Source: Azoarcus sp. L1K30 (GTDB lineage: Bacteria; Pseudomonadota; Gammaproteobacteria; Burkholderiales; Rhodocyclaceae). Taken from it: a stretch of DNA of 64,000 bases. Each line of letters opens with the position of its first letter. The first letter of the stretch is position 1. The notes under the pieces were generated by a model, which was not told the DNA's origin, searched no databases, and saw only the letters and a list, made by a program, of their open reading frames with translations. The position numbers and the translations under genes are program-made. This document shows positions 1-64,000 of the stretch, in pieces. The DNA is taken from NCBI RefSeq assembly GCF_018122735.1, contig NZ_JAGRRD010000001.1, positions 1,702,081 to 1,766,080 of the forward strand, read 5' to 3'.

Positions 1-1527
1 CGCCGGCACCGTAATGACCCATGCTGCGGCAATCCGGATCAGTTGCGAGCGCTTCACCAGTTGCCGCTTGTAGACCTTGCGCAAGCCACGACGCTCGCCC
101 TTGGAGAAATTGGCCGGATCCTGGCGGCGCTTGGAGCGCGCCTTGAGATCCTTGAGCATTTCACCCTTCTCGTCGATCGAGGCCTTGTTGAACACGACCA
201 GGAAAGCATCGATTGCAGCCTGGTCGCCTTCCGGGTGGTGGGCCTTGATCTCGGCCATCATGCGGTCGTAGTTGCTCTTCAAATATTCGCGCAGAAAACC
301 GACACCGAACACCCCCCCGACCGCGATATGCGTGGAACTGACCGGCAGTCCGAGCTGACTGGCGACAATCACCGTGATCGTGGCCGACATGGCGATGCAG
401 TAGGCGCGCATCTGATCGAGCTCGGTGATCTCCGAACCGACGGTACGGATGACCTTGGGACCGAACAGGGCCAGCCCCAGCGCAATGCCAAGCGCGCCGA
501 CCCCCATGACCCACACCGGGATGGCTGCGCTGTCGTTGATCGCGCCGCCCGATGTCACGACATCGACGATGGCGGCCAGCGGCCCGACCGCGTTGGCGAC
601 GTCGTTGGAGCCGTGCGCAAAACTGAGCAAGGCGGCGGCAAAGATCAGCGGCAGCGTAAACAGCTTGTTCACGTCCCCCTTGGTGTTGGCAATGACATTG
701 CCAATGCGGTTCGCGCGCTGCCGCACGAGCAGGAACACGACGACGGAAAACCCCAGGCTGTAGAGTGCAGCCGCCATGAAGCTCAGTTTCCAGACCTTGC
801 CCAGGCCCTTGAGCAGGATATAGGTCCCGAAGCTCCAGGCCATGAAGGCGATCAGCATGGGCACCATCTTGCGCGCCGCCGCCGCCATGTCCGGCTGATA
901 GGTGATGCTGCGCTTGATCAGATACAGGAAGCCGGCCGCAACCACCCCGCCCAGCACCGGCGAAATCACCCAGCTCGATGCGATCGCGGACATCGACCCC
1001 CAGTTCACGATGTCGAAGCCCTTCGCGGCCACCCCGGCGCCGAGCACGGCACCGACGATCGAGTGCGTGGTGGACACCGGCGCACCCACCGCAGTGGCGA
1101 AATTCAGCCACAAGGCACCTGCCAGCAAGGCGGCAAGCATGACCCACACGAAAGTCTCGGCGGAGTCGCGCAGCATGTCCGGGTTGATGATGCCGCTACG
1201 GATGGTGCCGACCACCTCGCCGCCGGCAATCAGGGCACCAGCGGCCTCGAAAATGGCCGCAATGGCCAGCGCCCCGCCCAGCGTCAGCGCCTTCGAGCCG
1301 ACCGCAGGACCGACGTTATTGGCAACGTCGTTTGCACCGATGTTCATCGCCATGTAGCCGCCGATTACCGCCGCGATGACCAGCACGATGCTACCTTCGC
1401 CCTGACCGCGGATGGCGGTGTACAGCATCACGCAAACGATGAAGATCAGGGCAAAGCCGATCCGGAACAATTCGCCACGACCTTGCTCGGTCGCGCGTTC
1501 GATGTCTTTGATGTCTTGCAGATCCAC
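1..1527 (-). CDS. inorganic phosphate transporter, PiT family (partial, runs off left edge)
   Basis: Low-affinity, cation-coupled phosphate permease of the inner membrane. The leftward reading frame is open from the window edge to about 1527 and encodes at least 509 residues. The two inverted PiT repeats are recognisable: GANDVANNVGP and VSTTHSIVGAV in the first half, GSNDVANAVGPL and VSSTHIAVGGVFGVG in the second, separated by hydrophobic segments. The C-terminus lies beyond base 1. No ATG fits in frame; a GTG at 1527 (VDLQDIKDIERATEQ) is the most natural start but has no clear ribosome site, so the N-terminus is uncertain. A DUF47-type partner gene is not visible upstream. Confidence 0.9.
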   Translation of the reverse strand, partial: MDLQDIKDIERATEQGRGELFRIGFALIFIVCVMLYTAIRGQGEGSIVLVIAAVIGGYMAMNIGANDVANNVGPAVGSKALTLGGALAIAAIFEAAGALIAGGEVVGTIRSGIINPDMLRDSAETFVWVMLAALLAGALWLNFATAVGAPVSTTHSIVGAVLGAGVAAKGFDIVNWGSMSAIASSWVISPVLGGVVAAGFLYLIKRSITYQPDMAAAARKMVPMLIAFMAWSFGTYILLKGLGKVWKLSFMAAALYSLGFSVVVFLLVRQRANRIGNVIANTKGDVNKLFTLPLIFAAALLSFAHGSNDVANAVGPLAAIVDVVTSGGAINDSAAIPVWVMGVGALGIALGLALFGPKVIRTVGSEITELDQMRAYCIAMSATITVIVASQLGLPVSSTHIAVGGVFGVGFLREYLKSNYDRMMAEIKAHHPEGDQAAIDAFLVVFNKASIDEKGEMLKDLKARSKRRQDPANFSKGERRGLRKVYKRQLVKRSQLIRIAAAWVITVPA

Positions 1528-1667
1528 GCCGAATATCCGGAAATCGGAAAGGCGCCATTGTTTCAGAAAAGTGACAAGTCCCCAACGACAACCGGCAATT
1601 AAGGGCTGCGGGCCGGTCAAGGACGCGGCGTTGACGCCACAGATGCAGGGCGGCGGCGCGTCGTCAT

Positions 1668-2021
1668 TCAGAGCCGGTCGTACTTGTCGGACCGCCCACG
1701 CGCCTTTTCTGCCGGATAACGCGCCGCATTGATCACCAGCTTGCGGCGTGCGGCATCGGCGAGATCGACATTCAGCACGTCGGCCAGACGCACCAGGTAC
1801 AGTAGTACATCGGCGAGCTCGAGTGCGACTGCCTCGCGGGTATCTTCATCGAGCGCGCCAGATTGCTCGGCACTCAACCACTGGAAGTGCTCGATCACCT
1901 CGCCCGCTTCGCCCGCCAGTGCCATCGCCAGGTTCTTGGGTGTATGGAAGGGCCCCCAGTCGCGCTCGTCCGCAAACCGGCGCAGGCTGTCGCGCAATTC
2001 GTGAAGAGCGTCCACTTTCAT
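1668..2021 (-). CDS. MazG-like nucleotide pyrophosphohydrolase
   Basis: Small (117 aa) all-alpha NTP pyrophosphohydrolase of the MazG/RS21-C6 (dCTPase) type, expected to hydrolyse (d)NTPs to monophosphates and pyrophosphate as a house-cleaning enzyme in the cytoplasm. The metal-binding signature is visible: ALAGEAGEVIEHFQW supplies the E-x-x-E part and LELADVLLYLVRLAD the E-x-x-D part. The length matches the single-domain family. Its ATG overlaps the TGA stop of rlmJ, so the two are probably translated from one message. Substrate preference cannot be read from the sequence. Confidence 0.88.
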   Translation of the reverse strand: MKVDALHELRDSLRRFADERDWGPFHTPKNLAMALAGEAGEVIEHFQWLSAEQSGALDEDTREAVALELADVLLYLVRLADVLNVDLADAARRKLVINAARYPAEKARGRSDKYDRL

Positions 2022-2863
2022 TCGATGTGATGCTCCAGGTCGAAACCGGCCTCAGCATCCTCGCCCAGCACCTCGACCAGCCACGGCATGACCGCCTCGA
2101 GGCGCTCGGGCAGCACCCAGGGTGGATTGATTACGAACAGCCCGCTGCCGAACATGCCGAAACCATCCTTGGGCGCCCCCTTCACCGCGAGGCGCACGTC
2201 CAGCCAACTTTCCGCCCCAAGGGCAGCCAGCCGCTCGGGCAATTGCCGCGCTTCGGGTCGCGCCAGCAGCGGATACCACAGCGCGTAGGTTCCGGTCGGA
2301 AAGCGACGCATGGCATCGCGCAGGGTATCGACCGCATGGCGATAGTCGTCCTTCACCTCGTACGGCGGGTCGATCAGCACCACCGCACGGCGCGAGGGCG
2401 GCGGCAGAAGGGACCGCAGGCCGGAGAAGCCATCCGCCTTGCGGACCTGCACGCGGTCGGGTTCGGTGGAAAAGGTCTGCTGCAGCGACACCGTGTCGGC
2501 CGGATGCAGCTCGAACAGGCGCAACCGGTCTTGCGGTCGCGCCACCGTCATCGCCAATGCGGGCGATCCCGGATAGAACACCAGCCGACCGTGCGGGTTG
2601 AACTGGCGCACCGCCTTGACATAGGCTTCGAGCGGCGCCGGCAGATCGTCACGGTCCCACAGGCGAGCGACACCATCGACGAACTCCGACGTTTTTTCCG
2701 CCTGCTCGGCATCGAGCGCATAGCAGCCGGCGCCAGCGTGGGTGTCGATGTACATCCACGGCTTGTCTTTGCGATTGTAGTAGTCGAGCAGTTCAAGCAA
2801 CACGAAGTGCTTGAGCACATCGGCATGATTGCCGGCATGAAAGGCGTGGCGATAACTGAGCAT
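2018..2863 (-). CDS. rlmJ: 23S rRNA (adenine(2030)-N(6))-methyltransferase
   Basis: RlmJ makes m6A at position 2030 of 23S rRNA from S-adenosylmethionine. The N-terminus MLSYRHAFHAGNHADVLKH is highly characteristic of the family, and VLIDPPYEVKDDY holds the DPPY catalytic motif of N6-adenine methyltransferases. The product is 281 aa, the usual RlmJ length. A longer open frame exists upstream, but the conserved N-terminus fixes the start at 2863. The gene is divergent from the FAD oxidoreductase at 3006, leaving about 140 bases for both promoters, and overlaps the MazG-like gene downstream. Confidence 0.95.
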   Translation of the reverse strand: MLSYRHAFHAGNHADVLKHFVLLELLDYYNRKDKPWMYIDTHAGAGCYALDAEQAEKTSEFVDGVARLWDRDDLPAPLEAYVKAVRQFNPHGRLVFYPGSPALAMTVARPQDRLRLFELHPADTVSLQQTFSTEPDRVQVRKADGFSGLRSLLPPPSRRAVVLIDPPYEVKDDYRHAVDTLRDAMRRFPTGTYALWYPLLARPEARQLPERLAALGAESWLDVRLAVKGAPKDGFGMFGSGLFVINPPWVLPERLEAVMPWLVEVLGEDAEAGFDLEHHIE

Positions 2864-3005
2864 GGGCACAAACGGAGAGCGAAGGCGTGGAATGCTACCA
2901 CCGCCAGCCGCGCTCAGGCGTTGCACCGCTGCTGCGCGCTGCCAATCCGGTTTACAATCCGTGCTTCTGGCGAGTCGATCGCCCATTGCCATTACCGGAT
3001 CACCC

Positions 3006-4610
3006 ATGCTGCGAATCACCGAGCTCAGACTGCCTCTTGACCATCCCGAGGAGGCGCTCAAGTCGGCCATCATCGAACGTCTGGGCATTGCGGCGACCGA
3101 GCTGCGCGCCTTCACCGTATTCAAGCGCAGCTACGACGCCCGCAAGGCGGCGGCGCTGAGTTTCATCTACACGATCGATCTGGCGGTCGCCAATGAGGCC
3201 ACCGTGCTGACGCGTTTTGCCGGCGACCGACACGTCAATCCGGCGCCGGATACGACCTACCACTTCGTCACCCAGGCGCCGGCCACGATGGCCACTCGCC
3301 CGGTGATCGTCGGATTCGGCCCCTGCGGCATCTTCGCCGCACTCGTGCTGGCGCAGATGGGATTCCGCCCCATCGTGCTCGAGCGCGGCAAGGCGGTGCG
3401 TGAGCGCACGCAGGACACCTGGGGCCTGTGGAGAAAAAAGGTACTCAATCCGGAGTCGAACGTGCAGTTCGGCGAAGGGGGTGCCGGCACCTTTTCCGAC
3501 GGCAAGCTCTACAGCCAGATCAAGGATCCCAAGCACTACGGCCGCAAGGTGCTTACCGAGTTCGTCAAGGCAGGCGCACCAGAAGAAATCCTGTACGTGA
3601 GCAAGCCGCACATCGGTACCTTCCGTCTCGTGGGCATGGTTGAAACCATGCGTGCCGAGATCGAGTCGCTCGGTGGCGAGATCCGTTTCCAGCAGCGTGT
3701 CACCGACGTCCGCATCGAGGATGGTCATATTCGCGCGGTCGTGCTGGCCGGCGGCGAAGAGATTCGCACCGATCGCGTAGTCCTTGCCCTTGGCCACAGC
3801 GCGCGCGACACGGTCGAGATGCTGCACGAGCGCGGTGTATTCATGGAGGCCAAGCCATTCTCGGTGGGGTTCCGTATCGAGCATCCGCAGTCGCTGATCG
3901 ACAGGGCCCGGCTGGGAAAACATGCCGGACACCCGCTGCTCGGCGCGGCCGACTACAAGATCGTGCACCATGCCCGAAACGGACGCTCGGTGTATAGCTT
4001 CTGCATGTGCCCCGGCGGCACGGTGGTTGCCGCCACGTCAGAGCCCAACCGCGTGGTCACCAACGGCATGAGCCAGTATTCGCGCAACGAACGCAACGCC
4101 AATGCCGGTATCGTGGTCGGCATCACCCCGGCGGACTACCCCGGTGGCCCGCTGGCCGGCATCGCCCTGCAGCGCGAACTCGAATCACGCGCCTTCGTGC
4201 TCGGCGGCGGCACCTACGAGGCACCTGGACAACTGGTGGGAGATTTCATTGCCGGCCGCCCGTCGACCGCACTGGGTTCGGTCGAGCCTTCTTACAAGCC
4301 CGGCGTCAGGCTCGGAGACCTGTCGACCGCCCTGCCCGCCTACGCCATCGAAGCCATGCGCGAGGCGCTGCCTGCGTTCGAGCGCCAGATCAAGGGCTTC
4401 GCCATGCACGATGCGGTACTGACCGGGGTCGAGACACGCACCTCGTCCCCGGTACGGATCACACGCGGGGAAGACCTTCAGAGTCTGAACGTGAAAGGGC
4501 TCTATCCTGCGGGCGAAGGGGCGGGTTACGCAGGTGGCATCCTGTCTGCGGGCGTTGATGGAATTCGTGTGGCGGAAGCCGTGGCCTGCGACATCAACAA
4601 AGCGGCTTGA
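3006..4610 (+). CDS. NAD(P)/FAD-dependent oxidoreductase (COG2509-type dehydrogenase)
   Basis: Predicted FAD flavoprotein of 534 aa in the uncharacterised FAD-dependent dehydrogenase family. After a roughly 95-residue N-terminal alpha/beta domain comes the dinucleotide-binding motif VIVGFGPCGIFAALVLAQMG. The segment FGEGGAGTFSDGKLYSQIKD and the C-terminal GLYPAGEGAGYAGGILSAG (FAD ribityl/flavin contact) are typical of this family. The start at 3006 (MLRITELRLPLDHPEEAL) matches the family N-terminus better than the open frame upstream. The physiological substrate is not known for the family. It seems to be a single-gene unit. Confidence 0.85.
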   Translation: MLRITELRLPLDHPEEALKSAIIERLGIAATELRAFTVFKRSYDARKAAALSFIYTIDLAVANEATVLTRFAGDRHVNPAPDTTYHFVTQAPATMATRPVIVGFGPCGIFAALVLAQMGFRPIVLERGKAVRERTQDTWGLWRKKVLNPESNVQFGEGGAGTFSDGKLYSQIKDPKHYGRKVLTEFVKAGAPEEILYVSKPHIGTFRLVGMVETMRAEIESLGGEIRFQQRVTDVRIEDGHIRAVVLAGGEEIRTDRVVLALGHSARDTVEMLHERGVFMEAKPFSVGFRIEHPQSLIDRARLGKHAGHPLLGAADYKIVHHARNGRSVYSFCMCPGGTVVAATSEPNRVVTNGMSQYSRNERNANAGIVVGITPADYPGGPLAGIALQRELESRAFVLGGGTYEAPGQLVGDFIAGRPSTALGSVEPSYKPGVRLGDLSTALPAYAIEAMREALPAFERQIKGFAMHDAVLTGVETRTSSPVRITRGEDLQSLNVKGLYPAGEGAGYAGGILSAGVDGIRVAEAVACDINKAA

Positions 4611-4639
4611 AAGTCGCGCGTCTTCGCTGCAAAGGCGAT

Positions 4640-4657
4640 TGGCAGAATCAACTGCCA
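4640..4657. repeat. short perfect inverted repeat (possible operator or weak terminator)
   Basis: TGGCAG and CTGCCA form perfect 6-base arms around a 6-base loop, 30 bases after the oxidoreductase stop and 115 bases before the glycosyltransferase start. No T-run follows, so it is not a convincing intrinsic terminator; a protein-binding site is an alternative. Nothing else is evident in the 161-base gap. Confidence 0.3.
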
Positions 4658-4771
4658 CGATGCCTGGCCTCAGCATGAATTGCGGCGCCCGGCGTAAACG
4701 GGTTACATTTGCGCCCACACAACACCGGCCAGACACGCGAAGACTTGTCGCGCGAGTCAGATACCCCATCC

Positions 4772-6589
4772 ATGCGCGTACTCCACATCGGCAAGTTCTT
4801 CCCGCCCGACCCCGGCGGCATGGAAACGTTTCTGGCCGACCTCGCCGAGGCCCAGCGCGCTGCGGGCGATGAGAGTTTTGCTCTTGTACATGGCACCCCC
4901 ATGGACGAAGATCCGTCATGGCTGATCAGGGTCCCCGTTTCGCGGCAAATCCTCTATACGCCGATTGCACCAGCATTCCGCGCCCATCTGAAGTCAGCCA
5001 TCCGGCGCATCAAACCGGACGTCCTGCATCTGCACATGCCAAACCCGTCAGCGTTTTGGGCGCTCACGCTGTCGGAAGCATGCGATATTCCGTGGGTGGT
5101 GCACTGGCATTCGGATGTAATCCCGACACTTCGACGCTCTGCGCTGTCTCTCGCATATCAAGTCTATCGCCCCTTCGAGCAAGCCGTTCTGAAGCGTGCG
5201 CAGCACGTCATCGTAACCTCGCCGGACTATTTGGCCGCTTCAGTCCCATTGCAACGCTGGCGCGACAAATGTCGTATGGTTCCGCTTGCGCTCGACACAC
5301 GGAAGCTGCCTGCACACCCACCTGGCCTGGCCGTTGACCCCTGGCCCGCGGGCACATTTCGATTACTGTCGGTAGGCCGCCTCTCGCATTACAAGGGGTA
5401 TCAGACACTGATAGACGCGGTCGCCGGCATGGATGGCGTCCATCTGGTGATTGCAGGCGATGGCGAAGATCGGCTTGCACTTCAGGCGCACATAAAGGCG
5501 CAGGGGCGTGACGCGAGGACAACCCTCGTCGGGCGGATCGATGAGAGTACCAAACATGCGCTGCTCGCCCAGTGCGACGCGTTTTGCCTGGCCTCACGAG
5601 AACGTACCGAAGCGTTCGGCATTGCGGTCATGGAAGCGATGTATTACGCCCGCCCATGCCTCGTCAGTGCGCTGTCGGGCTCTGCCCTCCCCTGGTTGGT
5701 CACTAGCAGCCAAGCCGGACTGACCGTACCGGTAGGCGATCTGCCACGGTGGCGAGCGGCAATCAGCACATTGCGTGCCGATCCTGACCTCGCGGCAATC
5801 GCCGGCACCCGAGGTCGAGCGGCAATTCTCAAGCGCTTCGACATCGCGCCCTCAACGGCCGCAATACGCTCGATCTACCCCCGACCCGAAATCGATCCAG
5901 TTCGCTTCAGCCAACCGCTCGTCGTGATTCCGGCACGGAATGAAGCCCCGACGATCGAGGGCGTCATCGCGGCCGTGAGAGCCCAAGGACTGCACCACAT
6001 TGTCGTGGTGAGTGACCAAAGCACGGATGATACGGCGGCCATCGCCCGTGCAGCCGATGCGGTGGTTCTTGAACCGGTTCTGTCCGTCGGTGCTTGGGGA
6101 GCGATGCAAACCGGTATCCGTTATGCAATGCGCAACGGATACCGTCAAGTGATCACCCTGCATGCGAACGGCCAACACGAGCCCAGCTGCCTTCCGGAAA
6201 TACTCGCGGCAGCAATGACCGCCGACGTCGTGATCGGCGCTTCCACCGGACACGGCAGCCGGACTCGTCGTCTGGCGTGGTCTTACTTCAGGACGATCTC
6301 CGGATTTCGTATCGACGACCTGACTTCCGGACTACGCTGCTATAGTCGAGCAGCATGTGAAATACTGGCAAGCGAAGAGGCAACACTCCTCGACTACAAG
6401 GACCTTGGGGTCCTGCTCTTACTACGCAACGCCGGGCTGTCGATCATGGAGGTGCCTGTCGAGATGCACCCTCGCGCGAGTGTATCTCCGCGCGTCTTTA
6501 CCGGCTGGGCGCGAATCGCCCGGTACATGATGGAGAGCACACTGCTTTGCATCTCGCGCGGGCATCCAAAACACTTCCTTAAGCAATGA
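4772..6589 (+). CDS. bifunctional-type glycosyltransferase: GT4 domain fused to a GT2 domain
   Basis: Protein of 605 aa with two glycosyltransferase folds. Residues 1-370 are GT-B family 4: N-terminal MRVLHIGKFFPPDPGGMETF, the acceptor-side region with HWHSD, the donor-side SVGRLSHYKGYQTLIDAV, and the E-x7-E motif (E280, E288). Residues 380-605 resemble a GT-A family 2 domain of the DPM1/polyprenyl-phosphate type (VVIPARNEAPTIEGVIAAV). In this second domain the usual DADGQH metal motif reads HANGQH (H464, N466), so both acidic residues are lost and catalysis is doubtful. The start at 4772 fits the family N-terminus. The stop overlaps the ATG of the DUF2304 gene. First gene of the glycan region. 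Confidence 0.88.
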   Translation: MRVLHIGKFFPPDPGGMETFLADLAEAQRAAGDESFALVHGTPMDEDPSWLIRVPVSRQILYTPIAPAFRAHLKSAIRRIKPDVLHLHMPNPSAFWALTLSEACDIPWVVHWHSDVIPTLRRSALSLAYQVYRPFEQAVLKRAQHVIVTSPDYLAASVPLQRWRDKCRMVPLALDTRKLPAHPPGLAVDPWPAGTFRLLSVGRLSHYKGYQTLIDAVAGMDGVHLVIAGDGEDRLALQAHIKAQGRDARTTLVGRIDESTKHALLAQCDAFCLASRERTEAFGIAVMEAMYYARPCLVSALSGSALPWLVTSSQAGLTVPVGDLPRWRAAISTLRADPDLAAIAGTRGRAAILKRFDIAPSTAAIRSIYPRPEIDPVRFSQPLVVIPARNEAPTIEGVIAAVRAQGLHHIVVVSDQSTDDTAAIARAADAVVLEPVLSVGAWGAMQTGIRYAMRNGYRQVITLHANGQHEPSCLPEILAAAMTADVVIGASTGHGSRTRRLAWSYFRTISGFRIDDLTSGLRCYSRAACEILASEEATLLDYKDLGVLLLLRNAGLSIMEVPVEMHPRASVSPRVFTGWARIARYMMESTLLCISRGHPKHFLKQ

Positions 6590-6939
6590 CACCCTTCCAC
6601 CTGACGACGACATTACTGGGATTCGGGCTTGCCATCACCATCATTGCACTGGTCCGACGCGATAAATTGCAGGCACGCCAAGGGGTATTCTGGATCTTTG
6701 TAGCGGCCGCCGCCGCGTTGCTGGGCGTATGGCCGGGTCTTATCGATCGTCTGGCCCTCACCGTTGGCATCAGCTACGCCCCAACGCTACTGCTGCTGGC
6801 CGCAGTCATCGTCCTGCTGATCAAGTCCTTGCAGAGCGACATTGAACTGGCGCGACTCGAGCGCCAGCTGCGCCGTCTGAACCAACGTTTGGCCTTGTCC
6901 GAATTCGAGCGCCCGAACCAGAAGAATCCAGACGATTGA
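6586..6939 (+). CDS. DUF2304 membrane protein
   Basis: 117-aa protein with three hydrophobic segments (about residues 5-22, 34-52 and 60-80) followed by a charged, coiled-coil-like tail (SDIELARLERQLRRLNQRLA). This is the layout of DUF2304 proteins, which are regularly encoded beside GT2 polyprenyl-phosphate glycosyltransferases and are presumed to help them at the membrane. The ATG overlaps the stop of the upstream GT4-GT2 gene (ATGA), so translational coupling is likely. The gene ends 31 bases from the convergent end of the leftward glycan block. Confidence 0.75.
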   Translation: MTPFHLTTTLLGFGLAITIIALVRRDKLQARQGVFWIFVAAAAALLGVWPGLIDRLALTVGISYAPTLLLLAAVIVLLIKSLQSDIELARLERQLRRLNQRLALSEFERPNQKNPDD

Positions 6940-6970
6940 ATTTACCCGGCAGGACCGCCATGCTGAACCG

Positions 6971-8539
6971 TCATCGACCAAGCGACGCTGCCAGCCATCG
7001 CCCGATACGGCGTTCTATTCTGTAGAGCGACGTGCTCTGGTACCTTGCGCGCACACTGGCCCGCAACCAGAGCAGACGACTCCTCCATGGAGACGCTTGA
7101 TGCGACTCAAGCGTGCGGTAGGGCGCGGTGAACTGCGCATCCGCTGCAATGATCGACTTCGGCAAGAGAATGGCGTCGTCTATGCCGTAATCGAGTTGAT
7201 GGAGCAGAGATGGGCGCACATGGCCTTTTGCCACCTCATCTTCAACGAAACCTCTCGATATGGCCCCCTCCTGTAGCGCCTGACGAAGCGTCCTGACCCA
7301 AAGGTAGCCCAGCGCATTCAGGTGCGACACCCACGGTTGCGTGTTCATGTCGGTATAGTGCAGCAAGGCCGTCTGGCCCGCTTTGTACGTTTCCAGCGCA
7401 TTCCAGTCGGGTTCGATTACCGCGTTTGCGTGGGCGAGCGAAAAATCGTACATCAACTGTTCGTAGCTCAATTCGCCGGCGTCCAGCGCACCTACAATAT
7501 CTTGAATACTCCATTCGAGCCGGCTGCAATCCATCACCATCACGCTGTACTGAGGCTTTCGACCACTGGAAGTACTCGAATATGCGGATAGCACATTGGC
7601 CGTTCCGAACGGGCGACGCCAAAGATCTACGATATCCCTGAATACGAGCATGTCAGAATCGAGATAGATTGCACGACCAGCGAAACCGCACACCTCGGGA
7701 ATGATGAAGCGCTGAAACGAAAAGGGCGTACGAGCACGATTCTCCGGCGCAATCGGCTTCGGGATGGAGATACCCGCGTCGCACAAGGGGACGACTACGA
7801 CCGTGCTGCTTGCGTGCTTTTTGATCGAGTACTCAAGCACCTTTACCGGCAACGCCTCACTGGCGCTTGACGCGACGCAGACGCGAATCGGCGTTTCCAT
7901 GTCCAGCGGAGCATAATCCACGCCCGTCCTTGCGATGACCGTCGCGAAGGATTCGAATTGACGGTCAAAGCTCCGATGCCCGTTGGCCAACAGAGATACG
8001 GATGTCAGATCAGAGAACTCTGCGCTGTAGGTCGTGCCGCCATCGACACCCAAAGATCGCACTTGCCTGACGCCAGCCGTAGCCAGCAGGTCGAAGGCGG
8101 CTTCCGAGCTGAAATAGTACGCCGAGATGACCGGGTAATCACCGCGCCTTACGGGAGACGAACTCAGGTCGTACCAATACAAGCGTCCTTCCGCTGCAAG
8201 CTTGGCCAGCGCCACATGGCGGGCAGCGAGAGTGAGCAGATCGGTGCGCCCCGCTTCGTGATTGAAATGTGGAAACCAGGGCAAGACAACGAGAATGTCC
8301 AGCCGTTCCGACAGCGTATCAGCGCACCGCTCGTAGGCATCGAAGTCGACGAAATGCGCTATGGCGACGGCTTCACATTCGCGCAGGCTGTCGTTCAAGG
8401 ACAGGACCTTGTACTGAGACAGATCATAGTTGCCCCTTGACGCAAAACTCGGCCCTTTGCCCAGAATGAGCCATGGCCTCTCCAGCACCTCGGGGTGATC
8501 GGTGAAGTGCTCGAAAATATGCCTAAGCGCAAGCGGCAT
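6971..8539 (-). CDS. two-domain protein: Rossmann-like (DUF115/sialyltransferase-like) + GT8-like glycosyltransferase
   Basis: 522-aa protein that joins two modules also found as separate genes in this block. Residues 1-210 (ILGKGPSFASRGNYDL, VLSLNDSL) resemble the 248-aa product at 14835-15581. Residues from about 215 to the end (VKVLEYSIKKHASS, AIYLDSDMLVF, QPWVSHLNALGYLWVRTL) resemble the GT8-like product at 14116-14838. DSD is the expected metal-binding DxD of GT8 enzymes. ATG 8539 was chosen over a TTG at 8563 because AGGTG lies just upstream and overlap with the preceding gene is avoided. Last gene of the leftward block; the transferred sugar is unknown. Confidence 0.72.
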   Translation of the reverse strand: MPLALRHIFEHFTDHPEVLERPWLILGKGPSFASRGNYDLSQYKVLSLNDSLRECEAVAIAHFVDFDAYERCADTLSERLDILVVLPWFPHFNHEAGRTDLLTLAARHVALAKLAAEGRLYWYDLSSSPVRRGDYPVISAYYFSSEAAFDLLATAGVRQVRSLGVDGGTTYSAEFSDLTSVSLLANGHRSFDRQFESFATVIARTGVDYAPLDMETPIRVCVASSASEALPVKVLEYSIKKHASSTVVVVPLCDAGISIPKPIAPENRARTPFSFQRFIIPEVCGFAGRAIYLDSDMLVFRDIVDLWRRPFGTANVLSAYSSTSSGRKPQYSVMVMDCSRLEWSIQDIVGALDAGELSYEQLMYDFSLAHANAVIEPDWNALETYKAGQTALLHYTDMNTQPWVSHLNALGYLWVRTLRQALQEGAISRGFVEDEVAKGHVRPSLLHQLDYGIDDAILLPKSIIAADAQFTAPYRTLESHQASPWRSRLLWLRASVRARYQSTSLYRIERRIGRWLAASLGR

Positions 8540-8546
8540 GACGCAC

Positions 8547-9206
8547 CTACTTCTTGAATCCAATCATATTGATCATCGCTGGTGCCAGCGAATATGCCGG
8601 TACGTCGCCACCCTCCAGCTTGTTTCGCTTGCGTTCCAGTTTTTCCTCACGCGACTTCGGCCGGAACAGGAAACGGTTCATCTTCTCCATGTTCCTGTTC
8701 CTGAGCGACAGCGTATCGCCCTCCTCGAGTGTGGAGACTGACGAGTATCTGTACTCCTGAAAGTCGATACCGGGAAACAGATAGCACACGGCTTCGGGTG
8801 TGAAGCGCCAAAGATCACCCGGATACCCGTGATACCGAAAAATAAAAGGCACGGATATGAAAATTGCACCACCCGGGCGTAACAATTGCGCGATATTGCG
8901 GCACGCACCGAAAACATCCGGAATGTGCTCGAGGAGGCTGATGCAGAAGACCGTATCGAACCTCCTGCCACCCAACGCTGCTTCGATCTGATCGAACGAT
9001 GCGGTGAGATCCAGAACGATATCGACGTTCTCGCCGGCCGCCATGTCGCATCCGGTAAAGTTGATCTCCTTGCCCTTGCCGATCAAGAGATTGCGGAGAT
9101 CCAGGTATGCATGCTCCTTGTATCTCTTCGAGCCAAGCTCGAGCACGTCGGTTCCGGCGTGGCCGATGTTCTTTGCAATCCATTCTGCTACGTTAGCCGA
9201 AGCCAT
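8547..9206 (-). CDS. class I SAM-dependent methyltransferase
   Basis: 219-aa methyltransferase. VLELGSKRYKEHAYLDL is motif I with the adjoining acidic residue, and FDTVFCISLLEHIPDVFGAC is the motif II region of the Methyltransf_11 type; LLRPGGAIFISVPFIFRYHG follows as motif III. The adjacent start codons at 9209 and 9206 are both possible. The second is preferred because AAGGA lies at a better distance from it, whereas the ATG at 9209 overlaps the TAA stop of the sulfotransferase gene. In a glycan export cluster an O-methyltransferase acting on a sugar or chain end is likely, but the acceptor is not evident. Confidence 0.82.
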   Translation of the reverse strand: MASANVAEWIAKNIGHAGTDVLELGSKRYKEHAYLDLRNLLIGKGKEINFTGCDMAAGENVDIVLDLTASFDQIEAALGGRRFDTVFCISLLEHIPDVFGACRNIAQLLRPGGAIFISVPFIFRYHGYPGDLWRFTPEAVCYLFPGIDFQEYRYSSVSTLEEGDTLSLRNRNMEKMNRFLFRPKSREEKLERKRNKLEGGDVPAYSLAPAMINMIGFKK

Positions 9207-9208
9207 CA

Positions 9209-10096
9209 TTAATCCTTGATTGTTCCGCAAGCATTCACGGCGGCCGATTTCAGCAAGTAATCCGATTTGAATGCCGAGTAGATTTCACGTGTGGCAAGTA
9301 TGTCCGCAAACCCTTCAAACCGTGAAACATCCAGATCCGACAGCAGGGAACTCGGGAGAAACCGTTCCGGGACAAGGCGCGACATGTACAAACCCAGCCG
9401 TCCGCGCGCCAGATGCCGCACGTAGATTTTTTGCAGGATACGTTGCCATGTCGGGCTGAAGGGGCGGAGCAGCCTGAAAAAGAGACGCGAAAAAAGCGGC
9501 AACGCACGAAGTCTGCGTGAGTCGATGCGTGCGTTCAATTTCTTGGCGGACGAGCGCTTGTCAGCGGCGAGACCTAGACGGCTCTCGATAATGCCATAGA
9601 ATCTGTCCGCGTCGCTCTTGAGCAGTTCGACCGGGATGGTAATGACGCGATCCCCGAACGCTTCCTGATAAGTTCCAATGAGGTAGTTGTAATCGAGCAG
9701 ATCCAGGATTGGATTCGCGTAATCCGTCAAGAATTCCGAAAAGAAGAGCACCCCGCCCTTTGAAACGTACTGTGCGTAGAATGATTCGAGAAACTGCGAA
9801 AAGCCCCGTGTTACGATCAGCACGTAAGCATCCGGAAATAGATCCCTGAGCTCCTGACAGCGGCTGCTCTGGTACGCCTTGATCGAATCAGCATTCGCGA
9901 TCAAGCCACTCGTTGCATCAAACGCCAGACCAAGGGATAAGCGCTCATCACTCAGCACACACACTTTCTTGTCTGCCGCTGCGCCTTTGACAAGCCCCTT
10001 TTCGGAGAATCGCCAGATCTCCGGATGACGCTCGAACCAGTCCTGCAAGGTAGTTGAGGCTGCCTTGCCATATCCAATGTGAAGTAGGACTCGCAT
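9209..10096 (-). CDS. PAPS-dependent sulfotransferase-like protein
   Basis: 295-aa protein with a sulfotransferase-like P-loop at its N-terminus (HIGYGKAASTTLQDWF, the 5'-phosphosulfate-binding loop) and a downstream VTRGFSQFLESFY segment matching the 3'-phosphate-binding Arg/Ser motif. Members transfer sulfate from PAPS to carbohydrate hydroxyls in the cytoplasm. It sits between a methyltransferase and a CmcI-like gene in the leftward glycan block, which suggests the exported polysaccharide carries sulfate. No PAPS synthesis genes are in the window. The sequence is divergent enough that a related nucleotide-binding role cannot be excluded. Confidence 0.68.
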   Translation of the reverse strand: MRVLLHIGYGKAASTTLQDWFERHPEIWRFSEKGLVKGAAADKKVCVLSDERLSLGLAFDATSGLIANADSIKAYQSSRCQELRDLFPDAYVLIVTRGFSQFLESFYAQYVSKGGVLFFSEFLTDYANPILDLLDYNYLIGTYQEAFGDRVITIPVELLKSDADRFYGIIESRLGLAADKRSSAKKLNARIDSRRLRALPLFSRLFFRLLRPFSPTWQRILQKIYVRHLARGRLGLYMSRLVPERFLPSSLLSDLDVSRFEGFADILATREIYSAFKSDYLLKSAAVNACGTIKD

Positions 10097-10099
10097 TGC

Positions 10100-10984
10100 C
10101 TATCCCGCTTCGGAAAGGGATGGCTTGCGCCTCAGATAGCCTCTCGGGTTGGAGGTGAGAATGAAGCGCTCACGCGTCATGTCCAGTTCGTAGAGCTCGG
10201 CATTCTGTTTGAGGAAACGCCTGGCGGCAGGCAATGGCCCGCCCTCGGGAAAGCTGTGTGCCATTCGGCTTTGCAGCGGATTATAGAGATCCACGACGCC
10301 ATCCTCGACGATGAGGTATTGACCCGCGGTCACAAATTGAGCGTAGAGCGCCAGGTCACGCGTCACGGCCTCCTGGGTATGGTCGGCATCGTGAATGACC
10401 ATGACGCTACCGTCTTGAACCAGACTCCTGACTTGATCAACGATCTCTGACGAGGCGCAATCCCCCGTCAACTCGACTATTCGGGGATGACTGACGCGAT
10501 AGTTCTCGCGGGAAATATCTATGGAAATGATTGATCCATGGCCCATCATGTCACACACGTTGGCCATGAAAAGCGCGCTGCCCCCAAAAAGGCTACCGAT
10601 TTCCACGATGTAGTCGGGCCTGCACTCGTGGATAATCTCCTGATAGACCCACATGTCCGGCAGCATCTTCCTGGTCGGGATACCCAGCCAGCTGATGCTA
10701 TGCATCATGCGCTTGTCAGCAAAATACCAGTGAACGTACTCGGCAATACTGGACGACCAACGTTCACGATAGTCAGGATCCTTGATCAGCGCACCGCCCT
10801 GGGCGCAGCCTTCGTCATGAATCAAACGGAAGGACGCGAGTGGATGCCGGATGACGCGAAGGATTGTACTCAAGGTCGATCTTGCCGTAATCGGGTACGA
10901 CATCCTCGAGGGGCGACGAAATTTCTTTGGCTTTGGCCGGTCCGGCTTCGGCTCTATGGTTTCAGGCGAGTTCGCTTGCATCAT
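10100..10984 (-). CDS. CmcI/cephalosporin-hydroxylase family methyltransferase
   Basis: 294-aa protein with the CmcI-family Rossmann fold: YIVEIGSLFGGSALFMANV is motif I, MVIHDADHTQEAVTRDL the metal/SAM region and YLIVEDGVVDLYNP the downstream core. Despite the historical name, members in polysaccharide clusters act as sugar O-methyltransferases (rhamnosyl type). The start is uncertain. ATG codons at 10984 and 10981 overlap the end of the ABC ATPase gene by about 20 bases, and longer forms would overlap more. Its position after the exporter genes suggests it modifies the exported glycan. Confidence 0.8.
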   Translation of the reverse strand: MMQANSPETIEPKPDRPKPKKFRRPSRMSYPITARSTLSTILRVIRHPLASFRLIHDEGCAQGGALIKDPDYRERWSSSIAEYVHWYFADKRMMHSISWLGIPTRKMLPDMWVYQEIIHECRPDYIVEIGSLFGGSALFMANVCDMMGHGSIISIDISRENYRVSHPRIVELTGDCASSEIVDQVRSLVQDGSVMVIHDADHTQEAVTRDLALYAQFVTAGQYLIVEDGVVDLYNPLQSRMAHSFPEGGPLPAARRFLKQNAELYELDMTRERFILTSNPRGYLRRKPSLSEAG

Positions 10985-12368
10985 GTGATAGACAATTCTC
11001 AATTGATAGTCCGGAGACATCCAGCTGCAGACCGCTCGCTTTCGGGGAATTGGTCTGCAGCCCGAATACAATCAGCTTGATCTCTCCCGTGGCGCTCGTT
11101 GCGGCCCCCTGTTTGACAAGGTGCAGTGCCAATCCGTAGTGGTTCCTGGGCAGATCGGGTATTAGAAGCTTGAAGCGAATCTTGCTCGGCCTGCCTTGGC
11201 GAAAATGTACCGCATGCACCATCAGGACCGTGCGCCCGACCTCCAGCCCATGGCCCGAATGCAGGCTAAGCTCAACAGCCTCGCACGGGAAAGACGCATT
11301 GGGAAGGAGATCAACGCTTACATCCAGGGTTTCGCCCGGCCTTCTCAGAAGTCGCAACCTGGAACGCTCATATTGTTCACCGTCGACAACGATGCGCTTC
11401 GCGATCGCGACATGGCTCAATGCCTGTTTGGCGCTTCGGCGCTGGAAACGCTCATCCTCCTCCTGCATCGACGCTTCTGCATCTTCCGACTGAAACGCTG
11501 TCAGCCGCCCAGCCTCTTCGACATGCGCAATCCCGCCCATCTCGTCTTCCGGGTCGAAGACGGCATCTGGTTCCAGAGCGAGGTCAGATGTGGGTTCAAG
11601 GCCCATATCCGACCCATCGGACTGCCGCAGGAAATGCTCAAATGCCAACTCGGTGTGAAATGGTCCATACAGTCGCCCCTGCTGCAGCACCATGGACTGG
11701 TCGGCGACCTCCTTGAGGAATTCGAAATCCGTACTGACGACAAGCGCCGTACTGGCCAGAATGCGCTCGATCAACGCCGCCCGCGTCGCCAATCGGGCCT
11801 CGCCAGCCCCTGCACCAACGAGTTCATCGATCACGAGCATCTCGGCAGGAATCTGCAAGAGCAAATCCATCCCCAACTTTCTGATCAGGTAAGGCGAAAG
11901 ATTGCCCAGTGGGCGCTCCGCCACTTTGCTGTCGATGAGATTGCCCTGCAACACCCTTCCGACGGCACGGTCCAGATTCTCTCCCAGCAGGCCGGCGAGT
12001 GTCCCACGAAAAGCCAGGTTCTCCCGCAGACTCAAAGCAAGCTTGAAGCCCGCCGTGGGCCGACTGACAAGCAAGCTCGAAGACCTTGCCGCAACTCGCC
12101 CTCGAGTCGGGTGTAACACCCCACTGGCGATCCCAGCCAAGGTGGATTTTCCGCTGCGGTGAGCGCCGATGACGCCCAACTTCTGCCCCCTGCGCAATTG
12201 AAGAGTGATATCTCGCAACGCAAAGAAACTGTCGGGTCGGGGACGATTCAGCAGCGAACGGGGCCAGAGCATCTCACGCAGTACCGCGGCCGGAACGTCT
12301 GCGATATCACGGGGGAACGACCGGCTGACCTGATCGAGACTCAGAACGATGTCGCAGTCTTGGGTCAT
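10962..12368 (-). CDS. ABC transporter ATP-binding protein, Wzt/KpsT-type with C-terminal glycan-binding-like domain; degenerate motifs
   Basis: 468-aa ATPase subunit of a polysaccharide exporter. Walker A is GAHRSGKST (68-76) and Walker B is MLVIDE (D181, E182). Two normally invariant elements are altered: the signature LSSGM/LSGGQ reads LGNLSPYLIRKL near 154-165, and the H-loop histidine is threonine (VSTDFEF, T213). Residues after about 330 form a beta-rich C-terminal domain in the position of the Wzt carbohydrate-binding domain, which recognises the finished chain. The ATG at 12368 overlaps the stop region of the permease gene. Whether it hydrolyses ATP normally is open. Confidence 0.82.
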   Translation of the reverse strand: MTQDCDIVLSLDQVSRSFPRDIADVPAAVLREMLWPRSLLNRPRPDSFFALRDITLQLRRGQKLGVIGAHRSGKSTLAGIASGVLHPTRGRVAARSSSLLVSRPTAGFKLALSLRENLAFRGTLAGLLGENLDRAVGRVLQGNLIDSKVAERPLGNLSPYLIRKLGMDLLLQIPAEMLVIDELVGAGAGEARLATRAALIERILASTALVVSTDFEFLKEVADQSMVLQQGRLYGPFHTELAFEHFLRQSDGSDMGLEPTSDLALEPDAVFDPEDEMGGIAHVEEAGRLTAFQSEDAEASMQEEDERFQRRSAKQALSHVAIAKRIVVDGEQYERSRLRLLRRPGETLDVSVDLLPNASFPCEAVELSLHSGHGLEVGRTVLMVHAVHFRQGRPSKIRFKLLIPDLPRNHYGLALHLVKQGAATSATGEIKLIVFGLQTNSPKASGLQLDVSGLSIENCLSHDASELA

Positions 12369-12370
12369 CG

Positions 12371-13135
12371 TCAATGGCCGATATAGGCTGCCGCGAGGCG
12401 CACTTTTGCCTGGAAATAGTAGAGGCCAAGGCCGAGAAAAAGACACACGAGAAATAGCAAGCCCAGTACTGCGCTCGCATCAGGCATCGTACCGGTCAGC
12501 ATGTCCCTGAAAGGTACAATCATGTAGCTGAATGGATTGATATGATTGATCAGCGCCAACGGGCCAGACTGCGGTGCAGTGTAGAAGACTGGCGTCGCGA
12601 GCAGAAGGGCATACTGGACAAAGGGCATGGCATAACGGACATCCAGCAATGCAAGACTCAGCGGCAACGTGAAACACGCCATCGCCGCGCCCGCCGCCAG
12701 CAGGATGCACACAGCGAGTGGAAACCATGAAATGGACGCGGTAAATGGCACTTGAAACCAGATCAGGGCAGCAATCAGAACCGGGAGTTTGAGGGCGAAT
12801 GCGACCAGCGCCGACAGTGCGCCTGCGCCCAGCAAGACTCGAGCATCGAAGACGACAGATCGAAGGAGCATGTTGGCACGTCGTGCAAGCCTCATGGGCT
12901 CGAGCCACGTATCGGCTACCAATTGCCACAAAAGGAGTCCCGCGAGCAATTGAACCAGGTAGTTCTTCGATTGCCCTTCGCGGTACAACCCCAGGTCCTG
13001 CCCCACGAACAACGCCATCGAAACAAGGGTGAAGAGCGGCACGAGAAACCAGACGACGCCCAATAAGGTCCGTCGAAAGCGCACTCGAAAATCCCTCATG
13101 ACGAGTGACCACGCAGCCCACAGAAAAGGCTTCAT
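12371..13135 (-). CDS. ABC-2 type polysaccharide export permease (Wzm/KpsM-like)
   Basis: 254-aa inner-membrane permease with six predicted membrane segments. The N-terminal RDFRVRFRRTLLGVVWFLVPL motif is characteristic of Wzm/KpsM/TagG proteins, and NPFSYMIVPFRDMLTG matches the conserved segment before the last helices. It pairs with the downstream ATPase to flip a lipid-linked polysaccharide across the inner membrane. The ATG at 13135 overlaps the stop of the preceding gene (ATGA), and the ATPase starts just after its own stop, so the three genes are translationally linked. A longer open frame upstream lacks family similarity. Confidence 0.9.
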   Translation of the reverse strand: MKPFLWAAWSLVMRDFRVRFRRTLLGVVWFLVPLFTLVSMALFVGQDLGLYREGQSKNYLVQLLAGLLLWQLVADTWLEPMRLARRANMLLRSVVFDARVLLGAGALSALVAFALKLPVLIAALIWFQVPFTASISWFPLAVCILLAAGAAMACFTLPLSLALLDVRYAMPFVQYALLLATPVFYTAPQSGPLALINHINPFSYMIVPFRDMLTGTMPDASAVLGLLFLVCLFLGLGLYYFQAKVRLAAAYIGH

Positions 13136-14106
13136 GGCTTGGCTCGGGATCGCTCGCGCAGCCTTTTCACCGCGGGACGGGCCGTCATCGAATACAAGAC
13201 GTAGGCGGCCCGAAATCCAAGACTCGGAAGGCGCCTCAAGAATCGCAAAGGTCTTCTGAAACCTTTCAGCCGAGACTTCAACGTGCGACTCTTCGCAACT
13301 TTGCCTGATCCCTTTTTCAGCTTGGAATAACGGACCGTCCGACGTTGCAACTCGTCTGAGTGCAGAAGCAGATACTGCTCTGCAGTAAGGCGCTGTTCTG
13401 GCACCACGAAGAGGGAATCCAGCGTCAGGTCCGGCATCTGTGGTGCGACACCCCCCTCGAGCAATGCGTTGACATCGCATTGCAGCGAGGGACGAACGAG
13501 TCCGGCGCGAATATCGTCATCCACCATACCCGCATCGAGCACGCCCATCGCCATTGCCTGCTTCACCCATCCAAGCCAACGTATGCGCGCAGGAGAGAAT
13601 GCAGAATACCAAGGCCGCTGCGTAAATAGCAGCGCGCTGGTCAATCCGTCGGCGCCGATCTGCATCGGAAGGCTCCCCGCACTGAAACCCTCATACCGGC
13701 TGATCGCCTCGTAATCGGCCCCACTTGAAACAAAGTCCTGAAACTGCCGTACTTGAGCGTGCGCATTATCGACGACAAACAAGTCGAGGTCTGCGACCGT
13801 GGTAAATCCGTACGCTGCAAGCGCCTCGGTCCCGGATGCCAGCAACGCGATCTCTCCCGGCACGATATGACCAGGCAGAAAAACTGTCACCAGATCCGGA
13901 GCCGATTCGAGCGCCAGCAGGCGCAGCGCCAAGCGACGAGACGATTCCGCAGGCACATCGTCCCACGTCCGCCATTCGGTCAGCTGCGAAGATCTGACGA
14001 TCTCTCCCTGCGCACGCTTCTCGAGATCGGCTGCGAACGCGGACAAGACCGCGCGCTGCGTGTTGCACTGCGTTGCGTCGTCGAGAATAAAGCGGACTCG
14101 GGTCAC
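13132..14106 (-). CDS. hypothetical protein with GT8-associated C-terminal segment
   Basis: 324-aa protein of unknown function. The first 120 residues show no recognised catalytic motif. The segment LLFTQRPWYSAFSPARIRWL, followed by a helix and VRPSL, lines up with the C-terminal part of the fusion glycosyltransferase at 6971-8539 (LLHYTDMNTQPW ... VRPSL) and more loosely with the GT8 at 14116. The last 70 residues are strongly basic (many Lys/Arg), suggesting membrane or nucleotide-sugar contact. It lies between a GT8 gene and the exporter genes and overlaps the permease start. A diverged glycosyltransferase is plausible but unproven. Confidence 0.65.
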   Translation of the reverse strand: MTRVRFILDDATQCNTQRAVLSAFAADLEKRAQGEIVRSSQLTEWRTWDDVPAESSRRLALRLLALESAPDLVTVFLPGHIVPGEIALLASGTEALAAYGFTTVADLDLFVVDNAHAQVRQFQDFVSSGADYEAISRYEGFSAGSLPMQIGADGLTSALLFTQRPWYSAFSPARIRWLGWVKQAMAMGVLDAGMVDDDIRAGLVRPSLQCDVNALLEGGVAPQMPDLTLDSLFVVPEQRLTAEQYLLLHSDELQRRTVRYSKLKKGSGKVAKSRTLKSRLKGFRRPLRFLRRLPSLGFRAAYVLYSMTARPAVKRLRERSRAKP

Positions 14107-14115
14107 ATCAGTTTC

Positions 14116-14838
14116 CTATAGAAGGTAGGCCAGAAAGTGCTTGTGAATCGCACCTCGCCAGATCTCCTTGATCAACTCCAGACGCCCCACCGCACCAGCC
14201 CGGACAGCCTCTCTGAGCCACTTGCCCCAAAATGCCGTCAATGGATGACCCGGATTCTTCCAGGGCTGGGAACGAACGTAGCTGAAATGGGTGAGCTTGC
14301 TGTCGGGCTCCACGATATTGAAATGATTCCAGCGCGGATCGATCGGCTGGATCCTGTCCTGATCGAACCAGGTCAGCATCATGAAATCGCGGTAATGGAT
14401 CTGTCCCTCGCCAAGCTCGGCGCGATTGGGAACCACGTTCTGGAACATGGTGTCGGGATTCCAGTCGCGCAATTTGGCACACTCCATTGCCATGACGCTC
14501 GTCTGGTTGTGCTGCCCAACGGCCTTTGCGCCAAACGTCCCCTTTGGCTCCTTGACAAGCGCAATGCTATGGTCATCGTCAAGCGAGTCCGCCAACTCGT
14601 TTATGTCCGTGAATACCAATTGATCAGCGTCGAGATAAATGGCCTTTCCCTGATAGCCGTTGAGCTTGGGCACCAGGAATCGTACAAAACCGAAATTCGT
14701 GCCCCCCACCCGTTCGATTTCCTGCTTGACAGCGCGCACCTGGACGGGCCGCCTTGCATTCTTGTGAATCGAATACTCAAGAACCTTCTGCGGAATCAGC
14801 TGGTCGTCCTCGGTTCCGATATAAACAGTCAATGTCAT
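14116..14838 (-). CDS. GT8-like glycosyltransferase
   Basis: 240-aa GT-A fold protein. MTLTVYIGTEDDQLIPQKVL is the N-terminal donor-binding strand region; GFVRFLVPKLNGYQGKAIYL followed by DAD holds the DxD metal motif of family 8; LTHFSYVRSQPWKNP contains the conserved late His region. It is short compared with LPS galactosyl/glucosyltransferases but has all the core elements. It overlaps the upstream gene by ATGA. Together the two correspond to the two halves of the fusion protein at 6971-8539, so the pair may act as one enzyme. Confidence 0.8.
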   Translation of the reverse strand: MTLTVYIGTEDDQLIPQKVLEYSIHKNARRPVQVRAVKQEIERVGGTNFGFVRFLVPKLNGYQGKAIYLDADQLVFTDINELADSLDDDHSIALVKEPKGTFGAKAVGQHNQTSVMAMECAKLRDWNPDTMFQNVVPNRAELGEGQIHYRDFMMLTWFDQDRIQPIDPRWNHFNIVEPDSKLTHFSYVRSQPWKNPGHPLTAFWGKWLREAVRAGAVGRLELIKEIWRGAIHKHFLAYLL

Positions 14839-15581
14839 GGCGCCTCACTTTCAACGGACAGTTTGGTGAACTCGGCGACTATTTCATCGGGCCCGATGTC
14901 GCCCTTCAGCACTTCGTATTGATAATCAACCAGATGATAACCAATGACTGGCGACAGATTGAGGACACGAACGCCCTTACGGCGCAGAAAATCCTGCACA
15001 ACCAGTGTTCCTTTGACATAGCTGTCATAGTTTCTGACTTGCCCGCGCTTCAGTACCTCGTCCTCGCGGAACTTGTTCTTGTCGTATTGAGCGTAGTGTT
15101 TACCGCCCAGGGTCGTGCTGTCGCAACCGATCGTGTAGATAGTCCGAGCGCCCATTATCCAGGCCAGTTGCAAAGCCCCGTGCAAAGAACACCCTTCCGG
15201 GGTGTAGTACAGATAGTCGCCATTCTTCGACATTTCGTAAATCTGGTCGATGTCATGACTCCAGTCAAAGAAATAGAAATATGGATTGTCCCAATCGACA
15301 GCCGCCTTGCGATTCCGGCCCGTCCCTTTGACAACAGGATATTTGATACCGGAAAAATTCGGATGCAGGGGGGCGTCTACCGTATTGCCCTCTCTGCAAT
15401 ACGTCTGATGGTGCATGAAGGCAATCGGTGTGATATTTGAATTTATCTTGAAGCTATCGTTCAACGACATGCAGATCTTGTCGGCCAGAAAATCCATTGG
15501 GAAGACGTTGGCCGTTGGTCCGCTGCCAACGATGTATATTTCCTGGCCCGAATAGATATCTCTTAGATCGGATAAACGCAT
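14835..15581 (-). CDS. Rossmann-like glycan-cluster protein (DUF115/sialyltransferase-like)
   Basis: 248-aa protein with an N-terminal nucleotide-binding-like loop (IYIVGSGPTANVFPMDFL), the MSLNDSFKIN segment, and a later GALQLAWIMGARTIYTIGCD motif. This order is typical of the DUF115/CST-like family, which includes motility-accessory glycosyltransferases and sialyltransferase-fold proteins in surface-polysaccharide clusters. The same arrangement is the N-terminal half of the product at 6971-8539. The donor and acceptor are unknown. The ATG lies directly after the stop of the methyltransferase gene. Confidence 0.68.
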   Translation of the reverse strand: MRLSDLRDIYSGQEIYIVGSGPTANVFPMDFLADKICMSLNDSFKINSNITPIAFMHHQTYCREGNTVDAPLHPNFSGIKYPVVKGTGRNRKAAVDWDNPYFYFFDWSHDIDQIYEMSKNGDYLYYTPEGCSLHGALQLAWIMGARTIYTIGCDSTTLGGKHYAQYDKNKFREDEVLKRGQVRNYDSYVKGTLVVQDFLRRKGVRVLNLSPVIGYHLVDYQYEVLKGDIGPDEIVAEFTKLSVESEAP

Positions 15582-16241
15582 TCACTTTTCTCCCACCACT
15601 CGCATGTCACGTGGATCCTGCTGTTTGAACATGGCGCGCTCCTGGCGCACGTTGCGGAATCCGCAGCGCATGAGCAAGTCCACCAGAGTTGTCGGCGTGT
15701 AACCCCAACGATGACACATCAAGGGATCCTTCCAGGCCGGATCACCATAAAGCGGCCACATGGCCATCTGGCCGTCTTTTCCCACCGCACGAGCTGCACG
15801 CTCCGGCTCCTTGAGCAGCATGGCAGCAGCAGTCAATATGTTGGGACATTCCAGCACCAACGAGCCCCCGGGCTTCAGGATGTCACGCCAATGATTCAGC
15901 AGATCCTCCGCTTCCCAGGGGTAAAAATGCTCAATGACGTGGACCGACAGAATCTCGTCGGCATACTCCCGATCAAATTTCAGCGCACGCAAGTCTGCAA
16001 TGACATCCGGCCTGTTGCCTTTGCGTGATTCGGCGAAATCCACATTGACGTAGCCCTCCAGGATCTTGTCTCCGCACCCCAGGTTGAGTCGGACCTTTCC
16101 GTCAGGAGGTGGTGGGGACCACTTCATCTTCCTGACACGGCCAACGTCTCCCAGCCCTTTGACGGCACCTTTGCCCAGCAGCCTGCAGAGCATCTCCTTA
16201 ATGACCTGAAGCAACTCTGCTCCTTCGCTTTTCAAGGACAT
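15582..16241 (-). CDS. class I SAM-dependent methyltransferase
   Basis: 219-aa methyltransferase. VRLNLGCGDKILEGYVNVDF is a clear motif I with the following acidic residue, ILSVHVIEHFYPWEAEDLL is the motif II region and ILKPGGSLVLECPN motif III. This version is common in polysaccharide and glycosyltransferase clusters. The start is ambiguous: ATG 16241 overlaps the upstream gene by 44 bases but has an AAGGG upstream, while ATG 16193 would follow the upstream stop but has its GGAG directly adjacent, too close for a usual ribosome site. Substrate unknown. Confidence 0.8.
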   Translation of the reverse strand: MSLKSEGAELLQVIKEMLCRLLGKGAVKGLGDVGRVRKMKWSPPPPDGKVRLNLGCGDKILEGYVNVDFAESRKGNRPDVIADLRALKFDREYADEILSVHVIEHFYPWEAEDLLNHWRDILKPGGSLVLECPNILTAAAMLLKEPERAARAVGKDGQMAMWPLYGDPAWKDPLMCHRWGYTPTTLVDLLMRCGFRNVRQERAMFKQQDPRDMRVVGEK

Positions 16242-17181
16242 TCTGGAAAAACCCTTCGAATTGATTCGCGATGCTAGTGATGTGAAAACGCGGCGCCACT
16301 TCAAGAAACCGCTCGTGAATGCGAAGTCGGAGCGCATGGCTGTCGATCAGGCGATCGAGCTGTCGTTCGAACGATCCGGGCTGGTTGGTGAAGAACAACA
16401 CATCACCGGTATCCGTGTCATGCGCCGACATTTCTTCGTAATGAACGAGCGCCGGCGTGCCAGATCCAATGGCATTCGCCAGTTTGACGTTCGACTTGAA
16501 CTGCCGCGCGAGAAAACTTCCATGCTCTCCACCGCGGGCCAGGATGACAATATCGAGGTCGGCCAGACGCTGGGGATTGGCAACAAATTCGATCCCCCGT
16601 CGCGCGCAGGCCTGCTCGATTCTTGGCCGCCATTCGCCGAGGTAATCGCCCCCTTCATACCCAATGACGGTGACTCGCTCACGAATCGCATTCTTCTCGA
16701 TCCGCGGCCGGAAGTGGTGATAGATCGTTATTTTGTCTCGCACCAGGCCGCCAAGACTCTCCTGCATGCGCCGCGTCGGAAAAATGTATCCGTCCGCATC
16801 GATGCCCTTCCAGACCTTCGAGAAGAACTCGCGCGCCTTGACGGTGTCGGTGTACTTCATGCCATCTTCGGGTTGCGCCCACGAGTCGACGATATCGAAT
16901 ACGAGGGCCTTGCCCATCCGACGCGCTCTCTCAATCACCCGAGGATCGGGTCTCTTGACCAGACACACGACATCGGCTTTCTCGAGATCTTCATCAGAAG
17001 GTTTATTCAGGGCCGTCCAGTTGCTTCGCATGGATGCAATCTGCACCCCCCGAATCTGCCACGCCCCAGCAGATGATCGACTGGTAAAGCAGACATTGAC
17101 TGGCGAGGCGCCAACGCTGTCGGCCTGCGGCGGAAGCTCCACACCCGGACTCGCATTCCGGGAAAGCACATTGAGGGTCAT
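16198..17181 (-). CDS. GT-B-like glycosyltransferase of the leftward glycan block
   Basis: 327-aa protein, first gene of the leftward block. It starts MTLNVLSRNASPGVELPP and contains DVVCLVKRPDPRVIERAR, DADGYIFPTRRMQESLGG, RVTVIGYEGGDYLGEWRPRI and LANAIGSGTPALVHYEEM. The last is the donor-side region where GT-B enzymes bind the nucleotide sugar (GxPALV). No EX7E motif is obvious, so the family assignment is tentative. About 660 bases without a gene lie upstream, separating it from the divergent acyl carrier protein gene; the promoter for the whole leftward block should be there. Confidence 0.65.
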   Translation of the reverse strand: MTLNVLSRNASPGVELPPQADSVGASPVNVCFTSRSSAGAWQIRGVQIASMRSNWTALNKPSDEDLEKADVVCLVKRPDPRVIERARRMGKALVFDIVDSWAQPEDGMKYTDTVKAREFFSKVWKGIDADGYIFPTRRMQESLGGLVRDKITIYHHFRPRIEKNAIRERVTVIGYEGGDYLGEWRPRIEQACARRGIEFVANPQRLADLDIVILARGGEHGSFLARQFKSNVKLANAIGSGTPALVHYEEMSAHDTDTGDVLFFTNQPGSFERQLDRLIDSHALRLRIHERFLEVAPRFHITSIANQFEGFFQNVLEKRRSRVASGH

Positions 17182-17843
17182 TGACGCTATGGATTCCTTG
17201 GCAACGCTGCCACAACCAGGCCGATTTCGCGCAACGGCGTTCGTCGAAATATGCCAGGACACATCAACCCGTGCAGCCGGGATCGAGCGCCACCCCCTTA
17301 CACTTCCGCGCAGCGTCCCGACTTGCCACGAATTGCCGGTGTGCGCCGCGCGCAACATTCGTGGGCCGAAAAATTCTCACCAGGAGGCGGAATTCGCCCC
17401 GCGGCGGACGATCTTAGCTCGACTATGCCGTCACGACAACTCCGAATTCATGACAGCCAGACGTGCCTTAACGCGCCCCCCTCACCCGATCGTCGATCGC
17501 CTGGGCATGTATCCACGAGATGATCACCGCGGCCCGACCGCCCCAAATGGAGCTGAAATTCGAGACAAAAGGCGTTTTCTTGCAAGAAGCATCCTAAACA
17601 TCAGAAAAGCCGCCCTCCAATCCAACACATGATCGGACGAATCCGCCGCTTGGCGACCAAAGGCACAGGCCAGCGTGTGCCAGATTCTCCCGGACATGTC
17701 TTGAGATATACTGCCGGCACACTCAACGGATCGACTCCGAAAGAGAGTGATTTGGTTGGCTCCGTTGATTTCAGAGCTTCAAACATCGCCATTGCACGGA
17801 CGCAGTGCGTCGGCAGAGACAACCCAACAGATGCCCGAACACC
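17182..17843. other. 662-base intergenic region between the two divergent glycan operons
   Basis: No convincing gene was found here on either strand; open frames are short, rich in Arg/Pro or antisense to the acyl carrier protein gene. The part next to 17181 is as GC-rich as coding DNA, whereas 17560-17830 is mixed. A TATACT hexamer at 17707-17712 could be a -10 element for the rightward operon, but no good -35 stands at the right distance. It must contain at least two divergent promoters and is long enough for a leader region. Confidence 0.5.
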
Positions 17844-18080
17844 ATGAGTGAAGCCATTTACCTCCAGCTCAATCAGATCTTCCGTGATGTGCTGGACAAC
17901 GATGATATCAACCTCACTGCGGACACCACCGCTGCTGACGTGCAGGGCTGGGATAGTCTGGCCCACATCAATCTGATGCTGGCGGTCGAGCGGCACTTCA
18001 AGGTGCGCTTCGCGACGACGGAGATCGGCAGTTTGTCGAATGTTGCCGAACTGGTCTCGCTGCTCGAAGCTCAGATCTGA
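17844..18080 (+). CDS. acyl carrier protein
   Basis: 78-aa acyl/peptidyl carrier protein. GWDSLAHINLM carries the DSL motif, with Ser38 as the 4'-phosphopantetheine attachment site; the four-helix pattern and acidic character fit. It is a dedicated carrier, not the housekeeping AcpP, because it is the first gene of the operon with an FkbH-like loading enzyme 10 bases downstream and a MaoC/SDR fusion after that. The start at 17844 (MSEAIYLQLNQIF) is chosen from family length. It probably holds the acyl unit destined for the surface glycan. Confidence 0.9.
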   Translation: MSEAIYLQLNQIFRDVLDNDDINLTADTTAADVQGWDSLAHINLMLAVERHFKVRFATTEIGSLSNVAELVSLLEAQI

Positions 18081-18090
18081 TTGACGCCGG

Positions 18091-19968
18091 ATGCCTAACC
18101 TCGCTTCGTTACCCTGGCTGCCTCAAGCGCCCGAAGATTTCCGTGCCAGATGCAGAAACATGGGCAATGGCGACGATGCGCGCCAGCTTTCTACGCATGC
18201 GCTGGATCTGACTCAATTGGGTCAGTTGGCCCGCTCGATGCGGCGCCTGACCTCGCTCGCGCCGTTGACACCCTTCAAACTGGCCATATTGGGCAGCGCG
18301 ACCGTCGATTTTCTGATCGAACCCCTCGTTGCAAGCGGGGCGCGCTATGGTTTGGCCCTTGAAGTGTTCGGTTCGCCCTTCGGTCAGGTGATGCAGCAGG
18401 CGCTGGACCCTCACTCTGACGTCATGCGCTTCGACGCGAATGCGGTGCTACTGTATCTGGATTACCGTTTCTTCAAGCCCCCACAGGAAATCGGCAATCC
18501 ATCCTCCCTGCAGGCTGCCGTTGACGAGGCGATCGAACAAACCAATTCATTGCGGCAGTCTTTACGGCAGTCGGGGGCCACGGTCATTGTGACCACCATG
18601 CCTCCGCCCCCCTTGCCGCTGTTCGGCCATCTGGATGCCCGTGTAGCCGGCACAGGACGTGCGTTTGCTGAGTCATACAATACAGCCCTTATCAGGTCCC
18701 TGTCGCATACATCCGACATCCTCCTTGATGCGGCAGCCCTTGCGGCGACGGTCGGCCTTGCGACGTGGCATGATGCCCCGCAGTGGCTCGTGGCGAAGAT
18801 CCCCTTCAGCATGGATTGCGTTCCCCTGTTTGCAGACCATGTCAGCCGTATCGTGGCCAGCATGATGGGTAAGGCACGCAAGTGCCTCGTACTGGATCTG
18901 GACAATACGTTGTGGGGCGGCGTCATCGGCGATGACGGTCTCGAAGGCATCGAGATCGGCAATGGATCAGCCACCGGCGAGGCACACCTTGAATTGCAGC
19001 GAGCCGCCCTTGCCTTGCGCCAGCGTGGCATTGTGCTTGCGGTCAGTTCAAAAAATAACGACGACGTTGCCCGCAAGCCATTTCGCGAACATCCGGACAT
19101 GCTGCTTCGAGAGGAGCACATTGCCGTCTTTCAGGCCAACTGGCAGGACAAGGCAACAAATCTGGTTGCAATTGCAAAGTCGTTGAATATCGGTGTCGAT
19201 GCGCTCGTATTCCTTGACGACAATCCGGCCGAACGCGCACTGGTGCGTCAGGCCTTACCCCAAGTTGCCGTTTGTGAGCTCCCCAAGGACCCCGCGCTCT
19301 ATCCCGAAGTGTTGATGCAGGCCGGCTATTTCGAAGCGCTCGCATTTTCGGAAGAGGATCGTCTGCGTGCCGGGCAATATCAGTCGAATGGGGCCCGGGC
19401 TGCACTCGAACAGGCCGCAGCGGATCTTTCGACCTATTTGCACTCTCTGCAAATGGTCATCGCCTTCTCGCCATTTGATGTGATCGGGCAGGCACGTATT
19501 GCGCAATTGATAAACAAATCGAATCAGTTCAATCTGACAACCCGTCGGTATTCCGAGACCGATATCGAGTCCATCCGCAACGATCCTGCGCTCTTTACAC
19601 TGCAGGCCAGATTGACTGACAGGTTTGGCGACAATGGCATGATCAGTGTTGTGATCTGCCGTCCCGAAGGCCAACACTGGTCAATCGACACATGGCTGAT
19701 GAGTTGTCGCGTACTGAAGCGTCATGTCGAACTTGCCGTCCTCGACCAGATCATGGCCGCTGCCAGCGAGAAGGAGGTCCGAGAGGTGCGAGGCCGCTAT
19801 TTACCGACCGAGAAGAACGATCTCGTTCGCAATCATTATGAAGAATTGGGATTCACACAGATCTGTGCACACGAGGACGGCACCACGGAATGGCGGATGA
19901 ACGTCGCGGGATATCAAGCGCACGACCTCCCCATGGTCATCAAGACCTCGCTCCGCAAAGCGCCCTAG
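18091..19968 (+). CDS. FkbH-like HAD-superfamily protein (acyl/glyceryl-ACP loading)
   Basis: 625-aa protein with the full FkbH layout: an N-terminal SGNH/helper-like domain (60-250), a HAD phosphatase domain starting CLVLDLDNTLWGGVIGDDG (nucleophile D269, D271) with a later LVFLDDNPAERALVR motif, and a C-terminal GNAT-like domain (about 430-610; ARIAQLINKSNQFNLTTRR). Characterised FkbH proteins take 1,3-bisphosphoglycerate, remove phosphate and load a D-glyceryl unit onto an acyl carrier protein. The carrier gene is immediately upstream. Here the context is glycan modification, not polyketide synthesis, as no ketosynthase is present. Confidence 0.87.
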   Translation: MPNLASLPWLPQAPEDFRARCRNMGNGDDARQLSTHALDLTQLGQLARSMRRLTSLAPLTPFKLAILGSATVDFLIEPLVASGARYGLALEVFGSPFGQVMQQALDPHSDVMRFDANAVLLYLDYRFFKPPQEIGNPSSLQAAVDEAIEQTNSLRQSLRQSGATVIVTTMPPPPLPLFGHLDARVAGTGRAFAESYNTALIRSLSHTSDILLDAAALAATVGLATWHDAPQWLVAKIPFSMDCVPLFADHVSRIVASMMGKARKCLVLDLDNTLWGGVIGDDGLEGIEIGNGSATGEAHLELQRAALALRQRGIVLAVSSKNNDDVARKPFREHPDMLLREEHIAVFQANWQDKATNLVAIAKSLNIGVDALVFLDDNPAERALVRQALPQVAVCELPKDPALYPEVLMQAGYFEALAFSEEDRLRAGQYQSNGARAALEQAAADLSTYLHSLQMVIAFSPFDVIGQARIAQLINKSNQFNLTTRRYSETDIESIRNDPALFTLQARLTDRFGDNGMISVVICRPEGQHWSIDTWLMSCRVLKRHVELAVLDQIMAAASEKEVREVRGRYLPTEKNDLVRNHYEELGFTQICAHEDGTTEWRMNVAGYQAHDLPMVIKTSLRKAP

Positions 19969-19970
19969 CA

Positions 19971-21365
19971 GTGAATGTGAACGCACTCGACCGTCGTCGC
20001 TTCTGCCACACCGATCAGATCGAGTTCGCCCGCTTTTCGGGAGACCGCAATCCAATTCATCTCGACCCGGTCATTGCTCGGCGCACCATTGCCGGACAGT
20101 GCATTGTGCACGGCGCGCACAGCGTCCTGTGGGTACTGAATTCCCTGGCCCGAGTGTCGGTCGTAGCGGGAAGACTTCGCGCGCGCTTTCTCAAGCCTAT
20201 TTTCCTGGACGAAGAGATTTCTTGTGTATGGAATTCACAGGCCGGGAAGGTGCATCTGAGCGTGGACGGCATCACACTTGTCGATATCACGTTCTCCACC
20301 GCGCAACTCCCCACCAGGTCCGCCCTTACCCTTCCACCTCTGCCTGGTCGCGACACGCCCGCCGAACGCTCATTCGCGGAGTGTGCGACGCTTACTTCTC
20401 AAGCATTCGATCTACACGGCGATACGCATCTCGCTGCTGCTCTGTTTCCCGATGCCGTCCGCCTCTACGGCCAGCAAACTGTCAACGAGATCGCCGCCCT
20501 GTCGTACATCGTGGGCATGGAGGTGCCTGGAATGCACTCCTTGCTTTCGGGATTACGCTTTAGCCTCCGCGAGACAAGTGGCAGCTCAGTTTATTCCGTC
20601 ACCGAAAGTGACGAACGATTCAAGCAACTGCGCCTCGCAGTAGCGGGGCATTTTCTTGATGCCGAGGTCGAAGCATTTCACCGCCCACTGCCCACGCGAA
20701 TGCCCTCGTTGTTCGGATTGCGCTCCCGAGTCCACCCCGGGGAACATGCGGATGCTCACGCTCTTGTCATCGGAGGGTCGCGTGGATTGGGCGAGATTGT
20801 AGCCAAACTCATCGCTGCAGGTGGCGGGCGCGTCATCATCACCTACAGTACGGGCGCCGAAGATGCAGAAAGGGTGGTGGACGAGATCCGGAATGCCGGC
20901 GGTCAGTGTCAGGCCATTCAGTTGACGCTAGGCGCGTACGCCGCAATGCCCACCAACCTGCCGCTGATCAACCAGCTTTACTACTTTGCAACACCGAAAA
21001 TCTTCGGCAGGCGTACAACTCCCTTCAATGAGGATCTATACCGGAACTTTCGATCCGTCTATGTAGCCGGTTTCGAGACCGTCTGCACGTGGCTCATCGG
21101 GCGCGGCAATCGCTGCTCCGCCCTCTTTCCGTCGAGCATCGTCGTCGAGGATCCGATTCCTGAACTGGCCGAATACGCCAAGGCCAAGGCTGATGGAGAG
21201 GCACTGTGCCAACGCCTGAATGAAAACCACCAAATAGACATACTTACGCCTCGTCTGCCTCGCACAGTCACGGACCAGACACAATCCCTGCTGCACACTG
21301 CAGGCGAATGCCCCGCCGACGTGATCGCTCCGTTCGTACGCCGGATGACTGAACTCATCAAGTGA
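19971..21365 (+). CDS. bifunctional MaoC-like dehydratase / short-chain dehydrogenase fusion
   Basis: 464-aa two-domain protein. Residues 1-120 are a MaoC/R-hydratase hot-dog domain with the catalytic signature FARFSGDRNPIHLD (D25, H30). After a 130-residue linker comes an SDR domain: ALVIGGSRGLGEIVAKL (cofactor glycine motif), Ser388/389 and Y402-x3-K406 (EYAKAK). Expected activities are enoyl-thioester hydration/dehydration and NAD(P)H-dependent 3-keto reduction or hydroxyl oxidation, presumably on the acyl group carried by the upstream ACP. Translation most likely begins at a GTG at 19971, two bases after the fkbH-like stop. The middle segment has no recognised motif. Confidence 0.82.
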   Translation: MNVNALDRRRFCHTDQIEFARFSGDRNPIHLDPVIARRTIAGQCIVHGAHSVLWVLNSLARVSVVAGRLRARFLKPIFLDEEISCVWNSQAGKVHLSVDGITLVDITFSTAQLPTRSALTLPPLPGRDTPAERSFAECATLTSQAFDLHGDTHLAAALFPDAVRLYGQQTVNEIAALSYIVGMEVPGMHSLLSGLRFSLRETSGSSVYSVTESDERFKQLRLAVAGHFLDAEVEAFHRPLPTRMPSLFGLRSRVHPGEHADAHALVIGGSRGLGEIVAKLIAAGGGRVIITYSTGAEDAERVVDEIRNAGGQCQAIQLTLGAYAAMPTNLPLINQLYYFATPKIFGRRTTPFNEDLYRNFRSVYVAGFETVCTWLIGRGNRCSALFPSSIVVEDPIPELAEYAKAKADGEALCQRLNENHQIDILTPRLPRTVTDQTQSLLHTAGECPADVIAPFVRRMTELIK

Positions 21366-21398
21366 CATCACCTATCGCCCCCAACAGGCACGGCGCGC

Positions 21399-22829
21399 AT
21401 GCTCTTCAACGACTATTACTTCATCTTCTGGTTCCTGCCCCTGACCCTGCTGCTCTACCACACGGCGCTGGCCACACGCCGGACTACGGCTGCGAAATGG
21501 GTGTTGCTTGGATCTTCCCTCCTTTTCTACAGCCTGTGGAAGCTCGCATTTCTACCGCAATTTCTCCTTTCCATTCTCTGCAATCACTTAATAGGGACGC
21601 GGTTTCAATCACGAACGGATGTCAGCGCCTCCCGCCGTACCAACCGTGAAAAGGCACTTCTGTGGCTTGGCATGGGCGCAAATCTGGCCCTTCTCTTCTA
21701 CTACAAATACCTGACTTTTTTCGCCAGTCAATCGAACCTGCTGCTCGGTACCGATTTTGTTCTGGCAAAGATCGTCATGCCTTTGGGTATCAGCTTCTTT
21801 ACATTCATGCAGATGTCCTATCTTTTTGAATGTTATCAAGGCCGGGTAAAATCGAGAACGACCCTTCTTGACTACGCTCAATTCATCACATTTTTCCCGC
21901 ATCTGATCGCAGGACCGATCATTCTCCACAAGGAGCTCATACCGCAGTTCAATGACCATACCCGAATGCGGACCATACCGTTAAACATGGCGGTGGGTCT
22001 ATTCTTGTTCGCACTTGGTCTGTTCAAGAAAGTCGTCATTGCAGACAGCCTGGCTGAGAATGCGACACTACCATTCGACCGAGCCGCCTACGACGGGGTA
22101 AGGGTCTGGATTGGCGTGCTGAGCTACACGCTACAGTTGTATTTTGACTTCTCCGGCTACATGGACATGGCAATGGGTATCGCCCGCATGTTCAACTTCG
22201 ACCTCCCGGTCAACTTCGAAAGTCCGCTACGCGCCACCAATATCAGTGCCTTCTGGCGGCGGTGGCATATCACCATGACCCGCTTTTTCATGAACTACGT
22301 TTTCATGCCGCTCGCCATGCGCGCAGCGCGTCGGCATGCGGACATTCCCCCAGGCCGGCAGCGACGCTTTATTGAGGCAACGGCCATGCCAATCCTAGCA
22401 ACATTCATTCTGGCCGGTATTTGGCACGGAGCGGGCTGGAACTTCATCGTTTTTGGCCTCTGGCATGGCTGCGGACTTGTGATTCATCGCCTGTGGGAAA
22501 TGTCCGGACGCAAGATGCCCACTGTCCCGGCATGGATGCTGACATTCCTTTTCGTGACCGTTGGGTTCATCTTCTTTAGATCGCCAGATCTGGAGGTTGC
22601 GGGCAAGGTGCTCAGTGGGATGCTCACCCTGAACGGCGACCCCGCCGAATGGAGGCGCCTCCCCTTGATCGGCGTGGCCATTGCCATTGCACTTCTGCCA
22701 AGAAACAGCCAAACCTTGGCAAGCGCATTCCAGCCAACATGGCGCACCTTCGGGTGGACAATGTCAGCCATCATGGCATCGCTCGCCCTGATAAACCGTC
22801 AAACAGCATTTCTGTACTGGCAATTCTGA
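21399..22829 (+). CDS. MBOAT family O-acyltransferase (DltB/AlgI-like)
   Basis: 476-aa polytopic membrane-bound O-acyltransferase. MLFNDYYFIFWFLPLTLLLY is the usual AlgI-type N-terminus. AFWRRWHITMTRF (H290) and LAGIWHGAGWNFIVFGLWHG (H343) hold the two conserved histidines, H343 being the catalytic one. These proteins move an acyl group from a cytoplasmic thioester donor across the membrane to a periplasmic acceptor, as in D-alanylation or alginate acetylation. The next gene encodes the SGNH partner 1 base downstream. Here the donor could be the operon's own acyl-ACP. Confidence 0.92.
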   Translation: MLFNDYYFIFWFLPLTLLLYHTALATRRTTAAKWVLLGSSLLFYSLWKLAFLPQFLLSILCNHLIGTRFQSRTDVSASRRTNREKALLWLGMGANLALLFYYKYLTFFASQSNLLLGTDFVLAKIVMPLGISFFTFMQMSYLFECYQGRVKSRTTLLDYAQFITFFPHLIAGPIILHKELIPQFNDHTRMRTIPLNMAVGLFLFALGLFKKVVIADSLAENATLPFDRAAYDGVRVWIGVLSYTLQLYFDFSGYMDMAMGIARMFNFDLPVNFESPLRATNISAFWRRWHITMTRFFMNYVFMPLAMRAARRHADIPPGRQRRFIEATAMPILATFILAGIWHGAGWNFIVFGLWHGCGLVIHRLWEMSGRKMPTVPAWMLTFLFVTVGFIFFRSPDLEVAGKVLSGMLTLNGDPAEWRRLPLIGVAIAIALLPRNSQTLASAFQPTWRTFGWTMSAIMASLALINRQTAFLYWQF

Positions 22830-22830
22830 T

Positions 22831-24192
22831 ATGACAGAAAAAGGCAGACTCTCACTCTGGGTCTGGGGCGTATTGGCCTCGACCCTGGTGTTCCTTCTCC
22901 TCAATTTTGCCGTGTGGTTCTTCAATCTGAATCTGCTTTTCATGCCCTATCCGAACTGCGGCGATCTGGCGCGAATGGCATTGGCACCGGAAATCAGTCA
23001 ATGTCGCGAGGAAGAGCGCAATCTTTCCAAGCAGCTTCAGAACCCGACACTCGACAGATCATCGACTTTTCCCATTCTGACTTTTGGTGACTCGATATCG
23101 CGAGGACGCGGTGGCGGTGAGAACAATTACTGGCAAGACTTCGTGGCAACCCGATCAGGACTCGACATCGCATGGGTCTCCGAAATCGATGAGAACAACT
23201 ACACTCAAGACATCGTTCGCTTGCGCAATAGTGGTTATCTGCAAAGTCACAAGGTGCGCTATCTGATAGTCCAGGCGGCCGAGCGTACGGCCGTGAACCG
23301 CTTTACGAAGAACGTGAACTGGCACGAGACCATGCCACTCGATCGACTCGAAGCAAGACTTTCAGAGCAGTCCGCTCAACTATTTCTCGGTCACCAGTAC
23401 ATCGAGGAATGGGAAGCCCAAAGCGTTGTGCGGCAGGCACCATTTTCCGCACTGACCGCAAAAGCAATGCTGACGCAACTGATAACCATGCACTCTGCGC
23501 GCCTCGCCCTCGCCCTTGACAACACTTACAGGTGGGTCGCCAAGTATTACATGTCGCCGCAGGAGGCAAGTGAAGCCGAACCTGTCACCAACGCCATCGC
23601 ATCCATCTTTTCCACCGACGAAGCGGTTTCCGACCTTCCTCGAGCTGCACGCATGAGTTTTCTGGCGGACGGCATACGGAACCAGATGCCAGCCGCCATC
23701 AACAACAACTACAAATGGCTGCAGCGCAAGATCAGCAACCTTATCGGTGCAGACAAATACACGGAAGCCGCGCAACGCTGGAAACTCCGTCACCCCCTAT
23801 TCAGCGCCGAATATGGCGACACACTGATGTTTCATCTCGGGGACTACAAGGCCAACCGAAAAAACAGAGATGACTCCGGAATCATTGAGATGCATGAAAA
23901 TTTGAACCGTCTATCGGATTTTCTCGCACGTGACGGCATCCGACTCTTCTTCATGCCGACTCCCAACAAGTTGACGATCTACCAGGACTATCTGGAGGAA
24001 CCCATTGAGACGAGGAGCACATTCTTCCCTCGTCTCCGAAGCATGGAAGGCAAGCGATACACGTTCATTGATACCGAACAGGTGTTTTCAGAACTAGTGA
24101 AAATAGGCGAAAGGGATCTCTTTTTCATTGACGACACACACTGGTCCAACAAAACTTTGCCGCGGATCGCGGAGCTATTCCAATTTCCTTAG
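22831..24192 (+). CDS. SGNH-hydrolase-like membrane-anchored acyltransferase partner (DltD/AlgJ-like)
   Basis: 453-aa protein with one N-terminal membrane helix (about 9-31) and a large extracytoplasmic domain. ILTFGDSISRG supplies the SGNH nucleophile (S88) and the C-terminal FFIDDTHWSN the Asp-x-x-His pair (D434, H437), so the catalytic triad looks intact. Such proteins (AlgJ/AlgX, DltD) relay an acyl group received through the MBOAT protein to the polysaccharide in the periplasm. It lies directly after the MBOAT gene. It is longer than AlgJ; the middle region (about 180-330) shows no recognised domain. Confidence 0.83.
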   Translation: MTEKGRLSLWVWGVLASTLVFLLLNFAVWFFNLNLLFMPYPNCGDLARMALAPEISQCREEERNLSKQLQNPTLDRSSTFPILTFGDSISRGRGGGENNYWQDFVATRSGLDIAWVSEIDENNYTQDIVRLRNSGYLQSHKVRYLIVQAAERTAVNRFTKNVNWHETMPLDRLEARLSEQSAQLFLGHQYIEEWEAQSVVRQAPFSALTAKAMLTQLITMHSARLALALDNTYRWVAKYYMSPQEASEAEPVTNAIASIFSTDEAVSDLPRAARMSFLADGIRNQMPAAINNNYKWLQRKISNLIGADKYTEAAQRWKLRHPLFSAEYGDTLMFHLGDYKANRKNRDDSGIIEMHENLNRLSDFLARDGIRLFFMPTPNKLTIYQDYLEEPIETRSTFFPRLRSMEGKRYTFIDTEQVFSELVKIGERDLFFIDDTHWSNKTLPRIAELFQFP

Positions 24193-24283
24193 CGCGACAT
24201 CACCGGGCAGATCGCTCAAATACCGTTTATCTGAAATAAGTCGCAAATCATAAACCATTTCCCAAGACCCCGGAATCAGGAAA

Positions 24284-25342
24284 ATGCTCGGGTACTACCG
24301 ATTAACGGCGGCGATTGGCGTGCTAATAGCACACGCCAACCTTGGATCGGACAGCATGTCACGTGCGATGGTGGGGGCATTCTTCATCCTCAGCGGCTAC
24401 CTCATGGCGATGACGCTCTCAGGAAACTACAGCGGAAACCCGCTACCCTTCTACTGGAACCGTTTTCTGCGAATCTATCCAATGCACACAATAGTGGCCT
24501 TGGCTATTTTCGTCCTGACCCCATCCTTTGCCCGTGAGGTATTGGGATCAGGCCCCACCGAGGATTACGTTACTGCACTCTTTGGGTCCCTCACGCTAAT
24601 GTTCGGATATCAGCCGCTAATCGGCCCAGCGTGGACACTACCGTACGAACTATCCTTCTATCTCATCGCGCCAATCTTTCTTCCACTTCGATGGAGATCC
24701 ATGCCCATCGGCTTGCTCATTCTGGTGACAGCCTCCACGGCATGGCTCTATGTGCATGCCGCACTACCCTTCATGCTGAGGCCTTTTGCGATCGGGTACA
24801 CTCACCCCGTCACCATTCCGACTTCCATGCTCATGTTCGCCTTCGGAGCCATATTGCATGAATTGCGTAATCACATTGGCCACACTCGCGCCGATGGAGC
24901 TCTTGAATGGACTGGTATTTTGCTCCTTCTGGGATTAATCATCCTGGGTTCTCGCTACATCAATCCGGACATGAAAGAACTCGACGCAAATTTCGGCAAC
25001 ACTTTTCAGATTGTCACGTATCTTTCAGCAGCACTCATGCTGTTGGGCTGGCGACGCTCCGAATCGCCGACATCGAAGCTCGCAGGCGACCTGACCAACC
25101 CGACATACTTGGTACATTGGCCCCTCCTTCACGCAGGAATTTTCAATCTGACGATTCTTCGCCAGACAACCGACTGGTTTGGAAAGCTCTTCCCACTCGG
25201 TCACCTTGTGGCAATTTCGACAATCGTTCTATCCCTTACGCTTCTCCTCTCCTACGTACTGTTACGCTTCGACGCTCGCTTTATCCAGATATGCAGATCT
25301 CGAGAAAGAAACTCCATACGCCGACGCATCGCTCTCAGCTAA
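24284..25342 (+). CDS. acyltransferase 3 family protein (OafA/YrhL-like)
   Basis: 352-aa membrane protein with about ten helices. YYRLTAAIGVLIAHANLGSD contains the conserved catalytic His region and FYWNRFLRIYPMHTIVA the R-x-x-R-I-x-P motif of acyltransferase 3 enzymes, which add O-acetyl or other acyl groups to surface sugars. There is no C-terminal SGNH domain. A 91-base AT-rich gap separates it from the SGNH gene, so it may have its own promoter. AGGA stands close upstream of the ATG. It converges with the GT2 gene; the 123 bases between them hold nothing recognisable. Confidence 0.88.
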   Translation: MLGYYRLTAAIGVLIAHANLGSDSMSRAMVGAFFILSGYLMAMTLSGNYSGNPLPFYWNRFLRIYPMHTIVALAIFVLTPSFAREVLGSGPTEDYVTALFGSLTLMFGYQPLIGPAWTLPYELSFYLIAPIFLPLRWRSMPIGLLILVTASTAWLYVHAALPFMLRPFAIGYTHPVTIPTSMLMFAFGAILHELRNHIGHTRADGALEWTGILLLLGLIILGSRYINPDMKELDANFGNTFQIVTYLSAALMLLGWRRSESPTSKLAGDLTNPTYLVHWPLLHAGIFNLTILRQTTDWFGKLFPLGHLVAISTIVLSLTLLLSYVLLRFDARFIQICRSRERNSIRRRIALS

Positions 25343-25465
25343 TCCGAACCCTCTGCGCGATGCTGCCGCCCCCTGGCTCTTGGACTTAGCATCGAAAGGC
25401 CTCATGTTACTCCTCGGACCGCACGAAATCATTCACTAATCATCAAACAACCGACACTTCGCGAG

Positions 25466-26527
25466 TCAACTCCTGTCTTTCAACTTCCAGAAAAAAAACA
25501 GTTGCCTGATCGCACTTCTAAGATAACCCGGTTCATAAAACCATGGGGTAACGAAATAGCCAAGCCTATGAGCGGGTTCTGCAGAAACGCTTTCGAAGAT
25601 CTTCCTGCGCTTTCGAAGAAGATGACTCCAGTTTCCGAACCCGTCTCGATATATTCGTAAGGTCAATCCCAATTTTCCACGCATCACGTGCCGCAAAACA
25701 ATTCCGGCATGAAGCAGGAGGACCCAGTGCAGATTCCGGACCAGCAGAGCCACAGGGAAGGACTTTATCAATGTCCAAATTGAGTTTCTAATTCCATGAT
25801 AATAGACAAAATCGCTAAACCCCCCTCCACTACTCGCTTGACCTTGATGATAGGCAACAATTTCATCGGTGTAGGCTGCAACATATCCCATTAACCTTGC
25901 ACGAATGCACAGATCGGTGTCCTCCGCGTAACAGAAATAGTCCGGATCAAAGACATAACCGTGCACACGTCGCATGGCCTCCAACATTCTTCTGGAAAGA
26001 AGTGCGCACCCACCCGTCGGACCGAGAAAGATCTCTTCATCGTGCTTGCGATTGGACGCCAGAAGTGTCTTGTAGAGTGCAATACCATGTGACTCAACAA
26101 TACCCGTAAGGGTTACGCTTCCATCATCGGCGACCAGAAGCCGATTCACTTTTCCGCCAGTCAGATCGGCCTCACTGGACATTGCTTTCCAGGTCAGTTC
26201 ACGCAAGCCGTCTCGCGCCAGAATTGCATCACTATTCAGCAATAGAACATGACTGCATTGCGCGTCGCAGAGCGCCTCTTCAATCAGAAAATTTGATCCC
26301 GCTGCAAATCCAAGATTTGACTCTGACCTCAACAAACGACAAACCGATTCAGGACGAAAGGCACGTTGTAGAAACTCATAGTCAGCACTTTCGGAGCCGT
26401 TATCCAGCACCAGGACACGCTCAACGCCGCTCTCTAATAGCGAGTTCACGCAACGCACCGTGAGCGCTGCGGTATTGAAATTAATGACGATTGCGGTTAT
26501 ACAGCATGTCGTCTTCGTATCTGTCAT
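25466..26527 (-). CDS. GT2 glycosyltransferase (rhamnosyltransferase-like)
   Basis: 353-aa family 2 glycosyltransferase. ITAIVINFNTAALTVRCVNS is the N-terminal nucleotide-binding strand, VLLLNSDAIL the DxD-equivalent (NSD), GGCALLSRRMLEA the acceptor loop and FCYAEDTDLCIRARLMGY the ED-x-D catalytic base region, as in rhamnosyltransferases of O-antigen assembly. Two hydrophobic stretches after residue 245 suggest membrane association. ATG 26527 is preferred to 26548 from the family N-terminus. It stands alone, converging with the acyltransferase 3 gene and divergent from the TMTC-like gene. Confidence 0.86.
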   Translation of the reverse strand: MTDTKTTCCITAIVINFNTAALTVRCVNSLLESGVERVLVLDNGSESADYEFLQRAFRPESVCRLLRSESNLGFAAGSNFLIEEALCDAQCSHVLLLNSDAILARDGLRELTWKAMSSEADLTGGKVNRLLVADDGSVTLTGIVESHGIALYKTLLASNRKHDEEIFLGPTGGCALLSRRMLEAMRRVHGYVFDPDYFCYAEDTDLCIRARLMGYVAAYTDEIVAYHQGQASSGGGFSDFVYYHGIRNSIWTLIKSFPVALLVRNLHWVLLLHAGIVLRHVMRGKLGLTLRIYRDGFGNWSHLLRKRRKIFESVSAEPAHRLGYFVTPWFYEPGYLRSAIRQLFFFWKLKDRS

Positions 26528-26914
26528 TGCCGCAATATCCCTGTACATTGAAGCGGGACATGGATCAAGCCCTGAAGTCCAAGTGTGGTCGAGGATGTGC
26601 GGGTGACCATGGTGTTGCACCTTATCGAGCGTGCAGGTACGGTGCTTTCTGCTTGAGACTCACGCGAAGACGTTTCGTATCCCCGCTCTTCCAGGCATCG
26701 AAAGGCCCAAGCTGCTTACACCCCCCGCTGCTGCAAAGCTCAACCGACGCCTGACTATTCTACCGATGAATGAGGGTCTACAATCACGGCTTCAGCATTG
26801 TTATGCATCACGACATGCATTCGAGGATGCGTCGCGACAACACCCTGCAAGTCATGCATTTTCGCCTCCCGAGCCAAGAATCTTACTACCCGGAAAGAGT
26901 TCGACGCCTCAATC
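26528..26914. other. 387-base divergent intergenic region with ATGCAT repeats
   Basis: Separates the leftward GT2 gene from the rightward TMTC-like gene. No gene is evident. A TACAAT hexamer at 26779-26784 is a possible -10 for the rightward gene without a good -35. ATGCAT occurs at 26803-26808, 26815-26820 and 26854-26859, with ATGCGT at 26827-26832. The rest shows nothing I can name. Confidence 0.45.
26803..26859. repeat. array of ATGCAT palindromes at 12-base spacing
   Basis: Three elements start exactly 12 bases apart (ATGCAT, ATGCAT, ATGCGT), and a fourth ATGCAT starts 27 bases after the third. ATGCAT is self-complementary. The spacing, close to one helical turn, and the position 55-110 bases upstream of the TMTC-like start suggest a regulator-binding array, but chance cannot be excluded. 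Confidence 0.3.
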
Positions 26915-28894
26915 ATGACAAACTGCTCAAAGGGCCTTGTCGCCTTCACCATCGCATTGTTGACGCTGACCGCTGCGATCTACCTGCCGCATCTTGGCAG
27001 CGAGCTCATCTTCGACGATAACCGCCTGATCGATGGTACGGTTTTTGGCGCGTACGCCGACCCTCTACAGATCAAACAACGCCTGGTGTCTTACGGTAGT
27101 TTTGTCTGGAGTACCAGTCTCCTTGGCGAGGGCTGGTGGAAACAACGACTGATTAACATCCTCTTTCATGTCGGTTCATCCATCGGCTTATTCGTCCTGG
27201 TACGTGGTCTGATGGCGAATATCGCTTGGCCTCGAAACGATGACGGTCACGGCCCGACGGATTCGTCGCTCACCTCTGCCGCCGCAATCGGTACTTTGCT
27301 TTTCGCGCTGAATCCGGTTGCGGTTTACGGTGTTGCCTATCTGATTCAAAGATCAATCTTGATGGCAACCCTCTTTTCAATCTGGGCACTGGTATTCGTT
27401 TTTTTTTCCGCACGGCGCGAGCGGCCAGGCCTTCTGTGGATTGCGCTACTGCTTTATTTTTTCGCGCTGCTCTCTAAGGAACATGCATTGCTACTTCCGC
27501 TACCAGCTGCCGCACTTTACCTATTTTCCAGTCGCTTCTCACGCAAGCAGCGCATAGCAATTTCAAGCGCTGTATTTTTTCTGGTCGCTTTCAGCGCAAC
27601 TTTTTTTATCAATCGATACGGCGATATCGTTGGATCTGCATTCGACAGGCAATCTCAAAGCTACCTAGCACTACTCGAGACGATGAAGCCCGGTGTCGGA
27701 CAGGAAGTTTATGGTCTCAGCATCTTGAATCAAGCATGGCTTTTTTTCCGGTACGGTGCGCTGTGGATGATCCCGAATGTGGAGTGGATGTCGATTGATT
27801 TGCGCCCAGCATTTCCACTCGAATTTGCTTCAGTTCCACAGGTGTTTGGCCTTCCGCTGTATCTCGGACTCCTGTCAGCTGCTACCTTCATGATGTTCAG
27901 GTTCGCCGATTGGCGCCGATATGCAGGCTTCGCCATTTTTACGCCATCGGTGCTTTTCGCTACGGAGTTCGCGACGGTCTGGATTCAGGATCCGTTCGTG
28001 CTGTACCGAAGCTACCTGTGGGCAATTGGCATGCCCTTCCTGTTTGCGCTGCCATTCGTGGGCGCCAAACCCAGGACAATCCTGCTTATTGCAATGATCA
28101 TCTGCCCTTTGTTTGCAGGCCTTGCATTTGAACGAGCCCATTCGCTCTCAACGGAGTTCAATGCATGGAACGATGCTGCTGAAAAGGTGGACCTGAGTGC
28201 AGCCCCGAATGCCGTGGGACGCTCGCGCGCATTTCTTAACCGTGGTAACCAGTTCGTTGCGAGAGGCATGCTGAATGTCGCAACCAACGATTACATGATT
28301 GCGCGCCAGCTGGGCGATAGCAGCGGTACAGCTGATTACCACCTCGGTGGCGTCCTCCTGGCAACGGGCAAGCTTGATGACGCCTTGGCCGCATTCAAGA
28401 GAGCAGAAGCAGGCAATGACACGGCTGGATTTGCGCACTTGCTGTTAGTGCAGAAGGCCGACACGCTTTTCCGGATGCAGCGCTTCCAGGAAGCTGAGGC
28501 GGAAGCGGAGCGGGCGTTGTCCATGGAGCTCGACAGGGAGAACCGAATCCGCACACTGTCGATACACGGTGGCGCCAGTTTCCGTCTTGGCAATTTCGAG
28601 AGTGCACTTCAGGATTACTCGAGGCTCATGGAAGAAGAGCCCTCGAAGCGCTCGCACAAGATTGCATACGCGATGACATTGAACGGCATGGGGCAACACC
28701 AGGAGGCCATGGCAACGATCAGTGCGATCTCGCAACAGGCTGAGGGCGCAGATGTCAGCTTTGCGCGAATCATGATCCTTCACGCGGGCGGGAAGACAGC
28801 CCGTGCCGTGGCCGAACTGCGATCCTCATTGATCAAATGGCCCGGCGACAAGGGGCTGAACCTGCTACGCGAGAAACTGCAACGGGCCCAATAA
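26915..28894 (+). CDS. TMTC-like GT-C membrane protein with C-terminal TPR repeats
   Basis: 659-aa protein. Residues 1-430 contain about ten hydrophobic segments, and the first extracytoplasmic loop has HLGSELIFDDNRLIDG, where D34-D35 match the acidic motif of GT-C glycosyltransferases of the TMTC/PMT type. Residues 440-655 are TPR-like helix pairs (for example ADYHLGGVLLATGKLDDALA and AYAMTLNGMGQHQEAMATIS). This architecture suggests a lipid-linked sugar donor used to glycosylate a periplasmic substrate. ATG 26915 is chosen because the membrane domain begins there. The gene ends 6 bases from the convergent GH19 gene. Confidence 0.72.
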   Translation: MTNCSKGLVAFTIALLTLTAAIYLPHLGSELIFDDNRLIDGTVFGAYADPLQIKQRLVSYGSFVWSTSLLGEGWWKQRLINILFHVGSSIGLFVLVRGLMANIAWPRNDDGHGPTDSSLTSAAAIGTLLFALNPVAVYGVAYLIQRSILMATLFSIWALVFVFFSARRERPGLLWIALLLYFFALLSKEHALLLPLPAAALYLFSSRFSRKQRIAISSAVFFLVAFSATFFINRYGDIVGSAFDRQSQSYLALLETMKPGVGQEVYGLSILNQAWLFFRYGALWMIPNVEWMSIDLRPAFPLEFASVPQVFGLPLYLGLLSAATFMMFRFADWRRYAGFAIFTPSVLFATEFATVWIQDPFVLYRSYLWAIGMPFLFALPFVGAKPRTILLIAMIICPLFAGLAFERAHSLSTEFNAWNDAAEKVDLSAAPNAVGRSRAFLNRGNQFVARGMLNVATNDYMIARQLGDSSGTADYHLGGVLLATGKLDDALAAFKRAEAGNDTAGFAHLLLVQKADTLFRMQRFQEAEAEAERALSMELDRENRIRTLSIHGGASFRLGNFESALQDYSRLMEEEPSKRSHKIAYAMTLNGMGQHQEAMATISAISQQAEGADVSFARIMILHAGGKTARAVAELRSSLIKWPGDKGLNLLREKLQRAQ

Positions 28895-28900
28895 TATGTC

Positions 28901-29707
28901 TCACACCGATGCAATCGATCGTTCTCCGCGTTGGTAGGCATCGGTAAAGCGGTCCAGTCCATGACTGCCGCCATTGACCAGCCGGCGGGCATGGCGCAGA
29001 TCACCTTCCAGCAGGGCGATCTTGATACCGTTCTCCTTGTCCTTGAGAAATGCCGCCAGTAGGCGGCCGGCGATCAGGGGGTCGGATGCAAGCTCCGGCT
29101 CTCGAATCAGACGATCGCCCAGCCCCAGCTTCTCGCCGAAACGGGCGTAATTGAAACGCCCGGTCAGCTGGATGTAGCCACGCCCTCGATAGCGCTCGCC
29201 ATCGGGCGCCCCCTGATTGCCGAGATCGCGACGCGCATCGTAAAGATCGAAGGGGTGGCCGCGAGGCGAGGTATTGAATCGCGACAAACCTTCGGCCACG
29301 GGTCTGAAACTCTCGGTTTCCGCACGAATCGTGGCCAGCGCCATCAACACCATGGGCTTGTCTGTCAGCCCCAGTTCCGCGAGGGCCTCGCTCACCGGCG
29401 GCAGATTCTCGCGAATGTTGCTGATCGGCGTCGATGGAAACATTTCAGACACCGCCTGGACCGTCACCCCAGGAAGCACATCGGGCCACACGTCACCTTT
29501 CCTGGCAAGCTCCAGGGCCGCGAGCGTTCGCGGCCCTGCGATGCCATCAGCCAGTAGCCCCTCGCTCAGCTGGAATGCCATCAATGCGGCCTCGGTGCCG
29601 CCCCCGAACTCGCCATCGATCAGTCCCGGGGAGAATCCGCGTGCATCGAGTGCCTTTTGCAGGCGTTTGACCGCAGCCCCGCTCATTCCCCGCCTCAACG
29701 CTGTCAT
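28901..29707 (-). CDS. peptidoglycan-binding protein with GH19 (chitinase/endolysin-like) domain
   Basis: 268-aa protein. Residues 5-65 are a PG_binding_1 domain (GMSGAAVKRLQKALDARGF, DGEFGGGTEAALMAFQ). Residues 80-268 are a glycoside hydrolase family 19 domain with MVLMALATIRAETESFRPV (catalytic Glu) and GERYRGRGYIQLTGRFNY. It should cleave beta-1,4 linkages of peptidoglycan, as phage-type endolysins of this family do. No signal peptide or adjacent holin is seen and no other phage gene is near, so it is either a domesticated lysin or a secreted effector using another route. Confidence 0.83.
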   Translation of the reverse strand: MTALRRGMSGAAVKRLQKALDARGFSPGLIDGEFGGGTEAALMAFQLSEGLLADGIAGPRTLAALELARKGDVWPDVLPGVTVQAVSEMFPSTPISNIRENLPPVSEALAELGLTDKPMVLMALATIRAETESFRPVAEGLSRFNTSPRGHPFDLYDARRDLGNQGAPDGERYRGRGYIQLTGRFNYARFGEKLGLGDRLIREPELASDPLIAGRLLAAFLKDKENGIKIALLEGDLRHARRLVNGGSHGLDRFTDAYQRGERSIASV

Positions 29708-29900
29708 CGCCTTCCCCTTTATTGAACGACGATCTCAATATAGGTCAAGCACATGGCATCGCCACAAAGATCGTGGGGCGATCGAAGCCGTGCTGGATGG
29801 AAGCCTGCGCGCTCCGCACCTATACTGCATCGACGCGATCCGTCATCGGGTGCAATCCCTGACCGGACTGCGTGCCCCTTCATCGCTCCGGAGCAAGCGC

Positions 29901-31604
29901 ATGGCCGCAACGACCGATGCGACGCTGATCACGACCGGCATGCTGCCCATGCTTCTGCTCGCGAGTGCGGCGCTGACGGCACCGGTGTCGATCGCCCTGC
30001 TCGCGCTCTACCGTCGCGCAGTACTGCGCTCGATGGCTTCAAGCGGCACCGCCGGGCCGACCCCGGAACGGGAATCATCCGATCGGGCCCCGCCGCCGAC
30101 GTCCGCGCTGGCGTTCGAGTTTGTCGATACGCCTGCTTCTGCCCCCGCCGCCTCGGTGTTGATCCGGCGCTCGCTATGGCGGGCTGCGCTGGTCTATGCC
30201 GTTGCCGGACTGTGCTACGCAGGCACGCTCGGCGGCGCCTGGATGATCCAGGCCGGAGGCGATAGCTTTGTGCCGATGCGTTTCCTGTGGCTGCTGTCGT
30301 GCTACGCATGGCCGACTGCCCTGGGCATCGGCATGCTGCTTGCCGTGAGTACGCGCCAGCGCCTGATCACAGCCGGCGTCTACTTTGCATTGCTGTTTGC
30401 CGTCGCCGTGGGCGCCATCGTGCGCAACGACGAATTGACCTTTGCCGAAGTCGCGACCTTCTGGCTACTCACCAATGCGCCGGCCACGGCACTGCTGCTT
30501 GCCTTTCTTCATCGCCGGGTACGTGCGGTAGGCCCGCTGGTGCTGGCCTTCATGGTGCTGGTGGTCACCGGATCACAGGTGGCGCTTTCCCTCGTCGGCA
30601 GTAGTGAATCGGCAATGCGCAGCGCGATTGTCGCAGGCAGCGCGGTCGGGCTGGGCGGCGTGGGCACTTTTGTCGCCACGCTCGTCATCGGCGCACTCGC
30701 CGCTACGGCAGCAGGCTGGCAATGCCTGAAATGGCTCGGCCATCGGCATCGCGAACGCCGCAGCAGCGATCAGGCGCTGACGCTGGACGCAATGTGGCTG
30801 CTGTTCGGCATGGTGCAATCGATCACTTTCGCATTCGCCGGCTGGGCATGGATCTTCACCGGAATCGTCGCCTTCGGCGCATACAAGTCGGTCACGCTTG
30901 TCGGCTTCCATGCCGCCGGCCTGCACCGGGCATCGCAGAATGGGGCGTCCTTGCTGCTGTTGCGCGTCTTTGCGCTCGGTGCCCTCAGTGGAGAGCTTTT
31001 CGACGTGCTGGCCAAGCGCTGGATGCGAATTGGCGACATCAGCATGATTGCAGGTCCTGATCTGGCCACGACCACCATCGAGCCCCATGAGTTTCTGGAC
31101 TTCGTCGGCGGCAGACTGTCGCGCCAGTTCGTACGCGACGCCGACGACCTAGGCTCCCGGATGCAGACACGCGCGCTCGGACCGGACCCCGACGGCCGCT
31201 ATCGCGCCAACGAGTTCTTCTGCCACGCCGACACCTGGCAAATGGCGATGCAGCGCATCGCCACCACCGCGGACGTCGTCCTGATGGACTTGCGCAGCTT
31301 CTCATCCGGCAACCAGGGCTGCCAGTACGAATTGCAGCAACTCATCGACATCGTCCCTCTCGAACGCGTCCTGCTGCTCATCGACGGCAGCACCGACCGC
31401 GACTTCCTGCTGCAGACGCTGCAGACTCTGTGGTCAAGGGCAGCGCCGGACTCTCCCAACCGATCGCAGCCAGATCCGCGATTGCGCATCGTCGATATCG
31501 GGCGCCATGTCGAACACGTCATACCGTCGCTACTCCACCGATTGAGCGCGCCGGTAGAAGCTTCCGGCATCGGCGACGGTCGGGTGACGCTGCGAAGCAG
31601 CTAG
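29901..31604 (+). CDS. large membrane protein of unknown function with C-terminal Rossmann/TIR-like domain
   Basis: 567-aa protein. The first 40 residues and residues 90-360 are strongly hydrophobic (eight or more membrane segments). The C-terminal 180 residues are soluble, with VVLMDLRSFSSGNQGCQYEL, VLLLIDGSTDRDFLLQTLQT and LRIVDIGRH in an alternating strand-helix pattern suggestive of a TIR-like or related alpha/beta fold. GGAG sits 8 bases before ATG 29901, which supports that start although the frame is open much further upstream. The stop overlaps the end of the convergent receptor gene. I do not recognise a named function. Confidence 0.65.
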   Translation: MAATTDATLITTGMLPMLLLASAALTAPVSIALLALYRRAVLRSMASSGTAGPTPERESSDRAPPPTSALAFEFVDTPASAPAASVLIRRSLWRAALVYAVAGLCYAGTLGGAWMIQAGGDSFVPMRFLWLLSCYAWPTALGIGMLLAVSTRQRLITAGVYFALLFAVAVGAIVRNDELTFAEVATFWLLTNAPATALLLAFLHRRVRAVGPLVLAFMVLVVTGSQVALSLVGSSESAMRSAIVAGSAVGLGGVGTFVATLVIGALAATAAGWQCLKWLGHRHRERRSSDQALTLDAMWLLFGMVQSITFAFAGWAWIFTGIVAFGAYKSVTLVGFHAAGLHRASQNGASLLLLRVFALGALSGELFDVLAKRWMRIGDISMIAGPDLATTTIEPHEFLDFVGGRLSRQFVRDADDLGSRMQTRALGPDPDGRYRANEFFCHADTWQMAMQRIATTADVVLMDLRSFSSGNQGCQYELQQLIDIVPLERVLLLIDGSTDRDFLLQTLQTLWSRAAPDSPNRSQPDPRLRIVDIGRHVEHVIPSLLHRLSAPVEASGIGDGRVTLRSS

Positions 31605-33844
31605 AAGTCGAGCCGCAGCGAGACCCATTGCCGCGTCTCGACCACGCGGTCCGACGGTTCGCCGCTCGACTTGAACTCACCGTGAGCGCCGTTGATCGAT
31701 TGCGCGATGTACGCCAACTCGCCGCGTTGCCCGGCGAGATTGAAGGGACGGCCCAGGCGAAGGTCGAAACGACGGTAGAAGTCGACCGAACTGTTGCGAG
31801 TCCACTTCATGTTTCCGACCCAATAGCCCGCCAGGGAGAAATCGACCCCGCCCGGCAAGCGTTGCATGAACAACAAGGAACTCGCACTATCGGGCGCCGA
31901 CTCCCGGGTCAGGCGGCTGATGCGGTCACGGTTGCCGGCAGTTTCAAGTGTCGTGACGCCGCCCGCCAGGGCAGCATCGAGAAACGCTGACGAGATTGCG
32001 GTCCACGCCTGTCCGACTTGCAGCCGGGTGCCCTCTCGCGGTTGCCAGCGCCACTGGAATTCAAGCCCCTGGATCGCCACGCGCTGGACTGCCGTGGTGA
32101 AATCGGCGGCGCCCGCCACGCAGGGACCGGGATAGACTGGTACATCGCATGCGACCGAGAGCGGAAGACGACGCTCGACCGTCAGCATGCGATTGGGGAC
32201 ACGCTCGTGGAATAGCCGCACATCGAGACTGCTGCGCCACGCCTTCCAGTCTCCCAGGTAGCCGATCTCCACCGTATCGATCCGCTCCTGCGCCATGTCG
32301 CCGTCGCCCAGGAACTTGTGGCGATAGACCTGTCCCGGCGGAATCGGCACGCCGCCGGCAGTCGCAAACGGTGTGATCAGGCGGACACCGATGTAGTCCG
32401 CGGTGCTGCCGGTGCGGAAAGCACGTGAGGCGCCGAATCGCAGTGTATCTTCCGGCGTCAGATGAAAGTTGGCACTCAGACGGGGGGAGAAATTGCCGCC
32501 CGCGAGCGAGTCGCGTTCGCCGGCGACGCCAAAATTGCCCGTGAACCATTCGGCCGGCCGCCACTCCACGTTGCCGAAAATGCGCCCTACGCGGCGATAG
32601 GCGGTATCGTGCCGCGGCAGATAGCTGTCCGATTGCAGGCTGTCGAGCCTGTATCCAGCGCCCCACGCCACGCGCGTCGCTGCGGTGGGTGCAAAGGTGT
32701 GCTGGACTTCGATCTCGTGGCGATCGCCGACATCGCCGTACGCATCCACGCGGTAGCGCAGCGCCCGGTTGCCATTCCAGCTCAGATCACTGCCAAGTTC
32801 GACATGGTCCTCGGAGCCTCGATCCTGCGTGTAGGCGTAACGGAGTTGAAGGTCGGCTTCGGCACTCAATATGCGCCGCCAACCCAACTGCAAGAAGGTA
32901 TTCGACTGATCGAAATCTCGAAAGGGGTTGCCCGGATCCTCGCCGCCCGACAGCACCTTGACGCCGTTCACATCGATGCGGGCAAGCCGCCCGAGCCTGG
33001 TCACCGCCTCGACGTGCCCCAGGCTCAATTGCAACTGCTCGCTATTGCCGAGCCAATACGCTGCATTCAAGGTCAGCAGCCTGGAATCGAAGGAATCCTT
33101 CCAGTCGAACTGATCGGTCAATCCGAAATCGTTCTTCTGTTGGTAGGTAAAGCGGAAATCGCCCGCGTCCCCAACACGTCCGCCAACACGCAACGTGCTG
33201 TCGCTCACGCCCTGCGTACCCTGATTCGTGCTCACCGACACCCCCCGCACCAGTGCAGGATCGACGGTGATGATGTTGATCACGCCCAGAAACGCGTTGG
33301 AACCGTAGGACACCGCATTGGTACCGCGTACGACTTCGATACGCTCCACGTCCTCCAGTGCCACCGGCAGCGTCGCCCAGTTGATGCCATTGCGAAATAG
33401 CGGCGAATACTGCGAGCGGCCGTCGATCAGCACCTGCACCCGTGGCGAAAAATCCTCGTTGGTCAGGCCGTGATAGGTCACGCGTGCGGCGTCGGTATTG
33501 TTGGGATAGGTCATGAAACCGGGCACCAGCCTGAACACATCGCTCAGGTCGCGCGCGCCGCTGGCCTTGATCATGTCGCGGTCGATCACCGTCACAGCAG
33601 CCGAAGCGTCTGCCAGACGCTGCGGCAGTCGACTGACCGAGGCGACGATGGGCAAGTCCGAGAAAAAGGGATTGTCCTCATTCTGCGCAAATCCGTTCGA
33701 CGCCACCAGACCGGTCAAGGCCACGAGCAACCGTGCAATCCGTCCCCTCGCATCCCTATCCGGCAAGCCGGAATGGCATGCTGCGTCGTGCGACGGACGC
33801 ACGCGCCCGAGCGACGCAAAAAAAGAACTGGATGGAACCGGCAT
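31601..33844 (-). CDS. TonB-dependent outer-membrane receptor
   Basis: 747-aa beta-barrel receptor. A signal peptide ends near SNGFA (about residue 53), preceded by an unusually long N-terminal stretch, so translation may begin later than the ATG at 33844. The plug domain follows (RLADASAAVTVIDRDMIKAS, RVQVLIDGRSQYSPL, VERIEVVRGTNAVSYGSNAF), then the barrel, ending in an aromatic residue (RLDF). The plug is of the type annotated as vitamin B12/siderophore/colicin receptors, but the ligand cannot be told. It is downstream of dctD on the same strand; no cobalamin riboswitch is recognisable in the 134-base gap. Confidence 0.9.
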   Translation of the reverse strand: MPVPSSSFFASLGRVRPSHDAACHSGLPDRDARGRIARLLVALTGLVASNGFAQNEDNPFFSDLPIVASVSRLPQRLADASAAVTVIDRDMIKASGARDLSDVFRLVPGFMTYPNNTDAARVTYHGLTNEDFSPRVQVLIDGRSQYSPLFRNGINWATLPVALEDVERIEVVRGTNAVSYGSNAFLGVINIITVDPALVRGVSVSTNQGTQGVSDSTLRVGGRVGDAGDFRFTYQQKNDFGLTDQFDWKDSFDSRLLTLNAAYWLGNSEQLQLSLGHVEAVTRLGRLARIDVNGVKVLSGGEDPGNPFRDFDQSNTFLQLGWRRILSAEADLQLRYAYTQDRGSEDHVELGSDLSWNGNRALRYRVDAYGDVGDRHEIEVQHTFAPTAATRVAWGAGYRLDSLQSDSYLPRHDTAYRRVGRIFGNVEWRPAEWFTGNFGVAGERDSLAGGNFSPRLSANFHLTPEDTLRFGASRAFRTGSTADYIGVRLITPFATAGGVPIPPGQVYRHKFLGDGDMAQERIDTVEIGYLGDWKAWRSSLDVRLFHERVPNRMLTVERRLPLSVACDVPVYPGPCVAGAADFTTAVQRVAIQGLEFQWRWQPREGTRLQVGQAWTAISSAFLDAALAGGVTTLETAGNRDRISRLTRESAPDSASSLLFMQRLPGGVDFSLAGYWVGNMKWTRNSSVDFYRRFDLRLGRPFNLAGQRGELAYIAQSINGAHGEFKSSGEPSDRVVETRQWVSLRLDF

Positions 33845-33978
33845 TGGTGAAGGCGCCCGAACGGAACAGCGACAGCGGATTTTTTGCAGGCAGTATCCGG
33901 TCCGGCGGCAACAAGGTCAATGGTCGTCCGTCACGACATCGCTGCCGGACGACAGAACGCAGCCACACCCCTACAGCG

Positions 33979-35316
33979 TCAGGTTTCCCGATACCGTGCA
34001 GGCTCCAACCCGAACCGGGCGAGCTTGTCGTACAGCGTCTTGCGCGGCACCCCGAGCGCCTCCGCGGCGGCGGTGACCTCCCCTTGCGCCCCGGCCAGCG
34101 CAGATTCGATCAGATGCTGCTCGAACGCAGCCACCCTTTGCGGCAATGCGCTGCCAGGCGCCACCGCGCCAAGGTCGGGCGTCCACACCCCGAGCACATG
34201 CCGCTCCGCGAGATGCTGCAGTTCGCGCACATTTCCGGGCCAGTTCTGGCTCATCAGCCAATCCACCACCGCCGTTGACACCTGCGGGAGCGCCCGTCGA
34301 TAACGTTCCGCGGCCTGCAGACAGAAGGCGTTGAACAGCAGTGGAATGTCCTCCCGCCGCTCGCGCAGCGGCGGCAGCATGATCTGTACGACGTTGAGCC
34401 GGTAGTAGAGATCGGCACGGAAACGACCTGCGCGGCTTTCTTCGGCCAGGTCGACCTTGGTCGCCGCAACGACCCGGCATTCAACCGGAATCAGCCGGTT
34501 CGCGCCCAGGCGTTCGACCACCCGCTCCTGCAGTACGCGCAGCAGCTTGGCTTGCAGGGCCAGCGGCATGCCTTCGATCTCGTCCAGAAACAGGGTGCCG
34601 CCGTGTGCGTGCTCGATCTTGCCGGCACGACTGCGCGTGGCACCGGTAAATGCGCCCGGCTCGACACCGAACATCTCGCTCTCGAATACGCTCTCGGGCA
34701 GTGCGGCACAATTGATTGCCACAAAATTGCCTGCTCTGCGACGCCCGGAATCATGCAAACCACGCGCAATGCGCTCCTTTCCAGTGCCGGTTTCGCCGTG
34801 CACAAGCACGTCGACGTCGGTATCGGCCAATTCGGCGACCAGTTCGCGCACCCGGCTCATGGCCTGGCTGTTGCCCAGCAATCCCTCCAGACCGCTCGAC
34901 TGCGCCAGCTGTCGGCGCAACGCCCGGTTCTCGAGCACCAGACGGCGCTTTTCCGTCGCGCGGCGCACGACGTCGAGCAACTGCTCGGGCGCAAACGGCT
35001 TCTCGATGAAATCGTAGGCGCCCGCGCGCATGGCCTCGACCGCCATCGAGACATCGCCGTGCCCGGTCACCAGGATCACCGGCAGGTCGGCATCGATCGC
35101 CACCACGCGACGCAACAGGGCCATGCCATCCATGCCCGGCAGGCGCACATCCGTGACCAGCACGACCGGGCTCCCCGTACCCAGGCGCGCCACCACCGTT
35201 TCCGCACGGGCATGCCCTTCGACGGCGACATCCGCGAGCGCGAAAGTCTGAATACCTGCCGCACGCACTGCATCGTCATCTTCGACGTAGAGCACCTTCA
35301 TTGCCGTCTCGCTCAT
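33979..35316 (-). CDS. dctD: sigma-54-dependent response regulator, DctD-like
   Basis: 445-aa NtrC-family activator. The receiver domain has phospho-acceptor D56 (VLVTDVRLPGMDG). The AAA+ domain has GETGTGKE (Walker A), the sigma-54-contacting GAFTGA motif and GGTLFLDEIEGMPL (Walker B), and the C-terminus a Fis-type helix-turn-helix (VTAAAEALGVPRKTLYDKLA). It should be phosphorylated by the adjacent DctB-like kinase and activate a -24/-12 promoter; a fitting one stands before the TAXI binding-protein gene. The start overlaps the kinase stop. Last gene of the transporter operon. Confidence 0.93.
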   Translation of the reverse strand: MSETAMKVLYVEDDDAVRAAGIQTFALADVAVEGHARAETVVARLGTGSPVVLVTDVRLPGMDGMALLRRVVAIDADLPVILVTGHGDVSMAVEAMRAGAYDFIEKPFAPEQLLDVVRRATEKRRLVLENRALRRQLAQSSGLEGLLGNSQAMSRVRELVAELADTDVDVLVHGETGTGKERIARGLHDSGRRRAGNFVAINCAALPESVFESEMFGVEPGAFTGATRSRAGKIEHAHGGTLFLDEIEGMPLALQAKLLRVLQERVVERLGANRLIPVECRVVAATKVDLAEESRAGRFRADLYYRLNVVQIMLPPLRERREDIPLLFNAFCLQAAERYRRALPQVSTAVVDWLMSQNWPGNVRELQHLAERHVLGVWTPDLGAVAPGSALPQRVAAFEQHLIESALAGAQGEVTAAAEALGVPRKTLYDKLARFGLEPARYRET

Positions 35317-37133
35317 GTTTCGGCCTCCCGTGCCGCGCCCTCTGCCCTTCCCGCTTCCCCGCCCGGCCAGCTCACGCGAACGACCGTTCCTCCGCCGACG
35401 CGATCATGAAATGCGAGTCTCCCGCCAGACCCGGAGACCAAGTCGCTGACGATCGCCAGCCCCAGGCCCAGACCTTGCCCCAGCGGCTTGGTCGAGAAGA
35501 AGGGCTGCGCAACCTTGTCGATCAGCGACGCATCGATCCCCGGTCCGTTGTCCGCCACTTCCAGCACCCGTTCCGCACCGTCGCCGCTCACGCGGATCGT
35601 GATCTTCGCGTCAGTGCGCCCATCCAGCGCATCCAGCGCATTGCCGAGCAGATTGAGCAGCACCTGCTCGAGCGCCTGAGGCTGCAGCGGCAGCGACACG
35701 GGCTCGCAATCGATCCGCAGATCCACAGCCGAGGTCTCGATACGATGTGCCAGCCAGCCAGCAACTGTTTGCACCGCCTGAGATGCCGCCGTGCTGCCGC
35801 CCTGCGTCTGTTGCCTCGACGCAAACACCTTGAGCTGGGCGGTCAGCCGCGCCATCCGTTCGACCAGCCCGATCATCTGCCGCAGATTGTCGCCCAACGG
35901 CGCATAACGGGCACGTTCGAGAAAGGTCAGCCCATTGCCGGCAAAGGCACGCATGGCGGCCAGCGGCTGGTTCAGTTCATGTGCCACCCCGGCGGCCATC
36001 TGGCCCAGCGCGGCCAGACGGTTGGCTTCGATCAGGGCCTGCTGCGCGCCGCGCAATTTCTGCTCTGCCGCCGTGCGCTCGCCGATTTCGCGCACCAGTT
36101 GCGCATTGGTATCGGCCAGGTCTGCAGTGCGCTCCGCCACGGTGCGCTCCAGCACGTCCTGCGCGGCCAGTCGTTCGCGGATGCGGCGCGCACGCTGTGC
36201 CCAATACAGCACAGCCACGCCCATCACGCACAGCGCCAGCATCGCAGCCAGTACCTGCAGCCACGCGGCCTCCACCGCCTGCGCGCTGTCGAGCATGATC
36301 ATCATGCGCCAATCGACCCAGTCCAATGGCGCCTGCCTGACTACGAAGGTCTTGCCGTTGAGGCGCAAACGACGTGCGTCGAGCCACTTCAGCGGCAGGG
36401 GCGCCAGGCGCTCGGTAAAGTACTGCCGCGTGTCCGCCAGTGCGCGCCTCGACTCGGCAGACAAAGGTGCCAGCGTCGCAAACTTCCAGTCACTGCGTGA
36501 AGACAGTGCGACCACGCCGTGGCGATCCACGACGACGACGGACTCTCCGCCTTCTGCCCACGTCTGTTCGAGCAAGGCGAGTTCCACCTTGACCGCCAGC
36601 ACGCCGACGACCCGTTCATCGTCGAGCACCGCATGCGCAATGAAGAAGCCCGGCACCCGCGTCGTGGCGCCGACCGCGAAAAATGCGCCGGACTCGCCTC
36701 GCAGTGCATCCTTGAAGTAGGGTCGAAAGGCGTAGTTCTCGCCCACGAAACTGTCCGGGCGTTGCCAGTTGCTCGCCGCCAGCGTTCGCCCCGATGGCGC
36801 GATCAGGTACAGCATGCCGGCGCCGGTGCGGGCATTGACCTGCTCCAGCAAGCGGTTGGCGAACGCGACCCGCTGCGGGTCGTCCGGATGCGCCAGCACA
36901 TCGCGCAGACCCGGATGCTGCGCCAGCACGGCCGGCAGGCTTTCATAACGCAGCAGTTCCGCATCCAGGCTGGCCGAGAGCAGTGCCAGGCGCTGCCCGG
37001 CACTGCTCTCGAGTTCGTCGATACCGGCCTGCAGGCGCATCTGGTAGCCGAACCACAGCAGCGGAAAAAACACGACCATGAGCACGGCGACACGGACACG
37101 GGTGGCACGCAACAAGCGCGAGCGTGATGTCAT
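35313..37133 (-). CDS. dctB: DctB-like sensor histidine kinase
   Basis: 606-aa membrane kinase. TM helices at about 14-30 and 290-311 enclose a periplasmic double-Cache/PAS sensor (SFVGENYAFRPYFKDAL and GVLAVKVELALLEQ are typical of DctB). A cytoplasmic coiled coil is followed by the H-box GVAHELNQPLAAM (H385) and an ATPase domain with NLLGNALDAL, DNGPGID and GLGLGLAIV. DctB kinases sense C4-dicarboxylates, but the transporter here is of the TAXI class, so the ligand may be another organic acid. It lies 3 bases after the DUF1850 gene and overlaps dctD. Confidence 0.92.
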   Translation of the reverse strand: MTSRSRLLRATRVRVAVLMVVFFPLLWFGYQMRLQAGIDELESSAGQRLALLSASLDAELLRYESLPAVLAQHPGLRDVLAHPDDPQRVAFANRLLEQVNARTGAGMLYLIAPSGRTLAASNWQRPDSFVGENYAFRPYFKDALRGESGAFFAVGATTRVPGFFIAHAVLDDERVVGVLAVKVELALLEQTWAEGGESVVVVDRHGVVALSSRSDWKFATLAPLSAESRRALADTRQYFTERLAPLPLKWLDARRLRLNGKTFVVRQAPLDWVDWRMMIMLDSAQAVEAAWLQVLAAMLALCVMGVAVLYWAQRARRIRERLAAQDVLERTVAERTADLADTNAQLVREIGERTAAEQKLRGAQQALIEANRLAALGQMAAGVAHELNQPLAAMRAFAGNGLTFLERARYAPLGDNLRQMIGLVERMARLTAQLKVFASRQQTQGGSTAASQAVQTVAGWLAHRIETSAVDLRIDCEPVSLPLQPQALEQVLLNLLGNALDALDGRTDAKITIRVSGDGAERVLEVADNGPGIDASLIDKVAQPFFSTKPLGQGLGLGLAIVSDLVSGSGGRLAFHDRVGGGTVVRVSWPGGEAGRAEGAAREAET

Positions 37134-37136
37134 CGT

Positions 37137-37523
37137 TCAGGGCCCGGCCCGGGCCGCCGCATCGCAGGCACGCACCTCGGTGACATCACCATCGGAAGGC
37201 AGGACCTCGGACATCGGTACACAGTCCGACCCGGGTACGCACCACTGATAGTCGGCGGTGAACGCGGACCGGGTCAAACGCAGCAGCGCTTGCGTGGTGC
37301 GCGGATGCCACTCCCACACCCCGTCGCGCAGCACCGCCTCCGGCGCGGGCTCCATGCCCGCGCCGTACCCGCGCACGCGCACGGCGTCGAGCACCAGCAC
37401 CGTGTCCTGCACACGCCAATCCTCCTCCCACAGGATCTTTTCGATCGAATGCGTCCATCCGAGCGTGAAGTGGGTGGCCGCCACGGCGACCGCGGCCACG
37501 GCGTTGGCCAGGCAGACAGCCAT
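37137..37523 (-). CDS. DUF1850 domain protein (TAXI-TRAP associated)
   Basis: 128-aa protein with a hydrophobic N-terminus (signal or anchor) and the DUF1850 signature FTLGWTHSIEKILWEEDW. DUF1850 genes regularly accompany TAXI-type TRAP transporters with a fused 4TM/12TM permease, as here, but no biochemical role is known. It starts just after the permease stop and ends 3 bases before the kinase gene. Two cysteines near the C-terminus (WCVPGSDCVP) could form a disulfide in the periplasm. Confidence 0.8.
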   Translation of the reverse strand: MAVCLANAVAAVAVAATHFTLGWTHSIEKILWEEDWRVQDTVLVLDAVRVRGYGAGMEPAPEAVLRDGVWEWHPRTTQALLRLTRSAFTADYQWCVPGSDCVPMSEVLPSDGDVTEVRACDAAARAGP

Positions 37524-37524
37524 C

Positions 37525-39561
37525 TCAGACAGTCAGCGGCGCAATTCTGCGCGCACGCCAGATATGCCAGCCGATCACGATCGACGCGAGACTGAAACCC
37601 AGTTCGTCAGTGATCGGCAGAGCCGTCACCAGCAGCGATGCGGCCACGAATGCGAGCACGCGTTCAATCACGTTCATCGGTGTCCGGAAATACCCCACGA
37701 CAGCAGCACCCCACAAGATGACGGCCAGCAAGGCCTTGAAGAAGACGTAGATTGTGGCATCGAAGCCCTTGTCCCCCTGCAGCATCAGCTCCGGCGCATA
37801 GACGGCCATGTAAGGCACAACGAAACCTGCCACCGCAATCTGCACTGCACGCACCCCGATCTTGAGCCCCGATTCCTTCGCGATCGGCGCGGCGGCAAAG
37901 GCGGCCAGCGCCACCGGCGGCGTCAGGTCGGCGAGAATACCGAAATAAAACACGAACATGTGCGACACCACCAGCGGCACACCAAGTTCGAGCAATGCGG
38001 GGGCCGCGATCGAACTGGTGATGATGTAGTTGGGAATGGTCGGAATCCCCATGCCCAGCACCAGGCAGGTCAGCATCGTCAGCACCAGCGACAGCAACAG
38101 ACTATGCGCCCCGAGCTGGATGATATACCCGGCAAAGGCGGTCGCCGCACCGGTCAGTGTCAGCGATCCGATGATCACCCCCACCAGCGCACACGCCACC
38201 CCGACCGGCAGGGCGTGCATGGCGCCGTCGGCAAGCGACTGCACCGCCACTTTCAGCGTGGTGCGCCCATCCTTGTAGCCGGCCAGCAGCACCGCCAACA
38301 CGCCGATCACGACCATCACCGCAACGATACCGATCGACGCAAAGGCCGAGCACGCCAGTCCGAGCGCAACCCAGAACAGCAGTCGCAGCGACAGCCCCTT
38401 GAGCCGGCCCGAGTACGACGCACCGAAGATCAGCACCACGGTCAGCGCAAGGCCGACCATGCCCGAAAACAGCGGGGTGAAGCCCGCAAACAGCAGATAT
38501 ACCAGCGAGATCAGCGGCGCCAGCAGATACCAGCGCTGACGGATGGCCACCCACGGATCGGGGCAGTCGGCCTTGGCCAGCCCCTTCAACCCGGCCCTGC
38601 CCGCCTCCAGATGAACCATCCAGAACACGGTGAAGAAATACAGTACGGCCGGAATCGAGGCGGCCTTGCAGATCTCGATATAGGGCACGTTGATGGTCTC
38701 GGCCATGATGAACGCGACCGCCCCCATCACCGGCGGCATCAGCTGCCCGCCCATCGAACTGGTGGCCTCGACCGCACCTGCAAAGTCCGCCCGGTAGCCG
38801 AACTTCTTCATCAGGGGAATGGTGAACTGCCCGGTGGTGACCACGTTGGCCACGCCCGAACCATTGATCGTGCCCATCAGTCCGGACGACACCACCGACA
38901 CCTTGGCCGGCCCGCCCTTGGTATGGCCGACGGTGCCGAGTGCGAAATCGTTGAACAGATGAATCATCCCGGCCTGTTCGAGGAAGGCCCCGAACAGGAT
39001 GAACAGAAAGATGTAGCTCGACGACACATAGGTCGGCGTACCGAAGATGCCCTCGGTTCCGAACGCCAGCTGCCCGACCACCTGGTCCACACCGTAGCCC
39101 CGATGCGCAAACGCCCCCGGCAGATACTCGCCGAACAGGGCGTAGGCAAGAAAGCCGAGACAGATCAACGGCAGAGCAAAACCCATGATCCGCCGCGCAG
39201 CTTCGAACACCAGCACCAGCGTCACCACACCCACCACCATGTCCATGTTGGTGAGTTCGCCCGCCCGCTGGATGAGTTCGGCTTCAAACACCCAGTGATA
39301 GGCACCCAGCGCCAGTGCGCAAAAACCCATCAGCTTGGTCAGCAGGCTGGTACCAGCCGCGCTGCCCCCACGCCATGGGTAGATGAGAAAGGTCATCAGC
39401 AGCAGAAAGCCGACGTGCATCGCTCTCACCACCGAACTGGAGATGGGGCTGAATGCAGCCGTGACGATTTGAAAAACCGAGAACAGGACGGCCACGCAAA
39501 AGACGATGCGCAGCATCCCGTGACCGGCATCGGCGGCCGGCAAGGAGGCAGTTTGAGTCAT
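37525..39561 (-). CDS. TRAP transporter permease, fused 4TM/12TM (TAXI family)
   Basis: 678-aa inner-membrane protein combining the small (DctQ-like) and large (DctM-like) TRAP subunits. The DctM part is recognised by SGLMGTINGSGVANVVTTGQ, the glycine-rich SSMGGQLMPPVMGAVAFIM and TCLVLGMGIPTIPNYII. It works with the TAXI binding protein in sodium-coupled organic-acid uptake. ATG 39561 has GGAG 5 bases upstream. About 108 bases separate it from the binding-protein gene, and it runs directly into the DUF1850 gene. Confidence 0.93.
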   Translation of the reverse strand: MTQTASLPAADAGHGMLRIVFCVAVLFSVFQIVTAAFSPISSSVVRAMHVGFLLLMTFLIYPWRGGSAAGTSLLTKLMGFCALALGAYHWVFEAELIQRAGELTNMDMVVGVVTLVLVFEAARRIMGFALPLICLGFLAYALFGEYLPGAFAHRGYGVDQVVGQLAFGTEGIFGTPTYVSSSYIFLFILFGAFLEQAGMIHLFNDFALGTVGHTKGGPAKVSVVSSGLMGTINGSGVANVVTTGQFTIPLMKKFGYRADFAGAVEATSSMGGQLMPPVMGAVAFIMAETINVPYIEICKAASIPAVLYFFTVFWMVHLEAGRAGLKGLAKADCPDPWVAIRQRWYLLAPLISLVYLLFAGFTPLFSGMVGLALTVVLIFGASYSGRLKGLSLRLLFWVALGLACSAFASIGIVAVMVVIGVLAVLLAGYKDGRTTLKVAVQSLADGAMHALPVGVACALVGVIIGSLTLTGAATAFAGYIIQLGAHSLLLSLVLTMLTCLVLGMGIPTIPNYIITSSIAAPALLELGVPLVVSHMFVFYFGILADLTPPVALAAFAAAPIAKESGLKIGVRAVQIAVAGFVVPYMAVYAPELMLQGDKGFDATIYVFFKALLAVILWGAAVVGYFRTPMNVIERVLAFVAASLLVTALPITDELGFSLASIVIGWHIWRARRIAPLTV

Positions 39562-39669
39562 GGAAACTCCGGGCTGAGTGTCGACCGCGACGGGTCGACC
39601 GGACGACAGGGCGCTCCGGCCCGGCAAGACGGGACGTCAAGCCAGGTCGGGCATTGCGGCAGGGACGCC

Positions 39670-40620
39670 TTACTTGATCAGCCCCTGTTCGCGGTAGTAC
39701 TTCTCGGCGCCCGGATGCAGCGGCAGCGGCAACCCCTGGATGGCGTTCTCGAGCTTGATCTGGCGCGCCGCGGCATGCGAGGTGCCCAATCTTTCGAGAT
39801 TCTCGAAGATACCCCGTGTCATCTCGTAGACGACGTCCGTCGGCACCTTGTCGTTGGTGATCAGCAGATTGTTGATCGCCACCGTCGTCACATCGGCCTC
39901 TTGGCCGTCATAGGTATGGGAAGGGATCAGTGCCGAGCGATAGGCCGCGTCACCGACCTTGGCCACCACATCTGCCGGAATCGGCACGAAGTTGACCTTG
40001 ACGGCCGACGAGAGATCGCGCAGCGCCGCCACCCCCAATCCGGCCGACTGCAGCGTGACATCGATCTGACGATTCTTCATCAGCTCCACCGACTCGCCGA
40101 AAGGCAGGTACTCCACCTTGGAAAAATCGCCATAGCTCAGCCCTGCAGCCTTGAGGATGGCACGCGCATTGATTTCGGTACCCGAGCGCGGTGCGCCGAC
40201 CGAGATGCGCTTGCCCTTCAGGTCGGCCAGCGACTTGATGTTCGCGTCGGCCAGCGCAACGATCTGAATGTAGTTCGGATACACCGACGCCACCGCGCGC
40301 AGGTGATCGAGCGGTTTGGCGAAGCCCGCGTCCGCATTGCCCTTCCATGCGTCGGATACCGCATCTGCCAACGAAAAACCGATCTCGCCGCGGCCACTCT
40401 GCAGCAGGTTCAGGTTCTCGGCCGAGGCCTTGGTCGACTGAACCTGCACCTTGGAATCGGGGATCTTCTCGCCATAGATCTGCGACAGGGTCACGCCCAG
40501 CGGGTAGTAGACACCGCTGGTGCCTCCGGTCAGCACATTGACGAAGGTCGCCGCGGAAGCGGTCTGGGCCGCAACCGATACCAGGGCGCCGAACAGGCAG
40601 TTGCGCACGATGCTCTTCAT
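39670..40620 (-). CDS. TAXI family TRAP transporter solute-binding protein
   Basis: 316-aa periplasmic binding protein. A signal peptide (MKSIVRNCLFGALVSVAAQT, cleavage near TASAA) precedes the mature N-terminus FVNVLTGGTSGVYYPLGVTL, which is typical of TAXI proteins, as are NLLQSGRGEIGFSLAD and RISVGAPRSGTEINARAIL. TAXI proteins bind glutamate/glutamine or related organic acids; the ligand here is unknown. AAGGAG lies 8 bases before ATG 40620. First gene of the operon, about 50 bases downstream of the predicted sigma-54 start site. Confidence 0.93.
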   Translation of the reverse strand: MKSIVRNCLFGALVSVAAQTASAATFVNVLTGGTSGVYYPLGVTLSQIYGEKIPDSKVQVQSTKASAENLNLLQSGRGEIGFSLADAVSDAWKGNADAGFAKPLDHLRAVASVYPNYIQIVALADANIKSLADLKGKRISVGAPRSGTEINARAILKAAGLSYGDFSKVEYLPFGESVELMKNRQIDVTLQSAGLGVAALRDLSSAVKVNFVPIPADVVAKVGDAAYRSALIPSHTYDGQEADVTTVAINNLLITNDKVPTDVVYEMTRGIFENLERLGTSHAAARQIKLENAIQGLPLPLHPGAEKYYREQGLIK

Positions 40621-40679
40621 TGATTGTCTCCTTGAATAGACTTTTTGTATGTACTCATGAATCTTGAGCATGAACAGCA

Positions 40680-40696
40680 TTGCAATCGCCATGCCA
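40680..40696 (-). promoter_or_regulatory. sigma-54 (-24/-12) promoter of the TAXI-TRAP/dctBD operon
   Basis: On the minus strand TGGCAT (40696-40691), five bases, then TTGCAA (40685-40680) match the TGGCAC-N5-TTGCA consensus with one change; the GG and GC doublets are 10 bases apart as required. Transcription would start near 40670, giving a leader of about 50 bases before the binding-protein ATG. A DctD-type activator is encoded in the operon itself. Further upstream, TCCGAACATCC (about 40790) and TCCGGAACATTC (about 40820) are candidate activator sites, weakly supported. The rest of the 340-base gap to 40961 holds nothing recognisable. Confidence 0.7.
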
Positions 40697-40960
40697 TCTG
40701 AACACACACGCAGGAAACTCGTTTAGAACTGATTTATATGAATTTTTTCACCAACCGGCAGTCTGGCGTCGTACCAGTTGTCCGAACATCCGGAATCTCG
40801 CCTGAGAAAGCGTGCGGAAATCCGGAACATTCAAGCATCGGCGGCTGCGCGGCCCCGACGTCCAACGAACAGCGAGCCGTCCCGATCTGGTAAAAATCGC
40901 CGCAACGAACACACTCGCCGCCAAGGGCGAGGAGACAAATTGCATCGGAGACCGGAAAAC

Positions 40961-42079
40961 ATGGAGACAATCGACTGTGTCGTCATCGGCGCGGGCGCGG
41001 TGGGCCTGGCCTGTGCGCGCGCGCTGGCTCAGGACGGGCGCGACGTCATCATCATCGAGCGCGAAACGAGCTTCGGCAGCGGTATCAGCGCGCGCAACAG
41101 CGAGGTCATCCACGCCGGGCTCTACTACACGCCGGGATCGCTCAAGGCACGCCTGTGCGTGAGCGGCCGCGACCTGCTCTACCGTTATTGCGCCGATCGC
41201 GGCATCGGCCACCAGCGCTGCGGCAAACTGCTGGTTGCGCCGCAGCCGCAGCAGGTCGAGGCACTCGACACGATCCGCGCGCGCGCCGAATTGAACGGCG
41301 TGCACGACCTGCGCTGGCTCGACCGAGATGCCATCCGCGCCATCGAACCCGCCCTCGATGCCCATGCCGCCCTGCTGTCACCCTCGACCGGCATCGTCGA
41401 CAGCCACGGTCTGATGCTCGCGCTGCTGGGCGATGCCGAACAACACGGCGCCATGCTCGCATTGGCGAGCCCGGTGCGCAGCGGGCGAATCGAGGCCGAC
41501 GGCATCGTGCTGCATATCGAGGATGACTGCGGCACCGCAAGCGCGCTTCGCGCGCGGTGCGTGGTCAATGCCGCCGGGCTCGACGCCATTGGCCTCGCGC
41601 AGCACATCGACGGCGTCCCACGCGAGTCGATTCCGCAGGCGCACTACGCCCGCGGCGTGTACTTCGGCTACCGCGGCCGCGCGCCCTTCTCGCATCTGAT
41701 CTATCCCATCCCGGAGGCGGGTGGGCTCGGCGTGCATCTCACCCTCGACCTCGGCGGTCAGGCAAAATTCGGCCCCGACGTCGAGTGGATCGACGCGCCC
41801 GATTACCACGTCGATCCGGCACGCGCCGAACGCTTCTATCAGGCCATTCGCAGCTGGTGGCCTGCGCTGGAAGACGGTCGGCTCGAACCCGGCTACGCCG
41901 GCGTCCGCCCCAAGATCGTCGGCCCCGGCGAAGCCGACGCCGACTTCCGTATCGACGGTCCCGCGCAACATGGCATACCCGGACTCATCCAGCTCTTCGG
42001 CATCGAATCACCGGGGTTGACGGCGGCCATGGCCATCGGTGCGCACGTGGCGGCACTGGCCCGCAGCACTTCAGACTGA
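40961..42079 (+). CDS. FAD-dependent oxidoreductase, L-2-hydroxyglutarate dehydrogenase (LhgO)-like
   Basis: 372-aa DAO-family flavoprotein. [20 protein letters not shown] binds the FAD ADP moiety; [20 protein letters not shown] is the family-typical active-site loop (in LhgO and related 2-hydroxyacid dehydrogenases); [17 protein letters not shown] and [19 protein letters not shown] form the C-terminal flavin contacts. It likely oxidises L-2-hydroxyglutarate or another 2-hydroxy acid with electrons passed to quinone. ATG 40961 fits the family start; the open frame upstream does not. It is divergent from the TRAP operon, so a link to the imported acid is possible. Confidence 0.83.
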
Positions 42080-42158
42080 TCGGTGACGCAAGTGCCGATC
42101 ATGTGCCGGATGGCCTACCCGCGATATGATGCGGAGCACATCATTCCGTGAACAGACA

Positions 42159-42770
42159 ATGGACAACGACAGGAAACAGCACCACAACGCACGCATGCAG
42201 CGCAAGAAGGCGGTTGTCGATGCCGCCATCGAGCGCGCGCAGGACACGCGCGGCATCGTCATCCTGATCACCGGCAACGGCAAGGGCAAGACCACGTCGG
42301 CCTTCGGCACCCTGTATCGCGCGCTCGGTCATGGTCAGCACCCCGGCATTGTTCAGTTCATCAAGGGCACCCAGCCCACGGGCGAAGTCACCTTTCTGCA
42401 GCAGTGCGCGGCCGGTGCCGACCTGCCCTATCATGCGATGGCGACAGGCTTTACCTGGAACACTCAGGACTGGGACGCCGACAAGCGCGCCGCCGACGAA
42501 GCCTGGTCGAATGCCGCGCAGATGCTGTGCGATCCGTCCATCGATCTGGTGCTGCTCGATGAACTCACCTACATGCTGAAGTACAACTATCTCGATACCG
42601 AAGAGGTTGTGCGCACGATTCGCGCGCGTCCGCCCATGCAAACGGTGATCGTCACCGGTCGCGCCGCCAGGCCCGAACTCGTTGACCTCGCCGACACCGT
42701 CAGCGAGATCGCCGATCACAAACATGCGTTCAAGGCCGGCGTGAAGGCACAGGCCGGCATCGATTTCTGA
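42159..42770 (+). CDS. cobO: cob(I)yrinic acid a,c-diamide adenosyltransferase
   Basis: 203-aa CobA/CobO/BtuR-type ATP:corrinoid adenosyltransferase, which attaches the 5'-deoxyadenosyl group to cobalt(I) corrinoids. GIVILITGNGKGKTTSAFGT is the modified P-loop that binds ATP in reverse orientation, and the N-terminal HHNARMQRKKAVVD is the conserved cap helix; LVLLDELTYMLKYNYL follows as expected. ATG 42159 gives the usual family length. No other cobalamin gene is near; it stands alone between the oxidoreductase and the convergent HD-GYP gene. Confidence 0.93.
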   Translation: MDNDRKQHHNARMQRKKAVVDAAIERAQDTRGIVILITGNGKGKTTSAFGTLYRALGHGQHPGIVQFIKGTQPTGEVTFLQQCAAGADLPYHAMATGFTWNTQDWDADKRAADEAWSNAAQMLCDPSIDLVLLDELTYMLKYNYLDTEEVVRTIRARPPMQTVIVTGRAARPELVDLADTVSEIADHKHAFKAGVKAQAGIDF

Positions 42771-42812
42771 TGCACGCTCGTAACATCATGTGCGGCGGGA
42801 TCGGCTTGCGGA

Positions 42813-44219
42813 TCACGTCCCCGGTAATCGCTCCAACGCCTGCCGGAGCGCGGCAAAGCACCGTGAATCGATCGCCGTGCCAATGGTGCCGGCCATGATC
42901 TCGAGCGTCTTCGGGATCGGCACCGCGCCGCGATAGGGGCGCTCGGCGGTAATCGCATCGAAAATGTCTGCGGTTGTGATGATGCGGGTTTCCAGGCAGA
43001 TGTCCTCTGCCATCAATCCGCGTGGATAGCCCTTGCCGTCCAGCCTTTCGTGGTGTGCGGCCGACACCCGCGCGAGTTCGGAAAAGGCGCCGATGCGGGA
43101 GAGGATGGTCTCGGTATACATCGCGTGCGCGCGGACAGCCGCCCATTCCTCTTCGTCGAGCTTTCCCGGCTTGTCGAGCACGCTGTTGCTGACGCCGAGC
43201 TTGCCGACATCGTGCAACAACGCGCCGCGCTTGAGCCATCGCCGCCGTTCGGGCGGCAGGCCAAGCACCTCCGCGACCATGTCGGTATACAGCGCAACAC
43301 GTGCGCTGTGTCCGCTGGTGTAGGGGCTCTTCGAGTCGACCACCTGTCCAAAGGCCGCGGCGATGTCGTCGAGGTAGTCGTCGTCCAGTTCGACAACATG
43401 CGATGCCGGTTCCTGCGCCAATACGGCCTGACCAACCTCCTGTGAAGCCAGCGTGGTCCAGAATGCACCGCCAGTCGCCACGGCCTCGAAGGCCTGCACC
43501 AGCGCCGGATCGAACCAGCGACCCGAGCGCGAGCGAATCTCCTCCAGCGCTGCGGATGCACCACTTGCGGTATGAAACACATCGATGACCTGGGCCAGCA
43601 GCGCGATACGGGAAAACAGCGGTATGTCCTCCCCCGCCAGGCCTGCCGGCTTTCCCTGTCCGTTGAAATGTTCGTCGAGGCTGTAGATACCGTGCGCAAC
43701 GCCCTCGGGAAAACGCAGCAGACGGGCAATCTCGGCACCGCGCTGGCAGCGCGTGGCGATCAGCTCCCGTGCAATGTCGCTGCCATCGCGCATGATCGTC
43801 AACACGCTGCGAAAACGCTCGGCGAGACCAGCCTTGAGGCCGGTATGCCTGAGCACGAAATTGAGCACTTGGGGCAAACTGTCGCCAACCGTCTTGAAGT
43901 CGCGCTTGAAGGAAAGGTCGTCGGTCAGATACAGCTCGCAGATGCGCGCGGCGTTGCTGCTGCAACCGAGATCCTTGAGCAGCAGCGTGTAATAGAGCTC
44001 CCACAGCGCATCGTCGTCCAATCCGATCTTGCGGCCGACCTGCATGCCGATCCAGCAGCAGCGCACACAATGGCCTGCAGGTTGTCCTTCGGTGATATCC
44101 AGTGCATGACTGAGCGCCGAAATCAGTTCGGAAAGCTTCAGTTCTGCGGTCGGGCACGAAGCGGCCGACACCAGGGAAAGGCGCGTCATTGGCATATCAG
44201 GGAAATACTCGCACTCCAT
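42813..44219 (-). CDS. tandem HD-GYP domain protein (first unit degenerate)
   Basis: 468-aa cytoplasmic protein, likely a cyclic-di-GMP phosphodiesterase. The C-terminal unit (about 285-468) has GALLHDVGKLGV (H336, D337) and HHERLDGKGYPRG (GYP motif) intact. The N-terminal unit (about 45-245) shows the same order of elements in decayed form: LLLKDLGCSS in place of HD-x-GK, and DEHFNGQGKPAGLAGEDIPL in place of HHERxDGxGYP. No receiver or PAS domain precedes it. Starts at 44219, 44195 and 44189 are all possible. It is divergent from the PAS kinase gene. Confidence 0.85.
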   Translation of the reverse strand: MECEYFPDMPMTRLSLVSAASCPTAELKLSELISALSHALDITEGQPAGHCVRCCWIGMQVGRKIGLDDDALWELYYTLLLKDLGCSSNAARICELYLTDDLSFKRDFKTVGDSLPQVLNFVLRHTGLKAGLAERFRSVLTIMRDGSDIARELIATRCQRGAEIARLLRFPEGVAHGIYSLDEHFNGQGKPAGLAGEDIPLFSRIALLAQVIDVFHTASGASAALEEIRSRSGRWFDPALVQAFEAVATGGAFWTTLASQEVGQAVLAQEPASHVVELDDDYLDDIAAAFGQVVDSKSPYTSGHSARVALYTDMVAEVLGLPPERRRWLKRGALLHDVGKLGVSNSVLDKPGKLDEEEWAAVRAHAMYTETILSRIGAFSELARVSAAHHERLDGKGYPRGLMAEDICLETRIITTADIFDAITAERPYRGAVPIPKTLEIMAGTIGTAIDSRCFAALRQALERLPGT

Positions 44220-44566
44220 TCGTTCGGCACCGGAAACCGGTCACGCCCGCTGAAACGCCCCACGTCGCGTCGGACAAGGCGTTCCGCGTGTATCAGCTTG
44301 AGCTTGAGCGGCTCACTTTGCAGTACGAGGTCGCTTTCATCAAGGGTCACGACGGCTTCGCGAGGCGTTCGACACCGACTCGGGTTGCAAGGCTCGGCGT
44401 CGAGCCATTGAATGCGAATTCGAGAATAGCGGACGGCTGTGCTTGAATTGAATGGTCGAACCCCGTGTTACCGGCTCCTGCACCTGTGATCATCCACGGA
44501 AAGTGATAATGATTTCATGCAGTACTTTACCCAGACGACGAACAGCGCACTCGAGGCTCCAGATCC
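44220..44566. other. 347-base divergent intergenic region
   Basis: Lies between the HD-GYP gene and the sensor kinase gene. No gene is convincing here on either strand. The AT-rich stretch around 44500-44525 (GTGATAATGATTTCATG) is the likeliest promoter zone for the rightward kinase gene, but I cannot define -35 and -10 elements. Nothing else is recognised. Confidence 0.4.
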
Positions 44567-46969
44567 GTGACGACCGAATCAAGACTTGACACCGTCCCAG
44601 GCGTACCGGACGCGGAAACCCGCATTGCCACACTTGAATCGGCGTTGGCCGAAAGCCGCGCGGCCGAGGCACGATTACGCGGCATTCTCGAATTCATACC
44701 TGTGCAGGTCTGGTGCACCGACGGCGCCGGCCACACCGTATTCCAGAATGCGCGCTGTCTCGAGTATGTCGGACGGCCCACCTCGATGGCCACTGGACGG
44801 GGATGGCTCGACGTCATCCATGCTGACGACGCCTCAGACTATATGCGCAAGTGGCACGACATATTGGCATCCGGGAAGGCAGGCGAAGCGGAAGCGCGTT
44901 TCCGCGGCCGCGACGGCAGCTATCGATGGTTCATGATGCGGGTCAATCCGGTGCAGGATGTAGCCGGGCATATCGTGGAATGGTGCGGCACCCATACCGA
45001 TATCGAGGATCGAAAGGCCGCCGAAGAGGCACTGCGTGGGAGCGAGGCCTATCTTGCGCAGGCGCAGGCACTTAGCCGCACCGGCAGTTTCGGTTGGAAT
45101 GTGCGCACCGATGCGCTCTACTGGTCACGCGAAACCTATTGCATCCTTGGCTTCGCGCCCGATATCACGCCGACCCTGAAGCATGTATTCGAGCGGATTC
45201 ATCCAGACGATGCGCAGATGGTGACGGATGCGCTCGGCCGCGTCCGCTCAGGTGCGGCCCACATCGATCTCGAGCATCGCCTGAGCATGCCCGACGGTTC
45301 GATCCGGCATCTTCACCTGCTTGCGGATACGACCCGCACGGTCGAAGGCGACACCCTGGTCGTTGGCGCAGTCATGGACGTTTCCAGCCGAAAATGCGCC
45401 GAGGCTGCCTTGTTGCGCACACAAGCCCGCTTCGAGGGCATTCTCGACATTGCGGAGGATGCCATCATTTCCATCGACTCCGAGCAACGCATTCTGCTAT
45501 TCAACCAGGGGGCGGTGAAGACTTTCGGCCATGCAAGCGCCGACGTGCTTGGCCAAACGCTCGACATTCTGCTCCCAGCCAACACGGCAGATGCACACCA
45601 CACGCACATCGCGGAGTTCTCGGTCAATGCCGATATCTCACGCCCGATGGCACGACGTCGGGAAGTCTTCGGGCGACGAAAGGATGGCAGCATATTTCCT
45701 GCAGAAGCATCAATCTCAAGGCTCGAACTCGGTGACGAAAAGATCTTCACCGTCATCCTTAGAGATGTCAGCGAACGTAAGCACTTGCTAGAGAGTGCGC
45801 TCGCTTCGGAGAAAGTCGCACGCGGGCAGGCACGTGCGTTGACCAGCGCGCTGAACGTGCTCGCCAGCGAGGCCGATCCCGAGCGAGTAATCGAACACGC
45901 TCTGCGGGCCCTGATCGGGCAACTGGATGCCTGTAGCTGCAGTGTTTGGTTGCATGGGGACGATGGTTTGATGTCTTTCGCCTTCGCCCTCGAGCACGGC
46001 CTCTTCAAGACTCGTGACGACGGCGGGCTCGCCGCAATCAGTCCCTCACTGCCCGTAGAGGCCGTCTGGCCCTGGCCCGAGGTGTTTCGCACCCGGTCCG
46101 CCTTCCTGCTCGCGGACATACGTGAAGGAGAGGATTTTCCCTGGCGGCAGCATGTGCTCGAACACGGCGTCGTCAGCATTCTGGTCGTACCGATGCTGAT
46201 GGCCGACCAGGTTTCCGGCGTAATTGGCATCCGTTTCATGCGTACACCGGACTGTCGACCGGAAGACATTGCGCTCGCACAGGCGCTGGCCAATCACTGC
46301 ATGCTCGCCATCCAGCTCGTAAAACTGATGGGGCAGGCACGCCAGTCAACGGTCATGGCCGAGCGCAACCGCATCGCGCGCGACCTTCACGACACCATCG
46401 CACAAGGCCTGACCGGCATCATCGTGCAACTCGAGGCCACTGCCGATGCGTACGCCAGAGGACTGCTGACAGAGGCCGAAGGGCATGCCGCACGCGCCCG
46501 CGAGCTGGCCCGCGAAAGTCTTCATGAGGCCCGACGTGCAGTGCATGCCCTACGCCCACAGGCGCTGGAGGATCAGGATCTGTGCGAGGCGCTCCGCCAG
46601 CTCGCCCGACAATTGACACGGGAAACAGGAACGCGTTTCGAACTCACGGTGGCGGGGCAGCCCGTACCGCTGGCCTCGCGCTGGGAGGAGAACATCCTGC
46701 GCATCGGCCAGGAAGCGATGACCAACGCCGTCCGCCATGCTTCGGCAACACATGTATCGGTGGAACTGGCTTTCGGACCGGCAAAAATCCAGCTGCATAT
46801 CCGTGACAACGGCACGGGCTTCATACCCGTTCGCCGGCACGACGGTTTCGGCCTGCAGGGCATCGCCGAACGCGTCGAGGAAATGGGCGGTCAGATGCAA
46901 ATCAACAGCACACCTGGCGCAGGCAGCGAACTTGCGATCACACTATCCATTTCCGCCATCGCCGGCTAA
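44567..46969 (+). CDS. multi-PAS/GAF sensor histidine kinase, NarX-like (HisKA_3)
   Basis: 800-aa soluble kinase without membrane segments. Three PAS domains span about 35-150, 160-280 and 285-405 ([28 protein letters not shown] and [15 protein letters not shown] are their cores); a GAF domain lies at about 425-580. The HisKA_3 phospho-acceptor is H608 in [20 protein letters not shown], and the ATPase has [17 protein letters not shown] and DNGTGF. It starts at a GTG (44567) with GAGG upstream. It pairs with the NarL-type regulator 14 bases downstream. The signal is unknown; cytoplasmic PAS/GAF domains suggest redox state or an aromatic ligand. Confidence 0.92.
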
Positions 46970-46983
46970 CACGCGACACGCAC

Positions 46984-47637
46984 ATGAACACCATCGACCC
47001 GACCCAACAACAGCCCGAACCGCGGATCCACGTGCTGGTCGCAGATGACCACGTGACCGTACTCGAGGGCCTGGCTGCGATCATCGATCGACAACCGGAC
47101 ATGCGCGTCGTGGCGCAGGCGGCCAATGGCCGGGAGGCCGCCGAGCAATGGCGCGTCCATCGACCCGACGTCGCTGTGCTCGACATCCGCATGCCGGAAA
47201 TGGACGGAGTAGACGCGATCGAAGCCATTCGGCAGCTCGATCCCTCGGCGCGCATTCTCATGCTCACCACGTTCGACACCGACACCGACATCGCACGCGC
47301 GATCCGCGCCGGCGCGCACGGTTTCCTGCTCAAGGATTCGCCACGCGAAGAACTGCTCGCCGCCATCCGGCGGGTCGACGCCGGCGAGACGGTCATCCCG
47401 CCCGCCCTCGTCAACAAGCTCGCCGCGGGCATCAGCACCGAAGCACTGACCGGTCGCGAACTCGAGGTCCTGCGCCTGCTCGCCGAGGGGCGCAGCAACA
47501 AAGAGATCGGCAACCAGCTTTACATCAGCCAGAGTACCGTCAAGTCGCACCTGCGCAGCATCTTCAACAAGCTCAACGTACTCAGCCGTACCGAGGCCAT
47601 TGCCGTGGCGACCCGCCGCGGCCTTCTGACTCACTGA
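46984..47637 (+). CDS. NarL/FixJ-type response regulator
   Basis: 217-aa two-domain regulator. The receiver has the acidic pocket ([13 protein letters not shown]), phospho-acceptor D67 ([13 protein letters not shown]) and [12 protein letters not shown]. The C-terminal LuxR-type HTH is [20 protein letters not shown] followed by [14 protein letters not shown]. It should be phosphorylated by the adjacent HisKA_3 kinase. Because the next co-directional genes form a hydrolase/amidohydrolase set, that set is a likely target; this is inference from position. A strong hairpin follows the stop. Confidence 0.93.
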
Positions 47638-47663
47638 GCACCCGCCTGCAGCCCACCTCTTGA

Positions 47664-47691
47664 GCCGCCTCGTCCAAAAGGACGAGACGGC
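47664..47691 (+). terminator. hairpin after the response-regulator gene (terminator-like)
   Basis: CTCGTCC and GGACGAG pair perfectly around AAAA; one mismatch out, GCCG and CGGC extend the stem to about 12 pairs. It begins 26 bases after the regulator stop. There is no T-run after the stem, so it may act with Rho, stabilise the 3' end, or be a regulator site for the next operon. Confidence 0.5.
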
Positions 47692-47795
47692 AGTCACCCA
47701 TCGGGCTGTTCAGCATTTCACCCTCCTGATCGATGACGCGTACGTGTCCGTGCGCGCATGCTCACGGCCATGGCATTCAAGTGCAGGGACTGAGC

Positions 47796-48404
47796 ATGAT
47801 GAGTATGCTTTCAACGGATAGGGGGCTACTGACACCGACCAACTGCGCCCTCGTGCTCATCGATCACCAGTCGTGGATCCTCGCCGGCATGCCCCGCGCG
47901 GCGACCCACGCTTTGCTCACCGCGCTGGAGACGCTCGCCGTCGCCGCGCGTCTGAACAACCTCCCGGTGATCATCTCCGCCCTGTCGGGCCACGGCTTCG
48001 ATGGCCGTATTGCACCCGAGCTGCTCGATCTGTTTCCCCACGATCAACCCATCCTGCGCACACGGATGAATGCATGGCAGGATCCAGCATTCGTCGACGC
48101 CGCGGGCCGCATGGGCCGGCAGAATTTTGTCGTCGCGGCGCTACTGAGTGAAGCCTGTCTCGTTTTTCCCGCGATGCAAATGCTCGACGACGGCTACGGC
48201 GTGTATGCCATCGACGACGCCTCGCACGGCACCACGCTCCGGGCCCACGACAACGCCCTTCGCCGCATCGCCCAGGCAGGCGGCGTCGCAATCACCGCGT
48301 TTCAACTCATGCTTGAACTGGCGTGCAGCACGCCCGCATCGTCGAACGGCGACGACATCGTTCGCCGCCTGCATGTACACCACCCCTCCAAACGACCTTC
48401 TTAG
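47796..48404 (+). CDS. isochorismatase-fold cysteine hydrolase (paralogue 1)
   Basis: 202-aa member of the isochorismatase/YcaC-like hydrolase family. CALVLIDHQSWILAGM gives the catalytic Asp region and VVAALLSEACLVFPAMQML the nucleophilic Cys. It resembles the product at 48584 over its length (IDHQ, MNAWQD versus MNSWDD, ACLVFP versus VCITWP). ATG 47796 (MMSMLSTDRGLL) is chosen although an earlier start exists. The family hydrolyses amides or vinyl ethers; the substrate is unknown. First gene of the putative target operon of the upstream two-component pair. Confidence 0.83.
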   Translation: MMSMLSTDRGLLTPTNCALVLIDHQSWILAGMPRAATHALLTALETLAVAARLNNLPVIISALSGHGFDGRIAPELLDLFPHDQPILRTRMNAWQDPAFVDAAGRMGRQNFVVAALLSEACLVFPAMQMLDDGYGVYAIDDASHGTTLRAHDNALRRIAQAGGVAITAFQLMLELACSTPASSNGDDIVRRLHVHHPSKRPS

Positions 48405-48496
48405 CGGACGTCCGACCAATGAGCACCATCATTACCCCGAGCGCAGGGTAGCACTGGGCGACGCCGACACCGCAGACCTGATTACCGAGACTTCTC

Positions 48497-48514
48497 GTGG
48501 CATCGACAAGCCAC
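48497..48514. repeat. short inverted repeat upstream of the second hydrolase gene
   Basis: GTGGC and GCCAC form perfect 5-base arms around 8 bases, 70 bases upstream of the ATG at 48584. It is a possible operator for the downstream operon; the short stem makes this weak. The 179-base gap otherwise holds only a short, interrupted frame (see findings). Confidence 0.2.
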
Positions 48515-48583
48515 TGCGGAAGATCGAAACCCGTGCTCAATCTCGAGCATGAACGCAGCCCCCCACCCTAACAGGAGAAATCC

Positions 48584-49258
48584 ATGAACCCCTATCACAA
48601 GCTCTACACCCCGGACGATACCGCCATCGTCTTCATCGACCACCAGCCACAGATGACCTTCGGCGTCGCCAACATCGACCGTGCCACGCTGATGAACAAC
48701 GTCGTCCTGATGGCCAAGGTCGCCAAGGAGTTCGGTGTGCCCAGCGTGCTCACCGCGGTGGAGACCGAATCCTTCAGCGGCTACGTGTGGCCGCAACTGC
48801 TCGACGTCTTCCCCGGCCAAAAGGTGGTCGAGCGTTCGTCGATGAACTCCTGGGACGACGCCGGTTTCCGTCAGGCGATCGAGGCCACCGGACGCAAGAA
48901 CATCATCATGACCGGCCTGTGGACCGAGGTCTGCATCACCTGGCCGACCATCGAGATGCTCGGCGCCGGCTACAACATCTACGTGGTCGAAGACTGCTGC
49001 GGTGCCACGTCCACAGCGGCCCACGAAGCGGCCCTGTCGCGCATGGTGCAGGCCGGCGCGGTGCGGCTGACCACCATCGGCGCCCTGCTCGAATTCCAGC
49101 GCGACTGGAAAAACCGGGAACACTACGATGCGCTCATGGGCATCCTCAAGCAGCACGCCGGCGCCTACGGTTCGGGCGTGGAATATGCCTACACCATGGT
49201 ACACAAAGCACCCCAATCAGCCATGGAACCCCAGGTCGTTCCGCCGAGCAACCACTGA
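48584..49258 (+). CDS. isochorismatase-fold hydrolase, YcaC-like (paralogue 2)
   Basis: 224-aa hydrolase. TAIVFIDHQPQMTFGVANID holds the catalytic Asp and IIMTGLWTEVCITWPTIEML the nucleophilic Cys with the usual cis-peptide neighbourhood. The family cleaves small amides or carbamates; YcaC itself has no settled substrate. AGGAG with ideal spacing precedes the ATG, predicting strong translation. The next gene, encoding a monooxygenase-domain protein, follows after 90 bases, and the amidohydrolase after that, an association that suggests a shared pathway. Confidence 0.9.
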   Translation: MNPYHKLYTPDDTAIVFIDHQPQMTFGVANIDRATLMNNVVLMAKVAKEFGVPSVLTAVETESFSGYVWPQLLDVFPGQKVVERSSMNSWDDAGFRQAIEATGRKNIIMTGLWTEVCITWPTIEMLGAGYNIYVVEDCCGATSTAAHEAALSRMVQAGAVRLTTIGALLEFQRDWKNREHYDALMGILKQHAGAYGSGVEYAYTMVHKAPQSAMEPQVVPPSNH

Positions 49259-49348
49259 CCCAACGCTTGCTCGAACGCACATCGCCACACCCGCCTCCTC
49301 GCCGGCATCGACCGGCGGCACGGGGGCGGATCGGATGGAAGCACTGTC

Positions 49349-49924
49349 ATGACCGTTAGCGTCGCCATTACCCGCCGGGTCCGCCCAGGACTGGAGGCAC
49401 AATTCGAGGAAGAACTGCGCCAGTTTCTGCAGACCTCCTTCGCTCATGGAGGTGTGCTCGGTGCCAGCCTGCTGATAACACCCGCCGGTTCCGGCTCCCG
49501 CGAATTCGGCATTCTCAGAACCTTTCGCGATGAGAAGGAACGGGATGCCTTCTACGCATCGCCCCTGTTCGCGGCGTGGGACGAACGTGCTCGGGACATG
49601 ACCGAAGACGAACCCGAGTATCGGGCGCTCGATGGCATGGAGGCCTGGTTCCGCGAACCCGGTCGCCCCCCACCACGCTGGAAGATGGCGCTGCTCACCT
49701 GGCTCGCAGTGTGGCCGGTCAGCTTCATCGTGCCTGCCGCGCTGTTCCCGCTGCTGGGTACACACCTGCCCGGCTTTCTGTTTGCCGGCTGCGTTGCCGC
49801 AGGCATCGTGGTCATCCTGACCTGGGGCGCCATGCCGCTCCTCGTCCGCCTCGCGCGGCCATGGCTGCAGGCCGTCCCGCGACCAAGAGAAGCGCCCGAC
49901 AACAAGTTCCCGACGACCTCATGA
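49349..49924 (+). CDS. antibiotic-biosynthesis-monooxygenase (ABM) domain protein with C-terminal membrane helices
   Basis: 191-aa protein. Residues 1-105 form an ABM ferredoxin-like domain (VSVAITRRVRPGLEAQFEEE, FGILRTFRDEKERDAFYASP). Residues 112-165 contain two hydrophobic helices separated by a short polar turn, ending in a basic cytoplasmic tail. This ABM-plus-membrane layout is annotated as a hypothetical monooxygenase; whether it oxidises a substrate or binds one at the membrane is unknown. It lies between the YcaC-like hydrolase and amidohydrolase genes, with a 13-base gap to the latter. Confidence 0.8.
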   Translation: MTVSVAITRRVRPGLEAQFEEELRQFLQTSFAHGGVLGASLLITPAGSGSREFGILRTFRDEKERDAFYASPLFAAWDERARDMTEDEPEYRALDGMEAWFREPGRPPPRWKMALLTWLAVWPVSFIVPAALFPLLGTHLPGFLFAGCVAAGIVVILTWGAMPLLVRLARPWLQAVPRPREAPDNKFPTTS

Positions 49925-49937
49925 AAGGAGTTCCCCA

Positions 49938-51800
49938 ATGCCCGCCGACATGATTCTGCACAACGGACGGATACATACCGTCGATGCGCAGCGCCCCCAG
50001 GCCAGTGCGGTCGCCATTGCAGACGGCCAATTCACCGCGGTCGGTGACGACGCGGAGGTCATGGCCGAACGCGCACCGCATACCCGGATCATCGACCTGA
50101 AAGGCCGCCGGGTGATTCCCGGCCTCATCGACAGCCACATGCACATCATTCGTGGTGGTCTCAACTACAACATGGAGTTGCGCTGGGACGGCGTGCCCTC
50201 GCTCTCCGAGGCCATGGCCATGCTCAAGGCTCAGGTGGCCCGCACGCCAGCACCCCAGTGGGTGCGCGTGGTCGGCGGATTCACCGAACACCAGTTCGCG
50301 GAGAAGCGCCTGCCCACCCTCGACGAACTGAATGCCGCTGCGCCGGACACGCCGGTATTCATTCTCCACCTCTACGACCGGGCCCTGCTCAACGGTGCGG
50401 CGCTACGTGCAGTAGGCTATACGAAGGACACACCCAACCCGCCGGGCGGCGAGATCGTGCGCGACGCCCAGGGCATGCCCAACGGCCTGCTGCTGGCCCG
50501 GCCCAACGCGATGATTCTCTACGCCACCCTCGCCAAGGGCCCAAAGCTGCCGGAGGATTATCAGAAGAACTCCACCCGCCACTTCATGCGTGAAGTGAAC
50601 CGCCTTGGGGTCACCGGTGTCATCGACGCGGGCGGCGGCTTCCAGAACTACCCCGAGGATTACCGCATCATCGAAGAACTGCATGCGGAAGGCCTGCTCA
50701 CGGTGCGCCTCGCCTACAACCTCTTCACCCAGAAGCCGAAAGAGGAAATCGCCGATTTCAGGTCCTGGGCCGACCAGGTCAGCCCCGGCCAGGGAGATGC
50801 CCTCTATCGCCACAACGGGGCCGGCGAAATGCTGGTCTACAGCGCCACCGACTTCGAGGACTTCCGGGTCGAGCGTCCCGAGATGCCACCGAACATGGAA
50901 GAGGATCTCGACGGCGTCATCCGCCTGCTGGCCGAGAAACGCTGGCCGTGGCGGCTGCATGCCACTTACGACGAGACCATCTCGCGCGCGCTCGACGTGT
51001 TCGAAAAGGTCAATCGCGACATTCCCTTCGACGGCCTGCACTGGTTCTTCGACCATGCCGAGACCATCTCCGGACGCAACATCGACCGGGTCGCCGCCCT
51101 GGGGGGCGGCATCGCCGTGCAGCACCGGATGATGTATCAGGGCGAATATTTCGTCGAACGCTACGGTGCGCAAAAGGCCGAGGCCTCGCCCCCGGTCAAG
51201 CGCATGCTCGATATGGGCGTCAAGGTGGGCGCCGGCACCGACGCGACGCGGGTCGCCTCCTACAACCCTTGGGTCTCGCTGTCCTGGCTGGTTTCCGGGC
51301 GCACCCTGGGGGGGCTGTCGCTCTATCCGCGCCGCCATCTGCTCGATCGGGAGACCGCGCTGCGTCTGTGGACCGAGGCCAACACCTGGTTCTCCAACGA
51401 GGAAGGCAAGAAGGGACAGATCAAGGCCGGCCAGTATGCGGATCTGGCGGTCCTGTCCAAGGACTACTTCGCGGTGCCTGAAGACGAAATCCAGGGCATC
51501 ACCTCGGTGTTGACGGTACTCGGCGGCAAGGTTGTGCATGGCGACGGAGAATATCGTCCGCTCGCCCCGGAGCTGCCGCCTCCCATGCCCGACTGGTCGC
51601 CGGTACGCCAGTTTGGTGGCTACTACCAGCGTGTCGAACCACCACAGCAAACGACTGCCCGCATGGCTGCCGCCTGCACGTGCACCAGCGCCTGCGGTGT
51701 GCACGGTCACGCACACGCCAAAGCCTGGAAGGCGGGTCTGGCGGTGGCTGACGAGGCGTCGTTCTGGGGCATATTCGGCTGCAGTTGCTGGGCGCTGTGA
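49938..51800 (+). CDS. amidohydrolase, YtcJ-like, with Cys/His-rich C-terminal tail
   Basis: 620-aa metal-dependent hydrolase of the YtcJ/amidohydrolase-3 group. The N-terminal urease-like beta domain (MILHNGRIHTVDAQRPQASA) is followed by the metal-binding GLIDSHMHIIRGG (H67, H69), LHWFFDHAETI, and KVGAGTDATRVASYNPW (metal/catalytic Asp). The last 45 residues are atypical: they contain C580, C582, C586, H589, H591, H593 and, near the end, C615 and C617. AAAGGAG precedes the ATG at a suitable distance. The substrate is probably an N-formyl, N-acyl or cyclic amide. It is the largest enzyme of this operon. Confidence 0.88.
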   Translation: MPADMILHNGRIHTVDAQRPQASAVAIADGQFTAVGDDAEVMAERAPHTRIIDLKGRRVIPGLIDSHMHIIRGGLNYNMELRWDGVPSLSEAMAMLKAQVARTPAPQWVRVVGGFTEHQFAEKRLPTLDELNAAAPDTPVFILHLYDRALLNGAALRAVGYTKDTPNPPGGEIVRDAQGMPNGLLLARPNAMILYATLAKGPKLPEDYQKNSTRHFMREVNRLGVTGVIDAGGGFQNYPEDYRIIEELHAEGLLTVRLAYNLFTQKPKEEIADFRSWADQVSPGQGDALYRHNGAGEMLVYSATDFEDFRVERPEMPPNMEEDLDGVIRLLAEKRWPWRLHATYDETISRALDVFEKVNRDIPFDGLHWFFDHAETISGRNIDRVAALGGGIAVQHRMMYQGEYFVERYGAQKAEASPPVKRMLDMGVKVGAGTDATRVASYNPWVSLSWLVSGRTLGGLSLYPRRHLLDRETALRLWTEANTWFSNEEGKKGQIKAGQYADLAVLSKDYFAVPEDEIQGITSVLTVLGGKVVHGDGEYRPLAPELPPPMPDWSPVRQFGGYYQRVEPPQQTTARMAAACTCTSACGVHGHAHAKAWKAGLAVADEASFWGIFGCSCWAL

Positions 51801-51803
51801 GCG

Positions 51804-52280
51804 ATGAGAACCTTCACCAAGGCACCACCCACCGGCCCGATGCTGGGCATCGAACGCTTCGCGACGCCCGCCCTCCGCTGGATTGCCCTTCTCGGCCTGT
51901 GTGCAGCCTACCTGCAGGGCGGATTCGCCAAGGCGAGCGACTTTGCTGGTGCAGTGGCCGAGATGCAGCATTTTGGGCTGAGCCCCGCCACGCCCCTCGC
52001 AGCGATGACCGTTGTTCTGGAACTGGGCGCCTCGGCAATGATCCTGGGTGGTCTACTGCGCTGGGCAGGTGCGCTCGCGCTGGCAACATTCACCGTGTTC
52101 GCGACCTTCATTGCCAACCCCTTCTGGACGATGGCCCCGCCCGAACGGTTCATGGCCACGAATGCCTTCTTCGAACACCTCGGTCTGGTCGGCGGATTTC
52201 TGCTCGTGGCATGGCACGACCTCAAAGAACGGACCACGATCACAGGGCACGCCCAGCCCGACAACGGAACGCCGCCATGA
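51804..52280 (+). CDS. DoxX family membrane protein
   Basis: 158-aa protein with four predicted membrane helices. RWIALLGLCAAYLQGGFAKA and LGASAMILGGLLRWAGALAL are typical of the DoxX/DoxD superfamily, which includes quinone-linked subunits and many proteins of unknown role. It starts 3 bases after the amidohydrolase stop and overlaps the next gene by ATGA, so all three are co-translated. In this setting it may link the pathway to the quinone pool or protect against oxidised thiols; both are inference. Confidence 0.85.
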   Translation: MRTFTKAPPTGPMLGIERFATPALRWIALLGLCAAYLQGGFAKASDFAGAVAEMQHFGLSPATPLAAMTVVLELGASAMILGGLLRWAGALALATFTVFATFIANPFWTMAPPERFMATNAFFEHLGLVGGFLLVAWHDLKERTTITGHAQPDNGTPP

Positions 52281-52957
52281 AACCCAGCCTTCCGGTCCTT
52301 CTGAGTGCCAACGGAGGGTACGTCGACACGGCAGGCTTCCTTGCGCTGCACGGTCTATTCACTGCCCATGTTACGGGCAACTTCGTCACACTCGGCGCGG
52401 CGCTCGCCCTTGGCACCTCGGGGACGGTGGGCAAGCTAATGGCGCTGCCGGTATTCTGCATCGTGGTAATGCTGGTGCGCATGCTCGGTGACACGCTCGC
52501 CGCCAGGGGGCACACCCAGGTCCGTCCGCTGCTGGTGCTCCAATTCCTCCTGCTGACCGCCGGCTGCGCGCTCGCAATTGTACTGGGTCCATTCGAAGAT
52601 GCAGATCATATCGCCGGACTAATCACTGGCATGACCCTGATCTGCGGCATGGCAGTACAGAACGCGGTACACCGGATCCATCTCCCGAGCGCGCCACCAT
52701 CGACCCTGATGACCGGCACCACCACCCAGATCATGATCGACCTTGCCGACCTCGTACGCGGCGCTCATTCCGCCCAGGCCACCGAGACAAGGGCGCGGCT
52801 GATGCGCATGTCAAAAAGCCTCGGCGCATTCGCGCTAGGCTGCGGTGCAGCAGCACTCATCTACGCGGAATTTGGTATGTGGTGTTTTGCCGTACCCGTT
52901 CTCATCGCCCTCACCACCTGCCTTTGTGCCGACGCCGACGTGAGAACGCCGCCCTGA
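52277..52957 (+). CDS. DUF1275 (YoaK-like) membrane protein
   Basis: 226-aa membrane protein with about six helices. ANGGYVDTAGFLALHGLFTA and HVTGNFVTLGAAL form the DUF1275 signature, with GMTLICGMAVQNAVHRIHLP and MTGTTTQIMIDLADL later. Its role is unknown; these proteins are often found beside catabolic genes and may be transporters. The ATG overlaps the DoxX stop. Last gene of the operon; no hairpin with a T-run is seen after it. Confidence 0.87.
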   Translation: MKPSLPVLLSANGGYVDTAGFLALHGLFTAHVTGNFVTLGAALALGTSGTVGKLMALPVFCIVVMLVRMLGDTLAARGHTQVRPLLVLQFLLLTAGCALAIVLGPFEDADHIAGLITGMTLICGMAVQNAVHRIHLPSAPPSTLMTGTTTQIMIDLADLVRGAHSAQATETRARLMRMSKSLGAFALGCGAAALIYAEFGMWCFAVPVLIALTTCLCADADVRTPP

Positions 52958-52973
52958 CGCGCTCCCCCGATCC

Positions 52974-53183
52974 ATGGATATCGCCCCGGCTCAAATCGCA
53001 TGCGTCCACAAGCAGAGGTGGCGCCAGAAGGCAAACGCGGGCAACGGCACGCCAAACATCATCGTGTACGACGACGCATTGCACACGCTGGCGCGGAAGG
53101 TCAGCTTCCTCAACCTGGACGGGATGACCGACGCTGCCCACATTCACTGCGGCACGTCAACGCCCAAGCGCACGATGAACTGA
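52974..53183 (+). pseudogene. possible CHRD-domain remnant
   Basis: A 69-codon frame ends VYDDALHTLARKVSFLNLDG followed by MTDAAHIHCGTST. This resembles the core of CHRD domains, where a beta segment precedes an AHIH(G/C) motif. There is no signal peptide, only about half a domain, and no ribosome site, so a decayed fragment is more likely than a working gene. It lies in the 290-base gap between the DUF1275 gene and speE. Confidence 0.35.
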
Positions 53184-53247
53184 AGCGTACTGCGGGCCGA
53201 ACATCCGAGGCACGACGGCGCGTCCCGGTGTTTCGCCAAGCACACAT

Positions 53248-54135
53248 CTACCCGCCAAGCAAGCGACGCAAATGATTGGGCAACACGAACTGGGCCCAGT
53301 GCACATCACCGTTGTAATGCTGCAAGTTGCCGATGCCACGCTCGGCAATGCGTCGATCGATCTCAGCGGCGTCCACCGACAGCGGGTCGAGCGTGGCCGA
53401 CGCGGTGGCCAGCCCCCACAGGCTGCCGTACAGCGGGATGTAGAGAAAATAGGGCCTGACTACGGCAAACACCCGACGCAGTCTGGACACCAGATCGCGC
53501 ACGCGCGCGGGCTGGAACACCGGAGAGCCGATATGCAGGCTGAGCGCACCGCCCGGGTTCAGCATCGCCGAGCAGGCGCGCAGGAAGTCTTCCGCGTAGA
53601 GGGCCTCGGCGGGGCCGACCGGGTCGGTCAGGTCGAGCACGATGAGGTCGAACGATTCGCCGGCGGCGGGGCCATCTTCCATGACATAGCGCAGGCCGTC
53701 ACCGATACGGATATCCAGCCGCGGATCGTCGAGCGCGCCATGATGTACCGACTGCAGGTGGTGGCGCGCGATATCGATGACTTTTGGATCGAGCTCGGCG
53801 AGCACGACCCGCTCCATGCCCGGGTACTTGAACAGCTCGTCGGCCGAACCACCGTCGCCACCGCCGATGATCAGCGCACTGCGCGGCCCGGGATGAGCCA
53901 TGGCCGGCACATGGATCATGTTCTCGTGATAGTAGAACTCGTCAGCCTCTGAGGTCATGAAACAGCCATCGAGCCGGAACAGGCGACCGAACTGCGGCGT
54001 GTCCCACACCTCGTACGCCTGAAACTCGGATTGACCGCGCTCGATCAGGCGCCCGCCACGGTAGAAGTATCCGGCATCGTCGTTGAGCTCCTCGAAAATC
54101 AGCCCCTCGGCTTCAGGCAGTCCGGCATCGCTCAT
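53248..54135 (-). CDS. speE: spermidine synthase
   Basis: 295-aa aminopropyltransferase. FQAYEVWDTPQFGRLFRLDG is the N-terminal beta domain; SALIIGGGDGGSADELFKYP binds decarboxylated SAM; VVLAELDPKVIDIARHH and LIVLDLTDPVGPAEALY hold the acidic residues that contact donor and diamine. It makes spermidine from putrescine. It follows speD with a 3-base gap, the standard arrangement. The C-terminal region after residue 230 is less conserved, so activity on a related polyamine is possible. Confidence 0.92.
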   Translation of the reverse strand: MSDAGLPEAEGLIFEELNDDAGYFYRGGRLIERGQSEFQAYEVWDTPQFGRLFRLDGCFMTSEADEFYYHENMIHVPAMAHPGPRSALIIGGGDGGSADELFKYPGMERVVLAELDPKVIDIARHHLQSVHHGALDDPRLDIRIGDGLRYVMEDGPAAGESFDLIVLDLTDPVGPAEALYAEDFLRACSAMLNPGGALSLHIGSPVFQPARVRDLVSRLRRVFAVVRPYFLYIPLYGSLWGLATASATLDPLSVDAAEIDRRIAERGIGNLQHYNGDVHWAQFVLPNHLRRLLGG

Positions 54136-54138
54136 CGA

Positions 54139-54528
54139 TCAGACCTCAGCAGGCAAGCGACCACGAACGACCTCATGATCCACGCGATCCTCCGGCCCCA
54201 TTGCTGCAATCACGCGCTCGAACACCCGTCGGGCACGATCGCTGTTGTCGCGCGAGAAATTGCACACATACACATCGAGGGTCACATCGCCACTCTCCGG
54301 CCAGGTGTGGATGGCCAGATGGGATTCGGCCAGCACCACGGTACCGGTCACGCCCGCAGCGTCTCCCGAAACCTCGTCCACGAACTGGTAGAAGTATGCA
54401 CCCAGCGGTGTCAGGCCGGCGGCGCGACATTCGCCAACGCACAGCGCTTCGAGTTCGGCGCATTCACACATGAGTTTTCCCGCATCGGCACAGCGATACA
54501 GATCGGCAATCAGATGAAGACCATTCAT
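54139..54528 (-). CDS. speD: S-adenosylmethionine decarboxylase proenzyme (short, SpeH type)
   Basis: 129-aa prokaryotic class 1B AdoMet decarboxylase. TGTVVLAESHLAIHTWPESG contains Ser69, the residue that becomes the pyruvoyl group after self-cleavage at Glu-Ser, and the conserved His-Thr-Trp. FYQFVDEVSGDAAGVTG is the substrate region. ATG 54528 (MNGLHLIADLYRC) fits the family start. It supplies decarboxylated SAM to SpeE directly downstream. The leader (54529-54604) is AT-rich and has a TTGACA on the minus strand, but no -10 at the right spacing is clear. Confidence 0.92.
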   Translation of the reverse strand: MNGLHLIADLYRCADAGKLMCECAELEALCVGECRAAGLTPLGAYFYQFVDEVSGDAAGVTGTVVLAESHLAIHTWPESGDVTLDVYVCNFSRDNSDRARRVFERVIAAMGPEDRVDHEVVRGRLPAEV

Positions 54529-54604
54529 TGACAGAATAGAACGTCCGGGTTGAAACAAGCCCGACATTCTAGCATGCATGTTTTGTCAAACATTTCTGCA
54601 AATA

Positions 54605-55351
54605 TTACTCAATGACGTGTGGCGATGTGAAACCTGTCTGCCAGGCGGCCGTGTCGAAGGTAAAGGACGCTTGATCGCGCCGCCAGACAACGGCCTCCGG
54701 CGCAACCATCAGCCACCAGGTCTGGCTGGCACCATAGGGCGAAGGCCGCGAGAAGCCATCGATCGAAAGCAGCGCGACGCACCACGCCGGATCGGGGTCT
54801 CGCACCGAACGGTAGATAATCGCGCCGACGCCGGCATCGCGCGCCACGCGGGCAAACGCCTGTGTGCCCGCGTAGTCTGACGGATGGCCCCAGCGCTCGA
54901 CATCGCGATCGAAGGGCGCCGCACGCAGGTCGACGGCCGACGTCGCCATCTGCGCACGGAATGCGGTGTGTGCCAGCGGGTCCAGCCGCTGCAGATCGAC
55001 CGCATCCATCAGAAAGCGCCAGCGCCAGTAGCCGAGTTCGGCGCAGGCGGTGCGCACGCCGGCCGCACCGTAGAACACGCCGGGATCGGTGGCGGCGCGA
55101 AAGCGTGAACCGCCGCGCCGGGTGGGGTAACGAAACGGCGCAGCAAGCAGATAATCCAGCGTTTCGGCCTGGCGGGGCAGTGCGGGCTTGCCATCCTCGA
55201 GCAAGGCTTCGAGCACATCCTGCTCGTCCCGGCTGTCAACGATCTTCATCGTGGACGCGACATGCTGCGCCTCCACGATGCGCCACGCAGTGCCACGCCA
55301 GGCACGCGCCTCAGACGAGACCGCGCGAGGCGTCCAGGTACTGAACGACAC
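54605..55351 (-). CDS. RES-domain toxin
   Basis: About 248-aa RES protein, the toxin type that degrades NAD+ and arrests growth. AWRIVEAQHVASTMKIVDSR is the N-terminal element; PTRRGGSRFRA (Arg), VRTACAELGYWRW (Glu) and AGVGAIIYRSVRDP (Ser) are the three family motifs, all intact. No ATG stands near the domain start. A GTG at 55351 has GAGGGG 7 bases upstream and is chosen; GTG 55276 is the alternative. It overlaps the antitoxin gene by about 41 bases, so the toxin is translated after the antitoxin. Confidence 0.83.
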   Translation of the reverse strand: MSFSTWTPRAVSSEARAWRGTAWRIVEAQHVASTMKIVDSRDEQDVLEALLEDGKPALPRQAETLDYLLAAPFRYPTRRGGSRFRAATDPGVFYGAAGVRTACAELGYWRWRFLMDAVDLQRLDPLAHTAFRAQMATSAVDLRAAPFDRDVERWGHPSDYAGTQAFARVARDAGVGAIIYRSVRDPDPAWCVALLSIDGFSRPSPYGASQTWWLMVAPEAVVWRRDQASFTFDTAAWQTGFTSPHVIE

Positions 55352-55691
55352 GGACCAGCCCCTCGGTACTGCGTATGAGTTCAATCGGGCGCCCGTTAAG
55401 CGCGCGGTTCTCGCTCTTGAGCCATGCGCGCGCGCTGACCTCGTTGCCGACGATGGAGTCGAGCGCCCGAAATGCGCGCACGAACAGCACGGCGAATTCC
55501 CACTCCTTGCGCCCTTGATCGAGCAGATAGTCCCCGCTGTAGATTCGCGTCACCGTCGCCGGGCTGACACCGAGCACGCGCGCGAGCAAGGCACGGGATA
55601 CCTCCAGCCGCTCGGCCGCGCGCGCCACCGCCTTGCTCAATACGAACGCGGCTTCAGGCTTGACTGCGGACTGGGGAGAAACCAATGCCAT
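55311..55691 (-). CDS. Xre/MbcA/ParS-type antitoxin (DUF2384)
   Basis: 126-aa partner of the RES toxin. Residues 20-60 form a helix-turn-helix (RLEVSRALLARVLGVSPATV). Residues 65-126 are the MbcA/ParS toxin-binding domain (FAVLFVRAFRALDSIVGNEV, ARAWLKSENRALNGRPIELI). AAGGAGGTG stands 5-6 bases before the ATG, the strongest ribosome site seen in the window, consistent with excess antitoxin. Promoter elements TTCCAT (55741-55736) and TATTCT (55719-55714) lie upstream. It should repress its own operon. Confidence 0.88.
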   Translation of the reverse strand: MALVSPQSAVKPEAAFVLSKAVARAAERLEVSRALLARVLGVSPATVTRIYSGDYLLDQGRKEWEFAVLFVRAFRALDSIVGNEVSARAWLKSENRALNGRPIELIRSTEGLVRVVQYLDASRGLV

Positions 55692-55730
55692 TGAGCACCT
55701 CCTTTCTACTGAAAGAATAGCACAATCATT

Positions 55731-55742
55731 TTTCCATGGAAA
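55731..55742. promoter_or_regulatory. palindromic operator candidate over the toxin-antitoxin promoter
   Basis: TTTCCATGGAAA is a perfect 12-base palindrome 40 bases upstream of the antitoxin ATG. It covers the proposed -35 element (TTCCAT on the minus strand, 16 bases from TATTCT). The helix-turn-helix of the antitoxin is the natural ligand for autoregulation; this is inferred from position and symmetry. Confidence 0.5.
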
Positions 55743-55758
55743 TCAATGGACATCCGAC

Positions 55759-56391
55759 TCAGGACGATCGAAACCGCCCGGCGCCAGCATCGTCTGCGTA
55801 CTCAAGACCGCCCTCCGTCACGAACGCCACCAGCGCGGGATAGAAGCGAAGAAACCCGGCCTCCATCGCCGCCCATTGCGCCGGATCGAGCGTATCGAGG
55901 CTGGCACCGAGTGCGAGGGGTCGGCGCAATCTCCTGCCGATGCCGTCGAGCGCATGACGCAGCCCCTCGACACTGCAATAGGTGGACAGCCAGTCCTGCT
56001 CCGCCATCCGGCGCAAGGGCAAGGGCAGGCCGTCGGGTAATGCGGGATGCGCCGGTGTGCACGACAGCAACTGGGCATAGTTGTCCGCGAGAAACGCCTG
56101 CAGCGCCTGATCATTGAAGGCCGACCAGTGCCTTGCCAGCCAGTGGTCGTAGAGCATATCCACCAGCACGCCGCCATAGCGGCGCCATGGCGGCGCAAAG
56201 CAGCGCACGGCTGCACGATGTTCGGGGTGCGCATCGGTAAAGGCATCGACCCGGCGATGCAGGCGAATACCCAGCGCCAGCGCAGGCGGCAGGTCGTCCG
56301 GCAACGGCCCCTTGACGAAATCACCCAGCAGGTTGCCCAGCGGCGAGGTGCCGCTGACGTGGGCCAATTGCAGGTGCGCAAGGAAATTCAT
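55759..56391 (-). CDS. acpH: ACP phosphodiesterase
   Basis: 210-aa AcpH (DUF479) protein, which removes 4'-phosphopantetheine from holo-ACP. MNFLAHLQLAHVSGTSPLGN, LLGDFVKG, GIRLHRRVDAFTDAHPEHR and LVDMLYDHWLARHW carry the conserved His/Asp residues of the HD-like metal site in the expected order. The length is usual. The ATG is 7 bases from the upstream YjdF-like stop, so they may be co-transcribed. Action on the dedicated ACP at 17844 is possible but speculative. Confidence 0.9.
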   Translation of the reverse strand: MNFLAHLQLAHVSGTSPLGNLLGDFVKGPLPDDLPPALALGIRLHRRVDAFTDAHPEHRAAVRCFAPPWRRYGGVLVDMLYDHWLARHWSAFNDQALQAFLADNYAQLLSCTPAHPALPDGLPLPLRRMAEQDWLSTYCSVEGLRHALDGIGRRLRRPLALGASLDTLDPAQWAAMEAGFLRFYPALVAFVTEGGLEYADDAGAGRFRSS

Positions 56392-56398
56392 CCGCCAG

Positions 56399-57049
56399 TC
56401 ACCCTGAGTGTCGTGTTCGCGGCCTTCGTCCGAGCTCCCGGTCGTGCCAATGCGACAGCAGCAACACCGTCACCAGCGCACCGAGAAAAGCCATGAACAT
56501 GTCGGACTGGGTATCCCACTGATCGCCCTGGGTGCCGAGGAATTCGTCCGCACCCTGCCCCATCGCCAGCGCAGCCCCCCATTCGACGAGCTCATACCAG
56601 GCACTGATGGCCATGGCTACGCAGATAGACAGAAAACCCGCCATCCGTCGCCCATTGACGTAAGCGCCGGCCAGAAGAATCTCGCGTGCCGCCAGCGCCG
56701 GCACCAGCCCCTGCGCAAAATGGCCAACCTTGTCATAGGGATTGCGTGCACTCGACAGCAGGTCCTGCAGCCAGAAGCCGAACGGCACACGCGCGTATGT
56801 ATAGGTGCCGCCCACGATCAGAATCACCGCATGGACAAAAATCAAGCCGTATAGAAGCGAGGTGAGCGGGTGCTTGCGGTAGCTGAGCACCAGCACCGGC
56901 AAGACAATGATGACGGGCGCTACTTCCATCAACCACGTCGCGCGATCGTAGGGTGACACGCCGGAGACGACCAGGAACAGGCAAATCAGCACTGCCGCCC
57001 CCAACAGTCGCAACTCGCGCGACGTCACCACACTTGCGGCCCGGTTCAT
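56399..57049 (-). CDS. DUF2238 (YjdF-like) membrane protein
   Basis: 216-aa inner-membrane protein with about six helices. LLYGLIFVHAVILIVGGTYT, NPYDKVGHFAQGLVPALAAR and AWYELVEWGAALAMGQGADE followed by FLGTQGDQWDTQSDM are the strongly conserved DUF2238 blocks with many charged residues in or near membrane segments. Its function is unknown. The short gap to acpH suggests one transcript. The 79 bases to ccoG show no clear terminator. Confidence 0.87.
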   Translation of the reverse strand: MNRAASVVTSRELRLLGAAVLICLFLVVSGVSPYDRATWLMEVAPVIIVLPVLVLSYRKHPLTSLLYGLIFVHAVILIVGGTYTYARVPFGFWLQDLLSSARNPYDKVGHFAQGLVPALAAREILLAGAYVNGRRMAGFLSICVAMAISAWYELVEWGAALAMGQGADEFLGTQGDQWDTQSDMFMAFLGALVTVLLLSHWHDRELGRRPRTRHSG

Positions 57050-57128
57050 TGCTCCACCTCGCTACGCTGCATCGTTCAAGCCTGACGGAAGGACGTCGCC
57101 ATTGCACAGCGCAACATGATGCCAAAAA

Positions 57129-58535
57129 TCAGGGCATCCAGAACCTCGCATCTTCGGTCACCGATATTTCGGGCCGGTCGACATCCACCACAGTAAAGCG
57201 AATCGGATGCGATCCGCCGTGCAGCGCACCGGGCTCGACACGAACCCTGGCTGTCGCCGACGCTGACGCCGCCGCGGGAACGACCAGCTCGAGTGGTGCC
57301 GACAGATGGATGCTGTCGATGCCCGCCACGGTGACGGCAAAAAGCCGCGGCTGTTCGCTGGCGTTGATCACCTGCAGTTGGAATGCGTTTTCGATCGATC
57401 CCTCGGTGGTCTCGGTCGCGAGCGCCGCACGATCGCGTTCGATATCGAGCTTGACCGGCACCCGCATGGCGAGCGTCCATACCGTGACCGCAAGCAAGGA
57501 AAGGAACACCACCGAGTAGATCAGCACACGTGGGCGCATACTGCGCTTGATGATCGTGGCCCGCGACGACCGGTTCTTGAGCGCGTTCTCGGTGGAGTAG
57601 CGGATCAGCCCTCGCGGATAGTTCATCCTGTCCATGACCTGATCACATGCATCGATGCAGGCCGCGCAACCGATACATTCCAGTTGCAGTCCGTCGCGGA
57701 TGTCGATTCCGGTCGGACACACCTGGACGCAGATGCTGCAATCGATGCAGTCTCCCAATCCCTTCTCAGCCGGCACCACCTTCTTCGACCGCCCGCCACG
57801 CGGTTCGCCCCGCTTTTCATCGTAAGCAACGATCAGCGTGTCGGGGTCGAACATGACAAACTGGAACTGCGCATAAGGGCAGATGTACTTGCACATCTGT
57901 TCGCGCATGAAGCCGGCGTTGCCATAAGTGGCAGCACCGTAGAACAGCACCCAGAAGGTTTCCCAGCCACTGAGCGACAAGTTCAGCATTGCGCTGGCGA
58001 GTTCGCGAATCGGGGTGAAGTAGCCCACGAAGGTGAAGCCTGTCCACAGCGCCAGCACCAGCCATGCCCCATGCTTTGCCACCTTGAGTCCAAGCTTGCG
58101 CGCAGACCACGGCGCCGCATCGAGCTTCATGCGCTGCGGGCGGTCGCCTTCGATGTGGTGTTCGATCCACAGGAATAGCTCGGTATAGACCGTCTGCGGA
58201 CAGGTATAGCCGCACCACAATCGCCCTGCCACCGTGGTGAAGAGAAACAATGCCAGCGCCGACAGGACGAGCAGCACCGCAAGATAGATGATGTCCTGCG
58301 GCCACAGCACGAAATCGAAAACGTAGAAGCGCCGTGCATCGAGATCGAACAGCACCGCTTGACGACCGTTCCAGGGCAGCCAGCACAGACCGTAGAACAC
58401 GATCTGGGTGAGCCAGGCGAACACCCAGCGCCAACGCTGAAAGACACCGCGTATCGAGCGAGGATAGACCTTGGGGTCGGATGCAAAAAGCGGCTGAATC
58501 GGAATGACGGTCTGAGGCTTGCGCGAGTCGGACAT
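57129..58535 (-). CDS. ccoG: cytochrome c oxidase accessory protein CcoG (FixG/RdxA)
   Basis: 468-aa membrane ferredoxin-like protein that reduces copper during cbb3 oxidase assembly. It has about five membrane segments, the WCGYTCPQTVYTELF motif, two [4Fe-4S] motifs (CIDCSICVQVCP and CIGCAACIDACD) and a C-terminal periplasmic Ig-like domain (FixG_C). ATG 58535 (MSDSRKPQTVIPIQPLF) is preferred to ATG 58583 because homologues start here and because the NsrR box at 58585-58607 would otherwise touch the start codon. It is divergent from nsrR. No ccoNOP genes are in the window. Confidence 0.92.
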   Translation of the reverse strand: MSDSRKPQTVIPIQPLFASDPKVYPRSIRGVFQRWRWVFAWLTQIVFYGLCWLPWNGRQAVLFDLDARRFYVFDFVLWPQDIIYLAVLLVLSALALFLFTTVAGRLWCGYTCPQTVYTELFLWIEHHIEGDRPQRMKLDAAPWSARKLGLKVAKHGAWLVLALWTGFTFVGYFTPIRELASAMLNLSLSGWETFWVLFYGAATYGNAGFMREQMCKYICPYAQFQFVMFDPDTLIVAYDEKRGEPRGGRSKKVVPAEKGLGDCIDCSICVQVCPTGIDIRDGLQLECIGCAACIDACDQVMDRMNYPRGLIRYSTENALKNRSSRATIIKRSMRPRVLIYSVVFLSLLAVTVWTLAMRVPVKLDIERDRAALATETTEGSIENAFQLQVINASEQPRLFAVTVAGIDSIHLSAPLELVVPAAASASATARVRVEPGALHGGSHPIRFTVVDVDRPEISVTEDARFWMP

Positions 58536-58584
58536 GGATCGGTGGCCGTTGGGGTTGCGATGAGCCGGTCTGGGTGCCGACATT

Positions 58585-58607
58585 AAGGTGTATTTTTAAT
58601 ATATGTT
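58585..58607. promoter_or_regulatory. NsrR-binding site between ccoG and nsrR
   Basis: A 23-base element with half sites AAGGTGTATTT and AATATATGTT matches the NsrR consensus (AAGATGYATTT, one base, AAATRCATCTT) at 19 of 23 positions by eye. It stands 50 bases upstream of the preferred ccoG start and 56 bases upstream of nsrR, where a nitric-oxide-sensitive repressor would control both. The binding protein is encoded next to it. Confidence 0.65.
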
Positions 58608-58635
58608 CAGCCTAACAGCGCAGCGGTTCATAATC

Positions 58636-58654
58636 AACATATTGGATACACCTT
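58636..58654. promoter_or_regulatory. second, shorter NsrR-like element in opposite orientation
   Basis: AACATATTGGATACACCTT read on the minus strand is AAGGTGTAT, two bases, then AATATGTT; it repeats the ends of the 58585-58607 box with a shorter centre. It lies 10 bases before the nsrR ATG and would overlap its ribosome site. It could be a weaker second site or the remains of a duplicated one. Confidence 0.35.
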
Positions 58655-58663
58655 CAAACCCAT

Positions 58664-59125
58664 ATGCGTCTCAGCGCTTTTTCCGATTACTCACTTCGCG
58701 TGCTGATGCTCCTCGGCGCGAATACGGATCGCCTTGTCACGATCGCCGAGATTGCGCGAATTCACGGCATCTCCGAGAACCACCTGACCAAGGTCGTGCA
58801 TCAACTGGGGCGCGGCGGCTTCATCGAAACCCTGCGTGGCAAGGGTGGTGGCATGCGCCTGGCGCGCCCCCCGCACCGGATCGTGCTTGGAGAGGTATTG
58901 CGCCAGACCGAAACCGACTTCTCCCTGGTCGAGTGCTTCACCACCGATTCGCACTGTCAGATCGAAGCCGGCTGTCAGCTCAAGCCTATCCTGGGCGAAG
59001 CCATGGCCGCCATGTTGCGCGTTGTGGACCGCTACACCCTGGCCGACACGCTGCGCCCACCGCTCGACACGAGAGCCCTGGTCCGCATGGTCCCGTCCCG
59101 GCACACGACGGAAGGCGACGAGTAG
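58664..59125 (+). CDS. nsrR: NsrR-type Rrf2 family nitric-oxide-sensing repressor
   Basis: 153-aa Rrf2 regulator. MRLSAFSDYSLRVLMLLGAN and the winged-helix segment ISENHLTKVVHQLGRGGFIE match NsrR closely, including the GGF wing turn. Three cysteines in the cluster loop (ECFTTDSHCQIEAGC; spacing C-x6-C-x5-C) would hold the NO-sensitive iron-sulfur cluster; the first interval is slightly longer than in E. coli. IscR-specific features are absent. It probably represses itself and ccoG through the box at 58585-58607, and possibly other nitrogen-oxide genes elsewhere. Confidence 0.88.
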   Translation: MRLSAFSDYSLRVLMLLGANTDRLVTIAEIARIHGISENHLTKVVHQLGRGGFIETLRGKGGGMRLARPPHRIVLGEVLRQTETDFSLVECFTTDSHCQIEAGCQLKPILGEAMAAMLRVVDRYTLADTLRPPLDTRALVRMVPSRHTTEGDE

Positions 59126-59161
59126 TCTGGCATCATTCGCGGCCCATGCGATCGGACATGG

Positions 59162-60346
59162 TCACCCTGGCGCGGCAAGCCGCCCCTGATACAGGGCGGT
59201 AATCAGATCCCGAGGCGTAATGATTCCGATCAGACGCCCCTCGTCGTCGACGATCGGAATGTGGCTATGGCCTGCCCCGCCCAACAGCGCAATCACCTCG
59301 ACCACCGGGGTCAATTCACCCGCCGTCTGCGCAGGCGCACTCATGACCTGACCGACCACCTCGGCCTTGCGGCTGTGCGTGCGGCCGCTGCGGCGAATGA
59401 ACTGCCGCAGCCGATCGTCAAAACCGCGATAGGCGCCCAGATCGGCGCGTCGCATCAGGTCGGCGCGGGTCATGATGCCAACCACCCGCCGCGCCCGATC
59501 CACGACCGGCAAGGCCTTGATCCGATGCCGGCGCATGATCTCCCACGCCTCCTCGAGCAAGGTGCCGTACTCCACCGAAAGCACCTCGCGCGCCATCACA
59601 TCGCCGCACCTCACGGTGCCGAAGCGGCGCTGGTAGGCATGCGCTTCAGCCCGCAGAAAGAGGTCCCGCAAATCGTCGCGGCTGATGTCGAGCACCTGGT
59701 TGTACTCGTCCAGCACCGCATCCAGATCCGCTTCGGCCAAACCCGCCCGCATGAGCGGTGCATGCCCCACAGGTTCGGTTGCGGCGATCACCGCCTTGCG
59801 TTGTGGATAGTGCCGCCCGGTTGCGCGGTTGTAGGTCACGGCCAGCGCCAGCAGACACAGCGAGTTCACCAGCACCGGGTAGATCACGAAGCCATATCCC
59901 AGCGACTCGACACCCGGGCCGCCGACGACCGCAGTCAGCGCAACCGCACCGGCCGGCGGATGAATGCAACGCAGCGCGAACATCACGCCAATCGAAAATG
60001 ACACCGCCACTGCAGCCGCAAGCATCGGTGCCGGAAAGCCACGCGCACAGGTCACGCCGATCGCCGCGGCCAGCACGTTTCCGCCCAGCATCGCCCAGGG
60101 TTGCGCCAGCGGGCTGGCGGGCACGGCGAACAGCAGCACCGCCGAAGCCCCCATCGGGGCAATGATCCAGGGACCTGCGCCATCGGCGGCAAACAGGTGA
60201 CCAATCAGCGCCGTGGCAAGTATTCCAAGCAGCGCACCGAAGCCCGCCCGCAAACGCTCCTGACCATTGACATGCTGCTGGTCGGGCAGGAAGCCCGCCA
60301 TCCGCGTCGACAAGCGCGAACACAGCGCCCGCAGCCGATCCCTCAT
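59162..60346 (-). CDS. HPP family membrane protein with two CBS domains
   Basis: 394-aa protein. Residues 35-185 form the HPP membrane domain with four helices (GPWIIAPMGASAVLLFAVPA, ALRCIHPPAGAVALTAVVGG, the HPP motif). Residues 240-390 are two CBS repeats (VMAREVLSVEYGTLLEEAWE, GHSHIPIVDDEGRLIGIITP), which usually bind adenine nucleotides. Some HPP proteins transport nitrite; the convergent neighbour encodes NsrR, which fits nitrogen-oxide metabolism, but transport here is unproven. ATG 60346 has GAGGTGG 5 bases upstream. Confidence 0.87.
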   Translation of the reverse strand: MRDRLRALCSRLSTRMAGFLPDQQHVNGQERLRAGFGALLGILATALIGHLFAADGAGPWIIAPMGASAVLLFAVPASPLAQPWAMLGGNVLAAAIGVTCARGFPAPMLAAAVAVSFSIGVMFALRCIHPPAGAVALTAVVGGPGVESLGYGFVIYPVLVNSLCLLALAVTYNRATGRHYPQRKAVIAATEPVGHAPLMRAGLAEADLDAVLDEYNQVLDISRDDLRDLFLRAEAHAYQRRFGTVRCGDVMAREVLSVEYGTLLEEAWEIMRRHRIKALPVVDRARRVVGIMTRADLMRRADLGAYRGFDDRLRQFIRRSGRTHSRKAEVVGQVMSAPAQTAGELTPVVEVIALLGGAGHSHIPIVDDEGRLIGIITPRDLITALYQGRLAAPG

Positions 60347-60575
60347 CGGGACCACCTCTGCGCGCCGCGCGAACAGTCGATGAACAGGATGCAATTCAGC
60401 TCACGGGAGAACCCGACAAGAACGTCAAGGGAACGCATATGATGATGTCGCAGGCAGACGATATGATGCTCGCGATTAGACCTGCCGGCGCCCACACATG
60501 GAATGACCCTGATCAAGCAAGCCAGGCAAGCGCAAACGGCGCATACCGCGATTCACACCGTAGCTGCATGACGCT

Positions 60576-61526
60576 TCATGCGCCCCGGGCCCTCGCGGCG
60601 AACGCCGCACGCACCTTGCCCACCAGGGTCACGGCTACCAGCACCACCGCACCCGCAAGGATTCCGACAACGACATCCAGCGCCAGCGGCGTCAATACGC
60701 CGAGCACGCTGCCGACCACCTGCACCCCGGCCACAACGGCGGCCGCAAGCTCGATTCCGTGATGCAGTACCGGCACACCGTGCGTGAGAATGCCGCCGCC
60801 GACCATGAACATGGCCGCGGTACCAACGACGGTCAGTGCTTTCATCAGCCTCGGCGCGGCAAGCAACAGCCCCCGCCCCACGGCACGCCCGAACGCGTTC
60901 GCCTTGTCGAGCAGATGTTGCCCAACATCATCCATCTTGACGATCCCGGCCACCAGACCATAGACGCCCAAGGTCATGACCACGCCGATGGCCGACAGCA
61001 CCGCCAGCTGGCTTGCCAGCGGCTTGTCCGCCACCGTGCCCAGCGCAATGACGATGATCTCGGCCGACAGCACGAAATCGGTACGGATCGCGCCCTTGAT
61101 CTTGTCGGCCTCGAAAGCGGCCAGGTCCACCGTGTCGTCGGCCACGGCCGCCAACTGCCGGACATGTCGAACCGCCTCGTCGGCCTCGCGGTGCAGGAAT
61201 CGGTGCGCCAGCTTTTCCACGCCCTCGAAACAAAGGTAAAGACCGCCCACCATCAACAAGGGCGTGATCAGCCACGGCACGAAGGCACTGATCGCCAGCG
61301 CAGCCGGAACCAGCACGACCTTGTTCCTGAGCGAACCCAGGCAGACCGCCCACACCACCGGCAGTTCGCGCTCCGCACGCACGCCGGAAACCTGCTCCGC
61401 ATTGAGTGCAAGATCGTCGCCAAGCACGCCAGCAGTCTTCTTCGCCGCGACCTTGGTCATCACTGCGACGTCGTCGAGGATGGTAGCAATATCGTCCAAC
61501 AGGGCAAGCAGACTGGCTCCGGCCAT
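60576..61526 (-). CDS. DUF808 (YedI-like) membrane protein
   Basis: 316-aa inner-membrane protein. [20 protein letters not shown] and [20 protein letters not shown] form the characteristic N-terminal signature; [20 protein letters not shown] and [20 protein letters not shown] are other conserved blocks. Six to eight helices are predicted. No function is established for the family. It is transcribed alone, with 229 bases to the HPP gene downstream (nothing recognised there) and 251 bases to the divergent orphan gene upstream. Confidence 0.88.
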
Positions 61527-61777
61527 GGTTCTTATCCGTCATGATTGGTGAATGCCGCCACGTGAGGGCCCTGCGTACGCTCAATTCCAGAACCTGGCGA
61601 GATCGCGGCGGTGGCGGAGAGGAGTGTATCCCTTACCGCAACGATCCGAACATATGGGCTCTGAGCAAGAACCTTCTGCCACAGGCCTCAATTTACTCCA
61701 ATGGCATTAACGTGGAATTTCCGTGATCCATCTTCTATCCTGCCTGTATGGAGTGGGAAAATGGAGGAGACCATAAA

Positions 61778-62209
61778 ATGGAAAATATTGGACGCGTGGC
61801 GACCTGGCTCGAACTGGCGATCGCACCTGAATGGCGACGTGAGGCAATGCGCATTTGCGTGCACCCCGTCGGTCCGGAAGACGACCAGTGCTTTGCGGTT
61901 TCAATGGATGGGCGCAGATTGTGTGCCAGCGACGGCAAGCTGACGACCTTCCGCGGGCGCCGGGCAGTCGAGCGCTTCCTGAGCATGGTGCATATCGATG
62001 ACTTCGACATTTGCGCCCCCGACCCGACGATCCGGACATTCCCCCGCGGGCATTTCTGCCTGTGCCTGAATCGGCAGAACTGCCTGAGCCCTTGTGAGGA
62101 GCATTGTGAGGAAGACGGGCAAGCTCCCGCGTCATGCAAGCGCGGCCAGTTCGAGTGGCATCAGGTTGCTCCGCGTGGCGCTGACATGTTCACCGCGCGA
62201 CGCATCTGA
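61778..62209 (+). CDS. orphan cysteine-rich small protein
   Basis: 143-aa protein that I do not recognise. The N-terminal 80 residues (MENIGRVATWLELAIAPEWR, FAVSMDGRRLCASDGKLTTF, GRRAVERFLSMVHIDDFDIC) look globular. The C-terminal part has a tight cysteine cluster: C-x-C-x5-C-x3-C-x3-C, then a further Cys nine residues later, with a neighbouring His (GHFCLCLNRQNCLSPCEEHC). This could bind zinc or an iron-sulfur cluster. ATG 61778 is chosen because GGAGGAG lies 8 bases upstream; ATG 61748 is in frame but lacks such a site. Convergent with the M42 peptidase gene. Confidence 0.6.
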   Translation: MENIGRVATWLELAIAPEWRREAMRICVHPVGPEDDQCFAVSMDGRRLCASDGKLTTFRGRRAVERFLSMVHIDDFDICAPDPTIRTFPRGHFCLCLNRQNCLSPCEEHCEEDGQAPASCKRGQFEWHQVAPRGADMFTARRI

Positions 62210-62295
62210 CTGACCCGGCCACCCGATCAATCCAGCCGGTTGCAACCCGGCCGTTTACACCAACATACCGGCCCCATCATCAATCGCCCTCGCGC

Positions 62296-63501
62296 TCACA
62301 AACGCTCTGAGGGCGTATCCGAACACGTCCCTTCGAGAAACTCTTCAGGTGTCGGCAAGGGCGACGACGGATAGACCATGTCCTGCGGCCGCAACTGCTC
62401 GGTAAAGCCCTCCAGCGACCCCATCGAGTGACTGTCGCGACGTGCTACCGGTTCGCTGGTCATGTAGGCAATCACCAACTGGGTAAGCGCCTCGAGCGCA
62501 TCGCGATGGGTGCGCTCCTGTCCATGCGAGGCGTCCGCGCCGAAACCGATGAGCGCGGTCCGGATATCGTTGCCGGCCTCCACGGCCGCAGCCGAATCGG
62601 ACCGATAGTAGCGAAAGACATCCCGACGGTGCGCAATGCCATGCTCCTTGGCGAGACTGATCAGTTTGTGCGTCAGGTGGTAGTCGAACGGGCCCGACAT
62701 GTCCTGCATGCATATGGTGGCAGCATGTTCCGACGTGTTCTGTCCAGGCGCCGCGATGGCGATATCAAGGCTGAGCATTTCCGCAATCTCGCCATGCAGC
62801 GCTGCGGACGCCCCGGAACCTACCTCTTCGGTGATCGTGAGCAGCGGATAGACGTCGACGGGCAACTGCAGGCGATGATCGCGGACGGCCTTGCACGCGG
62901 TGAGCAGTGCTGCCACCGCAGCCTTGTCGTCGAGATAGCGCGAATTGATATAGCCGTTGGGTAGCAGTTCGGGCTCGGGATCGAAGGCGATCCAGTCGCC
63001 GACATTGATGCCCGCCTGCTCCAGCCCCGCACGGTCGGTCACCGGCAGGTCAACCCTGACCTCGACATGCTCCCACCCGACCGGCTGGGAGTCGATTTCG
63101 CCACCAAAGGCATGGCCGGAGGTCTTCAGGGGCAGGCAGGTTCCGCGCACGTTTCCGTCATCGGTATAGATGGTCAGCCGCGAGCCCTCGGAAAAGCGTG
63201 AAGACCAGTGTCCGATCGGCGTGATTTCCAGCCGGCCATTGGCTTTGAGACTGCGTACCATGCCACCGAGGGTGTCCAGATGCGCCACGATGGCGCGCGC
63301 CGGTTGCGCCTCGCGGCCGCGCAAGGTGGCTCGGATTGCGCCACGGCGGGTGAGCTCGTAGGGAATGTCGAGTGCTTCGAGGCGACTGGCGGCGTAACGC
63401 ACCACCGCATCCGTCAACCCGACCGGACTGGGAATCGCCAGCAGTTGCAGCATGGTTTCCTCGAGATAGTCGTAGTCGATCTTCGGCATCTTCTTTTTCA
63501 T
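62296..63501 (-). CDS. osmoprotectant NAGGN system M42 family peptidase
   Basis: 401-aa dinuclear metallopeptidase-like protein. AIVAHLDTLGGMVRSL (first metal His), YLDDKAAVAALLTACKA (bridging Asp) and LTITEEVGSGASAAL (catalytic/metal Glu pair) are the M42 motifs. The N-terminus MKKKMPKIDYDYLEETMLQL followed by IPSPVGLTDAVV is typical of the peptidase found with N-acetylglutaminylglutamine amide synthesis genes. Its precise role in that pathway is unknown. The ATG overlaps the stop of the upstream synthetase gene. Confidence 0.9.
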   Translation of the reverse strand: MKKKMPKIDYDYLEETMLQLLAIPSPVGLTDAVVRYAASRLEALDIPYELTRRGAIRATLRGREAQPARAIVAHLDTLGGMVRSLKANGRLEITPIGHWSSRFSEGSRLTIYTDDGNVRGTCLPLKTSGHAFGGEIDSQPVGWEHVEVRVDLPVTDRAGLEQAGINVGDWIAFDPEPELLPNGYINSRYLDDKAAVAALLTACKAVRDHRLQLPVDVYPLLTITEEVGSGASAALHGEIAEMLSLDIAIAAPGQNTSEHAATICMQDMSGPFDYHLTHKLISLAKEHGIAHRRDVFRYYRSDSAAAVEAGNDIRTALIGFGADASHGQERTHRDALEALTQLVIAYMTSEPVARRDSHSMGSLEGFTEQLRPQDMVYPSSPLPTPEEFLEGTCSDTPSERL

Positions 63502-64000
63502 GCTTGAGGGTCTCCTGAAATCGCACGACTGCGCGGGAACAACATGTCCACGAAACGCTCGGCCGTTGGTTGCGGCTCATGGTTTGCCAGCCCCGGGCGT
63601 TCGTTCGCTTCGATGATCACGTAATCCGGCCCATCCACCACCGGCACCAGGAAATCGAGCCCGGTCACCGGGATGTCCAGCACGCGGGCGGCCTTTTCCG
63701 CCGATGCGCGCAGGGTCGGATGCAACTCAGCCGTGACGTCGTGAATGGTGCCGCCGGTATGCAGATTGGCGGTATTGCGCACCCGCAGCCGAGTGTCCGC
63801 AGGCAGCACGGAATCGAGCGTCCACCCCTGTGTGCGCACACAGCGCCCGGTTTCATCATCAATGGGAATGCGCGACTCGCCGCCGGTGGCCGCAGCGCGG
63901 CGGCGGCTCTGTTTTTCGATCAACGCACGCACCGTACTCACACCGTCGCCGACCACGACCGGCGGCCGACGCACGGCAGCGGCAACAACGCGAAAGTCGA
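63498..64000 (-). CDS. N-acetylglutaminylglutamine synthetase, ATP-grasp (partial, runs off right edge)
   Basis: C-terminal part (about 167 residues) of an ATP-grasp ligase; the frame is open to the window edge. DFRVVAAAVRRPPVVVGDG, NTANLHTGGTIHDVTAELHP and DFLVPVVDGPDYVIIEANER are the ATP-grasp core and metal-binding Asn/Glu segment of the enzyme that builds the dipeptide osmolyte N-acetylglutaminylglutamine amide with an asparagine-synthase-like partner. Its stop overlaps the M42 peptidase start, as in known NAGGN operons. The N-terminus and the partner gene lie beyond base 64000. Confidence 0.87.
   Translation of the reverse strand, partial: DFRVVAAAVRRPPVVVGDGVSTVRALIEKQSRRRAAATGGESRIPIDDETGRCVRTQGWTLDSVLPADTRLRVRNTANLHTGGTIHDVTAELHPTLRASAEKAARVLDIPVTGLDFLVPVVDGPDYVIIEANERPGLANHEPQPTAERFVDMLFPRSRAISGDPQA

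Follow-up and report, generated by a model that had tools for sequence, protein, structure and literature searches.

A probable Dlt-like MBOAT-SGNH acylation operon from Azoarcus sp. L1K30 with an FkbH-type protein in place of DltA

The PatA/PatB pair has kin in AlgI with AlgJ/AlgX for alginate and in WssH/WssI for cellulose. PatA/PatB-type systems are described without a carrier protein, and Dlt is named as the only MBOAT-SGNH pathway containing one, as far as the available extract of PMC12148441 goes; the same extract describes the hexapeptide FxYxxF as an acyl-shuttle motif. Dlt is the D-alanylation system of Gram-positive teichoic acids. Its genes have also been reported in a few Gram-negatives, namely Dickeya and Pectobacterium (PMC5541007, in extract). 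The FkbH proteins described so far form glyceryl-ACP, according to the accessible parts of PMC7489565 and PMC8949500, and the known routes for such FkbH-ACP glyceryl units lead into polyketide extension or to tetronate rings (PMC7489565). In the literature accessible in part, no report on FkbH with an MBOAT in polymer acylation was found; co-mentions concern, by title, cyanobacterial peptides.

The stretch of Azoarcus sp. L1K30 DNA that was analysed (the window) has a length of 64,000 nucleotides. At positions 17844-24192, five genes lie head to tail on the plus strand, separated by 10, 2, 33 and 1 bases. They code for an acyl carrier protein (ACP; 78 residues, 17844-18080), an FkbH-type HAD-IIIC loader (625 residues, 18091-19968), a MaoC-SDR fusion (464 residues, GTG start, 19971-21365), a DltB-like MBOAT (476 residues, 21399-22829) and an SGNH membrane protein (453 residues, 22831-24192). 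The gene calls bear out the positions, common strand and gaps given in the initial annotation, and the residues that it had listed for the five proteins are all present, in intact active sites. It had also noted that a ketosynthase is missing; all nine PF00109 places of the genome fall outside the window (KAS III-type models were outside this test). A sixth gene on the same strand, separated by 91 bases, encodes an AT3 acyltransferase (PF01757; 24284-25342). L003, a MAG labelled Rhodocyclaceae that carries these five genes, has no counterpart at that place, and judged from sequence the AT3 gene probably lies outside the acylation system. With a probability of about 0.76, the operon is a carrier-protein-dependent system for the O-acylation of a surface glycan that works like Dlt.

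The ACP matches the carrier-protein model PF00550 (9e-7) with its phosphopantetheine serine S38 (17955-17957), which is conserved in 34/34 aligned homologue rows; no DltC-specific model matches it. The FkbH protein scores 304.4 bits with TIGR01686 (cut-off 146.65), and D269, D271 and C539, the last within an SCR motif, are conserved in all 37 aligned rows. No D-alanine ligase DltA was found among the five operon genes or in the AT3 gene; FkbH stands in its place. The MaoC-SDR fusion (PF01575 and PF00106) retains D25/H30 in the MaoC part and S388/Y402/K406 in the SDR part in 23/23 rows. Its AF2 model (pLDDT 90.8) has FabG-like fold matches, and its sequence matches MFE2 and hydratases. The protein thus resembles a hydratase-like domain joined to a FabG-like (3-ketoacyl) reductase, with an undetermined product. 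In the SGNH protein, the match to PF16822 is partial (1.2e-8, 35.4 bits, residues 344-440 only) and that to PF00657 is under the cut-off of the model (0.0015). On the basis of these motifs and the partial PF16822 match, S88 together with an Asp-x-x-His (D434, H437) meets the requirement for an SGNH partner. Note that the window sequence is counted twice among the rows of the conservation alignments.

The MBOAT (PF03062) contains H343, conserved in 68/68 rows, and H290, conserved in 67/68. Among the matches listed, the solved structure nearest to its AF2 model (pLDDT 93.1) is DltB with a Z-score of 30.7, compared to 23.4 for the next family. DltB is the only bacterial MBOAT among the 50 fold matches listed, so that it cannot be ranked against PatA or AlgI. 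The C-terminus of the protein reads FLYWQF (22809-22826; F471, Y473, F476) and matches the acyl-shuttle hexapeptide; conserved His and C-terminal FxYxxF together fit the criterion for an MBOAT-SGNH acyltransferase. This ending had gone unremarked in the initial annotation. An ORF scan of the window found no separate DltX microprotein; instead, the MBOAT itself carries the motif. A related locus, L113, comprises FkbH, ACP, a 48-residue ORF, a 441-residue MBOAT, MaoC, SDR and a 377-residue protein with a GPS motif. Here the DltX-like 48-residue ORF lies between ACP and MBOAT and ends in LVYREF, and the MBOAT is DltB-sized and lacks the FxYxxF motif. The microprotein ORFs of L113 and L117 had no match among Pfam and NCBIfam models. 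At L117, the microprotein adjoins a motif-bearing MBOAT on the same strand and lies on the strand opposite to a motif-less one, and for the motif-less MBOAT of L122 no companion microprotein was found. These two arrangements count against the Dlt-like reading.

With TIGR04091, the DltB equivalog model, the window MBOAT scores 171.9 bits, below the cut-off of 375. DltB model scores fail to separate ACP-linked from unlinked MBOATs, and TIGR04091 was discarded as a carrier marker, since both controls that were scanned, L006 and L165, reach scores similar to those of linked proteins. The median PF03062 score is 69.6 for MBOATs near FkbH (n=25) versus 99.2 for those not near (n=77), which may be taken as a hint only.

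FkbH and MBOAT genes were observed as neighbours far more often than expected. In a sample that includes the genome of the window, 18 of 88 FkbH genes have an MBOAT no more than 5 kb away and 20 have one within 6.5 kb; for the latter distance, about 0.7 were expected. L003 has the five genes in unchanged order, with protein identities to the window, in operon order, of 79, 75, 61, 80 and 71%. A fused MaoC-SDR is missing from 11 of 20 ACP-FkbH-MBOAT loci, and several of the 20 were found via MaoC-SDR, which inflates the proportion of loci that have it. That this gene is optional in relatives could not be seen from the window sequence alone.

A MaoC-SDR scan of genome contigs gave one locus. Profile searches yielded further ones: among sampled genomes, MaoC-SDR was found in 2/369 at class level (protein query), 5/300 at order, 2/199 at family and 16/398 at phylum level. 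FkbH is present in all 18 of the 20 MaoC-SDR genomes that were searched, compared to a base rate of 51/299; G896 has FkbH in a separate search, and G513 was outside the test. At family level the SGNH protein, too, occurs in 2/199 genomes, the same two as MaoC-SDR. The initial annotation had named as one refutation an MBOAT/SGNH pair that occurs in relatives without the ACP and FkbH genes and works with another acyl donor. Applied within the family, this check gave the co-occurrence just described. More widely, MBOATs of a similar kind exist without ACP, so that the pair as such needs none. No ACP matches were found in the control MBOAT stretches, which had been chosen for their distance from FkbH. 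In a quick tree with long branches, ACP linkage of the MBOATs requires at least five changes on supported branches, and a single clade of ACP-linked MBOATs was rejected (p-AU 2.8e-52).

In the accessible part of PMC11035591, DltC contacts helix HC of DltB at M302, V305, I306 and M309. The corresponding segment of the window MBOAT comprises residues 298-312 (22290-22334). Within it, A306/M307 take the position of the Gly-Gly of a PLGG motif that is found in most unlinked MBOATs; the solved DltB lacks this Gly-Gly as well. Gly-Gly is kept in 1/22 ACP-linked MBOATs (from 21 loci), in 4/4 that neighbour FkbH and lack a close ACP (L116, L127 and two in L125), and in 38/40 controls. The latter consist of L006 and 39 of 40 fetched stretches, i. 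e. 40 of the 77 MBOATs not near FkbH; the stretches are about 4-13 kb long and some are truncated at contig ends. L140 has no MBOAT row, and L048 was dropped as the same gene as L150. The ACP label is loose: the ACPs of L117 are 5.1-7.3 kb from its MBOATs, and that of L046 is on the opposite strand at 4.5 kb. The one ACP-linked MBOAT that keeps PLGG, L034, has an ACP at 6.0 kb, a linkage that is probably accidental, although the equally distant L117 does not keep the motif. Of the two control exceptions, L172 has RG at this position, and L150 clusters with the window MBOAT, has a MaoC-SDR gene at a distance of about 5.5 kb and may be carrier-linked despite its label. The difference came from a column scan of the same data in which it was counted. 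Corrected for ancestry by independent pairs on supported branches, of which only five were available, it is not significant (median p 0.125; on average 3.6 pairs agree, 0 oppose and 1.4 show no difference). The use of acyl-CoA by unlinked MBOATs is an assumption.

The central inference of the initial annotation was that the MBOAT/SGNH pair passes a carrier-bound acyl group to a surface polymer. It finds support in the FkbH-MBOAT linkage, the C-terminal shuttle motif, DltB as nearest structure listed, the separate DltX-like ORF of L113 and, with the p value given above, the loss of Gly-Gly; the identity of the polymer and that of the acyl group as glyceryl or a derivative are not demonstrated. 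In the proposed mechanism, FkbH would replace DltA and, like the FkbH proteins already described, load glyceryl from 1,3-bisphosphoglycerate as a thioester onto the dedicated ACP, where MaoC-SDR would alter it. The acyl-ACP would dock at the cytoplasmic helix of the MBOAT, whose H343 would shift the acyl group to Y473 of its own FLYWQF peptide on the periplasmic side. From this acyl-tyrosine the SGNH protein would take over the group at S88 and with it esterify the exported polysaccharide of the adjacent ABC-transporter locus. The genes, their residues, the linkage, the motif, the predicted fold and the co-occurrence are observed, whereas donor chemistry, direction of transfer, docking and acceptor polymer are inferred, without biochemistry.

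If the MBOAT/SGNH pair used acetyl-CoA like PatA, the ACP-FkbH-MaoC/SDR genes would feed another enzyme. Such plain O-acetylation would accommodate loci L007 and L008, where the three-gene module occurs without an MBOAT, and the other MBOAT of the genome (L006), which has the shuttle motif and no ACP match nearby. It is nevertheless unlikely, given the same operon order in a second genus, the FkbH-MBOAT linkage, the missing Gly-Gly in 21/22 ACP-linked MBOATs and the confinement of SGNH and MaoC-SDR to the same 2/199 genomes. Alternatively, the acyl-ACP might acylate a nucleotide sugar in the cytoplasm, and MBOAT/SGNH would only share the glycan locus. The module adjoins a WcbI-type putative acetyltransferase in L008 and a 292-residue protein without Pfam match in L007; extracts of two papers propose ACP-dependent N-acylation of a nucleotide sugar in Flavobacterium (PMC6519341) and place the fkbH-domain gene cj1302 within a region for flagellar glycans in Campylobacter (PMC7099621). 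However, Pfam matches reveal no such transferase among the operon genes, as the initial annotation had stated for cytoplasmic N-acyltransferases, and the ACP and MBOAT genes are only 41-107 bases apart in L115, L118, L120 and L126. This route is thus quite improbable.

The load of the machine could also differ, with an FkbH subfamily that activates another small acid. No assay has shown what this FkbH loads, and a hydratase combined with a 3-ketoacyl reductase would suit such a load; the invariant D269, D271 and C539 and the glyceryl-ACP made by described FkbH proteins (PMC7489565, PMC8949500, in part) speak against it, so that it is doubtful without being negligible. For the Dlt-like system, glyceryl-ACP is the probable basic donor, which MaoC-SDR would modify in the window operon, because the fusion is missing from 11 of the 20 related loci; this chemistry, including the loading by FkbH, is inferred.

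A more far-reaching combination is speculative, albeit not excluded. It postulates an undescribed Gram-negative class of carrier-fed MBOAT-SGNH systems with FkbH replacing DltA, several independent switches of MBOATs between acyl-CoA and carrier in which the PLGG loop was exchanged for a DltB-like docking helix, and a MaoC-SDR branch that dehydrates glyceryl-ACP to enol-pyruvyl-ACP and reduces this to lactyl-ACP; the polysaccharide of the window would hence be lactylated.

If the Dlt-like reading is true, the donor side of MBOAT-SGNH machines is modular, the PLGG difference offers a sequence test for carrier versus CoA use, and there are candidate genes for groups other than acetyl on the glycans of Gram-negatives. 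Such groups might include glyceryl esters like those of gellan. The available parts of the Sphingomonas literature (PMC11340318, PMC5399355) name no glyceryl-transferase gene.

With FkbH-ACP glycerate modules, as for methoxymalonyl-ACP and tetronates, the operon shares FkbH and a stand-alone ACP; in contrast to them, it sets these beside a membrane acyltransferase and an SGNH protein, and the window has no PF00109 ketosynthase. Like PatA/PatB and their kin, it combines an SGNH partner with an MBOAT that is extended at the C-terminus by two helices and closes with the hexapeptide. It differs from them in its carrier gene, and from 38/40 unlinked MBOATs in lacking the PLGG Gly-Gly. With Dlt (DltX, DltA, DltB, DltC, DltD) it has in common a dedicated carrier, an MBOAT of DltB fold, the SGNH partner and the FxYxxF motif; in L113, a small membrane ORF of its own with a comparable ending comes on top. 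Where Dlt has the D-alanine ligase DltA, the operon has FkbH; it further differs by an added MaoC-SDR for tailoring and by an MBOAT that stays below the DltB equivalog cut-off. The system is best described as a probable new version of MBOAT-SGNH acylation that is carrier-fed, has FkbH for DltA and bears the DltX motif on the MBOAT itself.

The five genes that the initial annotation had described at 17844-24192 on the forward strand, separated by 10, 2, 33 and 1 bases, are present as claimed, and all active-site residues listed there were found in the encoded proteins. The products match PF00550 (ACP), TIGR01686 (FkbH, well above the cut-off), PF01575 plus PF00106 (MaoC-SDR fusion), PF03062 (MBOAT) and, partially, PF16822 (SGNH protein). 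The MaoC-SDR protein resembles an (R)-hydratase fused to a FabG-like reductase. Its residues 146-237 have no Pfam match and are modelled as helices and four strands; we infer that they may be a second hotdog half. Described FkbH proteins make glyceryl-ACP (PMC7489565, PMC8949500); we infer that loss of water from it would give an enol-pyruvyl group and reduction a lactyl group. The acceptor is inferred to be probably the product of the adjacent glycan locus (6971-17358, reverse strand), which encodes an ABC-transporter ATPase match, two GT8 proteins and three methyltransferases, one of them CmcI-like.

In L003, a metagenome-assembled genome labelled Rhodocyclaceae, the five genes occur in identical order with 61-80% identity and are flanked on both sides by conserved glycan genes; several genes of the locus at 6971-17358 are conserved there. 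In a family sample of 199 genomes, MaoC-SDR and SGNH were each detected in two, the same two genomes, and neither was matched in any of four congeneric genomes. The gene set looks accessory and co-inherited. Directly downstream of the operon lies an AT3 acyltransferase gene (24284-25342, forward strand, PF01757), which has no counterpart at the corresponding place in L003 and perhaps serves a separate O-acetylation. A peptidoglycan-binding-domain gene (28901-29707, reverse strand), with a GH19 match below the cut-off, is probably unrelated to the operon.

In a phylum-wide sample, 51 of 299 genomes contain FkbH above the cut-off (88 genes), and the MBOAT search was limited to these 51. The distance to an MBOAT gene is at most 5 kb for 18 FkbH genes (16 genomes) and at most 6.5 kb for 20 (18 genomes), compared with about 0.7 expected at 6.5 kb for random MBOAT placement. 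All fetched loci except L116 have an ACP match together with the pair; in L125 and L127 it is at least 8 kb away from the MBOAT. Nineteen SGNH candidates were chosen by their position within the clusters. Both G-x-S and D-x-x-H are present in 16; L034, L113 and L122 have no D-x-x-H in this exact form, and L045 has a partly masked motif region. Among 20 ACP-linked loci (L034 was left out), the MaoC-SDR fusion lies inside the cluster in seven and about 4 kb off in L042, MaoC and SDR are two separate genes in L113, and no fusion was found in 11, one of which (L124) gives a weak match. The minimal unit therefore consists of ACP, FkbH and MBOAT, together with SGNH to the extent observed. What FkbH makes is probably usable directly, with MaoC-SDR as a tailoring step. 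MaoC-SDR matches occur in 20 genomes; all 18 checked for FkbH were positive, and G896 is FkbH-positive in the phylum-wide sample. The match in G513, which was outside this check, sits in a 4656-aa open frame.

An alignment of 66 MBOATs was used to calculate a quick tree, on which ACP linkage requires eight changes, at least five of them on supported branches. A single clade of ACP-linked MBOATs was rejected by the tree test. Alignment columns were then scanned for differences between ACP-linked and unlinked MBOATs. Gly-Gly at window MBOAT positions 306/307 (PLGG loop) is found in 38 of 40 unlinked but only one of 22 ACP-linked sequences (L034); the corresponding values are 35/40 versus 1/22 for N331 and 32/40 versus 2/22 for G339. 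Gly-Gly is retained in all four MBOATs that have FkbH, but no ACP, in their vicinity; the solved DltB lacks it at this position. Ungapped counting from the catalytic-loop His289 of DltB assigns V305 and I306 to positions 306/307; in the HMMER alternative, V305-L308 form an insertion and the glycines align with M309 and R310. Under either register the segment corresponds to helix HC of DltB, whose residues M302, V305, I306 and M309 touch the carrier DltC (PMC11035591). ACP-linked MBOATs hence diverge from the others where the carrier docks in DltB. The difference was discovered in the same data that it describes. Fisher's test, which ignores ancestry, yields 2.9e-13; with independent pairs on supported branches (n=5), a mean of 3.6 agree, none oppose, and the median p is 0.125.

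According to PMC12148441, PatA and DltX bear an FxYxxF peptide whose tyrosine accepts the acyl group, other MBOATs carry it on two extra helices, and pathways with such a fused peptide have, per its authors, no carrier protein. The C-terminal hexapeptide of the window MBOAT is FLYWQF, and the predicted structure places helices 415-431 and 448-463 past the DltB-aligned part (1-403). A Dlt-type donor gene is thus joined here with a PatA-type fused shuttle. A C-terminal hexapeptide with the tyrosine in place is found in 19 of 22 ACP-linked MBOATs (strict FxYxxF in 16). The other three (L113, L122 and the second of L117) are DltB-sized. Between ACP and MBOAT of L113 lies an ORF for a 48-residue membrane protein with the ending LVYREF; it overlaps the MBOAT start by 1 base and the ACP end by 25 (counted from its first ATG). 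L117 (G958:C187, 5703-14716) combines FkbH, two ACPs, two MBOATs, one with and one without the hexapeptide, and a 49-residue ORF ending in LVYKIF. The partner of this ORF is unclear, since the nearer MBOAT (69 bases downstream, same strand) already bears the motif and the motif-less one, 343 bases away, is on the opposite strand. The loci, about 1.37 Mb with some included twice, contain only three distinct DltX-like ORFs, and none was found at L122. The third (L148, G856:C18, 2929-3069) encodes a 46-residue membrane protein ending in PFRYALF, has a weak DUF5989 match (E 0.1) and is separated by some 2 kb from an ordinary MBOAT.

Further loci contain parts of the gene set. The second MBOAT of the window genome (L006, G000:C1:4538000-4556000, 7096-8679) keeps both PLGG and the hexapeptide; no ACP or FkbH match was found near it, and a ligase-like gene, recognised by eye, is about 3.4 kb away. 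In L007 (G323:C1:2802000-2821900, 9085-13603), ACP-FkbH-MaoC/SDR adjoins a 292-aa protein without Pfam match, near genes resembling, by eye, flagellar hook/rod genes. No MBOAT was found at this locus, and the module may feed a flagellar glycan. On the Niveispirillum plasmid NZ_CP025615.1 (L008, 8933-13419), close to transposase genes, FkbH, ACP, a WcbI-type putative acetyltransferase and MaoC-SDR are consecutive; the acetyltransferase represents a different kind of acyltransferase partner. On pT173a of Ensifer canadensis (L009, from 9974), a MaoC-SDR-like stretch opens a gene of about 15 kb annotated as SDR only.

Compared to Dlt, the operon has neither DltA nor a separate DltX, and the window MBOAT misses the cut-off of the DltB model. 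For these reasons the operon belongs to the MBOAT-SGNH kind, outside Dlt proper. With a probability of roughly three in four, it is a system for carrier-protein-dependent O-acylation of a surface glycan with FkbH in the place of DltA, its donor side working as in Dlt and its shuttle side as in PatA/PatB.
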